From: Streptomyces sp. NBC_01335
GTDB taxonomy: Bacteria > Actinomycetota > Actinomycetes > Streptomycetales > Streptomycetaceae
Direction: 5' to 3'
Length of the DNA: 64,000 bases
Assembly: GCF_035953295.1 (NCBI RefSeq)
Contig: NZ_CP108370.1
Coordinates: forward strand, 496,001 to 560,000
Shown here: one piece after another, positions 1 to 64,000 of the stretch
Layout of the letters: every line of letters starts with the position of its first letter
How positions within the stretch are numbered: the first letter of the stretch is position 1
Program-made: the position numbers and the translations under genes
Notes under the pieces: generated by a model
Database searches by the model: none
What the model saw: only the letters and a program-made list of their open reading frames with translations
Told to the model about the DNA's origin: nothing

Positions 1-3000
1 GGTGGGGTCGGCCGCCGGGTCGGCCGTGCCGGTGGTCACCGCTCCCCGGGTGAGGGCCCAGAGCGGCGCCCCGCTCACGGCGCCGCTCTCCAGTGCCTGG
101 AGGAGCGTGGTGGTGGCGGCCAACCCGTACGGAAGGGCCGGCCGTCGCGGGTCCGCTCCGTGGTCGAGCGAGAGCAGGGAGAGCACCCCGGTCACCGGCT
201 CGGCCGGGGCGCGGTCGGCCGCTTCCGCGAGCAGGGCGGCGAGGGCGTCGCGGTCCGCCCGCGCGTCCGCCACGCGTACCAGGTCGACGCGTGCGCCGCT
301 GCCGGTGAGGGCCTTCTCCAGCAGCGGCGCCCAAGCGTCGTACGGGCGGTCGCCGCCGGTGCGCCCGTCCGGCACGACGAGGAGCCAGCGGGCCGGTCCG
401 GCCGGGGCCGTCGGCTGGTCCGGTACCGGCTGCCAGCGCACCCGGTACCGCAGGCTGTCGGCCTCGGCGGCCCGTCCGCGCTCGCTCCGCCAGTGGGCGA
501 GCCGGGGCAGGACGGTGCCGAGCGCTTCGCGGTGTCCCGGTTCGAGGAGGCCGAGCGTGTCGGCGAGGGCGTCGAGGTCCTGGCGCTCCACGGGCTCCCA
601 GAACCGGTCGTCCCCGGCGGGTACGGCAAAGGGGGCACGGAGTCCGGGTGCGTCGGCCCAGTGGCGGCTGCGCTGGAACGGGTAGGTGGGCAGCTCCACC
701 CGGCTCGGTCCGGAGAGGCCGAGGACGGCGCTCCAGTCGACCTTGGCGCCCCGGGCGTGGGCGGTCCCGAGCGCGGTCAGCAGGGTCTCCGGCTCGGGGC
801 GGCCCCGGCGCAGCAGGGAGGCGAGCGCGGGCGGCGGTGTGCCCTCGGGACGGCCGCCGGGCAGGGCCTCCTGGGTCAGTGCCGTGAGGACGGCTTCGGG
901 GCCCAACTCCAGGAAGGTGGTGACCCCGTCGTGCTCCAGGCGGCGTGCGACGTCGAGGAAGCGCACCGTGCCCCGGGCGTGCGCCGCCCAGTATGCGGGC
1001 GTGAGCGGTCGCTCACGGGTGAAGTGTTCGCCGTCGAGCGCGCTCAACAGGGGTATGCGCGGAGGGAGATGGGTGAGCTCTGCCGCCACCGCGCCGAGTT
1101 CGCCGGTCATCGGGTCCATGAGCGGGGAGTGGAAGGCGTGGCTGGTGCGCAGCCGGCTGGTGCGGCGGCCACGGGCGCGGAAGCGTTCGGCGATCGCGAG
1201 GACCGACGCCTCCTCGCCCGACAACACGGTGGAGGCGGGGCCGTTGACGGCCGCGATGCCCACGGCACCTTCGCGTCCCTCACGTTCGGCCTGTCCGTCG
1301 CGTTCGGCCTGCGTGTCGAGTTCGGCCTGCGTGTCGAGTTCGGCCTGCGTGTCGAGTTCGGCCAGCACCTCGGCTTCGTCCGCCTCCACGGCGACCATGG
1401 CCCCGCCTTCGGGAAGCGCCTGCATCAGGCGGGCGCGGGCGGCGACGAGCGCGGCGGCGTCTTCGAGGGCGAGCACCCCGGCGACGTGGGCGGCGGCCAG
1501 CTCGCCGACGGAGTGCCCGGCCACCACGTCGGGGTGTACGCCCCAGGACTCCAGCAGCCGGAAGAGCGCCACCTCCAGGGCGAACAGCGCGGGCTGGGTG
1601 TACAGCGTGCGGTCCAGCTCGCCGCCGGTGCCGGTGGGCGCCCCGTCGGCGTCCGCGTCGCCGAAGACGACCTCGCGCAGCGGGGCGGACGCGTACCCGG
1701 TCAGGTGGGCGTCGAGCGCCGCGCAGTTGGCGTCGAAGGAGGCGGCGAAGACGGGGTGGGCCGCGTACAGCTCCCGCCCCATGCCGATCCGCTGGCTGCC
1801 CTGTCCGGTGAAGAGGAAGGCGGTCCGGCCGTGGGCCGCGGCGTGGCCGCGTACGGCACCCTCGGCCGACTCCCCCCGTGCGATGGCGCGTACGGCGTCG
1901 AGCAGCTCGGCGGGATTCCCGCCCACCAGTACCGCTCGGTGGTCGAAGGACGGCTTGCGGGCCAGCGCGTACGCCACCTCGGCGGGGTCGGCCGGCGTGG
2001 ATTCACCCTCCGCCGCGGAGTCCTCGTCCCCCAGTGCGGCCAGTCGGGCGGCCTGGTCCCGGAGTGCCTGCGGGGTGCGGGCCGAGAGGACCCAGGGGAC
2101 GGGGCGGCCGGGTGCGGCGGGGGCGCGGGCGGGCTCCGGCGGGGCGGCGGGCGCCTCTTCGAGGATGAGGTGGGCGTTGGTACCGCTGATGCCGAACGCG
2201 GAGACGGCGGCGCGGCGCGGGCGGTCGACGGCCGGCCACGGGGTTTCGCGGGTGAGGAGTTCGACGGAGCCGCGGCTCCAGTCGACGTGCGGTGTGGGGC
2301 GGTCGACGTGCAGGGTACCGGGCAGCAGACCGTGGCCGAGGGCCTGGGTCATCTTGATGACCGCCGCGACGCCCGCCGCCGCCTGGGTGTGGCCGATGTT
2401 GGACTTCAGGGAGCCGAGGAGCAGCGGCCTGCCCTCGGGGCGGTGCTGTCCGTAGGTGTGGATCAGCGCCTGGGCCTCGATGGGGTCGCCGAGGGTGGTG
2501 CCGGTGCCGTGCGCCTCCACCGCGTCGACGTCGGCGGCGGTCAACCCGGCCGACTCAAGGGCTTGTTGGATGACGCGCTGCTGGGAGGGGCCGTTCGGGG
2601 CGGTCAGTCCGTTGCTGGCGCCGTCCGAGTTGACCGCGCTCCCCCGGACCAGGGCGAGCACCCGGTGACCGTGCCGGCGGGCGTCGGAGAGGCGTTCCAG
2701 CAGGACCAGCCCCACCCCCTCCGACCAGGCGGTGCCGTCGGCCGCCGCCGCGAAGGGCTTGCAGTGTCCGTCCGGGGCCAGGCCGCGCTGCCTGCTGAAC
2801 TCGGTGAACATGCCCGGTGTGGCCATCACGCTGACGCCGCCCGCCAGTGCGAGGTCGCACTCGCCGGACCGCAGGGCGCGGGCCGCGAGGTGGAGCGCCA
2901 CCAGGGACGAGGAGCAGGCGGTGTCCACGGTGAGCGCGGGCCCCTCCAGGCCGAGGGCGTAGGCGATCCGGCCGGAGGCGACGCTGACGGTCGCGCCCGT

Positions 3001-6000
3001 CAGCCGGTAGCCCGCCCCCTCGCCGGTGGTCTCGTGCAGCCGGGGACCGTACTCCTGCTGGGTCGCGCCCACGAAGACCCCGGTGCTGCTGCCGCGCAGG
3101 GTGGCGGGATCCACTCCGGCGCGCTCCAGCAGCTCCCAGGAGGTCTCCAGCAGCAGCCGCTGCTGGGGATCCATCGCTTCGGCCTCGCGGGGCGACAGGC
3201 CGAAGAAGTCGGCGTCGAACCGGTCGGCGTCGTGCAGGAATCCGCCCCGTCCGACGTACGATCCGCCGGGCCGGTCGGGGTCCGGGTGGTGGAGGTCCTC
3301 GGGCCAGCCCCGGTTGACGGGGAAGCCGGTGGTCGCGTCGGCGCCCGAGATCAGCAGCTCCCAGAGCTGTTCGGGGGTGTCGGCGCCGCCGGGCCAGCGG
3401 CCGGCGGTGGAGACGATCGCGACCGGATCGCCGTCCGGGCCGGTGGATGCCCCGGTGTGCGGGTCTGCGAACGCGCCGGTGTGCGGGTCGGTGGACGCGT
3501 CGGCGTGCGCGCCGTCCCGCGTGGTCTCCCGGGGCTGTCGTACGGCTTCCGGGCTTTCCGGCGACGCGTCCCGGCGGGACTCCGCCTCCAGGTGCCGGGC
3601 GAGCGCGAGGGGCGTGGGATGGTCGAAGGTCAGGGTGGGCGTCAGCCGGAGCCCGCTCGCCCGGGAGAGCCGGTCCGCGAACTCCACGGCGCCCAGGGAG
3701 TCCAGGCCGAGCGCCTTGAAGGTACGTTCCGTGTCGAGCCCGTCCGTGGAGGCCCCGCCGAGGACCTCCGTGGCGGCGGTGATCACGAGCCGCAGGAAGT
3801 CCGGGCGGGCGGCCAAGTCCGGCGTCTCCTCGCGGATCGGGAGCGCCGCGTCCCGCCCGGCGTCGGGCGTGGTGGCCTCGGGCCGGGGCGAGGTGGCGAA
3901 CCGGAACGGCCGGCGCTGGAAGGCGTACGTGGGCAGGGCGGCGCGCTCCGCACGGTTGCCGCCGTCGAAGAATCCGGACCAGTCGGCGTCCGCGCCGGTC
4001 GTGTGGAGTTCGGCGACTCCGGTGAGCAGGGAGAGCCGTTCGGGCGTCTTGGGGCGCAGCAACGGCACCGCGGTCGCGGTGGTGTCGCCGTCCGCCGCCA
4101 GGACGTCCCGGGTCAGCGCGGTGAGGACGTTGCCGGGGCCCAGCTCGACGTACCCCGTGGTCCCCCGGGACGCCAGCGTGCGCACGGCGTCGCGGAACCG
4201 GACCGGGCGCCGGATGTGCTCGGCCCAGTAGTCGGGGGAGGTCAGCTGGTCCGGCCGGGCCTGTTGTCCGGTGGTGTCGGAGATGACGGTGAGGGTCGGC
4301 GGCCGGAAGGTGAGGCTCGCGGCGATCCGCCGGAACTCCTCCGCCGCGCCGTCCATGTGCGGGGAGTGGAAGGCGTGGCTCACCGTGAGCGCGCGGGTGC
4401 GGCGGCCGAGGGCGGCGAACCGTGCGGCGGCCTCCTCGGCCGCGTCGGCGTCTCCCGAAAGCACTACGGCCCGTGGGCCGTTGACCGCGGCCAGCGCCAA
4501 GCGTCCGGTGTAGTCGGCGAGTACGGGGGCCGCTTCCTCCTCCGTCGCCTCCACCGCGATCATCGCCCCGCCCGCGCGGGCCTCGCTCATGAGGCGTCCG
4601 CGCGCCGCGACGAGGGTGGCCGCGTCGGCGAGCGGCAGCACCCCCGCGGCGTACGCGGCGGTGAGGCCTCCGACGGAGTGGCCGAGGACGAAGTCCGGTG
4701 GCGGAAGGTGTCGTTCGAGCACCCCGTGGAGAGCGGCTCCGAGTGCGAAGAGCGCGACCTGGGTGTACTCGGTGCGGTCGAGCAGGGCCGCTTCCGGAGT
4801 ACCGGGGGCGGCGAACAGGAGGTCGCGCAGGGGACGTTCGAGGTGGGTGTCGAGGGCGGCGCACACCTCGTCGAGTGCGCGGGCGAAGGCGGGCGTGGTG
4901 CGGTGGAGTTCGAGGCCGGCGCCGGGGCGCTGGCTTCCCTGACCGGGGAAGAGGAACGCGACGGGCCCGGCCGCCGTTCGGGCGCGGCCGGTCGACGCGT
5001 TGGGGGTGTGGTGGCCGGCCGCGACGGCGTCCAGGGCGGCCAGCAGGCTCGTACGGTCGGCGCCGAGGACCACCGCCCGGTGGTCGAACAGGGCGCGGGT
5101 GGTGGCGAGGGCGTGCCCGATGCCGTCGGGGGTCGTGTCCGGGTCGGCCCGCACGTGTGCGGCGAGCCGTCCGGCCTGGGCCCGCAGGGCGGCCGGATCG
5201 GCGGCGGAGAGGGTCCAGGGCAGGACGGTCTCCGTGCCGGTGGTGGCGTCGACGGCGGGCCCGGGGCGGGGTGAAGGGCGGACGGGCCGGGTCGGTTCGG
5301 CCAGCAGGACGTGGCAGTTGGTCCCGCCCATGCCGAAGGCGCTCACCCCGGCGATCAGCCGCCGGTCCGGCCGGGGCCAGGGGCCCGGCTCGCGCTGGAC
5401 CCGCAGGCCGAGAGCGTCCAGCGGGATGCGCGGGTTCGGTGTGTCGTGGTTGAGGGTCGCCGGGATGCGCCGGTTCTTCAGGCTCAGCACGGTCTTGAGG
5501 AAGCCGGCGATCCCGGCGGCGCCCTCCAGGTGGCCGATGTTGGTTTTCACCGACCCCACCACGAGCGGCTGATCGGCGGCGCGACCGGCACCGTAGGCGG
5601 CGCCCAGCGCGGCGGCCTCCACCGGGTCCCCCACCGGGGTTCCGGTGCCGTGCAGTTCGACGTACTGGATCTCGTGCGGGTCGATGCCCGCCTCCCGGGC
5701 CGCCAGGTGCAGCACCTCGCGCTGGGCTTCGGCGCTCGGCACGGTGAGGGACTCGGTCGCGCCGTCGTTGTTGACGGCGCTGGCGAGGATCACGCCGTGG
5801 ATGCGGTCGCCGTCCGCGAGGGCCGCGTCCAGCGGCTTGAGGAGGACCAGCCCGCCGCCCTCGCCCCGTACGTATCCGTTGGCGCGGGCGTCGAAGGTGA
5901 ACGAGCGGCCGTCCGGGGAGAGTCCGCCGAAGCGGGCGGCGGCCGAGGTGCTGTCGGGCGCCAGGTTGAGGTTGACCCCGCCGGCCAGCGCGAGCTCGCA

Positions 6001-6681
6001 GTCGCCGTCCCGGACCGCCCGGTGGGCCAGGTGGAGGGAGACGAGGGCGGACGACTGGGCGGAGTCGACGGTCAGGCTGGGGCCGCGCAGGCCGAGGTGG
6101 TAGGAGACCCGGTTGGCGAGCAGGCCCCGGTTGAGGCCGGTCAGGGTGTGCCGGGTGACGGGCTCGGCGTCCTCGCGGTGGCGCAGCAGCGCGTAGTCGT
6201 ACGCCATCGCCCCGAGGTAGACGCCGACCGGGGTTCCGGTGAGGGAACCGGGGACGATTCCGGCCTCTTCCAGCGCCTCCCAGGCGAGTTCGAGGACCAG
6301 CCGCTGCTGCGGGTCCATCTCGGCGGCCTCGCGCGGGGAGATCCCGAAGAACGCGTGGTCGAAGTGGTCGACCTCGTCCAGGAAGCCGCCGGGCAGGTCC
6401 TCGTCGCGGGGCGCCGGGGTTTCCCGGTTGTGGCCCGTGTCCCGGCCCCGGTCCGTACCGCCGCCCGGCCCTTCGCTCCGGCGCCGCCCCGCACCGGGGG
6501 CCGGACGGCGGTCCTCGGGCAGCGGGCGGATCGCGTCGGCGCCCTTGCTCAGCAGGTCCCAGAAGGCGTCGGGGTCGGGGGCTCCGGGCAGCCGGCACGC
6601 CAGTCCGACCACGGCGACGGCACGGCCCCCACCCTGGCCGGAGCCGGCCGTGCGGTTGGCACCTTGACTGGTCATGGTCAT
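1..6681 (-). CDS. Modular type I polyketide synthase, loading module plus first extension module (3' part beyond the window)
   Basis: The start ATG at 6681 follows an AGAAGGG ribosome site; the downstream end is outside the window. Domains in order (residues approximate): ketosynthase 15-460 with Gln209 in place of the catalytic Cys (VDSAQSSA), so a KSQ decarboxylating loading domain; acyltransferase with GHSVG near 667 and HAFH near 771; carrier protein with GLDSLGAVE near 993; a second ketosynthase with DTACSSS (Cys1256), HGTGT and NIGH motifs; a second acyltransferase with GHSVGE near 1722 and HAFH near 1850; then, directly after the LPTYPFQ linker, the structural half of a ketoreductase from about 2000 to the edge. 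No dehydratase lies between AT and KR. HAFH in both ATs predicts malonyl-CoA, giving an acetyl starter and one malonyl extension with ketoreduction. Five in-frame 18-base units expand a loop of AT2. Product unknown. The domain calls are secure; substrate calls are inference. Confidence 0.96.
1285..1374 (-). repeat. In-frame 18-base minisatellite in AT2 of the PKS
   Basis: Five 18-base units in a row; the three central copies (1303-1356) are identical. On the coding strand they give the hexapeptide LDTQAE repeated three times, flanked by degenerate copies. The array lies between GHSVGE and the HAFH specificity motif, probably in a surface loop, and keeps the reading frame. Confidence 0.9.
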
Positions 6682-7143
6682 CGCCGAGCCCTTCTCGTAC
6701 GTCGCGCGGAGCGTTTCCGGCGCTATGGGTCCGTTCTCCGTGGCCGGGTAATCAGGCACCGGGCAGTCGGGGATCAACAGCCGGGTTCCCAGAACGCGCG
6801 TTCATTTCTTCCGGGGCCGGAACATTTCGATTCCGCCCGTTTCCGGAAGGCCGGGTTCGGAGCCCGGCCGGACCCTGGCCGGACCCCTGCCGAAGCCTCG
6901 GCGTCATCTCCCACATCCTGACCTCCTTGGGCGTTCCCCGCCTACCCCTACCCTCCCCCTATGACCCCCATCACTCCGCCCGGACCTGGGTTTTCACCGC
7001 CACACCCCTGGTTCGGAGCCCATCGTGAAGTCACCCCCTAGCGGCACGGGGAATAGGGGTTCCGTTCCGGAAAAGGCCCGCCGTAGCGTCGACGGGAAAC
7101 AATTCGACAGCCGCACGCAACATCAATTCGAGAGGAATCAGAA
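6682..7143. promoter_or_regulatory. Divergent promoter region PKS / CCR with repeated CCCCTA elements
   Basis: This 462-base region separates the PKS (leftward) from the CCR gene (rightward) and has no convincing gene. It holds CCCCTA at 6945-6950, 6956-6961 (11 bases apart, one helical turn) and 7035-7040, and the inverse TAGGGG at 7054-7059 within GAATAGGGGTT (7051-7061). The pair 7035-7040/7054-7059 forms an inverted repeat 83-108 bases upstream of the CCR start. The same 11-mer occurs upstream of the dehydrogenase gene near 12.64 kb, so a shared activator site is likely. The regulator is not identified. Confidence 0.55.
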
Positions 7144-8499
7144 ATGGATTCTCTGACCGAGGCCGTTCTCCGCGGAGCCTCACCGGAGGAGTTGGAGCGC
7201 GCCCCCGTTCCCACGGAATTCACCGCCGCCCACATCCGGCAGGAGGACGTCGGCATCTTCGACGGCGTGGCCGACAAGGACGTGCGCCGTTCGCTGAAGG
7301 TGGACCGGGTGCCGATGCCCGAACTCGCTCCGGACGAGGTGCTGGTGGCGGTCATGGCCAGCTCCATCAACTACAACACCGTCTGGTCGGCGACCTTCCA
7401 GCCCGTCTCCACCTTCAACGCGCTCAAGCGGTACGCCCGCACCGGCGGTTACAACGCCCGCCACGACCAGCCCTTCCAGGTCGTCGGCTCCGACGCGGCC
7501 GGCGTGATCGTGCGCACCGGCGCCGGGGTCCGGCGCTGGAAGGTGGGCGACCACGTGGCCGTCAACGCGGCGGTGGTGGACGAGCAGGACCCGGTGACGC
7601 ACTCCGACGGCATGCTCGGCGCCGACCAGAAGGCATGGGGGTACGAGACGAACTTCGGCGGCCTCGCGCACTACACCGTCGTGCGGGCCAGCCAGTTGCT
7701 GCCCAAGCCGGCCCATCTGACCTGGGAGGAAGCAGCCTGCGTGCCGCTCTGCGGCGGGACCGCGTACCGCATGCTGGTCAGCGACCGGGGCGCCCGTATC
7801 AAGCAGGGCGACATCGTGCTGATCTGGGGCGCGACCGGCGGTCTCGGCGCGTTCGCCGTCCAACTGGTCAAGAATGGCGGTGGCATCCCCGTCGGAGTCG
7901 TCAACTCCGAAGCCAAGGCGAAGCAGTTGCAGAAGCTCGGTTGCGATGTGGTGATCAACCGCGAGGAGATCGGCATCGGCGGCGAGCCGACGGCCGGAGC
8001 CGGGACGGTGGAGCTGGCCAAGCGACTCGGCCGGGCCATCCGGGCGGAGCTCGGCGAGGACCCGCACGTCGTGTTCGACCACGTCGGCCGGGCCACCTTC
8101 GGCATCTCGGTCATCGTGGCGCGGCGCGGCGGCACGGTCGTCACCTGCGGTTCGAGCACCGGCTACGACCACAGCTTCGACAACCGGTACTTCTGGATGA
8201 ACCTCAAGCGCATCGTGGGCAGTCACGGGATGAACCTCCACGAGGCGGCGGAGATGATGCGACTGCTCAAACTCGGCAGCGTCTCACCGGTCCTCTCCGA
8301 GGTGTACCCGCTGGCGGAGGTCGGCGAGGCGGCCCGCCTGGTGCAGACGAACAGCCACACCGGCAAGGTCGGCGTCCTCGCACTCGCCCCCGAGGCCGGT
8401 CTCGGCGTGACCGACCCCCGACTGCGCGCCCGGATCGGCGAGGAGCGGCTCGGTCCGCTGCGTTCCGGACTTCTCCCGCAACCCGCGCTCGCCCGGTGA
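7144..8499 (+). CDS. ccr: Crotonyl-CoA carboxylase/reductase (2-alkylmalonyl-CoA-forming)
   Basis: NADPH-dependent reductive carboxylation of 2-enoyl-CoA to an alkylmalonyl-CoA, an extender unit for polyketide synthases. The 451-residue length is normal for the family. ATG at 7144 has AGAGGAA six bases upstream. Visible signatures are Asn78 (INYNTVW), Tyr167-Glu168 (WGYETNFG) and His361 (GSHGMN), at the places where the family has its CO2-binding Asn, Phe/Tyr-Glu and His, and the nucleotide-binding WGATGGLG at 228-235. The family usually shows GSHFAN where this protein has GSHGMN. That could enlarge the acyl pocket, but this is inference. It is divergent from the PKS and followed by an acyl-AMP ligase and a KAS III, which fits extender supply for later PKS modules, since the two ATs seen here look malonyl-specific. 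Confidence 0.93.
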   Translation: MDSLTEAVLRGASPEELERAPVPTEFTAAHIRQEDVGIFDGVADKDVRRSLKVDRVPMPELAPDEVLVAVMASSINYNTVWSATFQPVSTFNALKRYARTGGYNARHDQPFQVVGSDAAGVIVRTGAGVRRWKVGDHVAVNAAVVDEQDPVTHSDGMLGADQKAWGYETNFGGLAHYTVVRASQLLPKPAHLTWEEAACVPLCGGTAYRMLVSDRGARIKQGDIVLIWGATGGLGAFAVQLVKNGGGIPVGVVNSEAKAKQLQKLGCDVVINREEIGIGGEPTAGAGTVELAKRLGRAIRAELGEDPHVVFDHVGRATFGISVIVARRGGTVVTCGSSTGYDHSFDNRYFWMNLKRIVGSHGMNLHEAAEMMRLLKLGSVSPVLSEVYPLAEVGEAARLVQTNSHTGKVGVLALAPEAGLGVTDPRLRARIGEERLGPLRSGLLPQPALAR

Positions 8500-8684
8500 G
8501 CACACCTCCCGCAACCCGTACGCGCACGACGAGCGTGCCGCGCGGAGCACGTACCGCACCACGGACCACTGCCACGCGTGCTCAGCGCCGAGCACGCACC
8601 GCACCACCCGGCACCGCCGTGAGTGCTGCCCCGAGCCGAACGCACCGGCGCACGACGCCGCAGCGACGAGAGGCCTGACACCCC

Positions 8685-10577
8685 ATGACCGCCACCGCCT
8701 CCACCTCCACTGCCACCGCACCCTCCCAGCGGCGCTCAGCCGCGCCGGACACCACGACGGGTGAGCTGCCGAGCCTCCCCGAGGTGCTGCGTCTGCGTGC
8801 CCGGACCCGGCCCGACGACCTCGCCTACGTCTTCCTCCGCAACGGCGAGACCCCGGAACAGTCCCTGACGTACCGTCAACTCGACGCAGCCGCACGCTCC
8901 CGGGCGGCGACGCTCGACGCGGCCGGACTCCGCGGCAACGCTGTGGTGCTGCTCTACCCGTCCGGACTGGAGTTCGTCTCCACGCTCCTCGCCTGCATGT
9001 ACGCCGGTGTCGCGGGCGCCCCCGTCCAGGTGCCGACCCGGCAGCGCGGCCTGGAGCGGCTGCGGCGCATCGCGGACGACGCGGGCACGACCACCGTGCT
9101 CACCACGGCGGCGGTCAAGAGCGACCTGGAGCAACGCTTCGGCGGGGCGGCGGAGTTGGCAGGACTCACGCTCATCGCCACCGACACCGCCGCCCCGCCC
9201 TCCGGTGCGCCGGACGGGTCGGCGGCGGACGGGCCGGAGACCGTGGAGTGGTCCGGACCGCCGGCCGGTCCGGACGACATCGCCCTGCTCCAGTACACGT
9301 CCGGCTCGACCGGTGATCCGAAGGGCGTCCGCGTCACCCACGCCAACTTCCGCAGCAACGTCGCCGAGACGGACCAGCTGTGGCCCTGCCGTGCGGACAG
9401 CGCCGTCGTCAACTGGCTGCCGCTCTTCCACGACATGGGGATGCTGTTCGGGCTCGTCCTGCCGCTGTGGGCGGGGATTCCGGCCTATCTGATGGCCCCC
9501 GAGGCGTTCATCCGGCGGCCGTCGCGCTGGCTGGAGGCGATCTCCCGGTTCCGAGGCAGCCACACCGCCGCGCCGAGCTTCGCGTACGAACTCTGTGTAC
9601 GGGACGCCACGGAGAACGGTCTCTCCGAAGGGCTGGACCTGTCCTCGCTCCGGGTGGCCGCCAACGGGGCCGAGCCCGTGCGGTGGGACACGGTGCGCGC
9701 CTTCACCGAGGCGTTCGCCCCGGCCGGTTTCCGGTCGAGCGCGATGTGCCCCGGCTACGGCCTGGCGGAGAACACCCTGAAGGCCACCGGCAGCCGGGAG
9801 GACCGGGAGCCCACGCTCCTCGTCCTGTCGGCCCAGGCGCTGCGCGAGGGCCGCGCCCAGCCGGTCGCGGTCGCCGGGGCGGCGGCGGTCGAGGCATCCG
9901 GTGCGGACGCGTCGGCCTCCTTTGCCCGCACGGTGCACGCGGTGGGCAGCGGTACCACGGTGGGCGCCACCTCGGTCCGGATCGCGGACCCGGAGCAGCT
10001 GACCGGCCTGCCGGACGGATCGGTCGGCGAGATCTGGGTCAACGGCCCCTGTGTGGCCGGTGGCTACCACGGGCGGCCCGAGGAGAGTCTGCGCACCTTC
10101 GGGGCGCGGCTGGTGGGCGAGGAGGACCTGGGCGCCTGGCTGCGGACCGGCGACCTCGGTTTCGTCCACGACGGCGAGCTGTTCGTGACCGGCCGGCTGA
10201 AGGACGTGATCATCCGCAAGGGCCGCAACTACTATCCGCAGGACATCGAGGTGTCGGCGGAGAGCGCCGATCCGGCGCTCCAGCCGAACTGCGCGGCTGC
10301 GTTCTCCGTGGACGACGGCGCGGCGGAGCGACTGGTGCTGGTGGTCGAGGCGGACGGGCGGGCCCAGCGCGACGGGGGCGCCGAGGGCCTGCACGCCCGT
10401 GTCCGGGCCGCCGTGCTCGACCGGCAGCGGCTGGAGGCGGACGAGATCCTGCTGGTGCGACGCGGGTCGCTGCCGAAGACGTCGAGCGGGAAGGTGCAGC
10501 GCCGCGAGACCCGACGCCGTTATCTGGACGGCGAGTTCGGGGCGCGTACGATCCCGTCGTCCGCCCCGGAGGCGTGA
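8685..10577 (+). CDS. Fatty acyl-AMP ligase (FAAL)
   Basis: Activates a fatty acid as acyl-adenylate, normally for transfer to a carrier protein rather than to CoA. The 630-residue protein has the AMP-binding loop YTSGSTGDPKG at 204-214, WLPLFHDMG, the SAAPSFAYELC-type stretch, YGLAENTL, the hinge block GRLKDVIIRKGRNYYPQDIE and the C-terminal catalytic Lys in PKTSSGKVQR. FHDMG and the RKGRNYYPQDIE block are hallmarks of FadD32/FAAL-type rather than acyl-CoA ligases. It starts 185 bases after CCR (GAGAGG 11 bases before ATG). Its TGA shares one base with the ATG of the KAS III gene, so the two are coupled. There is no free ACP nearby, so the acceptor may be a PKS or fatty-acid ACP. The FAAL assignment over a CoA ligase rests on motif recall, not on an alignment of the insertion. 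Confidence 0.9.
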   Translation: MTATASTSTATAPSQRRSAAPDTTTGELPSLPEVLRLRARTRPDDLAYVFLRNGETPEQSLTYRQLDAAARSRAATLDAAGLRGNAVVLLYPSGLEFVSTLLACMYAGVAGAPVQVPTRQRGLERLRRIADDAGTTTVLTTAAVKSDLEQRFGGAAELAGLTLIATDTAAPPSGAPDGSAADGPETVEWSGPPAGPDDIALLQYTSGSTGDPKGVRVTHANFRSNVAETDQLWPCRADSAVVNWLPLFHDMGMLFGLVLPLWAGIPAYLMAPEAFIRRPSRWLEAISRFRGSHTAAPSFAYELCVRDATENGLSEGLDLSSLRVAANGAEPVRWDTVRAFTEAFAPAGFRSSAMCPGYGLAENTLKATGSREDREPTLLVLSAQALREGRAQPVAVAGAAAVEASGADASASFARTVHAVGSGTTVGATSVRIADPEQLTGLPDGSVGEIWVNGPCVAGGYHGRPEESLRTFGARLVGEEDLGAWLRTGDLGFVHDGELFVTGRLKDVIIRKGRNYYPQDIEVSAESADPALQPNCAAAFSVDDGAAERLVLVVEADGRAQRDGGAEGLHARVRAAVLDRQRLEADEILLVRRGSLPKTSSGKVQRRETRRRYLDGEFGARTIPSSAPEA

Positions 10578-11614
10578 TGGGCACCGGAGAGCCGCGGGCG
10601 GCGGACGCCGCCGTCGGAAGGCTGCGGGCGGCGGCCGCCGTCCCGGGCTCCCGTATCCTCGGGGTCGGCGCCCACCGGCCCGCCCGGGTGGTGGGCAACG
10701 CCGAGGTCGCGGGGCCGATCGATTCGAGCGACGAGTGGATCCGGCGCAGGTCGGGCATCGCCGCCCGGCGGTTCGCCGCTCCGGACGAGACGGTCGTCGG
10801 CATGGCGGCGGCCGCCTCGGTGAAGGCGCTGGCCCAGGCGGGCATCGCGCCGTCGAGCGTCGACACGGTTCTGCTGGCCTCGATGTCGCACCGGGAGCAG
10901 TCGCCGCCGGCCGCTCCCCGGATCGCCCACCTCATGGGCGCGGAATCGGCGGGCGCCATGGACGTGGGGGCGGCGTGCGCGGGGTTCTGCCACGCGCTCG
11001 CGGCGGCCGACGCGCTGATCAGGTCCGGCAGCAGCAAGTACGTCGTGGTGGTCGGCTCGGAGCGGATGTCCGACATCGTCGACCCGACGGACCGCGGCAC
11101 GGCCTTCCTCTTCGGGGACGGCGCCGGCGCGGTCGTCGTCGGCCCGGCCGCCGAGCCCGGGATCGGGCCGGTGGTCTGGGGTTCCGAGGGCGGCCGCCAG
11201 GAGGCCATCGCCCACTCCTCGCCGTGGCCGGCGGTCGGTACGACGGCGACTGCCGTACCGCCCACCCTGCGGATGGACGGTCCCGCCGTCTTCCGGTGGG
11301 CGGTCGCGACCGTACCGAAGACGGCGCAGGCCGCACTCGACGCGGCCGGTCTCACCGCGGGCGACCTGGCCGCGTTCGTACCGCACCAGGCGAACCTGCG
11401 GATCATCGACGCGGCAGCCGCCGCGCTGCGGCTGCCGCCCCATGTGGTGGTCGCCCGGGACATCGTGCACGCGGGGAACACCTCCGCGGCGTCCATTCCG
11501 CTCGCCGTGGAGGAGCTGCTCGCCCGGGGCGCGGTGCCCCGGGGCGGGCTGGCGCTGCTGGTGGGCTTCGGCGCCGGACTGGCGCACGCGGCCCAGGTGG
11601 TGGCGCTTCCCTGA
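10577..11614 (+). CDS. Beta-ketoacyl-ACP synthase III-like enzyme
   Basis: Condensing enzyme of the KAS III (FabH) family, 345 residues. The catalytic triad is visible: Cys134 (GAACAGF), His270 (VPHQANLRI) and Asn301 (HAGNTSAASIP). The ATG overlaps the preceding stop (TGATG) with GGAGG four bases upstream, so it is translated with the FAAL. In Streptomyces clusters a KAS III, an acyl-activating enzyme and a CCR can together make 2-alkylmalonyl-CoA (reveromycin RevR, RevS and RevT are the known example). The same gene set is present here, although the activating enzyme looks like an acyl-AMP rather than acyl-CoA ligase. It could instead prime a short acyl chain. It ends 13 bases before the convergent dehydrogenase gene. 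Confidence 0.92.
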   Translation: MGTGEPRAADAAVGRLRAAAAVPGSRILGVGAHRPARVVGNAEVAGPIDSSDEWIRRRSGIAARRFAAPDETVVGMAAAASVKALAQAGIAPSSVDTVLLASMSHREQSPPAAPRIAHLMGAESAGAMDVGAACAGFCHALAAADALIRSGSSKYVVVVGSERMSDIVDPTDRGTAFLFGDGAGAVVVGPAAEPGIGPVVWGSEGGRQEAIAHSSPWPAVGTTATAVPPTLRMDGPAVFRWAVATVPKTAQAALDAAGLTAGDLAAFVPHQANLRIIDAAAAALRLPPHVVVARDIVHAGNTSAASIPLAVEELLARGAVPRGGLALLVGFGAGLAHAAQVVALP

Positions 11615-11627
11615 CGGACCGGGAGCG

Positions 11628-12473
11628 TCAGGAGAGCCAGGGGGTGGTGAACGCCTGGACGGCGGAGCCGTCGACGTCGGCCAGCTTGATCCCGGCGAGG
11701 TCCCGGGCGAGGCCGGAGGTCTGCACCCGGAACGCGGGCCGCTCGGCGGTGAGTACGTCCACCACGGAGGCTGCCGCTTCGGCCGAGCTCTGCGCCTGGT
11801 CGAAGAGGCCCTCCGTGGTCCCGGAGTACGCCTTGAAGGCGGCCTCGTACGGGCCTGCGGCCGCGATGAGCCCCGGCACGGACGGACCGAGGGAGGCGAC
11901 GAACTCGCTTGCCACCGGGCCCGGTTCGACCACGGACACCTGGACGCCGGTGCTGGCGGCGACCGGCGCCAGGGACTCCAGGAAGCCTTCCACGGCGAAC
12001 TTCGCCGCGCAGTAGGCCTCATTGAAGGGCTGGCCGATCACTCCCCCGAGGCTGCTGACGGCGATGACCCTGCCGCCGCTCGCGCGCAGGTGCGGGAGCG
12101 CCGCGAGCGTCACCTCGACGACGCCGAAGAAGTTCGTCTCCATGACGGAGCGGAACGGCTCGACGCCGATCTGCTCGACGGTGCCGAGCTGCCCCACCCC
12201 GGCGTTGTTGATCACGGCGTCGAGCCGCCCGTACGCGGCGACCGCCCCTGAGACGGCTTCCGCGACGGACGCCGGGTCCGTCACGTCGAGGCGCGCGACC
12301 CGGACCCGCTCGGCGACACCGGCCGCCTCCACGGCTGCGCGCAGGGCGTCGGCCCTGCCGGTGTCACGGAGGGTCGCGACGACGTTCCAGCCGGCCGTGG
12401 CCGCGGCGACCGCGGTGGCCAGGCCGATGCCGGAGGACGTGCCGGTGATGAGGACGGTACGGCGGTCGGTCAT
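11628..12473 (-). CDS. Short-chain dehydrogenase/reductase
   Basis: Classical NAD(P)-dependent SDR of 281 residues. Cofactor motif TGTSSGIG at 10-17, NNAG at 89-92, catalytic Ser140 or Ser141, Tyr154 and Lys158 (YCAAK). ATG at 12473 has AGGAGGT upstream. Convergent with the KAS III gene. Its upstream region carries the GAATAGGGGTT element also found in front of CCR, which suggests it belongs to the same regulon, although its substrate is unknown. Sequence style (TSSGIG, PGPVASEF) resembles the large group of oxidoreductases also found outside biosynthetic clusters, so a role in polyketide tailoring is only inferred. Confidence 0.88.
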   Translation of the reverse strand: MTDRRTVLITGTSSGIGLATAVAAATAGWNVVATLRDTGRADALRAAVEAAGVAERVRVARLDVTDPASVAEAVSGAVAAYGRLDAVINNAGVGQLGTVEQIGVEPFRSVMETNFFGVVEVTLAALPHLRASGGRVIAVSSLGGVIGQPFNEAYCAAKFAVEGFLESLAPVAASTGVQVSVVEPGPVASEFVASLGPSVPGLIAAAGPYEAAFKAYSGTTEGLFDQAQSSAEAAASVVDVLTAERPAFRVQTSGLARDLAGIKLADVDGSAVQAFTTPWLS

Positions 12474-12772
12474 GGGACCTCCTGCGAAGTGCGCGTTCGC
12501 GCGCGCCGGTTCGGTTCGTACGCGCGGTCGCACGGGCGGGTGCGGGACGGCTCCGCCCCGCGCCGGAACGTCGGGTCCGGTGCGGGGCGGGCTGCTCCTG
12601 GGATGCGGTCCACCGTGTCACCGCCACCGAGAGGGGCCAACCCCTATTCTCCGGGCCCCCTAAACTCCGGCCACGGATCGTGGTCTTCGTGGCGGGGCTC
12701 TGCGCCGGAGTCCCGGCCGTGAAGCCGTACTCCCTCGCGGTCCTGCCTCCGCCCGCCTTCCGGACCGCGTCT
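12474..12772. promoter_or_regulatory. Intergenic region upstream of the SDR with CCCCTA elements
   Basis: A 299-base region without a convincing gene. AACCCCTATTC at 12639-12649 is the exact reverse complement of the 11-mer at 7051-7061. A second CCCCTA lies at 12657-12662. Read in the direction of the SDR gene the element is GAATAGGGGTT, about 166 bases before its start codon. Confidence 0.5.
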
Positions 12773-15100
12773 TCACACTGCCGTCTGCCGGGTGACTCGG
12801 CCCAGTTCGTCGGCGGCTTCGCGGTGGCGGGGGTTGTTCAGCCCGACGAGGGCGCGGTGGGCCGTGGTCAACGTCGCGCGGGCCTCGTCGTGGCGGTCGA
12901 GGTGGCGCAGGGTGATGCCGAGGTCGAGGCGGACGGGTTCGCTCCAGGCGGGCATCCGGCCTGCCTCCCAGTGGGACAGGGCGGCGCGCAGAGGGGATTC
13001 GGCCTGGCCCCATCGCCCCAGGGCCATGAGGTCGCTACCGAGGTGATGACGGGTCTGCGCCACATAGGAAGCGATGAGGTCGTCCGGCACCCCCGGCACC
13101 CCGGCGAGGCAGAGAGCCTCGCTGCGCCGGTGGATGACCAGGGCCTCGTCCGCACGGTCGGCGTAGCGCAGGTGCTGGCCCAGGGTAATGAGAATGGTGA
13201 GTTCGGCGAGGCGGACTTGCACGTCCGTGTGGTCCCTGAGGTGGGCGGCTGCCTCGCGCAGCCGGTCGATGGATTCGTCGGTCCGTCCGAGCCGGCGGAG
13301 TGCTCCTGCTTCGTATCCCAGGGCCCATCCCGCTTGGAGCTGGTCTGCGGCCTCGTAGGCCGCGGGCAGGGCTGCTCGTGCGGCGGCCAGGGCGGCGGGG
13401 TAGTCGTGGAGGCAGAAGTTGCAGGCCCAGGCGAGGTAGTTGAGGTGGACGGCCTCGTCGCGCCTGCTGCCGAGCGCGCGGGCGGATTCAGCGGCCCGCT
13501 GGAACACCTCCGCCCACAGCTCCCAGTGCGCGGTCACGTCGGAGAACCAGTGCATCGCTTCGGCGGCGTCGATGACCTGCTGGTGCCGGCCTGCCGCCTG
13601 GGCGTGGCCCAGGGCGGCGAGCCACTGGGGCCGTTCGGCCTCCAGCCAGATCCGGGCCTGCTCGCGGTCGGTGGGCGCGGTGGCCGGGTCGGGGTCGCCT
13701 TCGGGCGCGTCCTGGTGGCGGTCGGCGTCGAAGCGCAGTGCGGCGGTGGTGGCCCGGCGCAGGATCCAGTCGGCGGCCCGGTCCTGGGCGGCGGCGATCC
13801 GGGTGGGATCGTCGTCCTCGACCAGTTGTTCGGTGGCGAACAGGCGCAGGAGGTCGTGGAAGCGGTAGCGGTCGGCGGTGGAGTGGGGCTGGAGCAGTCC
13901 GGCGTCGGTCAGCCGTTCGAGGCAGCGCGCGGCCTGGCGTGGGGGTATGCCTGCCAGGAGGGCTGCGGTGGTGGGGCTGAAGTCGGGGCCGCAGGCGAGT
14001 GAGGCGCGGCGGAAGACGGTGCGGGCGGCCGGGCTGAGCTGACGGTAGGACAAGGTGAAAGCGGACCGTATCTGCAGGGAGCCTGCCTGCAGGGTGTCCA
14101 GGCGGTCCCCGTGAGCGGTGAGCCGGGTGACGAGTTTGGCCAGGGTCTCGCCGGGCCGGGAGGCCAGGCGCTGGGCGGCGATGCGCATGGCCAGGGGCAG
14201 GTACCCGCAGAGTTCCGCGAGGTCGCGGGCGGCCTGTGTCTCCCGCTCGACCCGCTCCGACCCGATGACGCGGGTGAGGAGTTCGACCGCTTCCTCCCTG
14301 CGTAGTAGCCCCAGCTCCGTGCGGTGGACGGCTTCCAGGCCGGCCAGCGAGCGGCGGCTGGTGACCAGGGTCAGACAGGCGCCGTGGCCGGGCAGCAGGG
14401 GGCGGACCTGGTCCTCGTCGGCGGCGTTGTCCAGGAGGAGCAGCACCCGGCGCTCGCGCAGCACCGAGCGCAGCAGACCGCCGCGCTCGTCGGTGGCGGC
14501 CGGGACAGCGGTCTCGGCCACACCGAGCGCGTGGAGGAGCCGGGCGAGCACCTCGCGCGGCGGCGTGGGCTTCGGGTCCATGCCGCGCAGGTCGACGGCG
14601 TACTGCCCGTCCGGGAAACTCGGCGCCAGAGTATGGGCGGCGTGCACGGCGAAGGCGGTCTTGCCCAGCCCGGGCTGCCCGCAGATCACCGCGACCGGCG
14701 GTCGGGCGGGATCGAGCTGCCCGGCCAGGACCCGCAGCCCGGCCAGGGCGGGGCCGCGGGCGGTGAAGTCCCAGAGATCACGCGGCAACGCCAGCCCGTG
14801 CCCAGCCGCCGACCCCGCGCCTGCCCCTGTCCCGGCCGACGACTTGGGCCCCGTCCCGCCGACCGTCCGCGGACGGCCCGACCGGGCGGCGTCCTCCAGC
14901 TCTTGGCCCACGACGCCCTCCACGCCCAGGGCCGCTACCAGTGCCTCCACGGTGCTCTGCCGCGGCCCTCGCGTCCGCCCGCGCTCCATGTCCGACAGCG
15001 CCCGCACACTGATTCCCGCCCGCTGCGCCAGCCGCTCCTGGCTGATGCCCGCTCCCGTGCGCAGTGCGTGCAGCCGCTCGCCGAACTCGTTGTCGCTCAC
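12773..15100 (-). CDS. XRE-family regulator with NB-ARC ATPase and TPR-like repeats
   Basis: A 775-residue regulator. Residues 1-70 form a Cro/C1-type helix-turn-helix (GISQERLAQRAGISVRALSDM), followed by a low-complexity Ala/Gly linker, an NB-ARC (STAND) ATPase with P-loop GQPGLGKT at 141-148 and LLLLDNA as Walker B, and a long alpha-helical tetratricopeptide-like C-terminal half from about residue 450. This is the architecture of SARP-related regulators with the SARP DNA-binding domain replaced by an XRE domain. GTG at 15100 was chosen because it directly precedes the conserved HTH start and has AGGGGGA upstream; the frame stays open for 15 codons before it. Such proteins usually sense a ligand through the repeats and control neighbouring genes. 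It is divergent from a membrane glycosyltransferase-like gene. The target is not evident. Confidence 0.88.
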   Translation of the reverse strand: MSDNEFGERLHALRTGAGISQERLAQRAGISVRALSDMERGRTRGPRQSTVEALVAALGVEGVVGQELEDAARSGRPRTVGGTGPKSSAGTGAGAGSAAGHGLALPRDLWDFTARGPALAGLRVLAGQLDPARPPVAVICGQPGLGKTAFAVHAAHTLAPSFPDGQYAVDLRGMDPKPTPPREVLARLLHALGVAETAVPAATDERGGLLRSVLRERRVLLLLDNAADEDQVRPLLPGHGACLTLVTSRRSLAGLEAVHRTELGLLRREEAVELLTRVIGSERVERETQAARDLAELCGYLPLAMRIAAQRLASRPGETLAKLVTRLTAHGDRLDTLQAGSLQIRSAFTLSYRQLSPAARTVFRRASLACGPDFSPTTAALLAGIPPRQAARCLERLTDAGLLQPHSTADRYRFHDLLRLFATEQLVEDDDPTRIAAAQDRAADWILRRATTAALRFDADRHQDAPEGDPDPATAPTDREQARIWLEAERPQWLAALGHAQAAGRHQQVIDAAEAMHWFSDVTAHWELWAEVFQRAAESARALGSRRDEAVHLNYLAWACNFCLHDYPAALAAARAALPAAYEAADQLQAGWALGYEAGALRRLGRTDESIDRLREAAAHLRDHTDVQVRLAELTILITLGQHLRYADRADEALVIHRRSEALCLAGVPGVPDDLIASYVAQTRHHLGSDLMALGRWGQAESPLRAALSHWEAGRMPAWSEPVRLDLGITLRHLDRHDEARATLTTAHRALVGLNNPRHREAADELGRVTRQTAV

Positions 15101-15495
15101 AGCTGTGGTCCCCCTGGTCTGCGTGGCCCGGCCGGAACGGCGCACCTACTGGTAGTACTCACCGGCAGAAGTATGCGGGCCACTCCATCTGCCGGTCGAA
15201 CTTCCTGGTCCCCCCGACCCGCACTGGATTGGATGAGGCGTGCCGGGCGCGGTCCTGCTGCGCTCTTGTGCGGGGGAAGACGCCAGGGCGCGGATCAGCA
15301 TGCGCCGAAACGGCCTCACGTCACGCAGGGCGCCATTCCGGCTCCCCGACAGCGGGCGCCCGGCTCGCCGGCGCGTCCGACCTCATGCTGCGCGTCTGTT
15401 CACTTGTGCGGACGACTTTCTAGCCAAGGCCCCTTTACATGCACATATCACGATTTCCAGATGCTTCCGGTCAACGTCCGCGTCGCCGCTCCGGC
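15101..15495. promoter_or_regulatory. Divergent intergenic region, no gene seen
   Basis: This 395-base region between the XRE regulator and the membrane protein must carry both promoters. The stretch 15400-15470 is clearly lower in GC than its surroundings and probably contains the rightward promoter. No clear hexamer pair or strong palindrome was recognised. Confidence 0.4.
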
Positions 15496-16704
15496 ATGAC
15501 TGTCCGCCGGTGGGACCTGTGGGCACTGGCGGCGAGCTCCTTGATGGCCCTGGGTGTGGGGCTTGCTTCCGCATCGAACACATCACAGCACCGGTGGGGA
15601 CTCGCCGCTGCTGCCGCCTATGCCTGTGCCGCGCTGGTGTCGCTGGGTTCCCGTGTCCAGTGGTCTCGTGCGGTGGCCCTGATCGGCGTCGTCGGCGCGC
15701 TGGTGGTTCCGCTGGTGTGGCTGACCGCCGTGGGCCTGCAGCAGATGGAGGTCGGCGTCGTCGAACGGTCCGCCCAGCACTTCCTGGAGACCGGCACCCC
15801 TTACCTCTCGCATCCGGTCGCGGTGCGTGACTTCAACCCCTACCTGCCCGGCATGGCCCTCTTCGGGCTCCCCCACGCGCTGTTCGGCGAGACGGTGTTC
15901 TCCAGCGCCCGCCTGTGGAATCTGGCCGGGTTCGCCGCCGCGCTGGCCGCTGCCGTGGCCGTGCTGGTCAAGGGCCGGCCGCAGGCCCGACGCACGGCCG
16001 TGACGGGGGCGGCGTGGATCGCGGCCTGCCCCGTGGTGGCGCTGCCGCTGGCCATAGGCGGGGTTGATCCCGTGGTCGTGGCCTTCGTTCTGCTGGCCCT
16101 GGCATACGCGCACCGGGGCCGTTCCGTGGGTGCGGGTCTGGCACTGGGAGCGGCAGCCATTCTGAAATGGACCGCGTGGCCTGCCATACCGGTCGTCGTC
16201 GTCCTCCTGGCTGCGACCAGGGGGTCACGCGCGGCCAGGACCGCGGCTGCGGCGGCGGTCGCAGTGGCGGCGGTGGTGGTCGTGCCGCCGCTCCTCGCCG
16301 ATCCGCATGCCTTCCTCGACAACGCGGTGCTCTACCCCTTCGGACTGAGCGATACCGCCTCGACCGCCGCCAGCCCGCTCCTGGGCGCCCTCCTCTCCGC
16401 CCTGCTGCCCCACGGCAAGACCATCGCCGTCGTTCTCATAGGCGTCGGAGCCATCGCCGTAGCCCTGTCGCTCGTCGTTCGGCCGCCGACGACCACAGCG
16501 GCTGCCGCCCACCGGCTCGCGCTCGGCCTCACCATCGCCATCCTGCTGTCTCCGGCAACCCGCATCGGCTACGCCGTCTACCCCCTCACCCTCCTGATCT
16601 GGGCCCGCTGCACCGTCCTGGCCGGCCCGCGCCCCGCCCCGGAACCGGCGCCGGACCAGGGCATCGGCAGTCCAGTACGGCACCTGGCCGTGGAGCGACT
16701 CTGA
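15496..16704 (+). CDS. Multi-pass membrane protein, GT-C fold (GT87-like mannosyltransferase) candidate
   Basis: A 402-residue protein with about ten hydrophobic segments, starting at ATG 15496 (MTVRRWDLW). The frame is open 19 codons further upstream, but the alternative start leads into a non-hydrophobic arginine-rich stretch. After the second or third membrane segment there is a periplasmic-type loop with the pattern ERSAQHFLETGTPYLSHP and NPYLPGMALFGLP. This pattern (acidic residue, G-x-P-Y, then Y-x-P near the next helix) is seen in polyprenol-phosphate sugar transferases of the GT87/GT-C group. It would act at the cell membrane on a lipid-linked sugar. The family call is moderate and the substrate is unknown. 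It is divergent from the XRE regulator and ends 190 bases from the convergent ferredoxin gene. Confidence 0.7.
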   Translation: MTVRRWDLWALAASSLMALGVGLASASNTSQHRWGLAAAAAYACAALVSLGSRVQWSRAVALIGVVGALVVPLVWLTAVGLQQMEVGVVERSAQHFLETGTPYLSHPVAVRDFNPYLPGMALFGLPHALFGETVFSSARLWNLAGFAAALAAAVAVLVKGRPQARRTAVTGAAWIAACPVVALPLAIGGVDPVVVAFVLLALAYAHRGRSVGAGLALGAAAILKWTAWPAIPVVVVLLAATRGSRAARTAAAAAVAVAAVVVVPPLLADPHAFLDNAVLYPFGLSDTASTAASPLLGALLSALLPHGKTIAVVLIGVGAIAVALSLVVRPPTTTAAAAHRLALGLTIAILLSPATRIGYAVYPLTLLIWARCTVLAGPRPAPEPAPDQGIGSPVRHLAVERL

Positions 16705-16893
16705 AACCGGTCGAAGCGGCCCGTACGCCCGCCGACGGCCGGAAGGACGAACCGGCCGAGCGCTGGAAGCCGCGCACCCGGACGGCGCTCCGCCGCCCGC
16801 TGTCCGGCCCGACCCGGCCCGACCCGAATTCGCCGAGGAGGCGCTCGGCTTCCCCGTCCCGCCGGCCGAGTTCGAACTCGCCCTCAGGGTTCC

Positions 16894-17088
16894 TCAGGAC
16901 CGCCCCAGCGTGATCGCCTGCACCGGGCAGGCGAACGCGGCCTCCTCGATCAGCGGGCCGTCCTCCCGCCCCCCGTCGTCCGGCAGCAGTTCGACCACGC
17001 CGTCGTCGTCCTGCGTGAAGACACCGGGAGCGTGCTGCACACACCTGGCGGCCCCGATGCACCGGTCGGTGTCGATGTCGATACGCAT
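16894..17088 (-). CDS. [3Fe-4S] ferredoxin, P450 redox partner
   Basis: A 64-residue ferredoxin. Cys10, Cys16 and Cys54 (CIGAARC ... CP) with Ala in place of the second cluster Cys fit a [3Fe-4S] ferredoxin of the type that passes electrons to bacterial P450s. The acidic middle (TQDDDGVVELLPDDGG) is typical. ATG at 17088 has AGGAA upstream. It lies 50 bases downstream of the P450 gene on the same strand, so it is almost certainly that enzyme's partner. No ferredoxin reductase is adjacent. Confidence 0.92.
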   Translation of the reverse strand: MRIDIDTDRCIGAARCVQHAPGVFTQDDDGVVELLPDDGGREDGPLIEEAAFACPVQAITLGRS

Positions 17089-17138
17089 CCGTTCCTGCCT
17101 CGTCTTCCCTTCCGCGTCCTCTTTCCCCGCCTCGCGCG

Positions 17139-18344
17139 CTACCAGGTGACCGGCAGTTCGGCGACGCCTTCCTGCGTGGTCGCCGTGGTGCTCCGCACCT
17201 CGTCGGCGGGGACGGCCAGGCGCAGGGTGGGGACGCGCCGCAGCAGGGTGTTCAGCGCGATCTCCATCTCCGCGCGGGCCAGGTTCTGGCCCACGCACTG
17301 GTGGATGCCGTAGCCGAAGGCGACGTGCCGGGTGGCCCTGCGGCGGATGTCCAGGTCATCGGGGCCGTCCCAGGCGCCGGGATCCCGGTTCATCAGCATG
17401 GTGGAGATGATCACACCGTCTCCGGCCCTGATGGTCTGACCGGCGATCTCGATGTCCGCGACTGCCGCTCGCAGAAGCGCGTCACCGGCCGAGATGAACC
17501 GGGTCAGCTCCTCGACGGCGGCCACCGTGAGGGTGGAGTCCGCTTTCAGCATCGCCGCTTGGTCCGGGTGGTCGAGCAACGCGAAGACGGAGGTGGCGAT
17601 GGTCGCCGAGGTGGTCTCGTTCCCGCCGGTCGCCAGAACCGTGCAGAGCAGCACCAGTTCGTCCCGGTCCGCCTCGTCACGAAGCGGGTGACCCGCGAGG
17701 AGCTCGTCGATCAGCCCGTCACCGGGATTCCGCTCCTTGCGCGCGATCAACTCCCGCAGATACTCCTGGATGCCGGTGAAGGGGTGCTCGGAGTCGTGCG
17801 TCTCCTCCTCGGGAGAGCCCAGAAGGGTGCTCCGGACCAGGTCTTTGAGCAGGTGCCGTTCCTCGCGCGGCACACCGAGGAACGCGAAGGACGCTTCGCA
17901 CGCCAGCGGCAGCGAGTAGGCCCGGACGAGTTCGGCGCTGTCGCCCCGGGCGAGCATGGCGTCGATCAGTTCCTCCGCGGTGCGCTCGATCTGTGGGCGC
18001 AGGGCGGCGATCCGGCGGATGCCGAAGCTCGACGCCAGCAGCCGCCGCTGCTCGGCGTGTACGGGGTCGTCCGTGCCGATCAGCGGGAGTTCGGGCACCT
18101 CCTGCCCGGCCAGAGTGGGAAAGCCCGGGCGGCTGGTGCTGGAGGACAGCCGGGTATCGCGCAACAGAGCTCTGCCCTCGGCGTTCCCGGACACGAGCCA
18201 CACCTCGCGACCGTCGCCCAGGGTCACCCGTGAGAGGGGTCTCCGATCCCGCAGCGCGGTGTATCCGGGGGGCATTCCGTAGGGGCAGGTCCTGTCCATC
18301 GGGTACGCGGGGGCCCGGCCCGTGTCCTGGGGGGTAACTGTCAC
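17139..18344 (-). CDS. Cytochrome P450 monooxygenase
   Basis: Soluble 401-residue actinobacterial P450 (CYP105/107-like class by general look). Motifs: I-helix oxygen-binding stretch LATGGNETTS at 237-246, the K-helix ExxR as Glu279 to Arg282, and the heme loop FGYGIHQCVG with the thiolate ligand Cys350. GTG at 18344 follows GAGG by six bases; ATG at residue 16 is an alternative. It is transcribed with the ferredoxin and is divergent from an O-methyltransferase. The three genes look like a tailoring cassette (hydroxylation plus O-methylation). Whether they act on the polyketide encoded to the left, on the NRPS product, or on something else cannot be told. Confidence 0.93.
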   Translation of the reverse strand: MTVTPQDTGRAPAYPMDRTCPYGMPPGYTALRDRRPLSRVTLGDGREVWLVSGNAEGRALLRDTRLSSSTSRPGFPTLAGQEVPELPLIGTDDPVHAEQRRLLASSFGIRRIAALRPQIERTAEELIDAMLARGDSAELVRAYSLPLACEASFAFLGVPREERHLLKDLVRSTLLGSPEEETHDSEHPFTGIQEYLRELIARKERNPGDGLIDELLAGHPLRDEADRDELVLLCTVLATGGNETTSATIATSVFALLDHPDQAAMLKADSTLTVAAVEELTRFISAGDALLRAAVADIEIAGQTIRAGDGVIISTMLMNRDPGAWDGPDDLDIRRRATRHVAFGYGIHQCVGQNLARAEMEIALNTLLRRVPTLRLAVPADEVRSTTATTQEGVAELPVTW

Positions 18345-18731
18345 GATCTTCCTCGCCCTCCGCCCTATGCCGCACGCCGGACCGGTCGCGAATCCCGTAC
18401 ACGACGAGAACCCGAGGACCGACCCACCCGTCGCAGCGACGGCCTCCCGGCGTCCCGCGACGCGCCGGACTGACCCGCCAACAGATTGCCGACCGCAGGC
18501 TCGTGGCGCCACCCCGAACAGCCATATTCATCCCCATGTGGCGCCAATAGTCCGTATGTTCGCCGCCCGATCCGCTCCGGGACCCGTTCCCGTACCGACT
18601 CCGATCTCGTTGTCGATACACCCGCCGGCGGCGGGCCACGCCTCCGGACAGCTCACCGCGGGCGCGACAGCCGGACACCATGCCCACGACCGCGCCGCGC
18701 AAGGGGCATCAGCACGTGTGAGGATGAGACA
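18345..18731. promoter_or_regulatory. Divergent region P450 / O-methyltransferase
   Basis: A 387-base region with no convincing gene. It includes a comparatively AT-rich segment at about 18520-18560, which is a candidate promoter area. No strong inverted repeat was identified. Confidence 0.35.
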
Positions 18732-19811
18732 TTGCACCAGACGCACGACACGTTGGGCGGTCCCCGGCTCGCGACGCTGGCCTCGGGCGGCTGTATCTCC
18801 CGCGTGCTGGCGGTGACGGCCAGACTGGGACTCGCGGACATCCTGGACGGCGGCTCCATGACGCCGGACGACCTCGCTACACATACCGGGACCGACCGGG
18901 ACGTACTGCTCCGCATCCTGCACGTGCTGTCCCAGTACGAGATCTTCGAACGCGGGCCGGACGGAACCTTCGCCCTGGCCGAGGAGTTCGCCGCACTCCG
19001 GAAAGACCATCCCCACTCCGTACGCAACCGCTGCATCCTGCTGGCGGAAACCTACGACGACGCCTTCGGCGCGCTCCTCAGCACCGCGCGGACGGGTCGT
19101 CCCGGGTTCGACGAGGTCTTCGGAGCCTCCCTGTACGAGTACCTCGAAGGCGCCCCGGACGCGGAACAGGTCTTCGACGCCGCGATGGCCGAGCTGGCGC
19201 GGTCCGCGGCGGAAGCCGTCGCCGAGCAGTTCGACTTCTCCCCGGTGCGGCGTGTGGTGGACATCGGTGGGGGCAACGGCACGGTACTCGGCGCGATCCT
19301 GGCCAGGAACCCGCACCTGGAGGGCGTGTGCGTCGACCGGCCCAGCGTGTGCGCGCGGTCGGCCGCCCGGGCGGCGGCGGCCGGTCATCCGCTCGGCGGG
19401 CGCCTCACCTTCCACCCGGCGAACATCTTCGAGTCGGTGGCCGACGGCGGCGACCTGTACCTGTTGAAGAACGTCCTGCACGACTGGCCCTGGCACCTGT
19501 GCCTGCGCGTCCTCGCGTCCGCGCGGAACGCGATGGTGCGCACGGCCGCCTCCCACCTGCCCGGCGCGGCCCGTCCCCGCCTGATCGTGCTGGAACCTCT
19601 CCTCGACCGGGATGCCGATTCCGTCCACGTCCTCTTCCGGACGGTGATCTCCGGAAGCGGCGCCGGCGACTTCGAAACGCCCGAGGACATGCGGCGGCTT
19701 CTCGCCGAGGCGGACCTCGAACTGCTCTCGGTCACCAGGCTCTCCAGTGGACACCATGCGTTCGAGTGCTCGCCACGGATTCCGCTCCCCTCTCCGCAGG
19801 GGAGCCGGTGA
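18732..19811 (+). CDS. SAM-dependent O-methyltransferase
   Basis: A 359-residue member of the plant-caffeate/aclacinomycin-type O-methyltransferase family. The N-terminal helical dimerisation domain (about 1-100) is followed by a Rossmann domain with SAM motif DIGGGNG at 177-183 and the catalytic His250-Asp251 in LKNVLHDW. There is no in-frame ATG or GTG near the conserved beginning, so TTG at 18732, with GAGGA seven bases upstream, is the best start. Divergent from the P450-ferredoxin pair, which suggests hydroxylation followed by methylation of the same intermediate. Family known; substrate unknown. Confidence 0.88.
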   Translation: MHQTHDTLGGPRLATLASGGCISRVLAVTARLGLADILDGGSMTPDDLATHTGTDRDVLLRILHVLSQYEIFERGPDGTFALAEEFAALRKDHPHSVRNRCILLAETYDDAFGALLSTARTGRPGFDEVFGASLYEYLEGAPDAEQVFDAAMAELARSAAEAVAEQFDFSPVRRVVDIGGGNGTVLGAILARNPHLEGVCVDRPSVCARSAARAAAAGHPLGGRLTFHPANIFESVADGGDLYLLKNVLHDWPWHLCLRVLASARNAMVRTAASHLPGAARPRLIVLEPLLDRDADSVHVLFRTVISGSGAGDFETPEDMRRLLAEADLELLSVTRLSSGHHAFECSPRIPLPSPQGSR

Positions 19812-19872
19812 AGTGTCGGGAACTCCAGGAGTGCCCCCGTGATCCGTGGTGATCAGCGGTCAGTGAAGGAAA

Positions 19873-20868
19873 TCAGCCGACGACGGGCTTGCGGTAGCGA
19901 CCGTACTCGTTCAGGCGACGGAATCCCACGCTCTCGTAAAGGTCGTAGGACCGGTACGGGTTGGCGGTTCCGGTGTACAACCGGGCGCTCTCCGCGCCGT
20001 GTTCGCGAAGGCACCGCAGTCCGTCGAGCAACAGGGCCCGCCCGAGACCCCGTCGTCTCCAGTCCGTCCGGACACTCAGCTCCTCGACCTCACCGATGGT
20101 GGGGTCGCAGCGGCGGAGGGAGCACAGGACAACCCCTGCCACCTGCTCCCCGTCCCGGGCGGCCCGCCAGCAGGACGGTACGGCCGTGGCGAGGAACCTC
20201 TCGAAGCTCCAGTACTCGGTGAAGGCCGCGTCCGCGTACGAGTCGACGACCGTCTTCCACGCCTCGCGGTAGTCGCTCCGGGCGACGGAACCGATGCGGA
20301 TGCCGGCCGGCCACGGGCCGCTGTCGGGGAGTTGCCGCAGGTCGGCCAGTTCCAGCTCCACCAGGCTGAACACCCGCCGGTATCCAGCCCCGAGGAGGAG
20401 CGCCGTCGCGTCCCGCTCCGAGGCGGTGGCGTTCGCGCCGAACACGGCCGTGAGCGCGGTTCCGTGCTGCCGCACGAGCCGGCGGATCCGGGCTTCCGCC
20501 CAGTCGAGCATGGCCGAGCCGAGGCCACGGCCTCGATGCCCGGGGAGCAGATGCCCCCGGTGCAGGTACAGCCATGTCCCGTCCCGCTCCTGCCACCACC
20601 TGATCGTCGCGTACCCGACGACGCCTCTGCCGTGCTCCACCAGAACCTGGTTCTGGAACGGATCGTCCAGTTCGGCGCAGGAGGCGTCGAGTTCGACCGC
20701 CGTCGGGAGTTTTTCCACGACCGATCGGGCGTCGGTCCCGTCCTGCGCCGCGCAGCCCAGCCGCACGGCGGCCATCGCGCCGTGGTCCTCGGGGCCCCGG
20801 TACGGCCGAAAGGCGTAGTCCGGCGGCCACGGCGGCCTTTCGGGACCGCTGCCGTCTTCGCCACCCAT
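19873..20868 (-). CDS. Double GNAT-domain acetyltransferase
   Basis: A 331-residue protein with two GNAT folds. The acetyl-CoA loop of the first is GHRGRGLGSAM near residue 110 and of the second is WRRRGLGRALL near 275. ATG at 20868. Two fused GNAT domains resemble the layout of mycothiol synthase, but the flanking sequences do not look like MshD closely enough to name it. It is convergent with the methyltransferase (60 bases between stops), and 190 bases without a gene separate its start from the MerR gene behind it. Confidence 0.85.
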   Translation of the reverse strand: MGGEDGSGPERPPWPPDYAFRPYRGPEDHGAMAAVRLGCAAQDGTDARSVVEKLPTAVELDASCAELDDPFQNQVLVEHGRGVVGYATIRWWQERDGTWLYLHRGHLLPGHRGRGLGSAMLDWAEARIRRLVRQHGTALTAVFGANATASERDATALLLGAGYRRVFSLVELELADLRQLPDSGPWPAGIRIGSVARSDYREAWKTVVDSYADAAFTEYWSFERFLATAVPSCWRAARDGEQVAGVVLCSLRRCDPTIGEVEELSVRTDWRRRGLGRALLLDGLRCLREHGAESARLYTGTANPYRSYDLYESVGFRRLNEYGRYRKPVVG

Positions 20869-21058
20869 GTCACACCCCCGTCGCGCCGGACAGCCGGTGC
20901 GACCGCCACTCCCGGAAGGGTAGGACGTACCGCCCGGGCGGCAAGAGGGGTTTTACCCGGGCGGGCCGTTGCGTGGGAATACTTGTCCCGCTTCCGCGAG
21001 TCCGGTTGCCGTTCATGCTTGCCGTCATGCCGAGGGTCGCCGAGAACGGACGACCGCG

Positions 21059-22072
21059 TCACCGCACCTCGCGGAGGTGGAGGAGGTAGACGGCGGTCAG
21101 GGAGACGGCGCGGTCCTCGTCGTGCGAGAGCTCCACGAGGGCCCGTGACGCCGTCGGCCCGGGGATGCCCGCCAGCGCTTGGGTCAGCCGCCCGCGTGCG
21201 GGTGCACTCGTGGTGTCACGGGCGAGGCGGTCGACGAGCCCGGTCGCGATCCGGTCGGCGGTAGCGGTGTCGCTCGCCAGCTCGCTCAACGCGTCCGCCG
21301 CGTCGGTGTCGTTGCCGCCCTCCAGGATCATGTCGAGGAGCGTGGGGATCGCTCCGGCCTCTCCGCGTGTCCCGAGCGCCAGAGCCGCGTACCGGCGCAC
21401 CACCGCGTCGGGGTGGGCGAGGGCGTCCCGCAGGTGGGCGGTCGCCTCGGCACCGGGCATCTCGGCGAGGGACCGCACGGCACGCTTCCGGACCGCCGCC
21501 GCCGGTGAGCCGAGGCCCTTCGCCAGCAGGGCCGTGCCGCCCGCACCCGACTGGGCCAGCGCCCAGCGCAGGGCGCCTGCGACGTTCGGGTCCGTCTCGC
21601 CCAGTACCGCTTCGACCAGCGCCTCCACCGGCACCGGAGCTCCGTCGGCCGAGGAGAGTGCCGCGCGCTGGCGGGCGTCGGCGCTCTGCGACCCCAGTGC
21701 CTGGAGGAGCGCGACGACCTGGAGGACGCCCTCCCAGTCGGCGGGGTCCGCGGCGTCGATCCGGCGCAGCCGGGTGAGCAGCTCGGTCTCGGCCGCGATG
21801 CGCTCGCCCGTCCTGCGGACGAGGTCGTCCACGAGCGCCGAGGGCGTGAACCCGGGATCGTCGAGCGCGCGCCCGATCTCCCGCAGCGACAACCCCAGCG
21901 ACCTCAGGCTCTCGATGTGGAAGATCCGCCGGATGTCCCGAGCGGAGTACTCCCGGTAGCCGGAGCCCGTACGGCCCGAAGGCCGTACCAGGCCGAGCGA
22001 TTCGTAGTGCCGGAGCATGCGGGAACTGACCCCGGACCTTTTCGACACCTCACCGATCAGCACGGTCCTCAT
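21059..22072 (-). CDS. MerR-family regulator with HEAT-repeat C-terminal domain
   Basis: A 337-residue protein. Residues 1-75 are a MerR winged helix-turn-helix (IGEVSKRSGVSSRMLRHYE, then GYREYS), followed by a coiled-coil dimerisation helix. Instead of a metal or drug pocket, residues about 135-337 are Ala/Leu-rich helical repeats of HEAT type (for example DPNVAGALRWALA, HPDAVVRRYAALALG). The start ATG at 22072 lies inside the end of the upstream HEAT-repeat gene (23-base overlap), so the two are co-translated. The shared repeat type suggests the pair works together, perhaps with the HEAT protein modulating the regulator; that is inference. Confidence 0.87.
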   Translation of the reverse strand: MRTVLIGEVSKRSGVSSRMLRHYESLGLVRPSGRTGSGYREYSARDIRRIFHIESLRSLGLSLREIGRALDDPGFTPSALVDDLVRRTGERIAAETELLTRLRRIDAADPADWEGVLQVVALLQALGSQSADARQRAALSSADGAPVPVEALVEAVLGETDPNVAGALRWALAQSGAGGTALLAKGLGSPAAAVRKRAVRSLAEMPGAEATAHLRDALAHPDAVVRRYAALALGTRGEAGAIPTLLDMILEGGNDTDAADALSELASDTATADRIATGLVDRLARDTTSAPARGRLTQALAGIPGPTASRALVELSHDEDRAVSLTAVYLLHLREVR

Positions 22073-22739
22073 CGTCCGCCCCGGGGGACCCGGTGAGGGC
22101 CACGACGCGCTTGGCCTCCTCGATCGCGGGCTCGAATCCGGCGTCCGGGTCGCGCAACAGGGCTTGGGTGGCGAGCGCGTGGACGCGCACGCGTGGGTCG
22201 GGGGCCGCTGTCGCGGTGCGCAGAGCGGGCACGCTCGCCTCGCCCAGTGCGACCAGCGCCTGGCTGAGACTCAGCCGGGTCTGTCGCTCACCTCGTCCGA
22301 GCTGTGTCGCCAGAACCGTGGCCAGGGAGGGCTGTTCGCCTTCCGGTACGAGCACGACCGCGGCCCGCCAGGCGCTTCGCGCCACCTCGTCGTCGGGGTC
22401 CGACAGCAGGGCCGGTGTGATGTGCGGCCATGCCCGCCGGTCACCGGTCTTGGACAGCGTGTGCAGCGCCTGGCTGCGCGCCTGCGCCCGCTCGGAGCGG
22501 ACTTCGCGGAGCAGCTCGGGGAGCGTCAGGTCCACCGGGTGGCGGACGAGGGCCCAGGTCAGCATGTCGCGGACGAAGAACTCGGGTTCGACCGCGCAGC
22601 GCTCGACGAGCTTGCCGACGAAGCACGGGCCGGGCGTCGTGCCGATCGCGAGAGCGGCCCGCAGGCGTACGGTCGGGTTGCTGTCCTCCAGCGCCCGGAG
22701 CGCTCGTGCCGCATCCGTCTCCGGTGGTGTCGTGGTCAT
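22050..22739 (-). CDS. HEAT-repeat protein
   Basis: A 229-residue all-helical protein with five or more HEAT-like repeats (NPTVRLRAALAIG, DPDDEVARSAWRAAV, DPRVRVHALATQALL). No signal peptide or membrane segment. ATG at 22739 has GAGGAGGT upstream. Its 3' end overlaps the MerR-HEAT gene by 23 bases. HEAT proteins are protein-interaction scaffolds; the partner is unknown, although the C-terminal half of the adjacent regulator is built of the same repeats. Confidence 0.85.
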   Translation of the reverse strand: MTTTPPETDAARALRALEDSNPTVRLRAALAIGTTPGPCFVGKLVERCAVEPEFFVRDMLTWALVRHPVDLTLPELLREVRSERAQARSQALHTLSKTGDRRAWPHITPALLSDPDDEVARSAWRAAVVLVPEGEQPSLATVLATQLGRGERQTRLSLSQALVALGEASVPALRTATAAPDPRVRVHALATQALLRDPDAGFEPAIEEAKRVVALTGSPGADDEDRADR

Positions 22740-22888
22740 CGGGACCACCTCCTCGGACAGCAGTGAAGACCTTGTCACCGTGTCAAGGTCAAGACGCTTC
22801 GGACTCCCGGTCCCGACTCGCCCGGACGCGCGGCGGGGGACGGCGTCCTCGGCCCGTCGCGCTGCCTTGGCCGCCGGCCCCCTTGCGC

Positions 22889-24289
22889 TCAGACGGCCTT
22901 TCCCGGATTCAGGATGCCGTGCGGGTCGAAGGCGGCCTTCACGCGCCGTTGCAACGCGTGGTTCTCGGCTCCCAACTCCTCGGCGATCCACTGGCGTTTG
23001 AGGGTGCCGACGCCGTGTTCGCCGGTGAGTGTGCCGCCGAGCCGCAGGGCGAGGGCGAAGATGTCGCCCGCCGCTTCCCACGCCGCCTCGGGCAGTTCGG
23101 ACAGGGCGGCGTCGACCACGACGATGGGGTGCAGGTTGCCGTCGGCCGCGTGGGCCAGGGTGAAGACGGGCACCCCGCGCCGGGCGGAGATCTCCGCGAT
23201 GCCCCGTACCGCCTCGGCGAGCCGGGAGCGGGGGACGGCGATGTCCTCGATCAGCGGGCGTCCGAGGCGTTCGAGGGAGGGCAGGGCGAGCCGGCGGGCA
23301 GCGAGGAGGGCGTCGGCCCCGGCGGCGTCGTCGGCGACGGTGAGCGAGGCGGCGCGCTTCTCCAGGACGGCCACCACCTGCTCGGCCTCGGCCCGTGCTC
23401 CGGCACCGTCGCACTGGACGATGAGCAGGGCGGCGCCCCGTACGCGCAGTGAGGTACCCTCGGCGGCGTCGATCGCGCCGAGCACCGGGCCGTCCAGGAG
23501 TTCGGCCATGGCGGGCTCGATGCCGGCCGCCGTGATCGCCGTCGCCGCGTCGGCCGCGTCGGCGAAGGTGTCGAACCAGGCCGCCAGGGTGGCGGTGGCG
23601 ACGGGAACCGGCCGCAGCCGCACGGTGGCTCCGGTGATGACCGCGAGCGTGCCCTCGGACCCGGTCAGCAGCGCCGTCAGGTCGTATCCGGCGACACCCT
23701 TCACCGTGCGCCGGCCGGTCCGTACGACGGTTCCGTCGGCGAGTACGGCTTCCAGGCCCAGCACGCTGTCCCGGGTGACCCCGTACTTGGCGCAGCGCAG
23801 TCCGCCGGCGTTGGTCGCGATGTTCCCGCCGATCGTGGAGAGGGCGGCGCTGGCCGGGTCGGGGGCGTAGCGCAGTCCGTGGGCGGCGGCGGCCCGGTCG
23901 AGGTCGGCGGTGACGACGCCCGGTTCCACGACGGCGAGTTGGTCGTCCGGGGCGAGTTCGACGATCCGGTTCATCCGGGACAGGTCGAGTACCAGGCTGC
24001 CGTCGCCGGCCGTCGCCCCTCCGGAGAGCCCGGTGCCCGCGCCGCGCGGCACGACCGGGACCCGCAGGGCGTCCGCGTGGCGCAGCACGGTGGACACGTC
24101 GTCGGTGCGCAGGGCGTGCACGACGGCGAGCGGTTCGCCGTCGGCGGGGGTGCCCGAGCGGTCCGTGGCGTACGGGGCTGTGCGGAGGGGGTCGGTGGTG
24201 AGCCGGTCGGGGGGCAGGTCCCGGGCGAGCAGGCCGAGTAACCGGGCGCCCGCGGAGGCCTGTTCGACGGACTGGGTGGCCGTGTTCAC
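22889..24289 (-). CDS. FAD-linked oxidase, glycolate oxidase subunit D / D-lactate dehydrogenase type
   Basis: A 466-residue flavoprotein of the VAO/PCMH family that oxidises a 2-hydroxyacid to a 2-oxoacid. Motifs: PP-loop PRGAGTGLSGGA near 80-91, GGNIATNAGGLRCAKYG for FAD binding near 155, HAADGNLHP near 375, GEHGVGTLKR and the C-terminal FDPHGILNPGK. ATG at 24289. No GlcE/GlcF partner is adjacent, so it is more like the single-subunit D-lactate or 2-hydroxyglutarate group. It is divergent from a LysR regulator with 118 bases between them, a usual arrangement for regulator and target. Confidence 0.92.
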   Translation of the reverse strand: MNTATQSVEQASAGARLLGLLARDLPPDRLTTDPLRTAPYATDRSGTPADGEPLAVVHALRTDDVSTVLRHADALRVPVVPRGAGTGLSGGATAGDGSLVLDLSRMNRIVELAPDDQLAVVEPGVVTADLDRAAAAHGLRYAPDPASAALSTIGGNIATNAGGLRCAKYGVTRDSVLGLEAVLADGTVVRTGRRTVKGVAGYDLTALLTGSEGTLAVITGATVRLRPVPVATATLAAWFDTFADAADAATAITAAGIEPAMAELLDGPVLGAIDAAEGTSLRVRGAALLIVQCDGAGARAEAEQVVAVLEKRAASLTVADDAAGADALLAARRLALPSLERLGRPLIEDIAVPRSRLAEAVRGIAEISARRGVPVFTLAHAADGNLHPIVVVDAALSELPEAAWEAAGDIFALALRLGGTLTGEHGVGTLKRQWIAEELGAENHALQRRVKAAFDPHGILNPGKAV

Positions 24290-24358
24290 GGTCCGGCCGT
24301 GGTGTGCGACATGCGGCCAGGATGGCGGAGCCCGCCACGTACGTTCAACAAGGAGGGA

Positions 24359-24407
24359 CGATCACAAGTGATCGCGAATGCTTATTGATTGATGCTAACG
24401 TGCGCGC
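24359..24407. promoter_or_regulatory. Operator/promoter region between glcD-like gene and LysR gene
   Basis: A perfect inverted repeat CGATCAC-AA-GTGATCG at 24359-24374 is followed by an AT-rich stretch (24380-24400). This stretch includes TTATTGATTGATGCTAA, which fits the T-N11-A form of LysR boxes. It lies directly before the LysR start codon, so autoregulation and control of the divergent oxidase are likely. Confidence 0.6.
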
Positions 24408-25349
24408 ATGGGACCAGTGTTCGACATCGTCGCTCTGCGCAGTCTCGTCGCCGTAGCGGACCGGGGCGGATTCCACCGGGCGGCGGAGGCCCTGACCCTC
24501 AGCCAGTCGGCGGTGAGTCAGCATGTCCGGCGCCTGGAGCGGGCGTTGGGCAGGCCGGTGGTCGAACGCGCGGGCCGGGCAACCCGGTTCACCGAGGCCG
24601 GCAATCTTCTCCTCGAAGAGGCGCGCCGGATACTCGGCGTGCACGACGAGGCCGCGCGCAGGCTGCTCGGCTCCGAGCCCGCCACCGTCGTCATCGGTTC
24701 CACCGAGCACGGAGCCGACCAGATCCTCCCGAGGATCACCGAGGCGGTCCACGGGACCCTCCCGCACTGCCGGGTCCGGTTCCGCATCGATCGCTCCGCC
24801 CGGCTGGTGGAGGCCGTCGACCGCAGGTCGGTGGACCTGGCGGTGTACGTGACCGAGGCGGCCTCCACCGAAGGCATGCAGGTCGGCGGCATGCCCCTGA
24901 ACTGGTACGCGGCGCCGGGCTGGTCGCCGCCACCGGCCCCGGCACCCCTCCCCCTGGTGGCGGTGGCGGCGCCGTGCGCGATCCGTCGCCGGGCGCTCGA
25001 CGTACTGTCCACGCATGGCATCGCCGCCTCGGTGGTCTGCGACGCCGGCTATCTGGCGGGGGTGCTGGAGGCCGCGCGCGCCGGGCTGGGGGTGGCCCTG
25101 CTGGCGACGGCGGGCCGGGCCCCGGAGGGCCTGGTCGCGTACGCGGGCCTCCCTCGGGCGCCCGCGATCCGGATGAGTGCGCACGCCCGGCCGGGCGCGG
25201 ACCCCGCGATGGTCATGCACGCGGTGGAGGCCGTCCGTTCACTGCTGGTCGGACTGGAACGGCCCGGGGCGGACGCACCTCAGCCGCCGTACCCGGCTCC
25301 GGAGACGCTCGTCGCGGACTTGACACCGCCGGCCGTACCGGCCCGGTGA
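24408..25349 (+). CDS. LysR-family transcriptional regulator
   Basis: A 313-residue protein with the LysR winged helix-turn-helix at 5-65 (FHRAAEALTLSQSAVSQHVRRLE) and a two-lobe effector-binding domain behind it. The C-terminal 30 residues are proline-rich and non-conserved. Neither ATG 24408 nor GTG 24417 has a good ribosome site. The GTG fits the conserved N-terminus FDIVALRS better, and leaderless translation is possible. Probably regulates the divergent FAD-linked oxidase. Confidence 0.9.
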   Translation: MGPVFDIVALRSLVAVADRGGFHRAAEALTLSQSAVSQHVRRLERALGRPVVERAGRATRFTEAGNLLLEEARRILGVHDEAARRLLGSEPATVVIGSTEHGADQILPRITEAVHGTLPHCRVRFRIDRSARLVEAVDRRSVDLAVYVTEAASTEGMQVGGMPLNWYAAPGWSPPPAPAPLPLVAVAAPCAIRRRALDVLSTHGIAASVVCDAGYLAGVLEAARAGLGVALLATAGRAPEGLVAYAGLPRAPAIRMSAHARPGADPAMVMHAVEAVRSLLVGLERPGADAPQPPYPAPETLVADLTPPAVPAR

Positions 25350-25417
25350 ACCGTATCGCCCTCCGATCACCCCGGCTCTGCGCGATGTATTGACGTGACC
25401 CCGACAGGGTGGCTTCA

Positions 25418-25449
25418 TGGGAGCGCTCCCATTTGTGGGAGCGCTCCCA
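25418..25449. promoter_or_regulatory. Two tandem CebR-type operators
   Basis: TGGGAGCGCTCCCA occurs twice, at 25418-25431 and 25436-25449, four bases apart. This 14-base palindrome is the recognition sequence of CebR, the cello-oligosaccharide-responsive LacI repressor of Streptomyces. The sites lie 41-72 bases before the start codon of the mannanase gene and just downstream of a TTGACG (25390-25395) that could be a -35 box, so bound repressor would block initiation. Confidence 0.9.
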
Positions 25450-25489
25450 TATCGCCCCATGCTCGACGCGTCCACCCTCTGGAGCCGCA

Positions 25490-27163
25490 GTGAGAACAGC
25501 GAGAAGCACGGCACAAACCCACCCCACCACCCTCCTCAGGCGAGCCCTGACCGCTCTCCTCGGGATCATCCTCGTCGGCGCCCTGGCCCCGGCGACGGCC
25601 CTCGCGCAGACCCGGTCGGCGGCGGACGCCGCCACCGGGCTCCACATCAGCAACGGGCGCCTCCTGGAAGGCAACGGCAACGACTTCGTGATGCGCGGGG
25701 TCAACCACGCGCACACCTGGTACCCGGGCGAGACCCAGTCGTTGGCGGACATCAAGGCGACGGGCGCCAACACCGTCCGCGTCGTGCTCTCCGACGGCTA
25801 CCGGTGGACGAAGAACAGCCCCACCGAGGTCGCCGGAATCGTCGCCCAGTGCAAGGCCAACCGGCTCATCTGCGTACTGGAGGTGCACGACACCACCGGT
25901 TACGGCGAGGACTCCGCGGCGGGCACCCTCGACCACGCGGCCGACTACTGGATCAGCCTGAAGGACGTCCTGGCCGGCCAGGAGAGCTACGTCATCATCA
26001 ACATCGGCAACGAGCCGTGGGGCAACACCAACCCCGCCGGGTGGACCGCGCCGACCATCAGCGCCGTGCAGAAGCTGAGGAACGCCGGCTTCCAGCACAC
26101 GATCATGGTGGACGCCCCCAACTGGGGCCAGGACTGGCAGGGCGTCATGCGCGCCAACGCCCAGTCGGTGTACGACGCGGACACCACCGGGAACCTCATC
26201 TTCTCGATCCACATGTACAGCGTCTACAACACCGCGCAGGCCGTCACCGACTACCTGCACGCCTTCGTGGACGCCGGACTGCCCATCCTCATCGGCGAGT
26301 TCGGAGGACCGGCGGACCAGTACGGCGACCCGGACGAGGACACCATGATGGCCACCGCCGAGCAGCTGAAGCTCGGCTACCTGGCCTGGTCCTGGAGCGG
26401 CAACACGGACCCGATCCTGGACCTGGTCATCGACTTCGACCCGACCCGGCTCAGCTCCTGGGGCGAGCGCATCTTCCACGGCGCCAACGGCATCGCACAG
26501 ACCTCGAAGGAGGCCACCGTCTTCGGCGGGGCGACGGCCGACACCCAGGCCCCGACCGCTCCCGGCACCCCGACCGCCTCGGCGGTGACGTCCTCCTCCG
26601 CCACCCTCAACTGGGCCGCCGCGACGGACAACGTCGGTGTGAAGAGCTACGACGTCGTGCGCGTCAGCGGCACCACGGAGACGGTGGTCGCCTCCTCCAC
26701 CACGACCGGCGTGACGGTCAACTCCCTCACGTCCGGCACCGCTTACTCCTTCGCGGTGTACGCGCGCGACGCGGCCGGAAACCGTTCGGCCCGCTCGGCC
26801 GCGGTGAGCCTCACCACCGCCACCGGCGGCGGCTCCTCCGGGGCCGCCTGCTCCGTCGCGTACCGCGTGGTCGGCGACTGGCAGAGCGGGTTCCAGGGCG
26901 AGATCACCCTCCGCAACACCGGCACCGCCGCCATCAGCACCTGGAAGCTCGGCTTCTCCTTCGCCAACGGCCAGACCGTCAGCAGCATGTGGGGCGGAAC
27001 GGCCACCCAGAGCGGAAGCGCGGTGAGCGTGGCCCCGGCCTCGTACACCTCCGCCATCGCCACAGGCTCCTCGGTGACCCTCGGCTTCCTCGGCACCCGG
27101 GGCGCCACGAATGCCGCACCGACCGCCTTCGATCTCAGCGGCACGGCCTGCACCGTCGCCTGA
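25490..27163 (+). CDS. Secreted GH5 beta-mannanase with FN3 and CBM2
   Basis: A 557-residue secreted endo-acting glycosidase. The signal peptide (twin Arg, hydrophobic LTALLGIILVGALA, cleavage after ATALA near residue 39) is followed by a GH5 catalytic domain at about 45-345 with acid/base Glu175 (IGNEPW) and nucleophile Glu270 (LIGEFGG), a fibronectin type III linker at about 357-443 and a C-terminal CBM2 (about 452-557) with surface Trp residues. The catalytic domain strongly resembles Streptomyces mannanases (GH5_8; RGVNHAHTWYP); cellulase is the alternative. GTG at 25490 was chosen because it follows GGAG and begins a normal signal peptide. The frame is open upstream but there it would translate the CebR operators. 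CebR boxes imply induction by cellobiose. Confidence 0.93.
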   Translation: MRTARSTAQTHPTTLLRRALTALLGIILVGALAPATALAQTRSAADAATGLHISNGRLLEGNGNDFVMRGVNHAHTWYPGETQSLADIKATGANTVRVVLSDGYRWTKNSPTEVAGIVAQCKANRLICVLEVHDTTGYGEDSAAGTLDHAADYWISLKDVLAGQESYVIINIGNEPWGNTNPAGWTAPTISAVQKLRNAGFQHTIMVDAPNWGQDWQGVMRANAQSVYDADTTGNLIFSIHMYSVYNTAQAVTDYLHAFVDAGLPILIGEFGGPADQYGDPDEDTMMATAEQLKLGYLAWSWSGNTDPILDLVIDFDPTRLSSWGERIFHGANGIAQTSKEATVFGGATADTQAPTAPGTPTASAVTSSSATLNWAAATDNVGVKSYDVVRVSGTTETVVASSTTTGVTVNSLTSGTAYSFAVYARDAAGNRSARSAAVSLTTATGGGSSGAACSVAYRVVGDWQSGFQGEITLRNTGTAAISTWKLGFSFANGQTVSSMWGGTATQSGSAVSVAPASYTSAIATGSSVTLGFLGTRGATNAAPTAFDLSGTACTVA

Positions 27164-27253
27164 CCGGTCCGACCACCGTCGTCCGACCGGTCGGAGTGGC
27201 CCGCCCCCTCCGACCGCTCCGGACCGACCGCTCCGGATACCGACTGCTCCCAA

Positions 27254-27294
27254 CCGATGCCCGGCAGGGGTTCCCGCCCCCTGCCGGGCATCGG
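27254..27294. terminator. Strong hairpin after the mannanase gene
   Basis: A perfect 17-base-pair stem (arms 27254-27270 and 27278-27294) with a 7-base loop, 90 bases downstream of the mannanase stop. No T-run follows, as is usual in Streptomyces. It probably insulates the mannanase transcript from the leader peptide region. Confidence 0.75.
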
Positions 27295-27370
27295 CATGGA
27301 GTGGGAGCCTCTCCGCCCGTCCACCATGTGGACCGCCCATTGCCCCCGGCGGAACGGGCTGCCAGGGTCC

Positions 27371-27472
27371 ATGACCATGACAACCCTCGGGGAACTCGGG
27401 TACACACCCGCCCTGCTCGTGGCCCGTCGCCACGTGGACCAGTGCAGGCAGTCCAGCGCGCTCTGTCGCTGA
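27371..27472 (+). CDS. Putative regulatory leader peptide (cysteine-type uORF)
   Basis: A 33-codon ORF (ATG 27371; a second ATG at 27377 gives 31). It ends in RRHVDQCRQSSALCR followed by TGA. The arrangement of His-Val-Asp, Cys-Arg, Ser-Ala-Leu-Cys-Arg at the very C-terminus matches the short 'putative leader peptides' that precede sulfur-metabolism genes in Streptomyces and other actinobacteria, where Cys codons near the stop can sense cysteine supply. AGGG lies just before the start. A small stem (CGGCGG/CCGCCG around 27492-27509) follows, which could be part of an attenuator. The next gene downstream (27763) is a secreted protein without an obvious sulfur role, so the target is open. Confidence 0.6.
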   Translation: MTMTTLGELGYTPALLVARRHVDQCRQSSALCR

Positions 27473-27762
27473 CCCCACCGGTCCGGTCGCGGCGGGAGCT
27501 TCCGCCGTCCCGCGGCGCCTCCCCCGCCCCACGGTCTCCCGACGGCCCGCCGCTCAACGGCCCCGGCCCGTCGCCCTCCTGGCAGTGACGACCACCGCCC
27601 CGCTCCGTCGTGTCCGACTCCGCGGGCGGACGGGCGCTGCCTTCCCGGGCAACTGACCACCGGTCACGTTCCGCCGGTCACCCTCCGCCGGTCACCCACG
27701 GATGTCCGCTGTCCTCAGCCGCCCTCCGCCGGAGCCGGCCGCCCCCTGCCGTCCTCTCCCGA
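27473..27762. other. Intergenic region between leader peptide and secreted protein gene
   Basis: 290 bases, very GC-rich, with several short GC stems (for example around 27492-27509) but no convincing gene, promoter or operator. It could be the 5' untranslated region controlled by the leader peptide. Confidence 0.35.
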
Positions 27763-29217
27763 ATGGACTCCCCCGTGCCCCGTCCGTCCCTGTTCCCCCG
27801 TGCCGCGGTGCTGGGCGCCGCCACCCTCTTCACCCTGGCGGCCGCGTTCCCGGCCCAGGCCGCGACGGCGTTCGGCCCGTTGCCGCCGCACAACCCGTAC
27901 AGCGGCCCCCAGGGCACCGCGACCATGCACGGCGACACCGGCTCGTCCGACGCCACTCCGCTCCCGGGGCCGGGTGCCGGTTCGCTGACCTCGAAGCGGG
28001 TCGCCCTCCAGTCCGCCTGCCCCACGATCCTGGTCGGGTCGGACGGCTACCCGGTCGCCCTGTGCACGCCGATCTTCGGCCAGGTGCCCACCGTTCATCT
28101 GCTCGACCCCGCGTCCGGCGAGTCGCTGACGACGCTCACCATCGCCAAGGGCTCACTGCTGGGCGGGGTGTACGCGTACCTCGACGACCAGGACCGGCTC
28201 GTCGCGGTCGACGGGAACCGCACCCTGCTCCGTATCGGCCACCGCCGCAACGCTTCGGGCAACTGGGAGCTTTACGTGGCGAGTTCACTCTCGCTGGCCG
28301 GTGCCGTCCCGGAAGGCGACGCCGTCACCGGGGTCTCGCCGGACTGGCAGGGCCGGGTGTGGTTCGCCACCGGCCGCGGTGTGGTCGGCACCGCGGACGA
28401 CCGCACCGGCACCGTCCGCTCGCTGACCCTGCCGGCCGGGGAGCGCGTCGACAACTCGATCTCGACGGCGCCGGCGGGCACATCGGTCGCCACCAGCCAC
28501 GCCACGTACCTGCTGAACGCCACCGCGGACGGCACGCCCACCATCACCTGGCGACAGCCCTACGACCGCGGGCCCGCGCGCAAGCCCGGCCAGCTGAGCT
28601 GGGGCACGGGGTCGACCCCGACGTTCTTCGGCCCGAACACCGGCACCGACTACGTCACCATCGTGGACAACGCCTCGCCCACCGAGAACCTCCTCGTGTA
28701 CCGGACCGACACGGGCGCCCAGGTCTGCTCGGTCCCGGTGCTCAAGTCCGGCAGCGGCAGCGAGAACTCCCCGGTCGCGGTGGGCAGTTCGGTCTTCGTC
28801 GCCAGCACCTACGGCTACCCCTACCCCGCCCTCCCCGAGAACGCCGGCACCAGCGTCCCCGCCTCCGCCGACTTCACGGGCGGCTTCAGCCGGGTCGACG
28901 TGCGCGCGGACGGTTCCGGATGCGACCTGAAGTGGGACACCAGCATCCGCTCCTCGGCCGTGCCCCGGCTCTCCACCGCCGACGGCCTCCTCCACACCAT
29001 CGTCCGCAGCCCGCTCATCCCGGGCACCAACAGCACCTCCATCCTGGACAACTTCGCCTACGCGGAGATCGACCCGGCGACCGGCAAGACGGTCCGCACC
29101 AAGTCCGTCGGCACCGGTTCGCTCTTCGACTCGCTCCAGATGGTGGGCTCCATCGCCCCGGGCGGCGTGGTGTACCAGGGGACCGTCACCGGGGTGGTGC
29201 GCATCACCAACGGCTGA
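27763..29217 (+). CDS. Secreted protein of unknown function, beta-propeller-like
   Basis: A 484-residue protein starting at ATG 27763. A signal peptide (RPSLFPRAAVLGAATLFTLAAAFPAQA) is followed by a Gly/Asp/Thr-rich beta-type sequence with recurrent blade-like segments (GQVPTVHLLDPASGESLTTLTI, QDRLVAVDGNRTLLRIG, WQGRVWFATGRGVVGTADD). These are reminiscent of PQQ/YVTN-type propellers but without recognised catalytic residues. Four Cys could form two disulfides. It is not a recognised enzyme. The gene ends at the hairpin shared with the convergent NRPS gene. Confidence 0.75.
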   Translation: MDSPVPRPSLFPRAAVLGAATLFTLAAAFPAQAATAFGPLPPHNPYSGPQGTATMHGDTGSSDATPLPGPGAGSLTSKRVALQSACPTILVGSDGYPVALCTPIFGQVPTVHLLDPASGESLTTLTIAKGSLLGGVYAYLDDQDRLVAVDGNRTLLRIGHRRNASGNWELYVASSLSLAGAVPEGDAVTGVSPDWQGRVWFATGRGVVGTADDRTGTVRSLTLPAGERVDNSISTAPAGTSVATSHATYLLNATADGTPTITWRQPYDRGPARKPGQLSWGTGSTPTFFGPNTGTDYVTIVDNASPTENLLVYRTDTGAQVCSVPVLKSGSGSENSPVAVGSSVFVASTYGYPYPALPENAGTSVPASADFTGGFSRVDVRADGSGCDLKWDTSIRSSAVPRLSTADGLLHTIVRSPLIPGTNSTSILDNFAYAEIDPATGKTVRTKSVGTGSLFDSLQMVGSIAPGGVVYQGTVTGVVRITNG

Positions 29218-29222
29218 CCGGC

Positions 29223-29262
29223 CGGAGGGCCGGGGAGCGGCGTCCGCGTCCCCGGCCCTCCG
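29223..29262. terminator. Bidirectional hairpin terminator
   Basis: A perfect 14-base-pair stem (29223-29236 with 29249-29262) and 12-base loop sit in the 52-base gap between the convergent stops at 29217 (+) and 29270 (-). Suitable to end both the secreted-protein and NRPS transcripts. Confidence 0.8.
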
Positions 29263-29269
29263 TCGCGTG

Positions 29270-32200
29270 TCACGACGCCGCCGGCACCCCCCGTGGCGCC
29301 GGCAGGAACCCCGTCCCCCGGAAGTACGTGAGATAGCGGGTCACCACCTCGTCGGTGAGCGGCGGCAGGTGGACGCCGAGGGCGGCCACCGCCTCGGCGG
29401 TGCGGCCGGAGTCGAAGCGGCGCTGGTCCGTCGCCCCTCCCTCCGGCCGCTCGCCGTCGCCGAGGAACAGCTGGGCCGCGTTGTCCGGCTGGGCCGCGAC
29501 GCGGGCCTGCCACTGCTCGGCGGGGAGGGTGCGCACCTCGTGGCCGAGGCGGGCGGCCGCCTCGAAGACCCGGTCGAGGCCGGGGGCGTCCGGGTTGGTG
29601 TGGTGGTACGTCCCGTCGGCCCCTGCGTCCGCGAGGGTGAGCGCCACCACCGCCGCGCTGACGTGGTCGACCGGCACCCAGTCGGTCGAGCCGTGCGGCA
29701 GGTCCGGTACCGCCTCCGCCTGCAGGCACCCCTTGATCAGCTGCCAGAGCAGGTCCCTTTCCTGGCAGGCACCGGTCGCGGTGTCGCCGCTGATGCGGCC
29801 CGGGCGGTGGACGGCCACCGGGAGCCCGCGTTCCCTGGCGAGGCCGACGAGCCCCTCGGCGACCCACTTGCTCCGCGTGTAGCCGTCCGGCAGCCGGGTC
29901 GCCGGGCCGGTCGGGCTGGTCTCGGTGAGGGTGACGGCGGCGGGGGCGTAGACGCCGGTGGTCGAGACGTGGTGCATCCCGGGTGAGGCGGAGTCGGCGA
30001 GCAGGCGCAGCAGTTCCTCGGTTCCGGCGACGTTGGCCGCGCGCAGGTCCGCGTACGGGGCGGCGAAGTTGACGTGTGCGCCGTTGTGCAGGACGGGTCC
30101 GAGGCGGCGTACCAGGGCGGTCCGGTCCTCGGGCGACAGGCCGAGGCCGGGGGCGGCGAGGTCGCCGGGGACGGGGTGGATCAGCTCGGCGTACCGGGGG
30201 TGCCAGAGCCCGTAGTGCTCCAGGTTGGTGCGCAGCCGGTGCGCGGCGCGGGGTGCGTCCTCGGCGCGCACCAGGCAGTCGACCGGGCCGCCGGTGGTTT
30301 CGAGCAGGTCGCGCAGGAGGTAGGCGCCGAGGAAGCCGGAGGCGCCGGTCAGCAGGGGGCGGGCGGACGGCCGGGCGGGGCGGCGGGCGGGTGCGGGGAC
30401 CGGGGCGTTCCGGCCGGCGCCGGTGATGTCCGGGGCGAGGCGGACCTCGGCGGCGAGGTCCGGTCCCGCGGTGGTCTCCGGCGGGCTCTGTTCTCCGGCC
30501 GCGCTTCCCAGGAGGCGGTCCACCCCTTCGACCGTGGGTGCCGCGAACAGGGCGCGCAGGGAGGGGCGTCGGCCGCAGCGCTCCTCGATCCGCTGGGCGA
30601 GGGTCACCGCGAGCAGGGAGTGGCCGCCCAGGGCGAAGAAGTCGTCGCTGACGCCGACCCCGGCCACGCCGAGGGTCTCCGCGAACGCCTCGCACAGGGC
30701 CCGCTCGCGGTCCGTGCGCGGGGAGCGGCCGCCGGCCGGCGCGGCCCGGTCGGGGGCGGGCAGGGCCCGCCGGTCGGTCTTGCCGTTGGGGGTCAGCGGC
30801 AGCGCGTCGAGGCGTACGAAGGCGGCGGGGACCATGTGGGCGGGCAGGGCGGCGGCGAGGTGGGCGCGCAGCTCGGACGCGTCCGGTCCGGCCGTGCCGT
30901 CGGCCGGGACGGTGTACGCGACGAGGCGCCGGTCGCCGGGCCGGTCCTCGCGGACGACGGCGCAGGCCGCCGCCACGCCGGGCAGGGCGGTGAGCACGGC
31001 CTCGATCTCGCCGGGTTCGATGCGGAAGCCGCGGAGCTTGACCTGGTCGTCCACGCGGGAGACGTAGACGAGTTCACCGTGCCCGCCGCCCGGTCCGCCG
31101 CCGGTGGTCCAGCGGACCAGGTCGCCGGTGCGGTACATCCGGCCCCCCGCGGGGTCGGCCGGGTCGGCCACGAAGCGGGTCGCGGTGAGGCCGGGCCTGC
31201 CGTGGTAGCCGCGGGCGACTCCCGCGCCGGAGACGTACAGCTCACCGACGACGCCGGGGGGCACGGGGGCCAGCCGGTCGTCCAGGACGTGGACCCGGGT
31301 GCCGTCGACGGGGACGCCGATGGGCACCGTGCGGTCGGGGGCGAGCGGTCCGTCCGGGTGCTGGGCGGCGCTCATGGTCGCGCAGACGGTGGTCTCGGTG
31401 GGGCCGTAGGCGTTGACGAGGGAGCGGCCGGCCGCCCAGTCGCGCACCAGGGCCGGGGTGCACGCCTCGCCCGCGAGGACCAGGGTGGTTCCGGTGGGCA
31501 GCGAGCCTGCGGGCATCACCGCGAGTGCGGCGGGCGGCAGCGTGAGGTGGGTGGCGCCGCGTTCGCGGACGGTGGCGGCGAGGGCGGGACCGGGCAGCAG
31601 GGCGTCGCGTTCGTCGATCTCCAGGCAGGCCCCGGAGAGCAGGGCCATGCAGAGTTCCCAGAACGCGGCGTCGAAGCTGACGGACGCCATGTGCAGCACC
31701 CGGCTGTCCGGGGTGACGCGCAGCCGTTCCCGCTGGGCCCTGGCCATGGCGCCGGCGCCCCGGTGGGTGACCACGACGCCCTTGGGCCGGCCCGTGGAGC
31801 CGGAGGTGTAGATGACGTACGCGGGGTGCTCCGGGAGCGGGCGGCGGGCCGGGGCGGCACCGTCGCCGGGGTCGTCGGGGTCGGTGGCGTACAGGTGGGG
31901 CACCGGGGTGGCGGGGAGCCGTCGGTGGAGGGCGAGGGTGGTCAGGAGCAGGCGCGGGTCGGCGTCTTCGAGCATGTAGGAGAGGCGGTCGGCCGGGTAG
32001 TCGGGGTCGAGCGGTATGTACGCCGCCCCCGCCTTGAGGACGCCGAGGAGACCGACGAGGAGGTCGTGGGTGCGGGGCAGGGCGACCGCCACCCGGTCCT
32101 CGGGGCCGATGCCGAGGGCGGTGAGCCGGCGTGCGAGGGCGTCGGCGCGGGCGTCGAGCGCGGCGTACGTGAGGGTGGTGCGGGCGTCGCGGACGGCGGG

Positions 32201-35200
32201 CGCGTCCGGGGTGCGCCGGGCCCACTCCTCGTAGAGCGAGGGGACGGTGGAGCCGGGCAGGTCGTCCGCGGGGCCGGTGCCCCAGGCGGTGAGGCGGACG
32301 CGCTCGGGTGCGGTGAGCACGTCGTACGTGCTCAGCGGGCGGTCCGGGTCGGTGGTGACGGCGTCGAGCAGCAGGACGAGCCGTTCGGCGAGGCCGTGCA
32401 CGGTCGCGGCGTCGAAGAGTTCCGTCGCGTAGTCGACGGTGGCCCGCATGCCGTCGGGCACCCCGCCGGCGTCGTGGGTCTCGGTGAGGGTGAAGGAGAG
32501 GTCGAACTTGCTCACGGCCGTGCCGAGGGGCACGGGTGTGACGGTGAGGCCGGGCAGGTCGACGGGGGCGGCGGGGGTGTGGTTCTGGAGGACGAGCATG
32601 GTCTGGAAGAGGGGGTGGTGGGTCTGCGAGCGGGCGGGGTTGAGGAGTTCGACCAGCCGCTCGAAGGGCATGTCCTGGTGCGCGTACGCCGAGAGGTCGA
32701 ACTCCTTGACCCGTGCGAGGAGTTCGAGGAACGTCGGGTCGCCCGAGAGGTCCGTGCGCAGCACGAGGGTGTTGACGAAGAAGCCGACGAGGTCGGTGGC
32801 CGCCTCGTCGGTGCGGCCGGCGACGGCCGTGCCGAGCGGGATGTCGTCCCCGGCGCCGTGGCGGGAGAGCGCGAGCGACAGGGCCGCCTGGAGCACCATG
32901 AAGACGGTGCTGCCGGTGGCGCGGGCGAGTTCGCCGACCCGACGTGCGGTGGCGGGGCCGAGGGTGAAGGTGTGGGTGGCGCCGGTGTGCCGGGCGACGG
33001 GCGGGCGCGGGCGGTCCCAGGGCAGCTCGACGACCTCCGGCAGTCCTTCCAACGCCGTTTTCCAGTGCGTGAGCTGACGGTTCAACAGGCCGTCCGTGCC
33101 GTCGTTCCCGCCGTCGAGCAGGCGGCGCTGCCAGAGGGCGTGGTCCGCGTAGTCCACGCGGAGCTCCGTCCAGGCGGGGGCCTCGGCGCGCAGGCGTGCG
33201 CGGTAGGCGGCGGCGAGGTCGCGGGCGAAGGGCGCCAGGGAGGAACCGTCGGCCGCGATGTGGTGGATCACCAGGACCAGGACGTGCGCTTCCTCGGCGA
33301 GACGCAGCAGGGTCGCCCGGACGGGGAGGCGGTGTTCGATGTCGATCGGCTCGGTCGCGCACGCGCGGACGCGGTCGGCGAGCTTCTCCTCGTCGGCGGC
33401 CTCCACGACGAGCGGGAGCCGCACGTCACCGGGGTCGGTGATGTGCTGGCACGGTGCGCCGCCGCGCTCCGGGAAGACGGTGCGCAGGGAGGCGTGCCGG
33501 GTGACGACGTCGCGCAGCGCCCGGCGCAGGGCCTCGGTGTCGAGCGGCCCGTCGAGGCGTACGGCGAAGGGGATGTTGTACGTGGCCGAGGGGCCTTCGA
33601 GCCGGTGGAGGAACCACAGACGCTGCTGGGCGTAGGAGAGCGGGAGCGTCGCGGGGCGTTCCTGCGGGACGAGGGCGGGGCGGGCGGGGCGGGCGGCGTG
33701 TTCCAGGGCGGTGGCGAGCGTGGCGACGGTGGGGTTCTCGAAGAGGGTGCGAATGTCCGCCTCGGTCTCCAGCGCGGTGCGGACCCGGCCGACGAGTCGG
33801 GTGGCGAGCAGTGAATGGCCGCCCAGTGAGAAGAAGTTGTCGTCGGCCGCGACGCGGTCCACGCCCAGTACGTCGGCGAAGAGCCCGGCGAGGATCTCCT
33901 CGTGGGCGCCGCGCGGTGGCCGTCCGGCCGGTGCGGTGGGCCGGGCGGGCGCGGGCAGGGCCTGCCGGTCGATTTTGCCGTTGGGGGTGAGCGGGAGGGC
34001 GTCGAGGGGCTGGATCGCGGCCGGCACCATGGAGGCGGGCAGATGGCGGCCGACGTGCGCGGCGAGCAGGACTGGGTCCGGGGTGTGGCCGGGGGCGGGT
34101 ACGACGTAGGCGGTGAGGGTGCGGTCGCCGGGCAGGTCCTCGCGGACCAGGACGCAGGCGGCGCGTACGGAGGGATCGGTGCGGAGCACCGCCTCGATCT
34201 CGGCGGGTTCGATGCGGTGGCCGCGCAGTTTGATCTGCTGGTCCGCCCGCGCCAGGTAGCGCACGGCACCGTCCGGGTCGCGGCGCACGAGGTCGCCGGT
34301 GCGGTACATCCGCGTCCCGTCCCCGGCGAAGGGGTCGGCGACGAACCGGGTGGCGGTGGGGCCGGGGCGGCCGAGGTAGCCGCGTGCGACGCCGGGCCCC
34401 GCGAGGTACAACTCCCCTTCGGCGCCGGGTGGTACGGGGCGCAGGTCCGGGTCGAGCACGTGGGCGCGCATGCCGTCGAGCGGCCGGCCGATGGGGGGCG
34501 CCCCGTCGGGTGCGTCGCCGGGGCGGACGTGGTGCCGGGTGGCGAAGGTGGTGGTCTCGGTCGGGCCGTAGACGTGGAGGACGGCGGTGCCGGGGTGGGC
34601 GGCGGCCAGCCGCTGGAAGACGCCGGGGGCGGCGGCCTCGCCACCCGCGGCGACCAGCCGCAGCAGGCCGAGGGCGCCGGGGTCGGTGTCGGCGACGACG
34701 TTGAACAGCGCGGTGGTCAGGAACGCCGCCGTCACGCCGTGGCGGGCCACCAGGTCGCGGATCGCGGCGGGCTGGAGGGCCCCGTCGGGGGCGAGGACGA
34801 CGCGGCCCCCATGGAGGAGGGGCACCCAGATCTCGAAGGTGGAGGCGTCGAAGGCGTACGCCGAGTGCATGAGGACGGCGTCGGCGGCGCCGTCGCCCCA
34901 GGTCCGGTCGGCAGCCAACGCGGCGATGTCGGCGTGGGTGACGCCGACGCCCTTGGGCAGTCCGGTGGAGCCGGAGGTGAACATCACGTAGGCGAGTCGG
35001 GCTCCGCCTCCCACGGAGAGGAGGGCGTCGGAGGGGAGCACGCCCGGGGCGTCCGGGCCTCCGTGCAGCACCCGGCCGGCCGGGTCCACGGTCACCACCG
35101 TCGCGCCGGGCGGGAGTTGCCGCACCCAGGGGTGCGCGCGGGTGGCCTCGTCGACGACGAGGACGCGCGGGGCGGACACCTCCACGACCCGGGCGAGGCG

Positions 35201-36964
35201 TTCGGCGGGCCAGCGCGGGTCGAGGGGTACGTAGGCGGCGCCCGCGCGCAGGGCCGCGAGGGAGGCGGTGACCTGGGCGGTCGAGCGGCCCATGAGAATG
35301 CCGACGCCCCGCTCCGTACCGGCTCCGAGTCCGGTGAGCGCCCCGGCCAGTTCCTCGGACAGGTGGAGGAGCCCGCCGTACGTGAGCTCCTCGCCGGCGC
35401 CGGTGACGGCGACCCGGTCCGGCTGCCGGGCGGCGATGCGCGCCACGGCCTCCGGGACACTCGCCCCCGTTGTTCCGGGCGGGAGTTGGGCGCCCCGCCC
35501 CTGTGCCAGCAGTGCCTCCCGCTCGCCGTCCAGGAGGACGGACACCGCGTCGACGCGCAGGTCGAGCCCCTGGGCCATCGTGGTCAGCAGCCGGCGCATC
35601 CGGGCGGCGGTGCGGGCCACCTCGTCCCGGCCGAGGACGGCGGCCCGGTGGCCGAAGGTGATACGCAGGGTGTCGCCCGGGGCGATGGTCAGGGTGAGCG
35701 GGTAATGGGCGGCGTCCGTGCCGGTGAAGCCGGTGACGGCGAGGCCGGACAGCCCCCGCCGGGCGGTGCGCAGGGCCTCCGCGTCCAGCGGATAGTTCTC
35801 GAACACCGTGAGGGTGTCGAAGAGTTCGTCCATCCCGGTGACTTCGCGGATCTCGGTCAGCCCCACGAACTGGGCTCCGAGGAGGCGCCCCTGCTCCTCC
35901 TGGAGCCGGGTCAGGAGGGTGGCCAGGGTGTCGTCGGCGGCCGGACGCAGCCGTACCGGCACGGTGTTGATGAACAGCCCGACCATCGACTCCACGCCGG
36001 GGATCTCGGGCGGGCGGCCGGAGACCGTGGTGCCGAACACGATGTCGGCGCGGCCGGTGAGCCGGGTGAGCAGCAGCCCCCAGGCGCCCTGGACCAGGGT
36101 GTTGAGAGTGAGCCGGTGGGCGCGGGCCGTCTCGCGCAGCCGGGTGGTGGTGGCCTCGTCCAGGTCGAGGACGAGCGTCTCGGGAAGCTCGGCGGAGGTC
36201 GGACCGCCCTCGGCGGCGGGCTGTTCACCCTCGGCGGAGGGCCGTTCGCCGGAGAGCCGTTCGCCGGAGAGCCTTTCGCCGGAGGGTCGTTCGCCGGACG
36301 TCGACGCGCCGTGACCGCCGCGCCCGGCGAGCAGGGTCGGCGCCTCGATCCCGGCCAGCGCGGCGCGCCAGGCGTCGAGGGCCTCCGCGCGGTCCTGCTG
36401 GGCCAGCCACGCGAGGTAGCTGCGGTACGGGGCGACCCGGGGCAGCGCGGAGTCGTCGCCCCCGGTCGCGTACAGCTCGAACAACTCCCGTACCAGCAGC
36501 GGCATCGACCAGCCGTCGAGCAGAATGTGATGGGCCGTCATGACGAGGCGGTGGCGGCTCGGTGCGGTGCGCAGCAGGGTGAAGCGCATCAGGGGCGGGG
36601 TGGCGAGGTCGAAGCGTCGGGTGCGGTCGGCGGCGAGGAAGGCGGTGAGACGTTCTTCGGTGGCCGCCGGGCCGTCGGGGCCGGTCAGGTCCACCTCCTC
36701 CAGCGGCACCGGCACCCGGGCGGCGACGGCCTGCACGGGCTCGGGCAGGTCCTCGTGGAGAAAGCCGACCCGGAGGTTGGCGTGCCGCCGCAGCAGGCCG
36801 CCGACGGCGGTGCGCAGGGCGGGAACGTCGGGGGTGCCTTCGAGGTCGAAGACGAACTGAGCGGTGTAGACGTCCACGGCGTGGGAGTCGTACAGCGCGT
36901 GGAAGAGCATGCCTGCCTGCAACGGCGTCAGCGGCAGTACGTCCTCCAGCTGGAACCCGGTCAC
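29270..36964 (-). CDS. Nonribosomal peptide synthetase 2: C-A-T-C-A-T-reductase
   Basis: A 2564-residue protein adding the last two residues and releasing the peptide. Start: GTG 36964 overlapping the TGA of NRPS1 (GTGA), with GGGTGGA upstream. Domains (approximate residues): C5 1-440, of the [15 protein letters not shown] class that follows epimerisation domains, HHILLDGWS near 147; A5 about 490-1000, pocket residues DAFFVAVTF; T5 [11 protein letters not shown] near 1050; C6 1085-1520 with HHIAADGSS near 1236; A6 1560-2070, pocket DAWTVAAVC, matching the Phe code; T6 near 2111; terminal thioester reductase 2200-2564 with TGASGFLG and YTRSK (Y-x-x-x-K type). There is no thioesterase, so the chain should leave as aldehyde (or alcohol). 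A 15-base repeat expands a C5 loop (SGER repeats). Residue numbers were estimated from nucleotide positions. Confidence 0.96.
36241..36300 (-). repeat. In-frame 15-base minisatellite in C5 of NRPS2
   Basis: Four 15-base units encode SGER followed by Pro or Leu; the first two are identical. They fall in the middle of the condensation domain, between the HHxxxDG half and the [15 protein letters not shown] half, so probably in an exposed linker. Confidence 0.85.
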
Positions 36965-39900
36965 TTGCGTCCACCCCACTTGTTCTGCAGTCGGTCGATC
37001 TGGGCCTGGTCCAGCGAGACCAGGGGAAGGTCGGAGGGCGTCCAGCCGCCCGCGTCGGGCCGCTCGGCGTGTTCGGCGAGCGCGCCGAGGGCGCGGGTGA
37101 ACGCGTCGGAGAGGAGTTCCACGGCGTCCTCGGTGAGAAGGCCGGCGGGCCAGGTCCAGCGGGTCACCAGGGTCGGGCCGTCCGGCCCGTCCTCGGTGTG
37201 CGCGTTGATGTCGAGCACGTGGTGGACGGGCATCGCGGGGTCCTGGGCCCGGGGCCCGCCGCCGTCGAGCAGCACCTCCCAGTCGGCGCCGCCGGCCGGG
37301 TCGGCAGGCGTCCGCGCACTCGCGTACCGGCCGAGGTAGTTGAAGCCGATCTGGGGGTCGGGTGCGGCGGCCAGCCGGGGGCCGGTCGTCGCGTTGAGCC
37401 GCCGGAGCATGCCGTAGCCGACTCCGTGGTCGGGGACGGTCCGCAGCTGTTCCTTGACGCGCTTGAGGGCGCGTTCGGCGAGGGCGGCGTCGAAGCGCCC
37501 GGGGGCGCGGGGGTCGAGAGGTCCGGGGTCGAGGCGGACCGGGTAGAGGCTGGTGAACCAGCCGACGGTACGGGACAGGTCGAGGCGCTCGTCGATCTGC
37601 TCCCGGCCGTGTCCCTCCAGGTCGATCAGGACGCCCGTGCCCCCGGGGCCGGTTGCGCCGGAGGCGCGTTCGGCGCGCCAGGCGCTCACGGCGAGGGCCA
37701 GACCGGTGAGCAGCACGTCGTCCACTCCGGCGTGGAAGGCGGCTGGGACGGTGCTGAGGAGGGGCTCGGTGCGGGCGGCGGGCAGCCGGGTGACGAGGGT
37801 GCGCGTGCGGCCCGCGGTGTCCAGGGCGGGGTCGAGCGGGCGGGGTCCCAGCTGCGGGTCGGGGGTGCTCGACATCGCTTCCCAGAGCGGGAGTTCGGCC
37901 TCGCGCGCGGGGTCGTTCGCCTGGGCGGCGAGGAGGTGCGCCCAGTGCCGGTAGGAGGTGGTGGCGGCGGGGAGCCCTGCCGTGTCTCCCACCCTCCCCT
38001 TGGGGCCTCCGGGGCCTCCGGGGCCTCCGGGGTCTCCGGGGTCTCCGGGGCCTCCGGTGACGGCCCGCCAGGCGGTGGCCAGGTCGGCGGCGAGGATGCG
38101 CCAGGAGACCGCGTCGACGGCGAGATGGTGGACGACGAGGAGCAGCCGTCCTCGGGCGCCGGGTCCGGCGTCGCACCAGACGGCCTCCACGACGTTCCCG
38201 TCCGCGGGGCTGAGCCGCCCGCGGGCCTCCTCGCCCGCCTCGGTGACGGCGGCCCGGACGGCATCGGCGGCAAGTCCCGTGATGTCGATCCGGGTGAACC
38301 GGTCGCGGGCGGGGACGGAGCCCGTCGGCAGCACGTCGAGGACGGGCTCGCCTCCGGCCGGGCGGCCGACCCGGAGGCGGAGCATGTCGTGGTGGTCGAT
38401 GAGGAGTTGGAGGGCGACGGTCAGCGTGTCGGTACCGGCTCCGGGCGGTGTGCGCAGGACTCCGGACTGGTTGTAGCCGTCCGTCGTGCCGGGGCGCTCC
38501 AGGAACCAGGCGACGATGGGGGTAGCCGGCAGGGTGCCGGTGCCCCGCTCGGTGGGCGCGGGGGTGGCCCGGCCGGGCGCGGCGCCCTGGTCGAGCGTGG
38601 TGGACGCGGCGGCGATGGCCTCGGGGGTGCGGTGGACGAAGACGTCGCGGGGGGTGACCCTCAGGCCGGCCTCGCGGACCCGGCTGACGAGCTGGATGGA
38701 GAGGATGCTGTCGCCGCCGAGGGCGAAGAAGTCGTCGTCGGTGCGGACGGCGGGTGCGCGCAGGACGGCGGCGAACACCTCGCAGAGCACCTCTTCCTCC
38801 TTGGTGCGCGGCCGGTCGCCCGGGCGCTCGGCGGTGGGCCGGGCGGGGGCGGGCAGGGCGCGCCGGTCGGTCTTGCCGTTGGGCAGCAGCGGCAGCGCGT
38901 CCAGGGTCACGAAGACGGCGGGCACCATGTACGGCGGCAGCGACTCGGCGAGGCGGGCGCGGAGTTCGCGCTCCGCCGGGGCCGGGGAGCCGCCGCGCGG
39001 GTCGGGGACGGTGTACGCGACCAGGCGGCGCTCGCCGGGCCGGTCCTCACGGACCAGGACGCAGGCGGTGGCGAGGGTGTCGAGCGCGGTGAGGGCGGCC
39101 TCGATCTCGCCCGGTTCGATGCGGAATCCGTTGACCTTGACCTGGTCGTCGGCGCGCCCGACGTGGGTGAGCAGGCCGTCGGCGTCCCGCCGGACGAGGT
39201 CTCCGGTGCGGTACATCCGGCTTCCGGCGGGGCCGTAGGGGTCGGCGACGAACCGTGCGGCGGTCAGGCCGGGGCGCCCCAGGTAGCCGCGGGCGAGTCC
39301 GCCGCCCGCGAGGTGGAGTTCCCCGGTGACGCCGGTGGGCACCGGTCGCAGACCGGCGTCGAGGACGTAGGCGCGGGTGTTGTCGACCGGGTGGCCGAGC
39401 GGCACGCTCCCCTCCCCCGCCGGTCCGTCGGCTCCGGCGGACCCGTGGTGGTGGGCGGTGGCGTCGATGGTGGCCTCGGTCGGCCCGTAGAGGTTGTGCA
39501 CCTCGGTCCGCCACTCCCGGCCGACGCGTTCCGCCAGTGCCCGGGGCAGCGGTTCGCCGCCGCACAGGACGGCCCGCAGTGAGTCGGGCACCGCGTCCGG
39601 GCCGGTCTCGGTGAGGACGACGGAGAGGTGGGAGGGCACGAACTGGGCGAGGGTCACGCCCTCTGCGCGCATCCGGGAGAGCAGCCCGGCGGGGTCGTGG
39701 TTGAGGGCGGGCGGCACGGGACAGGTGGAGCCGCCGTGCAGGAGCGGCAGCCAGGTCTCCCAGACCGAGGCGTCGAAGCTCGGCGAGGTACGGGCGAGGA
39801 CCCGGTCGTCGCCGCTGAGCCCGAGGTGGTCCGCCATCCACGCCATGTGGTTGGTGAGGGAGGCGTGGGTGACGACCACGCCCTTGGGGCGGCCGGTGGA

Positions 39901-42900
39901 GCCCGAGGTGTAGATGACGTACGCGGCGTCGCGCGGGTCGGGCCCGGCGCCGGTCGGCGCGGCGCGCCCGGTGGACCAGGCGGCCCGGTCGTCGAGTGCG
40001 AGCCGGGGCAGGGCGGGACCGGGGCGTCCGGCACGGTCTCCGTGCCCCTCGCGGTCGCCGTGCCCCTCGCGGTCGCCGTGTCCCGCGCGATCTCCGTGTC
40101 CCGCGCGATCGCCGTGGGTTCCCCGGGCGCCGTGGGCGTCCCGGGCGCCATGGGTGAGGAGCAGCGCCGGGCGGGCGTCGTCGAGCATGTGGGCGATGCG
40201 TGCCTCGGGGTACTCCAGGTCGACGGGCAGATAGGCGGCCCCGGCCTTGGTGACCGCCAGCATCGCGAGAACCTGGTCGGTGGTGCCTTCCAGCGCCAGG
40301 GCGACCAGATCGCCGCGGCCGATGCCCCGGTCGTGCAGATGGTGGGCCAAGTCGTCGGATAGCAGGTCGAGTTCGGCGAAGGTGATCCCGTCGCCGCCGT
40401 CGCGTACGGCGATCGCCCCGGGGGTACGGGCGGCCTGCGCGCGGAACGCCCCGGGTGCGGTGCCGGCGGCCGAGGGGCGGGTGGGGCCGTGGGCGACGCG
40501 GTCCAGGCTCCGCCGCTCGTCCGGCTCCAGCACATCCACGGCGTGGACGCGCCGGCCGGGGTCGGTGGCGAGCGTGGCGAGGAGGCGGGTCAGCCGGGCG
40601 GCCAGGGTGTGGGCGGTGGCGGGGACGAAGAGTTCGGTGGAGAACTCCAGGACGCCCCGGAGGCCGGCGGGCCGGCCGGACGCGTCGTAGGTCTCGGTGA
40701 AGGTGAAGGTCAGGTCGAACTTGCTGATGCCGGTCTGCACGGGTTGCTCGGTCACCGTCAGCCCGGGCAGGTCGATGGCGGCGTCGCCCTGGTTCTGGAG
40801 GACCAGCATGGTCTGGAAGAGCGGGTGGTGGTTCTGGGCGCGGACGGGGCTGAGGGCGTCCACCAGCCGCTCGAAGGGCAGGTCCTGGTGGGCGTAGGCG
40901 GCCAGGTCGAAGTCGCGTACCCGGTCGACGACTTCGCCGAAGGTGGGGTCGCCGCTCAGATCGGCGCGCAGCACCAGGGTGTTGACGAAGAACCCGACCA
41001 GGTCGTCGAGCGCCTCGTCGGTGCGGCCGGCGACCGCGGTGCCCAGCGGGATGTCCTCACCCGCGCCGTGGCGGGAGAGGAGGACCGACAGGGCGGCCTG
41101 GAGGACCATGAAGAGGCTGCTGCCCCGGGTCCGGGCGAGATCGGCGAGCGCCCGGTGGGTGTCGGGGCCGACGGTGAAGGGGTGGGCGTCGCCGCAGTGG
41201 GCGGGCACGGCGGGGCGCGGCCGGTCGCAGGGCAGTTCCAGCAAATCGGGGGCGCCGGCCAGGGCGGTTCGCCAGAAGGCGAGTTGGCGGGCGGCCTGGC
41301 TGGAGGGGTCGTCCTCCTCGCCGAGCAGGGCGCGCTGCCAGAGGGTGTAGTCGGCGTACTGGACGGCGAGTTCGCTCCAGCCCGGCTCCCCGCCCTCGAT
41401 CCGTGCCCGGTACGCGTCGCCCAGGTCGCGGGCGAGCGGGGCGAGGGACCAGCCGTCACCGGCGATGTGGTGCACCACCAGCACCAGGACGTGGGCTTCG
41501 GGCGCGAGCCTCATCAGCCGGGCGCGCACGGGGAGTTCGGCGCTCACGTCGAAGGGGTGCGTCACCTCGGCGGTGAGCACGTCGCCGAGGTGGGCGGGGT
41601 CGGTGTCGCGGGGCGTCAGGTCGAGGTCGGCACCGGTGGCGTCGAGTACCACCTGCCGGGCGATGCCGTCGGTGTCGGGGAAGACGGTGCGCAGGCTCTC
41701 GTGGCGCTCGACCACGTCCGCGAGGGCGTTCTCCAGGGCGCCGGTGTCGAGCGGGCCGTCCAGGCGGAGCACCAGCGGCACGTTGTACGTGGCGCTGGGG
41801 CCCTCCAGCCGCCCGAGGAACCAGAGGCGCTGCTGCGCGAAGGAGAGCGGCAGCGGATCGGGGCGCTTCCCGGCTCTCTCCAGGGGTCTTCTGGCCCGCT
41901 CGGCCCCGTCCAGCGCCGCGGCGAGGGCGGCCGGGGTGGAGTGCTCGAAGAGCGCCTTGACGGGGACCTCCACGCCGAGCACGCTCCGGATGCGGGCCAC
42001 GAGGCGGGTGGCGAGCAGGGAGTGGCCGCCGAGGGCGAAGAAGTCGCCTTCGGCGTCGAGGCCGTCGAGCCCGAGCACGTCGGCGAAGAGTCCGCAGAGG
42101 ATTTCCGCGCGGGCACTGCGGGCCGTACCGCCGCCGGTCCTCCGGCTCTGCTCCCCGTGGACGGGTGCGGGAAGGCCGCGCCGGTCCACCTTGCCGTTGA
42201 CGGTCAGCGGCAGCGCGTCGAGCAGCACGAACGCGGAGGGCACCATGTACGCGGGCAGGGACCGGCCGAGCTCCTGGGCGAGGTCGGCGGGCGCGGGGAG
42301 CGCCCGGGCGGTGGGCACCACGTAGGCGACGAGGCGCCGGTCGCCGGGGGTGTCCTCGCGGACGACGGCGAAGGAGTCGGCGACCCCCTCGCAGCGAGCC
42401 AGGACGGATTCGATCTCGCCGAGTTCGATGCGGTAGCCGCGCAGCTTCACCTGTCCGTCCGCGCGGTCGACGTAGGCGATGTGCCCGTCCCGGGTCCAGC
42501 GGACGAGGTCGCCGGTGCGGTACATCCGGCTTCCGGCGGGGCCGAACGGGTCCGCGACGAAGCGGCCGGCGGTCAGGGCGGGCTGCCCGGTGTAGCCGCG
42601 GGAGACTCCGCGCCCGGCGAGGTACAGCTCGCCCACGACACCGGGGGCGACCGGGCCGAGGGAGCCGTCGAGCACGTACAGCCGCATGCCGTCCAGCGGG
42701 CGGCCGATGGGCGGCGGTCCGGCCGGGAGGCCGGCGGTCACGTCGTGGCGGGTGGCGAAGGTGGTGGTCTCGGTCGGCCCGTAGACGTGGAGGACGCGCA
42801 GACCGGGCGTGGTGCCGGCGACGCGCTGCATGGCGTCCGGGGAGGCGAGCTCGCCTCCGGCGCACAGGAGGCGGAGCCCCCGGAAGGCCCCCGGAGCGGT

Positions 42901-45900
42901 CTCGGCGATCACGTTGAAGAGCGCCGTCGTCAGGAAGACGGCGGTCACCCCGTGTTCGCGGACGGCGTCGCCGAGGGCGCGGGCCTCCAGAACACCGTCC
43001 GGTGCGACGACGATCTTTCCGCCGTGCAGGAGCGGGGCCCAGATCTCGAAGGTGGAGGCGTCGAAGACGTACGCCGAGTGCATCAGCACCGCGTCGGCGG
43101 CGCCCTCGCGCCAGGCGGAGTCCTCGGTGAGCGCGGCCACGTCGGCGTGGGTGACGCCGACGCCCTTGGGCAGGCCGGTGGAGCCGGAGGTGAACATGGT
43201 GTACGCGAGGGTGTGCGGCCCCGGTACGGCGGCCGGGCGGCCCGGACGTTCGGGGCCGCCGCGCAGGACCCTGCCGAGCCGGTCCACGACCAGGACCGGC
43301 AGCCGGCCGGCGGTGGCGGTCACCCAGGGGGAGGCGAGGGCGGCCTCGTCGACGACGAGGGCCCGCAACGACGCCGTTGCGGCGACCTGTTCGAGCCGCT
43401 CGTCGGGCCAGCGCGCGTCCATGGGGACGTAGCTGCCCGCCGCGCGGACCGCGCCGAGCGAGGCCGTCACCACGGCGGGCGACCGGGCGAGCAGGACGCC
43501 GACACCGCGCTCGGGTCCGACGCCGAGCCCGGCGAGCGCCCCGGCGAGGTCGGCGGAGAGCGCGTCGAGCGCGGCGTAGCTGAGGGTGGTGGCGCCGTCG
43601 GTGACGGCGGGGTGGTCAGGGGTGCGGAGCGCCTGGGCCGCGAAGAGGGCGGGCAGGGTGGTGTCCGGTGCGGGCGCGCCGAGCGGGCGGCCGGTGCCCC
43701 AGCGGGTGACCCGGGTGTGTTCGTCGGCCGTCAGCAGGTCGTGGCCGGCGAGCGGCCGGCCGGGGTCGGCGGCCACCTGCTCCAGAAGGCGGAGGAGCCG
43801 GGCGGCGAGGGTTTCGACGGTGTCCCGGTCGAAGAGGGCGGTGGCGTACTCGATCCCGGCCGAGAGGCCGCCGCCGTCGCGCTCCTCGGTGAACGCGAAG
43901 GTGAGGTCGAACTTGCTCAGGCCGTTGTGGACGATCCGGTCCTCCACGGTGAGGCCGGGGAGTTCGGGGCGGACGGTCTCCTGGTTCTGGAGGACCAGCA
44001 TGGTCTGGAAGAGCGGGTGGTGGTCGCGCGCCCGGACGGGGTTGAGGCTCTCCACCAGCCGTTCGAAGGGCACGTCCTGGTTCCCGTACGCGGCGAGATC
44101 GAACTCCCGCACCCGGACCAGGAGTTCCCGGAAGCTCGGGCTGCCCGACAGGTCCGTGCGCAGGACCAGGGTGTTGACGAAGAACCCGACCAGGTCCTCC
44201 AGCGCCTCGTCGGTGCGTCCGGCGACGGGGGTGCCGAGCGGGATGTCGTCGCCCGCGCCGTGCCGGTGCAGCAGGGCGGCCACCGCCGCCTGGAGCACCA
44301 TGAAGAGGCTGCTTCCCGACTCCCGCGCCAACAGCAGGAGTTGTGCGTGGAGCACAGGTGGTACGTCGAAGGCGTGGACGTCTCCGCGCGGGTCGGCGGT
44401 GACCGGGCGGGGCCGGTCCAGCGGCAGGTCGACCAGGCCGGGCAGCCCCGCGAGGGCGGTGTGCCAGTGCTCCAGCTGCCGCCCGAGCGCGCTCCCGGGT
44501 GCGGTGTCGTCGCCCAGGGCCGCGTGCTGCCAGAGGGTGTAGTCGGCGTACTGGAGCACGGGGCCCGTCGCCCACGCGGGCTCCCGTCCGTCGAGCCGGT
44601 CCCGGTACGCCTCGCCCAGGTGGCGGGCGAGCGGGGCGAGGGACCAGCCGTCGCCGGCGATGTGGTGCACCACCAGCACCAGGACGTGGTGGTCGGGGGC
44701 GGCGCGCAGCAGCTGGGCGCGCAGCGGGAGGTCGGCGGTGACGTCGAACGGCAGGCGTACGGCGTCGAAGACGGCCTCCTCCAGGTCGGCGGGGGCCACG
44801 TCCACGACCGGAAGTTCGGGGGTGGCCCCGTCCGCTCCGACGATCAACTGGTGTGGTGTGCCGCGCTGTTCGGGGAAGAGGGTGCGCAGCGACTCGTGGC
44901 GCCCGACGACGTCCCCGAGGGCGGCGCGGAGCGCCTCCGTGTCCGGGGTGCCGTGGAGTTCGAGGACGAGCGGGATGTTGTAGGTGGAGCTGGGTCCTTC
45001 GAGCCGGTTGAGGAACCACAGCCGCCGCTGGGCGAAGGAGAGCGGCAGCGGATCGGGCCGCCGCTCGGCCGGTACCACGGGAGGGCGGGTCCGGGCCGCC
45101 GGGTCGACGGCGCGGGCCAGGCCCGCGACGGTCGGGTGCTCGAAGAGGGTGCGTACGGCGATCTCCGCGCCCAGTACCGCGCGGACGCGGCTCACCACGC
45201 GCATGGCGAGGAGCGAGTGGCCGCCGAGGTCGAAGAAGCTGCTGTGCGGGCCGACCCGGGGCCGGTCCAGCACGTCGGCGAAGATCCCGGCGAGCAGCTC
45301 CTCCCGGAGGCTGAGCCGTCCCGGTGCGGCCGGTACGCCGGTCTCCGATTCGGGTTCGGGCAGGGCGCGCCGGTCCACCTTGCCGTTGGGCAGCAGGGGC
45401 AGGGCGTCCAGCACGACGACGGCGGAGGGCACCATGTGGTGCGGGAGGGCCTCGGCGAGGCCGTCGCGCAGGGCGACGGGGCGTACGGCGGGGTCGTCGG
45501 TCACGGCGTAGGCGACGAGGCGGCGCCGGCCGGGGGCGTCCTCGCGGATCACCGCGCAGGCGCCGGTGACGCCGGGGTTCGCCAGGAGCGCGGCTTCCAC
45601 CTCGCCCAACTCGACGCGGAATCCACGGATTTTGACCTGGTCGTCGGCGCGGGACTGGTAGTCGAGGAGCCCGTGTCCGTTCCATCGCACGAGGTCGCCG
45701 GTCCGGTACATGCGGGTGCCGTCGGCGGTGAAGGGGTCGGCGACGAAGCGTGCGGCGGTCAGACCGGGCCGGTGCAGGTAGCCCCGGGCGAGGTTGGGCC
45801 CGGAGAGGTACAACTCCCCGGTGACGCCCGGCGGTACGGGGCGCAGCCGCCCGTCGAGGACGTACGCGCGCATGGTGTCCACGGGTCGGCCGATCGGGAC

Positions 45901-48900
45901 GGTTTCGGCCGGGGAGACTGCCGGGGAGGCGGCCGGGGTGCTGCCCTCGCGGAGCGCGGCGGCCGGGGTGGGGCCCTCGCGGTGCGCGGTCGCGTCGATG
46001 GTCGCCTCGGTGGGGCCGTACAGGTTGTGCGCTTCGGCGCCCCAGCGGACGGCGATCTCGTCGGCGAGGGCGCGCGGCAGGGGTTCGCCGCCGCAGAGCA
46101 CGGCACGCAGCCGGGGCAGTGGCGCCCGGTGGGCCGCCTCGGCGAGGACGTGGGTCAGGTGCGAGGGCACGAACTGGGCGACGGTGATGTCGAACCGGCC
46201 CATCAAGGCGACGAGTTCGGCGGGTTCCCGGTTGGCCCGGGGCGGCAGGACGCAGACTTCGGCGCCGTTCATCAGCGGGAGCCACAGCTCCCACACGGAG
46301 GCGTCGAAGCTGGTGGAGGTGCGGGCGAGGACCCGGTCCTCGCCGGTGAGGTCCAGGTGGTCCGCCAGCCACGCCATGTGGTTGGTGAGCGCGCCGTGGG
46401 TCACGACCACTCCCTTGGGGCGGCCGGTGGAGCCGGAGGTGTAGATGACGTACGCCGGGTCGTCCGGGTGGGGCGCGTACGGGGTGAGCGGGTCGGTCCG
46501 GTCCGCCGGTGCGTCGAGGGCGAGCCAGGGCAGGTCGACCGGGGGCAGCGACGCACGGGTGCCGGTGGTGGTGAGCAGCAGGACCGGCCGGGCGTCGTCG
46601 AGCATGTGGCGGATGCGGGCCGCCGGGTACTCCGGGTCGACGGGTACGTAGGCGGCTCCGGCCCGCAGCACGGCCAGCATGGCGACGACGGTGTGGACGG
46701 AGGGCGGCGCGGCGATGGCCACCCGGTCCTCGCGGCCCGCGCCCCGCTCGCGCAGGGTGTGGGCGAGGGCGTCGGCGCGGGCGTCGAGCTCCGCGTAGGT
46801 GAGGCTGGTCAGTTCGTCGCGGACGGCGACCGCGCCGGGGGTGCGCGCGGCCTGCTCGCGGACCGCCTCGGGGGCGGTGAGGGCGGGCAACGGCCGCTTC
46901 CTGCCCAGGCCTTGGGCGAGGATTCGGTCCCGCTCGGCCGTTCCGAGCGGGTCGAGGTCCCGGACCGGGCGGTCGGGATCGGCGACGGCGAGGGTGAGCA
47001 CGCGGGCGAACCGGGCGCTCAGGCCGTGGGCGGTGGCGGCGTCGAAGAGGTCGGTGGCGTACTCCAGATAGCCTCCGATCCCGGCGAACTCGCCTTCGGA
47101 GCGGTCGAGTTCGGTCAGGGAGAACGTCAGGTCGAACTTGCTGATCCCGGTGTGACGGGACCGGTCCCGGGTGGTGATGCCGGGCAGGTCCAGTTCGGTC
47201 CGCCGCTGGTTCTGGAGGACCAGCATGGTCTGGAAGAGCGGGTGGTGGCCGCCGGAGCGCTCGGGGTTGACGGCCTCCACGATCCGCTCGAAGGGGAGGT
47301 CGCCGTGACCGAAGGCGGAGATGTCGAACTCCCGCACGCGTTCGAGGAGTTCGCGGAAGGTCGGGTCACCGGAGAGGTCCGTGCGCAGCACGACGGTGTT
47401 GACGAAGAACCCGACGAGGTCGCCGAGGGCTTCGTCGGAGCGGCCCGCCGCGGCCGTGCCCAGCGGGATGTCGGTGCCCGCTCCGTGGGCGTGCAGCGTC
47501 ACCGCCAGCGCCGCCTGGAGCACCATGAACGGGGTGCACCCCGCCGCCCGGGCGAGCCGGACGAGCGCGGCGTGCTCGGGCGCGGGGAGCGCGAAGGGGA
47601 CGGCGTCGCCCCGGTGGCTGGGGACGGCGGGGCGCGGCCGGTCGAGGGGCAGGTCGAGCAGGTCAGGAGCGCCGCGCAGCGCCTCCCGCCAGTGGGCGAG
47701 CTGGATCGCGGCCAGGCTCTCCGGGTCGGTGTCGTCGCCGAGCAGCCGGCGCTGCCAGAGGGTGTAGTCGGCGTACTGCACCGGCAGCGCGGGCCAGTCG
47801 GGGGCGCCGGTGCCCCCGGTCCTGGCGCGGTAGGCGGCGCCGAGGTCGCGGACGAGGGGGGCGAGGGACCAGCCGTCGGCGACGACGTGGTGGAGGACGA
47901 GGACCAGGAGGTGGTGGTCCGGGGCCTCCTGGAGCAGGTGGGCGCGGACGGCGAGGTCGCCGGTGAGGTCGAAGGGCTCGGCGACCAGCCGCCGGACCGT
48001 CTCCCCCGCCCAGGCTCCGGCGGCGCCGGTCACTCCGGCCGCTCCGGAAGCTCCGGCACCGGCTTCCCCGGCCGGGGGCCGCCGGACGACGAGCGGGACC
48101 AGCTCCGCCGCGGTGGCCGCGTCGAGGATGTCCTGACGCGGTACGCCGTCGTGCTCGGCGAAGACGGTGCGCAGGCTCTCGTGCCGGGCGACCACGTCGG
48201 CCAGCGCGCCCCGCAGGGCCCCCGTGTCGAGCGGGCCGTCGAGCTCCAGGACGAGCGGGACGGTGTACGTGTCGCCGGGGCCCTCCGCCCGGTTGAGGAA
48301 CCACAGGCGCTGCTGCGCGTAGGAGAGCGGCACCGCCTCGGGCCGCCGCTGCGGCGTGAGGGCGGGCCGGGCGGAACCGGCCGTGTCGAGGACGGCGGCG
48401 AGCGAGGCGACGGTGGGGTGGTCGAAGAGGGTACGCAGCCCGAGTTCGGCGCCCAGGGCGGCGCGCACCCGGCCGGTGAGGCGGGTGGCGAGCAGCGAAT
48501 GACCGCCCAGGGAGAAGAAGTTGTCGTCGGCGCCGACGGCGGCGACGCCCAGGACGTCGGCGAACAGGCCGGCCAGCACCTCCTCGTACGCGGTGCGCGG
48601 GGCGCGCCCCGTGGTGGCCGCGGCGGGGGGTGCGGGCAGGGCGCGGCGGTCGACCTTGCCGTTGGGGTTCAGCGGAAGCGCGTCGAGCGTCACGAACACG
48701 GAGGGCACCATGTACGCGGGCAGGGCGCGGCCCACCCGGCGGGCGAGCGCGGTGTCGTCCGGGCGGGTGCCGGTGGCGGGCACGACGTAGGCGACGAGCC
48801 GGCGGTCGCCGGGTATGTCCTCGCGCACCAGGACGCTGACCGCCACCACACCCGGGTCGGCGAGCAGCGTGCCCTCGATCTCGGCGGGTTCGATGCGGTA

Positions 48901-51621
48901 TCCGCGCAGCTTGACCTGCCCGTCCGCGCGTCCGACGTACTCGATCTCGCCGCGCGCGGTCCACCGGACGAGGTCCCCGGTGCGGTACATGCGGGCCCCG
49001 TGCGGACCGTGCGGGTCGGCGACGAACCGGCCGGCGGTCAGCGCGGGGCGGCCCCGGTAGCCGCGTGCCACGCCACGCCCCGACACGTACAGCTCCCCCA
49101 CCACGCCGGGCGGCACCAGGGCGAGGTCGCCGTCGAGGACGTGGAGCCGCGTCCCGTCGAGCGGGCGGCCGATGGGCGGTACTCCGCCCGCGTCGGCGGC
49201 GACCCGGTGGCGGGCGGCGAAGGTGGTGGTCTCGGTGGGCCCGTACACGTGAAGGACCTGGGTGCGGGGTGCGGCGGCGGCCACCCGCCGCATGAGGTCC
49301 GGCGTGGCGGCCTCGCCGCCCGCGGCGACCAGCCGCAGCCCGGCGAAGGCCGCCGGGTCGGCCTCGGCCACCACGTTGAACAGGGCGGTGGTGAGGAAGA
49401 GCGCGGTGACTCCGTACCGGTCGACCAGCCCGGTGAGGACGGGCGCCTCCAGGACGCCCGGGGGTGCGACGACCACCCTCCCGCCGCGCAGGAGCGGAGC
49501 CCAGATCTCGAAGGTGGAGGCGTCGAAGACGTACGCCGAGTGCAGCAGCACCGCGTCGCACGCCCCGTCCCGCCAGGCGGAGTCGGCGGTCAGCGCGAGG
49601 ACGTCCGCGTGGGTGACGCCGACGCCCTTGGGCAGGCCGGTGGAGCCGGAGGTGAACATCACATAGGCGAGCCGGTCGGCGTGCGTCACGTCCGGCAGCC
49701 GTCCGGGACGCGGCGGGGCGCCGCGCAGCACCCGGCCGAGGGCGTCGACGACGACGACCGGCAGGGCGGCCGCGGTCACCTTCACCCAGTTCTGCCCGGC
49801 GGCGGCCTCGTCGACCACCAGGGCACGGACCCCGGCGACGCCCGCGACGCGCCCGAGGCGCTCCTGGGGCCAGGTGGCGTCCATCGGTACGTACGCGGCG
49901 CCCGCGCCGACCACGCCGAGGGTCGCGGCCACCACCGCGGCGGAGCGGTCCACCAGGACACCGACCCCGTCCTCGGCGGCGAGCCCCCAGCCCGCCAGCG
50001 CTGCGGAGATCTCCGCCGCGTGGTGGGCCAGCTCCCGGTAGGTCTGCGTGACGGCACCGTCCACCACCGCGGGGGCGTCCGGGGTGCGGCGCACCTGCGC
50101 TTCGAAGGCCTGCTGGAGGCTCGTGGCCGGCTCCGGGACCTCCAGGTCGGCGCCCCGGCCATGGGCGAGGAGTTCGGCGGCGGCCTCGGAGTCGAGCAAC
50201 GGCAGCTCGCGCAGGGGGGTTTCGTTGTCCGCGCCGGCGAGGGCCTTCAGGAAGGAGATGACGGCGCGCTGGCTCAGCCGCACGTCCTCGGGGCGGTAGA
50301 GCTCCGGGTTGGCGTCGAATCCGATCAACGGGCCTGTTCCCTCGGAGCGTTCGGAGACGAAGAGAGAGACGTCGTCGACCGGGCCGATGGAGAGCAGGCG
50401 GGATGTGGCGGGGCTGCCGCCGAAGTCGAGGTCGTAGGCGTAACCCATGATGTTGACGACCACGTCCGTCAGGCGTGCCGCGTCGTCGGCCATGTTCAGT
50501 TCGCGGGCGAGCTGTTCGCGGGAGAAGCGCCGATGGCGCAGGGCGCCGCGCATCTCGGCGGCGACGGCGCGGACGAGCGCGCCGACCGTCATGTCGGGGG
50601 TGATCTCCAGCCGCAGCGGCAGGATGTTGGCGGTCATGCCGACGATGTGCCGCAGCCCGCCGTGGCGGCCGTTGGAGGCGAGGCCGACGACGACGTCCCG
50701 GGTGCCGGTGACCCGGCCGACGTAGGCGGCGACCGCGCTCACCAGGACCGCGGACCAGGTGGTGCGGTTGGCGGCGGCGAGCCGGCGCAGGTCGTCGAGG
50801 ACGGTGACGGGCAGGGTCTCCCCGGTGTGCAGGTTCACGCCGTCCGCTCCGGTGGGAGCGGCCGGGGCCGGGGCGTCGGTACGGCGGCGGATGAGCGGCG
50901 TACCGCCCCGTGCGCCCGTCCCGCCGTAAGAGCCCTCCGAACCGTCGGAACCGGTGGCGTCCGCCGCGCGGTCGGCGAACCTGGCGGTCCAGTGGGCCCG
51001 GTCGGCCTCGTACCGGTCGGAGCCGAGGTACGCGGCCTCGTCCGCGAGGAGATCGGTGAGCGGGGCGGGGGGCAGCTCGGCCTCGGCGATGTTCTCGCCG
51101 CGCAGGGCGCGTGCGTAGAGGTCGGCCACCATGCGGGCGAAGACGGCACCGCCGAGGCCGTCGACGACGATGTGGTGGAAGCGGATGTACCAGTAGTGCC
51201 GGCGGGGTCCGAGGCGCAGCAGCACCAGGCTGTGGCGCGGGGCGTCGACCCGGTCGACGGTGGCCATGTCGTCGGCCAGGTAGCGCTCGGCCGCGGCGGC
51301 GGGATCGTCGGTACCGGAGAGGTCGACGACGCGGAACCGGTCGGCGTCCGTCCGGGGAGGCGGCGTGACCCGCTGGCGTACGACACCGTCGTGGACGACG
51401 AACTCGACGTTGAGGCTGTCGCAGAGGGCGACCGCGCGGACGACGGCGGCGGCGAACGTCCCCGCGTCGAGATCGCCCCGGATCTCGAAGCACTCGGCGA
51501 TGTTGAACTTCGGGCTCTCCGGTTCGACCGCTTGGCCGTACCACACACCCTGTTGAGCAACGGTCAGTTCGAAAAGCTCTGCGGGAAGCGAACGAGACGG
51601 GATGGAGTCGTTTTCATGCAT
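36961..51621 (-). CDS. Nonribosomal peptide synthetase 1: C-A-T-C-A-T-C-A-T-C-A-T-E
   Basis: A 4886-residue, four-module NRPS. ATG 51621 follows AAAGGTG; the frame is open further upstream but without NRPS homology there. Domains (approximate residues): C1 1-435, EntF-like, HHIVVDGLG near 154; A1 480-960; T1 near 1040; C2 1095-1535 (HHVVADGWS); A2 1560-2060; T2 near 2135; C3 2190-2625; A3 2650-3130; T3 near 3197; C4 3250-3690; A4 3720-4220; T4 near 4302; E 4370-4870 ([10 protein letters not shown] near 4500, NYLGR near 4760). T4 carries LGGDSI, the form typical before E domains, while the others have LGGHSL. Pocket residues read by eye: A1 DAFFVAVTF, A3 DAFFLAVTF (aliphatic, Val/Ile-like), A2 and A4 DAWQVCLID (closest to a Gln code, Ser possible). 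C1 implies an acyl cap on residue 1. Needs the MbtH protein nearby. Confidence 0.96.
38002..38055 (-). repeat. 9-base repeat in the E domain of NRPS1
   Basis: Six 9-base units (GGGGCCTCC/GGGGTCTCC on the + strand) encode a GGP/GDP collagen-like run a few residues after the [10 protein letters not shown] motif. In frame. Confidence 0.85.
40036..40143 (-). repeat. In-frame 18-base minisatellite in A4 of NRPS1
   Basis: Six 18-base units encode [12 protein letters not shown], with further degenerate copies beyond. The array lies upstream of the [11 protein letters not shown] loop of A4, in the variable linker where A2, otherwise similar, has no such insert. Confidence 0.88.
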
Positions 51622-52186
51622 GCCGGTCGACACCTTTGGGGAGAGATTTCGGGGACGACGGAGAAGGCGCGGAGGAAACCGCCGCACCGGTGTGCACATC
51701 GTCGGCAAAGAGGACCGCCGAAGCGGAAAGAAGAGTCGGCGCACCCCATGGAGAAAGGAATCACCGAGGTCTCGCGCCGGGCGCGTTCATCCGGCGCACA
51801 CCCCGTGACCCCCTTCCACCGAAGCGGACCACGCGATGAATCGCCGACGTTCTCCGAGTGACTCGGAGAATCCGCACGGCGGCACAGGAATGACTTCAGC
51901 CGAGCACGGATCGGATACCGGCCACATCCGGACCGATTTCTTTCGGACAGGGCCGGCTGAGGCCACATGAGTCGCCATGCGGCCTCAACGGACCCCCACG
52001 GACCTCAAGTGACCTCATACGGTCCGAAGAAGGCAAGAATCGATCAGGATGATGGACCGGACCCTGCGCCGAAGCGCCATCCACCCCGACGGGGCGAGGG
52101 TCCGCCCCCGCGCACCGGCGACCGGACCAGAGGTGTCCCGTGATTCGTCGCCCACTCGCCGGGGAGTTCGCGGGTGCGGGTCGGCC
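51622..52186. promoter_or_regulatory. Regulatory region between MbtH gene and NRPS1
   Basis: 565 bases without a gene, unusual inside an NRPS operon, so NRPS1 probably has its own promoter. It contains a 21-base perfect palindrome at 51850-51870 (arms TTCTCCGAG and CTCGGAGAA, 3-base centre). It also has four related heptamers spaced exactly 10 bases at 51981, 51991, 52001 and 52011 (GGCCTCA, GACCCCC, GACCTCA, GACCTCA), and an inverse copy TGAGGCC at 51958-51964. Both elements look like regulator binding sites upstream of NRPS1. Confidence 0.55.
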
Positions 52187-52405
52187 CTACTCGGCCGCCG
52201 CCTCCATCGCCCTCACCAGGCCCGCGGGCCGCATGTCGGTCCAGGCGGCCTCGATCGCGTCCAGACACTCCTGACGCGACCCCTCCGGGCCGACGGCACG
52301 CCAGCCGCCCGGGATCTCCATCCGCGCGGGCCACAGCGAGTACTGACCCTCGTCGTTGACCAGCGCCACGAACCGTCCCGACTCGTCGTCGAAAGGATTG
52401 GTCAC
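52187..52405 (-). CDS. MbtH-like protein
   Basis: A 72-residue MbtH-family protein, the small partner that binds and activates NRPS adenylation domains. The characteristic NDEGQYSLWP, the Trp-rich core (GGWRAVGP, AAWTDMRP) and the length all fit. GTG at 52405 with AGGTGGGGG upstream. Same strand as the two NRPS genes and 565 bases in front of them, so it most likely serves their A domains. Confidence 0.95.
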   Translation of the reverse strand: MTNPFDDESGRFVALVNDEGQYSLWPARMEIPGGWRAVGPEGSRQECLDAIEAAWTDMRPAGLVRAMEAAAE

Positions 52406-53032
52406 GGCCGTCCCCCACCTGTTCTCGCGCTTTCTGCGACATGTTCATCAGACATTCCCGGGCGCCTCACGTCGGACCGTTCCCGCCGCGGCACCGCCGG
52501 CCCCCGACCCTTTACCCGGCACTCCGGCCTCGGAGAGACCGGCGACGTATCGCACGCTCTTTCGATTGCCTTCACTGCCGGGAGAGGGTCACATCCCGAC
52601 TTCACCCGTTCATGCCAATCACATTAGAGGATGCACGGCCGCCAAAGTCCCTATTCGCGCCATTGCCCCGCGCACCCCGAATCCGGCGACGCGACACATC
52701 GCGCCCTGGACATATGCCAAGTGATCACCTATGAAACTGTTCAGTCACCCCATGTCCCTCTTGGGTGGGTATCGCTGAATTTGGTCCCCGGCATTTCACG
52801 GAAGCGCCCGCGCGCGCCCGCAGACGTCACAGCACCGAATGATTCGATCGAGCTACCGTGCGCCGGGCACGCGCCCCGTCCGCCACACGATCGCCCGTGC
52901 CCTGAAAGCGAAAAGGCGTCCCCCGGGCCGTGTCCGATCCGACCATTCCCGTCGCGCGCCCGGCGCCCGGCACTGCACCTCGGACGAGGGCGACGAGGCA
53001 AGGAGGACAACGAGGACGGATCCCGTCCGGCG
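52406..53032. other. Non-coding region upstream of the MbtH gene
   Basis: 627 bases. The part 52690-52800 is clearly less GC-rich than the surroundings and holds an 8-base palindrome GTGATCAC at 52721-52728. It probably contains the promoter of the MbtH-NRPS operon. No credible gene was found in any frame. Confidence 0.4.
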
Positions 53033-53428
53033 TCAGAGCGCGATCAGCCCCGCCGGGGTCACCCGGAAGCCGCAGACATCGACGTAGAACGTACGCAGAT
53101 GCTCCTCGAAGTCGACGTGCAGCCAGGCGCATCCCGCCGCGCGGGCCTCCTCGACCGCGGCGGCGACCAGCGCCGCACCGACTCCGCGCGACCGGTGGTT
53201 CCTGGCCACCACCGTGTCCAGCAGGAAGGCGTGGACCCCGCCGTCCCAGAGCACGTTGACGAACCCGATCAGTGAGCCGTCCTCCCGCGCGCAGACCCAG
53301 CCCAGGCTGTGGCGCTCCAGGCGCGACCGCCGGTCGGTCCCGTCGGCCGGACCGCCGAACCCCTCGGCGTGCAGTGCGTCGAGGGCCGCGTTGCCGAAGT
53401 CGCCCCGCCACTCGTAGGTGATCGTCAC
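53033..53428 (-). CDS. Small GNAT-family acetyltransferase
   Basis: A 131-residue single GNAT domain. The acetyl-CoA loop is NHRSRGVGAALV (about residues 77-88), preceded by the strand LIGFVNVLWDGGVHAFLLDTVV and followed by a C-terminal LRTFYVDVCGFR. GTG at 53428 is the first start consistent with the domain. Monocistronic, with long non-coding stretches on both sides. Substrate unknown. Confidence 0.85.
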   Translation of the reverse strand: MTITYEWRGDFGNAALDALHAEGFGGPADGTDRRSRLERHSLGWVCAREDGSLIGFVNVLWDGGVHAFLLDTVVARNHRSRGVGAALVAAAVEEARAAGCAWLHVDFEEHLRTFYVDVCGFRVTPAGLIAL

Positions 53429-53588
53429 ACCCCGGATCGTAGGGGCGTCGGGGCGCGGCCCGGGATACGGGAGCCTCGGGGTGTGTCCCGTGACCACCGG
53501 GACGCGGCCGGGACGACTGGGCCGTGTGTCGAAAGTCCCGCCTGTCCGGCGACGCCCGGCACGCACTCCGGAGCGGACCGGGAACCGA

Positions 53589-53681
53589 TCAGGCGTCCGG
53601 GGCAAACACGCCTCGGTTCTTGGGCGCACTCTTCAGGGCCCCGACGGCGTAGTGAAAGCGGGACTTGGCCGTGTCCGGGGA
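53589..53681 (-). pseudogene. Possible remnant of an ECF sigma factor (end of region 4)
   Basis: One minus-strand frame ends with PDTAKSRFHYAVGALKSAPKNRG plus seven residues before a stop. This resembles the C-terminus of ECF sigma factors, where G-T-V/A-K-S-R-x-x-Y-A-x-x-A-L follows the recognition helix. Sequence further upstream in the same frame does not continue the homology. If real, it is a decayed gene. The match is short and was judged by eye, so it may be chance. Confidence 0.3.
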
Positions 53682-54035
53682 GCCAGTCGGGCGCACCGGG
53701 AGGTGGGTCCGGGGGACGCTTCCGCCTCGTCGGACGCGCCGTCCAAGCGGTTGTGGACGGTCTCGCCGGCCACCCCGGAAGGCTGCCGACGGCGCAGCCC
53801 TCGGGCCGCTGGTTCGTCCGGGACGCGGGCACCGGGCACCGGGTGCCCGGTTCCGCGACCGCGCTGCACGGGTCGAGCGGCGGCAACCCCTTTCCCGCCC
53901 AGGGAGTTGCTGAAGAGTCCCGGGCGTCCGAAAACGGGCGCGTGCGCCCGGAAGAGCCTGCGCCCCGGGCGCCGCCCGGGGCCGGCGGATCGCGGCCGGA
54001 CACCACCCGGGCACCCGCCACATGTCCGGATGAAC

Positions 54036-54058
54036 TGACCTGACAGCTGGTCAGGTCA
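54036..54058. terminator. Hairpin after the alpha/beta hydrolase gene
   Basis: Perfect 9-base-pair stem TGACCTGAC/GTCAGGTCA with loop AGCTG, 14 bases beyond the hydrolase stop. Outer TCCGGA copies (54025-54030, 54059-54064) can extend it. Confidence 0.7.
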
Positions 54059-54071
54059 TCCGGACAGCGCC

Positions 54072-54794
54072 TCAGCCGGTCGAGCGGACGGCGCGCAGGA
54101 TCAGGTCGGTCACGGGGCCGGGGTCGCTCACGGAGACCGCGTGCGGTGCGCTGACACTGACCGTGTGGGCGCCGGCCCGCTCGGCCATCCATTCCTCGGC
54201 GGCCGGCGGGATGTTCCGGTCCTCGGTGGCCACGAGGTACCAGCTGGGGATCTCCTTCCAGGCGGCCGCGGTGGCCTTGCCCTGGAGCGCGGCGAGGGCG
54301 ATCGGGCGCTGGCCCACGGCCATCACCCGGGCGGTCGCGGCAGGCACTCCGGCCGCGAACTGCCCCTCGAAAAGGTGCTGTTCGATGATCAGCTCCTCGC
54401 CCTGACCGCCACCGGGAAGCGGGTAGGACTGGGTTCTGGTCGCCTCGCCCAGGGTGCTGCCGGGGAACTTCCCGGTGAGTTCCAGCGCGCTCTCGCCGAT
54501 GTCGGGTACGAAGGCCGCGATGTAGACGAGGGCCTTGACCTGCGGGGCGCCGGAGGCGGCGATGCTGATGACGGAGCCGCCGTACGAGTGGCCCACGAGC
54601 ACGACGGGGCCCGGGATGCTGTCCAGCACGCTGCGGATGTAGGCGGCGTCGCTCGCCAGTCCGCGCAGCGGCAGTGCGGGTGCCAGGGCGGGAAGGCCCT
54701 CCTGTTGGAGGCGTTCGATCACCGGACTCCAGCTGGAGGCGTCGGCGAAGGCGCCGTGGATCAGGACGACGGTGGGGCCGGCCGAGGGGGACAT
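54072..54794 (-). CDS. Alpha/beta hydrolase
   Basis: A 240-residue alpha/beta hydrolase of the EstC/salicylate-esterase-like group. HGAFADASSW oxyanion region at 13-22, nucleophile Ser70 in GHSYGGS, catalytic His218 in APHAVS near the end. ATG at 54794 with GAGCTC-containing leader. Downstream of the Dps gene by 141 bases on the same strand, possibly in one stress-related transcript. No signal peptide. Substrate unknown. Confidence 0.88.
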   Translation of the reverse strand: MSPSAGPTVVLIHGAFADASSWSPVIERLQQEGLPALAPALPLRGLASDAAYIRSVLDSIPGPVVLVGHSYGGSVISIAASGAPQVKALVYIAAFVPDIGESALELTGKFPGSTLGEATRTQSYPLPGGGQGEELIIEQHLFEGQFAAGVPAATARVMAVGQRPIALAALQGKATAAAWKEIPSWYLVATEDRNIPPAAEEWMAERAGAHTVSVSAPHAVSVSDPGPVTDLILRAVRSTG

Positions 54795-54935
54795 GGGAGA
54801 GCTCCTGGTGAACCGTGGTGCGGACAGGGGTGACCGCCCGACCGTGGTACGGCCGGGCGGTCAAGGAGAAGAGGAAGAGGAAGGGACGGGGCACCGGCGA
54901 AGGCCCCGTGGGAGGGACCGCTCGCCGGGGCCGCG

Positions 54936-55514
54936 TCAGGCGCGGACCAGCGGGGTGTCGACCAGGTGCTCGGCCAGGAACCACGCCTGCAGCTCCCCGG
55001 TCCGGATGACCTGCGAGACCAGCAGGTCGTTGGTGCCGTCGTCACCGAGTTCGATGGTCCGGGCCGCCGCGTCGTGGGCGTCCACGAGGATCGCCTCGTG
55101 CGCCTCCAGCAGCCGGGACAGCATCGCCGGCACCTCTTCGACCCCGTCCGGGGGCCGCGGGATCGAGGTGATCTCGGCGACGTGCCGGGGGTCTCCCACG
55201 GCGACCCCGCCCAGGGACTGGACGCGTTCGGCGATGGTGTCGACGAGTTCGAGCTGCTCACCCGCGTGCTTGTCCAGTACCAGGTGCAGTTGGTAGAAGG
55301 TCGCGCCGCGCATCAGCCAGTGGTGCTTCTTGTAGAGCCCGTAGAGGATCTGCGTGTCGGCCAGGACCTTGTTGAGCCGCTGGCACGAGTACATCCGCGC
55401 CTCGTAGGTGAGGCCGATCGGGAACTGCTTGACCGTGCCGAACTCCTGGATCACTTCGCCCTTCTGGTGCAGCCACGGCTGGCTGCTGCTCACGGACGGG
55501 GACGGGTTGGTCAT
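54936..55514 (-). CDS. Dps-family ferritin-like protein
   Basis: A 192-residue Dps/ferritin-like protein, which stores iron and protects DNA against peroxide. The ferroxidase pattern KKHHWLMRGATFYQLH, then DKHAGEQLELVDTIAERVQSLGG is clear. N-terminal tail of about 35 residues and C-terminal extension, as in Streptomyces Dps proteins. ATG at 55514 with AGGAGGAA upstream. It is divergent from the amidohydrolase gene. Confidence 0.93.
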   Translation of the reverse strand: MTNPSPSVSSSQPWLHQKGEVIQEFGTVKQFPIGLTYEARMYSCQRLNKVLADTQILYGLYKKHHWLMRGATFYQLHLVLDKHAGEQLELVDTIAERVQSLGGVAVGDPRHVAEITSIPRPPDGVEEVPAMLSRLLEAHEAILVDAHDAAARTIELGDDGTNDLLVSQVIRTGELQAWFLAEHLVDTPLVRA

Positions 55515-55972
55515 GGGTTCCTCCTGCGGTGCCGTGCTGTGTGTCATGGGGTGGGTGTCGCGGGATGCGTGCCGTGCGGTGCTGTGCCGCGCTGCACGCG
55601 CCCCGGCGACGCTAGGCGCCTGATCCCGCGGCGCGAGTCCCGCAGCGCATGCGGTGATGCCCGTCAGCGCACAAGGCGTGACCAGGACGGAAACGGTGCG
55701 CTCTCGGAACGCATCGGGTGCACTGCCGGAACACGCGGGCGCACCGACTCCTTCTAATCTCCTGACGGAGCGTTCGGGAATCACCGTTTCCACGAAGACG
55801 TCGAACACGGCGAGAGGTTTCCCTCTTTCTCTCTCCACCGCCGTCACCCCGGCCGCACGCGACACGCAAGCCGGACAAGACCGAATGCGGCTCCGGCTGT
55901 CGCGCGCATTCCGGTGCGCATTCCCGCACGCACGGAAACAACACGGATCCCACTGCAGGAGGTTGTCGAAAG
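55515..55972. promoter_or_regulatory. Divergent region Dps / amidohydrolase
   Basis: 458 bases without a gene. It must contain the promoters of both genes. Several short repeats of GTGCCGTG/GCTGTGC occur close to the Dps start (55525-55600), but no known operator was recognised. Confidence 0.4.
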
Positions 55973-57862
55973 GTGTCCACGATGCCGGTCGGAGGGCTGG
56001 TCCCCAGCGCCACCGAAAACGCTGCGGACCTCATCGTCCGCAACGCGAAGATCCACACCGGCGACCCGGGTCGCCCGCAGGCCGGGGCCCTGGCGATCCG
56101 CGACGGCGTCATCACGGTCGTCGGCGACGACAACGACGTGGCGCCTTTCGTCGGCCCGGCCACGCGGGTGGTCGACGCGCTCGGCCGCCGGATGATCCCC
56201 GGCCTCAACGACTCCCACCTGCACGTGATCCGGGGCGGGCTCAACTATGTGCTGGAACTCCGCTGGGACGGTGTCCGTACCCTGCGCGAGGGCCTGGCGA
56301 TGCTCCGGGAGCAGGCGGCCCGGACTCCGAAGGGCCAGTGGGTGCGGGTGGTCGGCGGCTGGTCGGCCGAGCAGTTCGCCGAGCGGCGGCTGCCGACCGT
56401 CGCGGAGCTGAACGCCGCCGCGCCGGACACCCCGGTGTTCGTGCTGCACCTGTACCAGTCGGCGGTGCTCAACCGGGCGGCGCTCAAGGCGGCCGGGCAC
56501 ACCAGGGACACCCCCGATCCGAAGGGCGGGCAGATCGTCCGCGGCCGGGACGGCGAGCCCACGGGCATGCTGCTGGCCGCGCCGAGCGCGCTGATCCTCT
56601 ACTCGACGCTGGCCAAGGCGCCGGTGCTGGAGGGCGAGGACAAGAAGATCTCCACCCTTCACTTCCTGCGGGAGCTGAACAGGTTCGGCCTCACCTCGGC
56701 GATCGACGCCGCCGGCGGGTTCCAGAATTTCCCGGAGAACTACAGCACCGTCGCCGAACTGGCCGAGGAAGGCCGGTTGTCGCTGCGGATCGCCTATCAC
56801 CTTTTCCCGCAGACCGCGGGCCAGGAAATCGCCGACCTCACGCGCTGGATCGGGATGACGCGTACCGAGGACGGGGACGAATGGCTGCGCCTCAACGGCG
56901 CGGGCGAGAATCTCACCTGGGCTGCGGCGGATTTCGAGAATTTCGCCCAGCCGCGTCCTGAGCATTCCCCGGACTACGAGGTCGAGTTCGAGAAGGCCGT
57001 GCGTCTCCTCATGGAGAACGGCTGGGGATTCCGGCTGCACGCCACGTACGACGAGACGATCCGCCGGGACCTCGCGGTGTTCGAGAAGCTTGCCGCCGAG
57101 GGCCTCTTCCCGGCAGGGAACCGGTGGCTCTTCGACCACGCGGAGACCGTCTCGACGGACAGCCTCGACCGGGTCGCCGCGCTGGGCGGCGCCATGTCCG
57201 TACAGAACCGGCTGTCGTTCCAGGGCGAGGCGTTCCTGCGCCGCTACGGTCCCGGCGTCGCCGCGGACGCCCCTCCGGTGCGGGCCATGCTGGAGCGTGG
57301 GCTGACCGTCGGTGCCGGTACCGACGCCACCCGGGTCTCCACGTACAACCCGTGGATCGCCCTGCACTGGCTGGTCACCGGCCGCACCGTCGGCGACCTG
57401 GTGCTGCGTCCGCCGCTGAACCGTGTCGACCGGGCGACGGCGCTGGCCATGTTCACCCGGGCGGGCGCGGAGCTGACGGGCGAGCAGGACGTCAAGGGCG
57501 TGCTGCGGCCGGGCTGCTTCGGTGACCTCGCGGTCCTCTCGGAGGACTACTTCGACGTGCCCGACCAGGACATCGCGCACATCGAGTCGCTGCTGACCGT
57601 CGTCGGCGGCCGGATCGTCTGGGCCACCGCCGAGTACGAGGGCCTGGACGAGGAGTTGCCGCCGGTCAGCCCGGAGTGGAGCCCGGTCACCCGGTTCGGC
57701 GGCTACCAGGCCGCGCCGCGCACGGGTCCGTCGGGCGCCCGCCAGGCCGAGCTGCTCGGTCAGGCCGTCGCCGAGTCCGAGCAGCACCGCCAGTGGCGCG
57801 CCCGGCGCGGTCTGGCTCCCGAGACGGACAGCCCGGTCTTCGACCCCTGCTTCTCACTCTGA
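55973..57862 (+). CDS. Amidohydrolase family 3 (YtcJ-like) metal-dependent hydrolase
   Basis: A 629-residue cytosolic amidohydrolase. The beta-sandwich start (DLIVRNAKIHTGD) is followed by the first metal-binding pair His82-x-His84 in PGLNDSHLH, later metal or catalytic regions RLHATYDETI and WLFDHAET, and GAGTDATRVSTYNPW near residue 445. The C-terminal strand region closes with VLSEDYFDVPD. Start GTG 55973 or ATG 55982; both have a purine-rich site in front (GGAGG, AAAGG). The family cleaves C-N bonds in small amides or cyclic compounds. The isochorismatase-like hydrolase next to it suggests stepwise degradation of an amide. Confidence 0.88.
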   Translation: MSTMPVGGLVPSATENAADLIVRNAKIHTGDPGRPQAGALAIRDGVITVVGDDNDVAPFVGPATRVVDALGRRMIPGLNDSHLHVIRGGLNYVLELRWDGVRTLREGLAMLREQAARTPKGQWVRVVGGWSAEQFAERRLPTVAELNAAAPDTPVFVLHLYQSAVLNRAALKAAGHTRDTPDPKGGQIVRGRDGEPTGMLLAAPSALILYSTLAKAPVLEGEDKKISTLHFLRELNRFGLTSAIDAAGGFQNFPENYSTVAELAEEGRLSLRIAYHLFPQTAGQEIADLTRWIGMTRTEDGDEWLRLNGAGENLTWAAADFENFAQPRPEHSPDYEVEFEKAVRLLMENGWGFRLHATYDETIRRDLAVFEKLAAEGLFPAGNRWLFDHAETVSTDSLDRVAALGGAMSVQNRLSFQGEAFLRRYGPGVAADAPPVRAMLERGLTVGAGTDATRVSTYNPWIALHWLVTGRTVGDLVLRPPLNRVDRATALAMFTRAGAELTGEQDVKGVLRPGCFGDLAVLSEDYFDVPDQDIAHIESLLTVVGGRIVWATAEYEGLDEELPPVSPEWSPVTRFGGYQAAPRTGPSGARQAELLGQAVAESEQHRQWRARRGLAPETDSPVFDPCFSL

Positions 57863-57876
57863 TCTCCCCCTGATCT

Positions 57877-57913
57877 CCCGGGAGGGGCCCGGTCACGAGC
57901 CGCCCCTCCCGGG
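57877..57913. terminator. Hairpin between amidohydrolase and isochorismatase genes
   Basis: Perfect 12-base-pair stem (57877-57888 with 57902-57913), 13-base loop, 15 bases after the amidohydrolase stop. It may reduce read-through into the next gene or stabilise the upstream message. Confidence 0.7.
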
Positions 57914-57985
57914 GCACCACCGCACCACCCCGTTGCCGCGCCGGGCAGCCGTCCTTGCGCGTCCCACTCCTGGAAAGGTTCTCCC

Positions 57986-58648
57986 ATGGCCGACATCTCC
58001 GAGGTCACCGCCGTCCCGAGCGACGCCCTGCTGACCCCCGACAACTGCGCGGTGCTCTTCGTGGACCACCAGCCGCAGATGTTCTTCGGTACGGGCAGCG
58101 GCGACCGCACCGCGATCATCAACGCGACCTTGGGCCTGGCGAAGGCCGCCAAGGTGTTCGACGTCCCCGTGGTGCTGAGCACGGTGGCCGCCGAGTCCTT
58201 CTCCGGCCCGCTCATGCCCCAGCTGGCCGGTGTCTTCCCGGAGCAGAAGATCATCGACCGCTCCACGATGAACGCGTGGGAGGACGTCGCGTTCGTGGAG
58301 GCCGTCAAGGCCACCGGCCGCAAGAAGCTCGTGATCGCCGGTCTGTGGACCGAGGTCTGCGTCGTCCTGCCCACGCTCTCCGCGCTCGCGCAGGGTTACG
58401 AGGTCTACGTCGTCGCCGACGCCTCCGGGGGCGTCACCCCGCAGGCCCACGAGCACGCCGTCCAGCGGATGGTCCAGGCCGGCGCGGTCCCGGTCACCTG
58501 GGTGCAGGTGCTCCTGGAGCTCCAGCGCGACTGGGCGCGTACGGAGACGTACCTGCCGGTCATGGACGTGGTGAAGGAGCACGGCGGCACCTACGGTCTC
58601 GGGGTCGTCTACGCGCAGGCCGTCATCGGCGAGCACGCGGCCGGCTGA
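57986..58648 (+). CDS. Isochorismatase-like (YcaC-type) cysteine hydrolase
   Basis: A 220-residue member of the isochorismatase superfamily. Catalytic Asp27 (LFVDHQP), Arg92 (DRSTMNAWED) and nucleophile Cys125 (TEVCV) match the Asp-Arg-Cys arrangement of the YcaC subgroup. The LSTVAAESF stretch also belongs to that group. ATG at 57986. Same strand as, and behind, the amidohydrolase. YcaC-type enzymes remain without a proven substrate. Confidence 0.92.
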   Translation: MADISEVTAVPSDALLTPDNCAVLFVDHQPQMFFGTGSGDRTAIINATLGLAKAAKVFDVPVVLSTVAAESFSGPLMPQLAGVFPEQKIIDRSTMNAWEDVAFVEAVKATGRKKLVIAGLWTEVCVVLPTLSALAQGYEVYVVADASGGVTPQAHEHAVQRMVQAGAVPVTWVQVLLELQRDWARTETYLPVMDVVKEHGGTYGLGVVYAQAVIGEHAAG

Positions 58649-58688
58649 TCCGCTCCACCGGGACATCGACGAAACGTCAGGAACAGGC

Positions 58689-59237
58689 ATGAACGCAATG
58701 GACACCGGGCTCCTGGTCCTCCGTCTGCTGGTGGGACTCCTCATCGCCGGACACGGGGTGCAGAAGGTCAGCTTCCGGCTGGGCGGCAACGGATTCGCGG
58801 GCGGGACCGAGGAGTTCCGTCACGACGGCTTCCGCGGCGGCCGTCTCACCGCGCTCGCCGCGGGCGGCAGCCAGATCGGCGCCGGCCTGTTCCTGGCGGC
58901 CGGTGTGCTCACTCCCCTGGCGGCGATGGCCGCCATGGGAGTGATGACGGTCGCCGGAACCGTCAAATGGCACAAGGGGCTGTGGGTCCAGAACGACGGA
59001 TACGAGTACCCGATGGTCCTCGTCGTCGCCTCGGGGGCGCTCGCGCTCACCGGGCCGGGCCGCTGGTCGGCCGACCGTCTGCTCGGACTGGCCCCCTGGC
59101 CGCTGTGGGTCGTGGTCGCGGTCCTCGTGGCCGGACCGGCGAGCGGCCTGCTCACCCGGGCGGTACTGCACCGCCCCTCCGTACCCCACCCCGCCGCCCC
59201 GGAAGGAGCGACTCCGCATGCGCACCCTACTCGTTGA
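58689..59237 (+). CDS. DoxX-family membrane protein
   Basis: A 182-residue DoxX/DoxD-like protein with four transmembrane helices. The start LLVLRLLVGLLIAGHGVQK and the segment GAGLFLAAGVLTPLAAMAAMGVM are typical. ATG 58689 with AGGAAC upstream; ATG 58698 is an alternative. Its last 20 bases overlap the start of the next gene. DoxX proteins are tied to redox stress and quinone handling. Confidence 0.9.
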   Translation: MNAMDTGLLVLRLLVGLLIAGHGVQKVSFRLGGNGFAGGTEEFRHDGFRGGRLTALAAGGSQIGAGLFLAAGVLTPLAAMAAMGVMTVAGTVKWHKGLWVQNDGYEYPMVLVVASGALALTGPGRWSADRLLGLAPWPLWVVVAVLVAGPASGLLTRAVLHRPSVPHPAAPEGATPHAHPTR

Positions 59238-59946
59238 CGCGGCTCGCACACTGGTTCCCCCGAAGGAGGACCGGCACGGCCCGCTGCCGCCGCTCATGCT
59301 GACGCTGACGGTGGTCACCGGCCTGATCGACGCCGTGAGCTATCTGTCCCTCGGGCACGTCTTCGTCGCCAACATGACCGGCAACGTGGTGTTCCTGGGG
59401 TTCGCCCTGGCGGGTGCCGACGGGCTGTCCGTGCTCGCCTCCCTGGTGTCGATGGCCGCCTTCCTCACCGGCGCGCTGGCCGGGGGCCGGTTCGGGTCGC
59501 GGTTCGCGGCGCACCGGGGGCGGCTGCTGGCCTTCACCACGGCGCTCCAGGCGGTCCTCGTCCTCGGAGCCCTCGTCGCGGTCACGGTCTCCGACGGCGA
59601 GGTGACCACCTGGGCCCGCTACACCCTGATCGTCCTGCTCGGCCTGGCCATGGGCATGCAGAACGCGGTCGCCCGCCGCCTCGGCGTCCCGGACCTGACG
59701 ACGACCGTGCTGACCCTGACGCTGACGGGACTGGCCGCGGACTCCGTCCCCGCCGGTGGCGCCGCGCCCCGGCCGGGACGGCGCATCCTGTCCGTCCTGG
59801 CCATGTTCCTCGGCGCGCTCGTCGGCGCGGCGCTGCGCACCGAGCTCCCCGTGACCCTGGGCCTCGCCCTGGCGTTCCTCGTGGTGACGTCCGTGGTCAC
59901 CCGCCGCCTCTCGGCCCCGGACGCGGCCTGGGCCAAACCGGCCTGA
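59218..59946 (+). CDS. DUF1275 (YoaK-like) membrane protein
   Basis: A 242-residue protein with six predicted membrane helices and the DUF1275 hallmarks (VTGLIDAVSYLSLGHVFVANMTGN near residue 31, then QNAVARRLGVPDLTTTVLT near 150). ATG 59218 has GGAAGGAG eight bases upstream and overlaps the end of the DoxX gene by 20 bases, so the two are co-expressed. Function unknown; it could be a small-molecule transporter. Confidence 0.92.
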   Translation: MRTLLVDAARTLVPPKEDRHGPLPPLMLTLTVVTGLIDAVSYLSLGHVFVANMTGNVVFLGFALAGADGLSVLASLVSMAAFLTGALAGGRFGSRFAAHRGRLLAFTTALQAVLVLGALVAVTVSDGEVTTWARYTLIVLLGLAMGMQNAVARRLGVPDLTTTVLTLTLTGLAADSVPAGGAAPRPGRRILSVLAMFLGALVGAALRTELPVTLGLALAFLVVTSVVTRRLSAPDAAWAKPA

Positions 59947-59953
59947 CCGGGTG

Positions 59954-59971
59954 CCGGGCCGAGAGGCCCGG
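59954..59971. terminator. Short hairpin between convergent DUF1275 and AraC genes
   Basis: CCGGGCC-GAGA-GGCCCGG, a 7-base-pair stem closed by a GNRA tetraloop, in the 75-base gap between the two stops. Confidence 0.6.
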
Positions 59972-60021
59972 GACGTACGCGCTCCTCGCGCGCGGCGGCG
60001 GGGCAGAGAGCCGGACACGGC

Positions 60022-61125
60022 CTACGCGGAAAGAGCGCGCCCTCCGGCCGGGAGGCTCCGGTCCTCCGCGGGGGGCCGGGGGCGGCCCGGGAACACCGGC
60101 TGCTCCGTCGACGCCGAGGACTGCCACTCGCTGGGGGACATGCCGTAGGCGTCCCGGAAGGCCCGGCTGAAGTGCGAAGGGCTGACGAAGCCCCAGCGGT
60201 GCGCCACGGCGGCCACGGTGAGCCTGCGGCGCGGCGACCGGCCTAGTTCGCGGCGGCACGCCTCCAGTCTGCGGCGGCGGATCAACCGGCTCACCGTGGT
60301 GCCCTCGTCCTGGAAGAGTTTGTGCAGGTAGCGGACGGAGATGTGGTGGGCGCGGGCGATCGAGCGCGGCGACAGATCGGGGTCTGTCAGATGCAGTTCG
60401 ATGTGGTTCCGGATGCTGTCCGTCATCCGTGTGCCGGAGTCCGGGTGCTCCGTTCCGGCGGCGTCCGTGACGAGCGCGGCGAGGATCTCCACCGCGTTGG
60501 CGACGAGTTGCTCGCCGCTCAGCGACCGGAGGGTCTCCCTGCTCTCGGCGAGCGCCGACAAGCAGTGCGACACCAGCGCCCCCACCCCTTCCGTACAGTG
60601 CAGCGGGACCCCCAGGACCCGGCGCAGATCGGTGTCGGTGAGCGCCAGGAGGCGCCGCGGTACATGGAAGACCGTCATGCGGTACGGGTCGCCGGGGCGC
60701 GGGGAGGCGAGCGTGCCGGGCCCGCAGAGCACGATGTCACCCGGCTCCAGGAAGACCTCGGTTCCGTCGTGGGGGACGGCGGTCGAGCCGTGGACGTGCT
60801 GGGCGACGTAGAGCGTCTCCCCGTCGCCGGGGTCCGACAGCCACGGCGGAACGGAGACACGTTCGTGGCCCGGATGGACGGAGTCTCCGGGGTGGACGGA
60901 GCCGTAGGGCTCCAGGACGGAGATCCGCAGGCGCTCGGCCGCGGAGCCGGGAGTACGCCGGCCCAGCACCGTCAGATGCGGGCGGCTCTGAAGGGTGACG
61001 GGGGGAGCACAGGGGCGGGAGAGACCCGGAAGGGCCGAGGGGGTCCGGAGGCGGGCCGGCTCTGCTGCCGGTCCGTCTCCGGCCAGGGAACGGCGGCACC
61101 CGTCGGCCGGCCGGTCCGTGCTCAC
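60022..61125 (-). CDS. AraC-family transcriptional regulator
   Basis: About 367 residues. The C-terminal third has two AraC helix-turn-helix units (SPRSIARAHHISVRYLHKLF, then VAAVAHRWGFVSPSHFSRAF) ending in GMSPSEW. The N-terminal part resembles the AraC-binding-like domain of Streptomyces regulators. The frame stays open to 61404. GTG 61125 was chosen because a GGGAGAGGA site lies nine bases upstream and the sequence before it is low complexity. GTG 61221 is an alternative. It is convergent with the DUF1275 gene and divergent from the LAL regulator. Confidence 0.82.
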   Translation of the reverse strand: MSTDRPADGCRRSLAGDGPAAEPARLRTPSALPGLSRPCAPPVTLQSRPHLTVLGRRTPGSAAERLRISVLEPYGSVHPGDSVHPGHERVSVPPWLSDPGDGETLYVAQHVHGSTAVPHDGTEVFLEPGDIVLCGPGTLASPRPGDPYRMTVFHVPRRLLALTDTDLRRVLGVPLHCTEGVGALVSHCLSALAESRETLRSLSGEQLVANAVEILAALVTDAAGTEHPDSGTRMTDSIRNHIELHLTDPDLSPRSIARAHHISVRYLHKLFQDEGTTVSRLIRRRRLEACRRELGRSPRRRLTVAAVAHRWGFVSPSHFSRAFRDAYGMSPSEWQSSASTEQPVFPGRPRPPAEDRSLPAGGRALSA

Positions 61126-61541
61126 CGTCGCTCGTCCTCTCCCGGAGCCGCGGCCTCCCTCGGCCTCGGCGTTCTGCTGGGTGTGCACTGCGTTCCTCAC
61201 GCTTGGTCTCTCCGTCTTCACTGTGATCGTCGGCACCTCGACGCTGCGACCGGGGCGCCCGCACGGCCCCGGGACGTGGCCCGGCGCGCAGCCGGACGCT
61301 CGTCCGCCGGGTGTCTCCGGGGCCACGCCCAAGGCGTCGGGTCCGGGTACTTCGAATGCTGTCAGCGGGGCGGAGCGCGGCGCTTCTGTCATGTGACCGG
61401 TCATGTGCCGACGGGCTGCCGCGAAGGGACTCCGCCGGTCGCTCCACGCCGCCCACCTGGCAGGATGCTTCGAAGCGGCCTGCAGATGCGTCGCTCCGCG
61501 CCCCTCGGGGCGGGGTGGTTCGCAGGGAAGGGAAGAGCAGC
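61126..61541. promoter_or_regulatory. Divergent region AraC / LAL regulator
   Basis: 416 bases (shorter if the AraC gene starts further upstream). No operator was recognised. Confidence 0.3.
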
Positions 61542-64000
61542 ATGGATGTCGGTACCGAGCCGGTCGCCGAGCCGGAGATCCTGAGCAGGGAACACGAGCT
61601 GTCCCGGATCTTCGAGCTGGTCGACACCGCGGACGGCACCGGCTCGAAGGTGCTGGTGCTGACCGGCGAGCCCGGGGCCGGCAAGAGCACCCTGGTGGAC
61701 CGGGCGGCTTCTTACGCCGCCTCCCGTGGCCGGCTGGTGCTCCGGGTGCGGGGCGCCGAGGGCGAGCGGGAGCTCGGTTTCGCGGGGATCCATCAGCTGC
61801 TCCATCCCCTCCTCGGCGGCATCGGACGGCTGCCCGCCCATCAGGCCGAGGCGCTGCGCATCGCGTTCGGCATGGCGGAGGCGGAACCCTCGCAGCGGCT
61901 CGACCCGATGCTGACCCGGCTCGGCGTACTGACCCTGCTCTCGGACGCGGCGGCGGAGCGACCGCTGCTGCTCGTGGTCGACGATGCCCAGTGGCTGGAT
62001 CTCGGCTCCCTGGAGGTACTCGCCTTCGTGGCCCGGCGGCTGGAGGGCGAACCCGCCGCCCTGCTGCTCGCCGCCCGGGACGAGGCCGTACCGGAGCGGT
62101 TCGACCGTGTCTTCCCGCACCTGACGGCCGGTCCGCTGGACCGGGCCGCCTCGGTGCTGCTGCTGAACGCGCAGCCGCACCCGCCCCTGGGCAGAGCCCG
62201 GTCCCAGATCCTCCAGCAGGCGGCCGGCAACCCGCTGGCCCTCATCGAGCTCGCGCGCGCCTTCGCGAAGGACCCGAGCCGCCGCGACCGGGGGGCGATC
62301 GACTCGCTCCCCCTCACCGCCCGGCTGGAGCAGATATTCGCCGCCGAGCTCCCCACCCTCCCCGAGGCGACCCGGCGGGCCCTGCTCCTCGCGGCGGCGG
62401 CCGGCACCGCCCAGCTCTCCGACGTGCTCCACACGGTTCCCGGCATGGACGGCCCGGAGGTGTGGCTGCCGGCCGAGCGGACGGGGCTGATACGGGTCGA
62501 AAGCGGCGAGGTGCGTCTACGCCATCCGCTCGTACGTTCCGCGATCTACCAGGCCGCCACCTTCACCGAACGCCGCGAGGCCCATCTGGTGCTCGCCGCC
62601 GCCTTCACCGACGAACCCGATCGCCGTGCCTGGCACCTCGCGGCGGCGGCGCTCGGTCCGGACGCGGAGGTCGCCGACGCCCTGGCCGAGAGCGCGGAGC
62701 GCTCACGCCACCGGGGCGGGTACGCGGCCGCGGCGGCGGCGCTGGAGCGCGCCGCCGAGCTCACCCCGGACCGGGATCAGCGCGCGAGCCGCCTGCTCGC
62801 CGCGGCGTGGTCGGCCACGCACGGGGGACATCCGCAGTGGGTGAACGAGATCACCTCCCGGGTGGCCGCGCTGACGGAGGACGCGCAGGTCCTCGCCCAG
62901 GCGTCCACACTCGCGGGCTGGTCCCTGGCCGTGACACTCCGGTACGAGGACTCCATCGCCTACCTGTTGCCGGTGGCCGAGTCCGTGGCCGCCGAGTACC
63001 CCGCCCTCGCCCTGGACGCCGCGGGAACGGCCGCGACCCCCGCGTACCGGTCCGGGAACCCCTTCCACCGGACCGAACTCCTGCGGATCACCGACCTCAT
63101 CGTGGCGGAACCGTACAAGGTCGACCGCATCTGGGTGCTGGCCTCGTGCGCCCCCTTCACCGCCCGGGACCGGGCCATGGAGCTCTTCGGCCACGCGCTG
63201 GAAACCGTGTCGGAGGGCGGGCTGTCCGACACCATCGTGCTCGGCGGCGCGGCCTGGGCGCTGGACGAGACGGATCACGCAGTCCGTCTTCTCGGGCGGG
63301 CCATGGATCATCTGCGCCGGGCGGCGACGGCCGGCGCCAACGCGACCGCCGCGTTCTCGCTCGCCAACTCCCTTTTCGAGAGCGGTGCCTGGACCGCCGC
63401 CCAGTCCACCGCCGAGGAGGCGTTCTGGATGGCGACGGAGGCGGGCGCGGACTACATGGCCGTGGGGTCGCCTCTCCTCCAGGCCACGCTGCGTGCCGCG
63501 CGCGGGGACCACGCGGGTGCGCGTGCCCGGGCCGGGCGGGCCGTACGCGCCGTCGACCTGCGCAAGCTGCCGGGCCTGTACGTGGCCCACCGGCGGGCGC
63601 TCGCCATGGCGGCCCTCGCGGAGGGTGACCACTCGACGGCGTACGAACAGTTCCGGCGCACCTTCACCCGGGACTTCCATCCGCTGCCCGTGCACTACCA
63701 CGCGTCCCTGTACTGCGTCGCGGATCTCGCCGCCGCAGCCGTCCGTGCCGGGCAGACCGACGACGCGCGCACCGTGCTCCGGGCCGCCGAGGAGACTCTG
63801 AGCGGGGCGCGCTCCGTCCGGCTGGACGCGATCCTGCACCGGGCCCGGGCCCTGCTCACCGAATCCGAGGGTGCGGAGGCCCATTTCCGGGCGGCGCTCG
63901 CCGACCCGGCCGCCGCCCAGTGGCCCTTCGAACACGCGCTGGTCAACCTGGACTTCGGCGAGTGGCTGCGGCGCCACCGGCGGAGCGCCGAGGCGCGCCC
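61542..64000 (+). CDS. LAL-type (large ATP-binding LuxR) transcriptional regulator, 3' end outside window
   Basis: An N-terminal AAA/STAND ATPase with Walker A TGEPGAGKST at 41-50 and Walker B LLLVVDDAQWLD at 142-153, followed by a long helical repeat region through residue 819, where the window ends. The C-terminal LuxR helix-turn-helix expected for the family would lie just beyond. ATG 61542 has GGGAAGGGAAG upstream. The start SREHEL...LTGEPGAGKST is characteristic. LAL proteins often activate type I PKS clusters. This one is far from the PKS, next to an AraC gene, so its target is unknown. Confidence 0.9.
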   Translation, partial: MDVGTEPVAEPEILSREHELSRIFELVDTADGTGSKVLVLTGEPGAGKSTLVDRAASYAASRGRLVLRVRGAEGERELGFAGIHQLLHPLLGGIGRLPAHQAEALRIAFGMAEAEPSQRLDPMLTRLGVLTLLSDAAAERPLLLVVDDAQWLDLGSLEVLAFVARRLEGEPAALLLAARDEAVPERFDRVFPHLTAGPLDRAASVLLLNAQPHPPLGRARSQILQQAAGNPLALIELARAFAKDPSRRDRGAIDSLPLTARLEQIFAAELPTLPEATRRALLLAAAAGTAQLSDVLHTVPGMDGPEVWLPAERTGLIRVESGEVRLRHPLVRSAIYQAATFTERREAHLVLAAAFTDEPDRRAWHLAAAALGPDAEVADALAESAERSRHRGGYAAAAAALERAAELTPDRDQRASRLLAAAWSATHGGHPQWVNEITSRVAALTEDAQVLAQASTLAGWSLAVTLRYEDSIAYLLPVAESVAAEYPALALDAAGTAATPAYRSGNPFHRTELLRITDLIVAEPYKVDRIWVLASCAPFTARDRAMELFGHALETVSEGGLSDTIVLGGAAWALDETDHAVRLLGRAMDHLRRAATAGANATAAFSLANSLFESGAWTAAQSTAEEAFWMATEAGADYMAVGSPLLQATLRAARGDHAGARARAGRAVRAVDLRKLPGLYVAHRRALAMAALAEGDHSTAYEQFRRTFTRDFHPLPVHYHASLYCVADLAAAAVRAGQTDDARTVLRAAEETLSGARSVRLDAILHRARALLTESEGAEAHFRAALADPAAAQWPFEHALVNLDFGEWLRRHRRSAEAR

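Follow-up and report, generated by a model that had tools for sequence, protein, structure and literature searches.

What does an NRPS assembly line make when it ends in a reductase domain, and is its product a new one? The question is raised by a locus in a 64,000-nucleotide stretch of Streptomyces sp. NBC_01335 (positions 496001-560000 of contig NZ_CP108370.1, in a genome of 8.36 Mb). We refer to the whole stretch as the window and count positions from its first nucleotide, unless contig coordinates are indicated. The original prediction, made from the sequence without database searches, had described a six-module line that would produce an N-capped hexapeptide phenylalaninal, and had called for a comparison with the flavopeptins, leaving it open whether the compound is a different one.

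Gene organization and domain order

Two overlapping genes on the minus strand were found at 29270..51621, in the place and order originally given. NRPS-A (36961..51621, 4886 aa) has its ATG start at 51621 and its stop at 36961, and NRPS-B (29270..36964, 2564 aa) has a GTG start at 36964 and its stop at 29270. The start of NRPS-B and the stop of NRPS-A share 4 bases. By Pfam, NRPS-A contains six Condensation, four AMP-binding and four PP-binding stretches, and NRPS-B contains two of each together with one NAD_binding_4 domain. A motif scan accounts for the six Condensation stretches of NRPS-A as four C domains and one E domain. The resulting module order is C-A-T, C-A-T, C-A-T, C-A-T-E for NRPS-A and C-A-T, C-A-T-R for NRPS-B, exactly as had been proposed. 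The claimed lack of a thioesterase also held, as Pfam detects none in NRPS-A or NRPS-B. By Pfam and NCBIfam, a reductase domain stands in its place at the end of the multimodular line, which is the arrangement of flavopeptin-type systems. Because the assembly line is conserved across more than 100 homologous proteins, it is not a product of chance.

Substrates of the adenylation domains

The pocket codes, read from one alignment per position, are DAFFVAVTF for A1, DAWQVCLID for A2, DAFFLAVTF for A3, DAWQVCLID for A4, DAFFVAVTF for A5 and DAWTVAAVC for A6, and all six are identical to the codes that had earlier been read by eye. The A6 domain, located with its flanks at 30725..32287 on the minus strand, has PDB matches, and its code equals that of DAWTVAAVCK, which the accessible part of a study on lunaemycin predicts to load L-Phe (PMC9866976), in agreement with its earlier designation as a Phe code. 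For Gln, the accessible text of another study gives the codes DAWQFGLIDK (tyrocidine) and DAWQTGLIDK (PMC2866473). A2 and A4 have the same residue as the tyrocidine code at seven of nine positions and differ at two, which fits the view that Gln codes are the closest ones. Similarly, the codes of A1, A3 and A5 coincide at seven of nine positions with DAFFLGVTFK and differ at two; that code belongs to Planktothrix cyanopeptolin modules for Ile or Val, according to the portion of the source available to us (PMC2533009), and the earlier likening to Val/Ile codes is thus upheld. Sequence identity between the A domains defines three groups, with A1, A3 and A5 at 62-68%, A2 and A4 at 58%, and A6 apart at 46-51%. 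The reference codes and the three groups together suggest the sequence X-Gln-X-Gln-X-Phe, where X is aliphatic, so that the alternating X-Z-X-Z-X-Phe pattern of the original prediction finds backing in published Phe, Gln and Ile/Val codes. With agreement at seven of nine pocket positions, the Gln and aliphatic residues are putative assignments.

The same pattern runs through the family, as judged from the best 120 of at least 469 NRPS-A homologs and the best 120 of at least 1490 NRPS-B homologs in a domain search. The rows compared include the window, and for NRPS-B also a database copy of it whose reductase shows 100% identity. Rows in which not all A domains were found (4 of 121 for NRPS-A, 2 of 121 for NRPS-B) were dropped. 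Of the 117 NRPS-A rows that remain, each with four A domains, 116 have DAFF at A1, DAWQ at A2, DAFF or DAYF at A3 and DAWQ at A4; the single outlier, P0242, is off at all four positions and is by its codes unrelated. All 119 NRPS-B rows in which both A domains were found have DAWT at A6. Within the family, the pocket varies most at A5, for which the 14 commonest codes, covering 115 of 119 rows, were compared.

Initiation, epimerization and release

The first C domain of NRPS-A (about 50212..51591, minus strand) has an intact HHIVVDG motif in the motif scan and appears to be of the N-acylating starter type. Its best PDB sequence matches are 7c1k and kin (a C domain from an NRPS module), which we take to be the RzmA starter domain, 4jn3 (CDA synthetase I), ObiF1 and EntF. 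A starter-type domain as best match supports an N-acyl cap, and with it the cap that had been postulated.

Module 4 carries an epimerase domain (about 36961..38560, minus strand), which extends from behind the T domain to the end of the protein and contains the motifs HHxxxDxxSW and NYLG. The former is kept in 120 of the 121 NRPS-A rows, and the exception is a partial protein. The first C domain of NRPS-B (about 35614..36943, minus strand) has the motif LTPLQxGM, typical of C domains that follow an epimerase and accept a D residue, which is consistent with the E domain in module 4. Best PDB matches of this C domain are the C domains of bacitracin, microcystin and surfactin synthetases, followed by PvdL and tyrocidine. 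The strict LTPLQxGM pattern is found in 83 of the 121 NRPS-B rows. The other 38 rows comprise 32 in which LTPLQAGM is followed by H or Y, two (P0065, P0099) that are changed inside the motif, and four (P0031, P0084, P0086, P0103) that begin too late to show it.

The line ends in a thioester reductase domain (29270..30547 with its linker, minus strand), which scores 293.1 bits against the NCBIfam model TIGR01746 (thioester reductase; cut-off 213.35). It has the GxxGxxG motif for NADPH, as GASGFLG, and the Tyr/Lys pair, as YTRSKW; a missing pair had been named beforehand as a point that would refute the prediction. Both residues are kept in all 121 NRPS-B rows, 120 times as YxxSKW and once as YSRTKW. 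The best PDB sequence matches are the PKS reductase 8v1x and then MxaA of the myxalamid system, an alcohol-forming reductase. Both are terminal reductases like the one studied here, but they act on other substrates. Elsewhere in the same genome (651391-652077 of contig NZ_CP108370.1), a second NRPS-like protein, in a 1596-aa frame, has a thioester reductase domain that scores 117.9 bits.

Extent of the locus

An mbtH gene, absent from the original description, lies 565 bases upstream of NRPS-A (52187..52405, minus strand). It has a GTG start and encodes an MbtH-like protein of 72 aa, which matches Pfam PF03621 with 91.3 bits (cut-off 27) and has no NCBIfam match. A tblastn search found mbtH in all 12 upstream regions of relatives at 79-88% identity, and it is probably the first gene of the locus. 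A plus-strand ORF at 52049-52627, seen in 11 of these 12 regions, was rejected as an antisense reading of mbtH. There is no TTA codon in mbtH, NRPS-A or NRPS-B.

The gap between mbtH and NRPS-A is poorly conserved except for the stretch CTCTCCCC(A/G)AAGGTGT at 51622-51645, just before the NRPS-A start, which is nearly invariant in 13 regions, one of them with one deletion. This stretch is, at least in part, the ribosome-binding site. It is longer than a usual ribosome-binding site, and a control element is possible.

Beyond mbtH, the surroundings vary. When the flanking proteins of the window were searched by tblastn against 62 loci, which mostly contain either the upstream or the downstream side, no match in relatives reached 40% identity over at least 40% of the protein, the mbtH stretch excepted; the PKS protein was dropped from this table. 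The protein at 27610 matched only locus L031, which is the window itself. We also compared flank ORFs that passed a codon-composition filter, at 45% identity and 60 residues, in 12 upstream regions (from 12 of the 19 relatives in the genus with a locus of their own) and 15 downstream regions, with the window added to each set. Other neighbors were common only to the pair L057 and L059 among the 13 upstream regions, and only to L009 and L015 among the 16 downstream regions. The downstream set was formed by leaving out L002 (about 1.4 kb of flank), L020 (partial match), the short loci L031-L050, and L016-L019, L021-L028 and L030, whose reductases are at 34-42% identity. The flank regions compared contain no conserved acyl ligase or transporter. 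As the neighbors differ and mbtH is constant, the conserved core therefore consists of mbtH and the two NRPS genes.

Several neighbors in the window had been considered as pathway genes, namely the GH5 cellulase, the unknown at 27610, GNAT, hydrolase, ferritin-like, amidohydrolase and isochorismatase genes, and the smaller genes on the PKS side. All were rejected, as the tblastn search of the 62 loci found none of them in relatives. The GH5 cellulase, which has Fn3 and CBM2 domains, and a following 535-aa ORF (together 25409-29217) are convergent with the NRPS genes; the ORF has a probable signal peptide, judged by eye, and matches no Pfam or NCBIfam family. A probable regulator with helix-turn-helix, NB-ARC-type ATPase domain and TPR repeats is encoded at 12773-15145. 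The edge of a separate type I PKS cluster occupies 1-10577, with a minus-strand PKS (1-6777) that has at least two KS and two AT stretches and runs off the window, a plus-strand crotonyl-CoA carboxylase/reductase (7144-8499) above its NCBIfam cut-off, and a plus-strand fatty-acyl-AMP ligase-like protein (8685-10577) below family cut-offs.

Relatives and the link to flavopeptins

Flavopeptins are peptide aldehydes of Streptomyces sp. NRRL F-6652, produced by an NRPS with a terminal NAD(P)H-dependent reductase, and inhibit the 20S proteasome and cysteine proteases, as stated in the accessible parts of two reviews (PMC8009326, PMC4071589). An excerpt of a further article counts flavopeptin among the acyl-protected aldehydes (PMC10548850). 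The window shares with the flavopeptin NRPS a Streptomyces line ending in a reductase, here predicted to release an aldehyde, a likeness drawn via the reviews and via probable orthologs in S. pratensis.

S. pratensis and [Kitasatospora] papulosa are among the best 120 homologs listed. End to end, NRPS-A is 77.2% identical to S. pratensis P0172 over 4937 columns, and NRPS-B is 77.3% identical to P0052 over 2569 columns and 78.9% identical to P0040 over 2571 columns; the S. pratensis records for NRPS-A and NRPS-B possibly come from different strains. Together with P0170 of papulosa, these proteins are collinear with those of the window over the full length, 77-79% identical and of the same code pattern, but about 21-23% divergent, and the flanking genes differ in the relatives examined. 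The A1, A2, A4 and A6 codes are identical between the window and S. pratensis, whereas A3 is DAFFLAVTF in the window and DAFFVAVTF in P0172, and A5 is DAFFVAVTF in the window and DAFFVSVTF in P0040 and P0052. P0170 differs from the window by Val for Ile once in A2 and by the A3 change of P0172, and in nothing else. In the papulosa genome, the ortholog is the single strong match to the reductase Pfam model, at 217.7 bits; the next match scores 26.6 bits.

In the flavopeptin abstract of Chen et al. from 2013, NRRL F-6652 is reportedly closely related to S. flavogriseus ATCC 33331. NCBI taxonomy equates S. flavogriseus ATCC 33331 with S. pratensis ATCC 33331 and contains no strain named NRRL F-6652. 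At the species level, the window proteins thus have full-length orthologs in the S. flavogriseus/pratensis lineage that share their pocket pattern; no hit bears the strain name ATCC 33331. Since the line is orthologous to the S. pratensis proteins, it is probably of the flavopeptin type and not the source of a different compound, which is the outcome of the comparison that the original prediction had called for. The argument via S. pratensis is strong, but not proof.

The accessible part of a study on ureido tetrapeptide aldehydes (antipain, chymostatin and omicsynin) attributes them to a discrete NRPS line (PMC12783407). A C-terminal reductase makes the aldehyde warhead there, as is likewise predicted here, but our locus encodes two large proteins of several modules each, the line opening with a starter C domain, and would yield an acyl-capped hexapeptide without a ureido cap.

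A reductase match at E 1e-30 or better is present in 227 of 392 Streptomyces genomes, the window's own included. Among the 391 others, no fewer than 20 have the reductase at 73% identity or more, once split over two contigs, and at least three further ones have it at 61-64% identity; thirty named loci have it at 34-78% identity. The line is not new, but a member of a widespread family that very probably makes flavopeptin-type compounds, and within this common family it is a well-preserved, ordinary member. The locus type can also sit on a plasmid: a 608-kb replicon of Streptomyces microflavus (NZ_CP054927.1, 344209-345501) has a reductase at 73.4% identity. The remaining 152 matching plasmid records have reductases below 60% identity.

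Discussion

Our data speak with high confidence for a flavopeptin-type locus, consisting of mbtH, NRPS-A and NRPS-B, that is predicted to make N-acyl-(Val/Ile)-Gln-(Val/Ile)-D-Gln-(Val/Ile)-phenylalaninal. The pocket codes, the starter C domain, the E domain in module 4 and the reductase all support the acyl-aliphatic-Gln-aliphatic-D-Gln-aliphatic-Phe-al originally proposed. From domain order, motifs, pocket codes, MbtH and orthology, which the sequence itself provides, we infer substrates, acyl donor, a two-electron release and a target as follows. The starter C domain would acylate the first aliphatic residue, probably with a fatty acyl from the acyl-CoA or ACP pool of the cell. Modules 1 to 6 would add Val/Ile, Gln, Val/Ile, Gln (epimerized to D), Val/Ile and Phe. 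MbtH would assist the adenylation steps, and the terminal reductase would use NADPH to release the chain as a C-terminal phenylalaninal. The aldehyde may then capture the catalytic residue of a protease or proteasome (Ser, Cys or Thr) in a reversible (thio)hemiacetal.

Other products have to be weighed against this. A line of the same architecture might make a peptide of other residue composition than the published flavopeptins, a reading that overlaps with the flavopeptin-type one. The A3 and A5 codes do differ from those of S. pratensis, and A5 is the pocket that varies most, but all A3 and A5 variants resemble the aliphatic class, the remaining codes are as in S. pratensis, and papulosa P0170 is changed only at A3 and at one A2 position, so that we consider a different composition unlikely. 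Quite unlikely, too, is release of the same peptide as the alcohol phenylalaninol, either by a four-electron reductase or by reduction of the aldehyde through a reductase elsewhere in the cell. R domains can yield aldehydes or alcohols (PMC8949500; likewise the accessible part of PMC12783407), the latter text mentions an alcohol form of omicsynin whose reductase is unknown, and MxaA is the second-best PDB match of our R domain. However, flavopeptin, from the nearest characterized family, is reported as an aldehyde in the portions of PMC8009326, PMC4071589 and PMC8949500 available to us, and the flank regions compared have no conserved gene for a separate aldehyde reductase.

The two ends of the chain could also meet. 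If the first C domain were non-acylating, a free amine would close on the aldehyde to give a cyclic imine, as in aureusimine and the nostocyclopeptides, which come from reductase-terminated lines (PMC8949500), or in koranimine, a cyclic imine NRPS product according to an excerpt of PMC4071589. The intact HHxxxDG motif of this domain and its best matches, which are starter domains, make such a product very improbable. Hardly credible is a siderophore-like peptide with an aryl (dihydroxybenzoyl) cap, which EntF among the matches of the first C domain and an isochorismatase-fold gene at 57986-58648 might suggest. The best NCBIfam match of this gene is a YcaC-type cysteine hydrolase (165.2 bits, below the cut-off of 310), the gene is not found in the loci of relatives, and no aryl-AMP ligase or aryl-carrier model scores above its cut-off among the annotated proteins of the window.

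With the flavopeptin-type phenylalaninal as the preferred product, what looked like an orphan NRPS finds its place in an established class of aldehyde protease inhibitors. The number of Streptomyces genomes with a close reductase indicates that this class is widespread. As the core comprises only mbtH and two genes with near-invariant codes, it lends itself well to experiments on what use the compound is to its producer. The differing neighbors in nearly all relatives compared and the S. microflavus plasmid copy lead us to suggest, tentatively and with considerable doubt, that mbtH and the NRPS genes form a self-sufficient unit, mobile within the genus and almost fixed in its pocket code, one peptide aldehyde being kept by selection. 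If this were true, the compound would be a common Streptomyces inhibitor of proteases or the proteasome, serving either an internal, developmental purpose or an ecological one.
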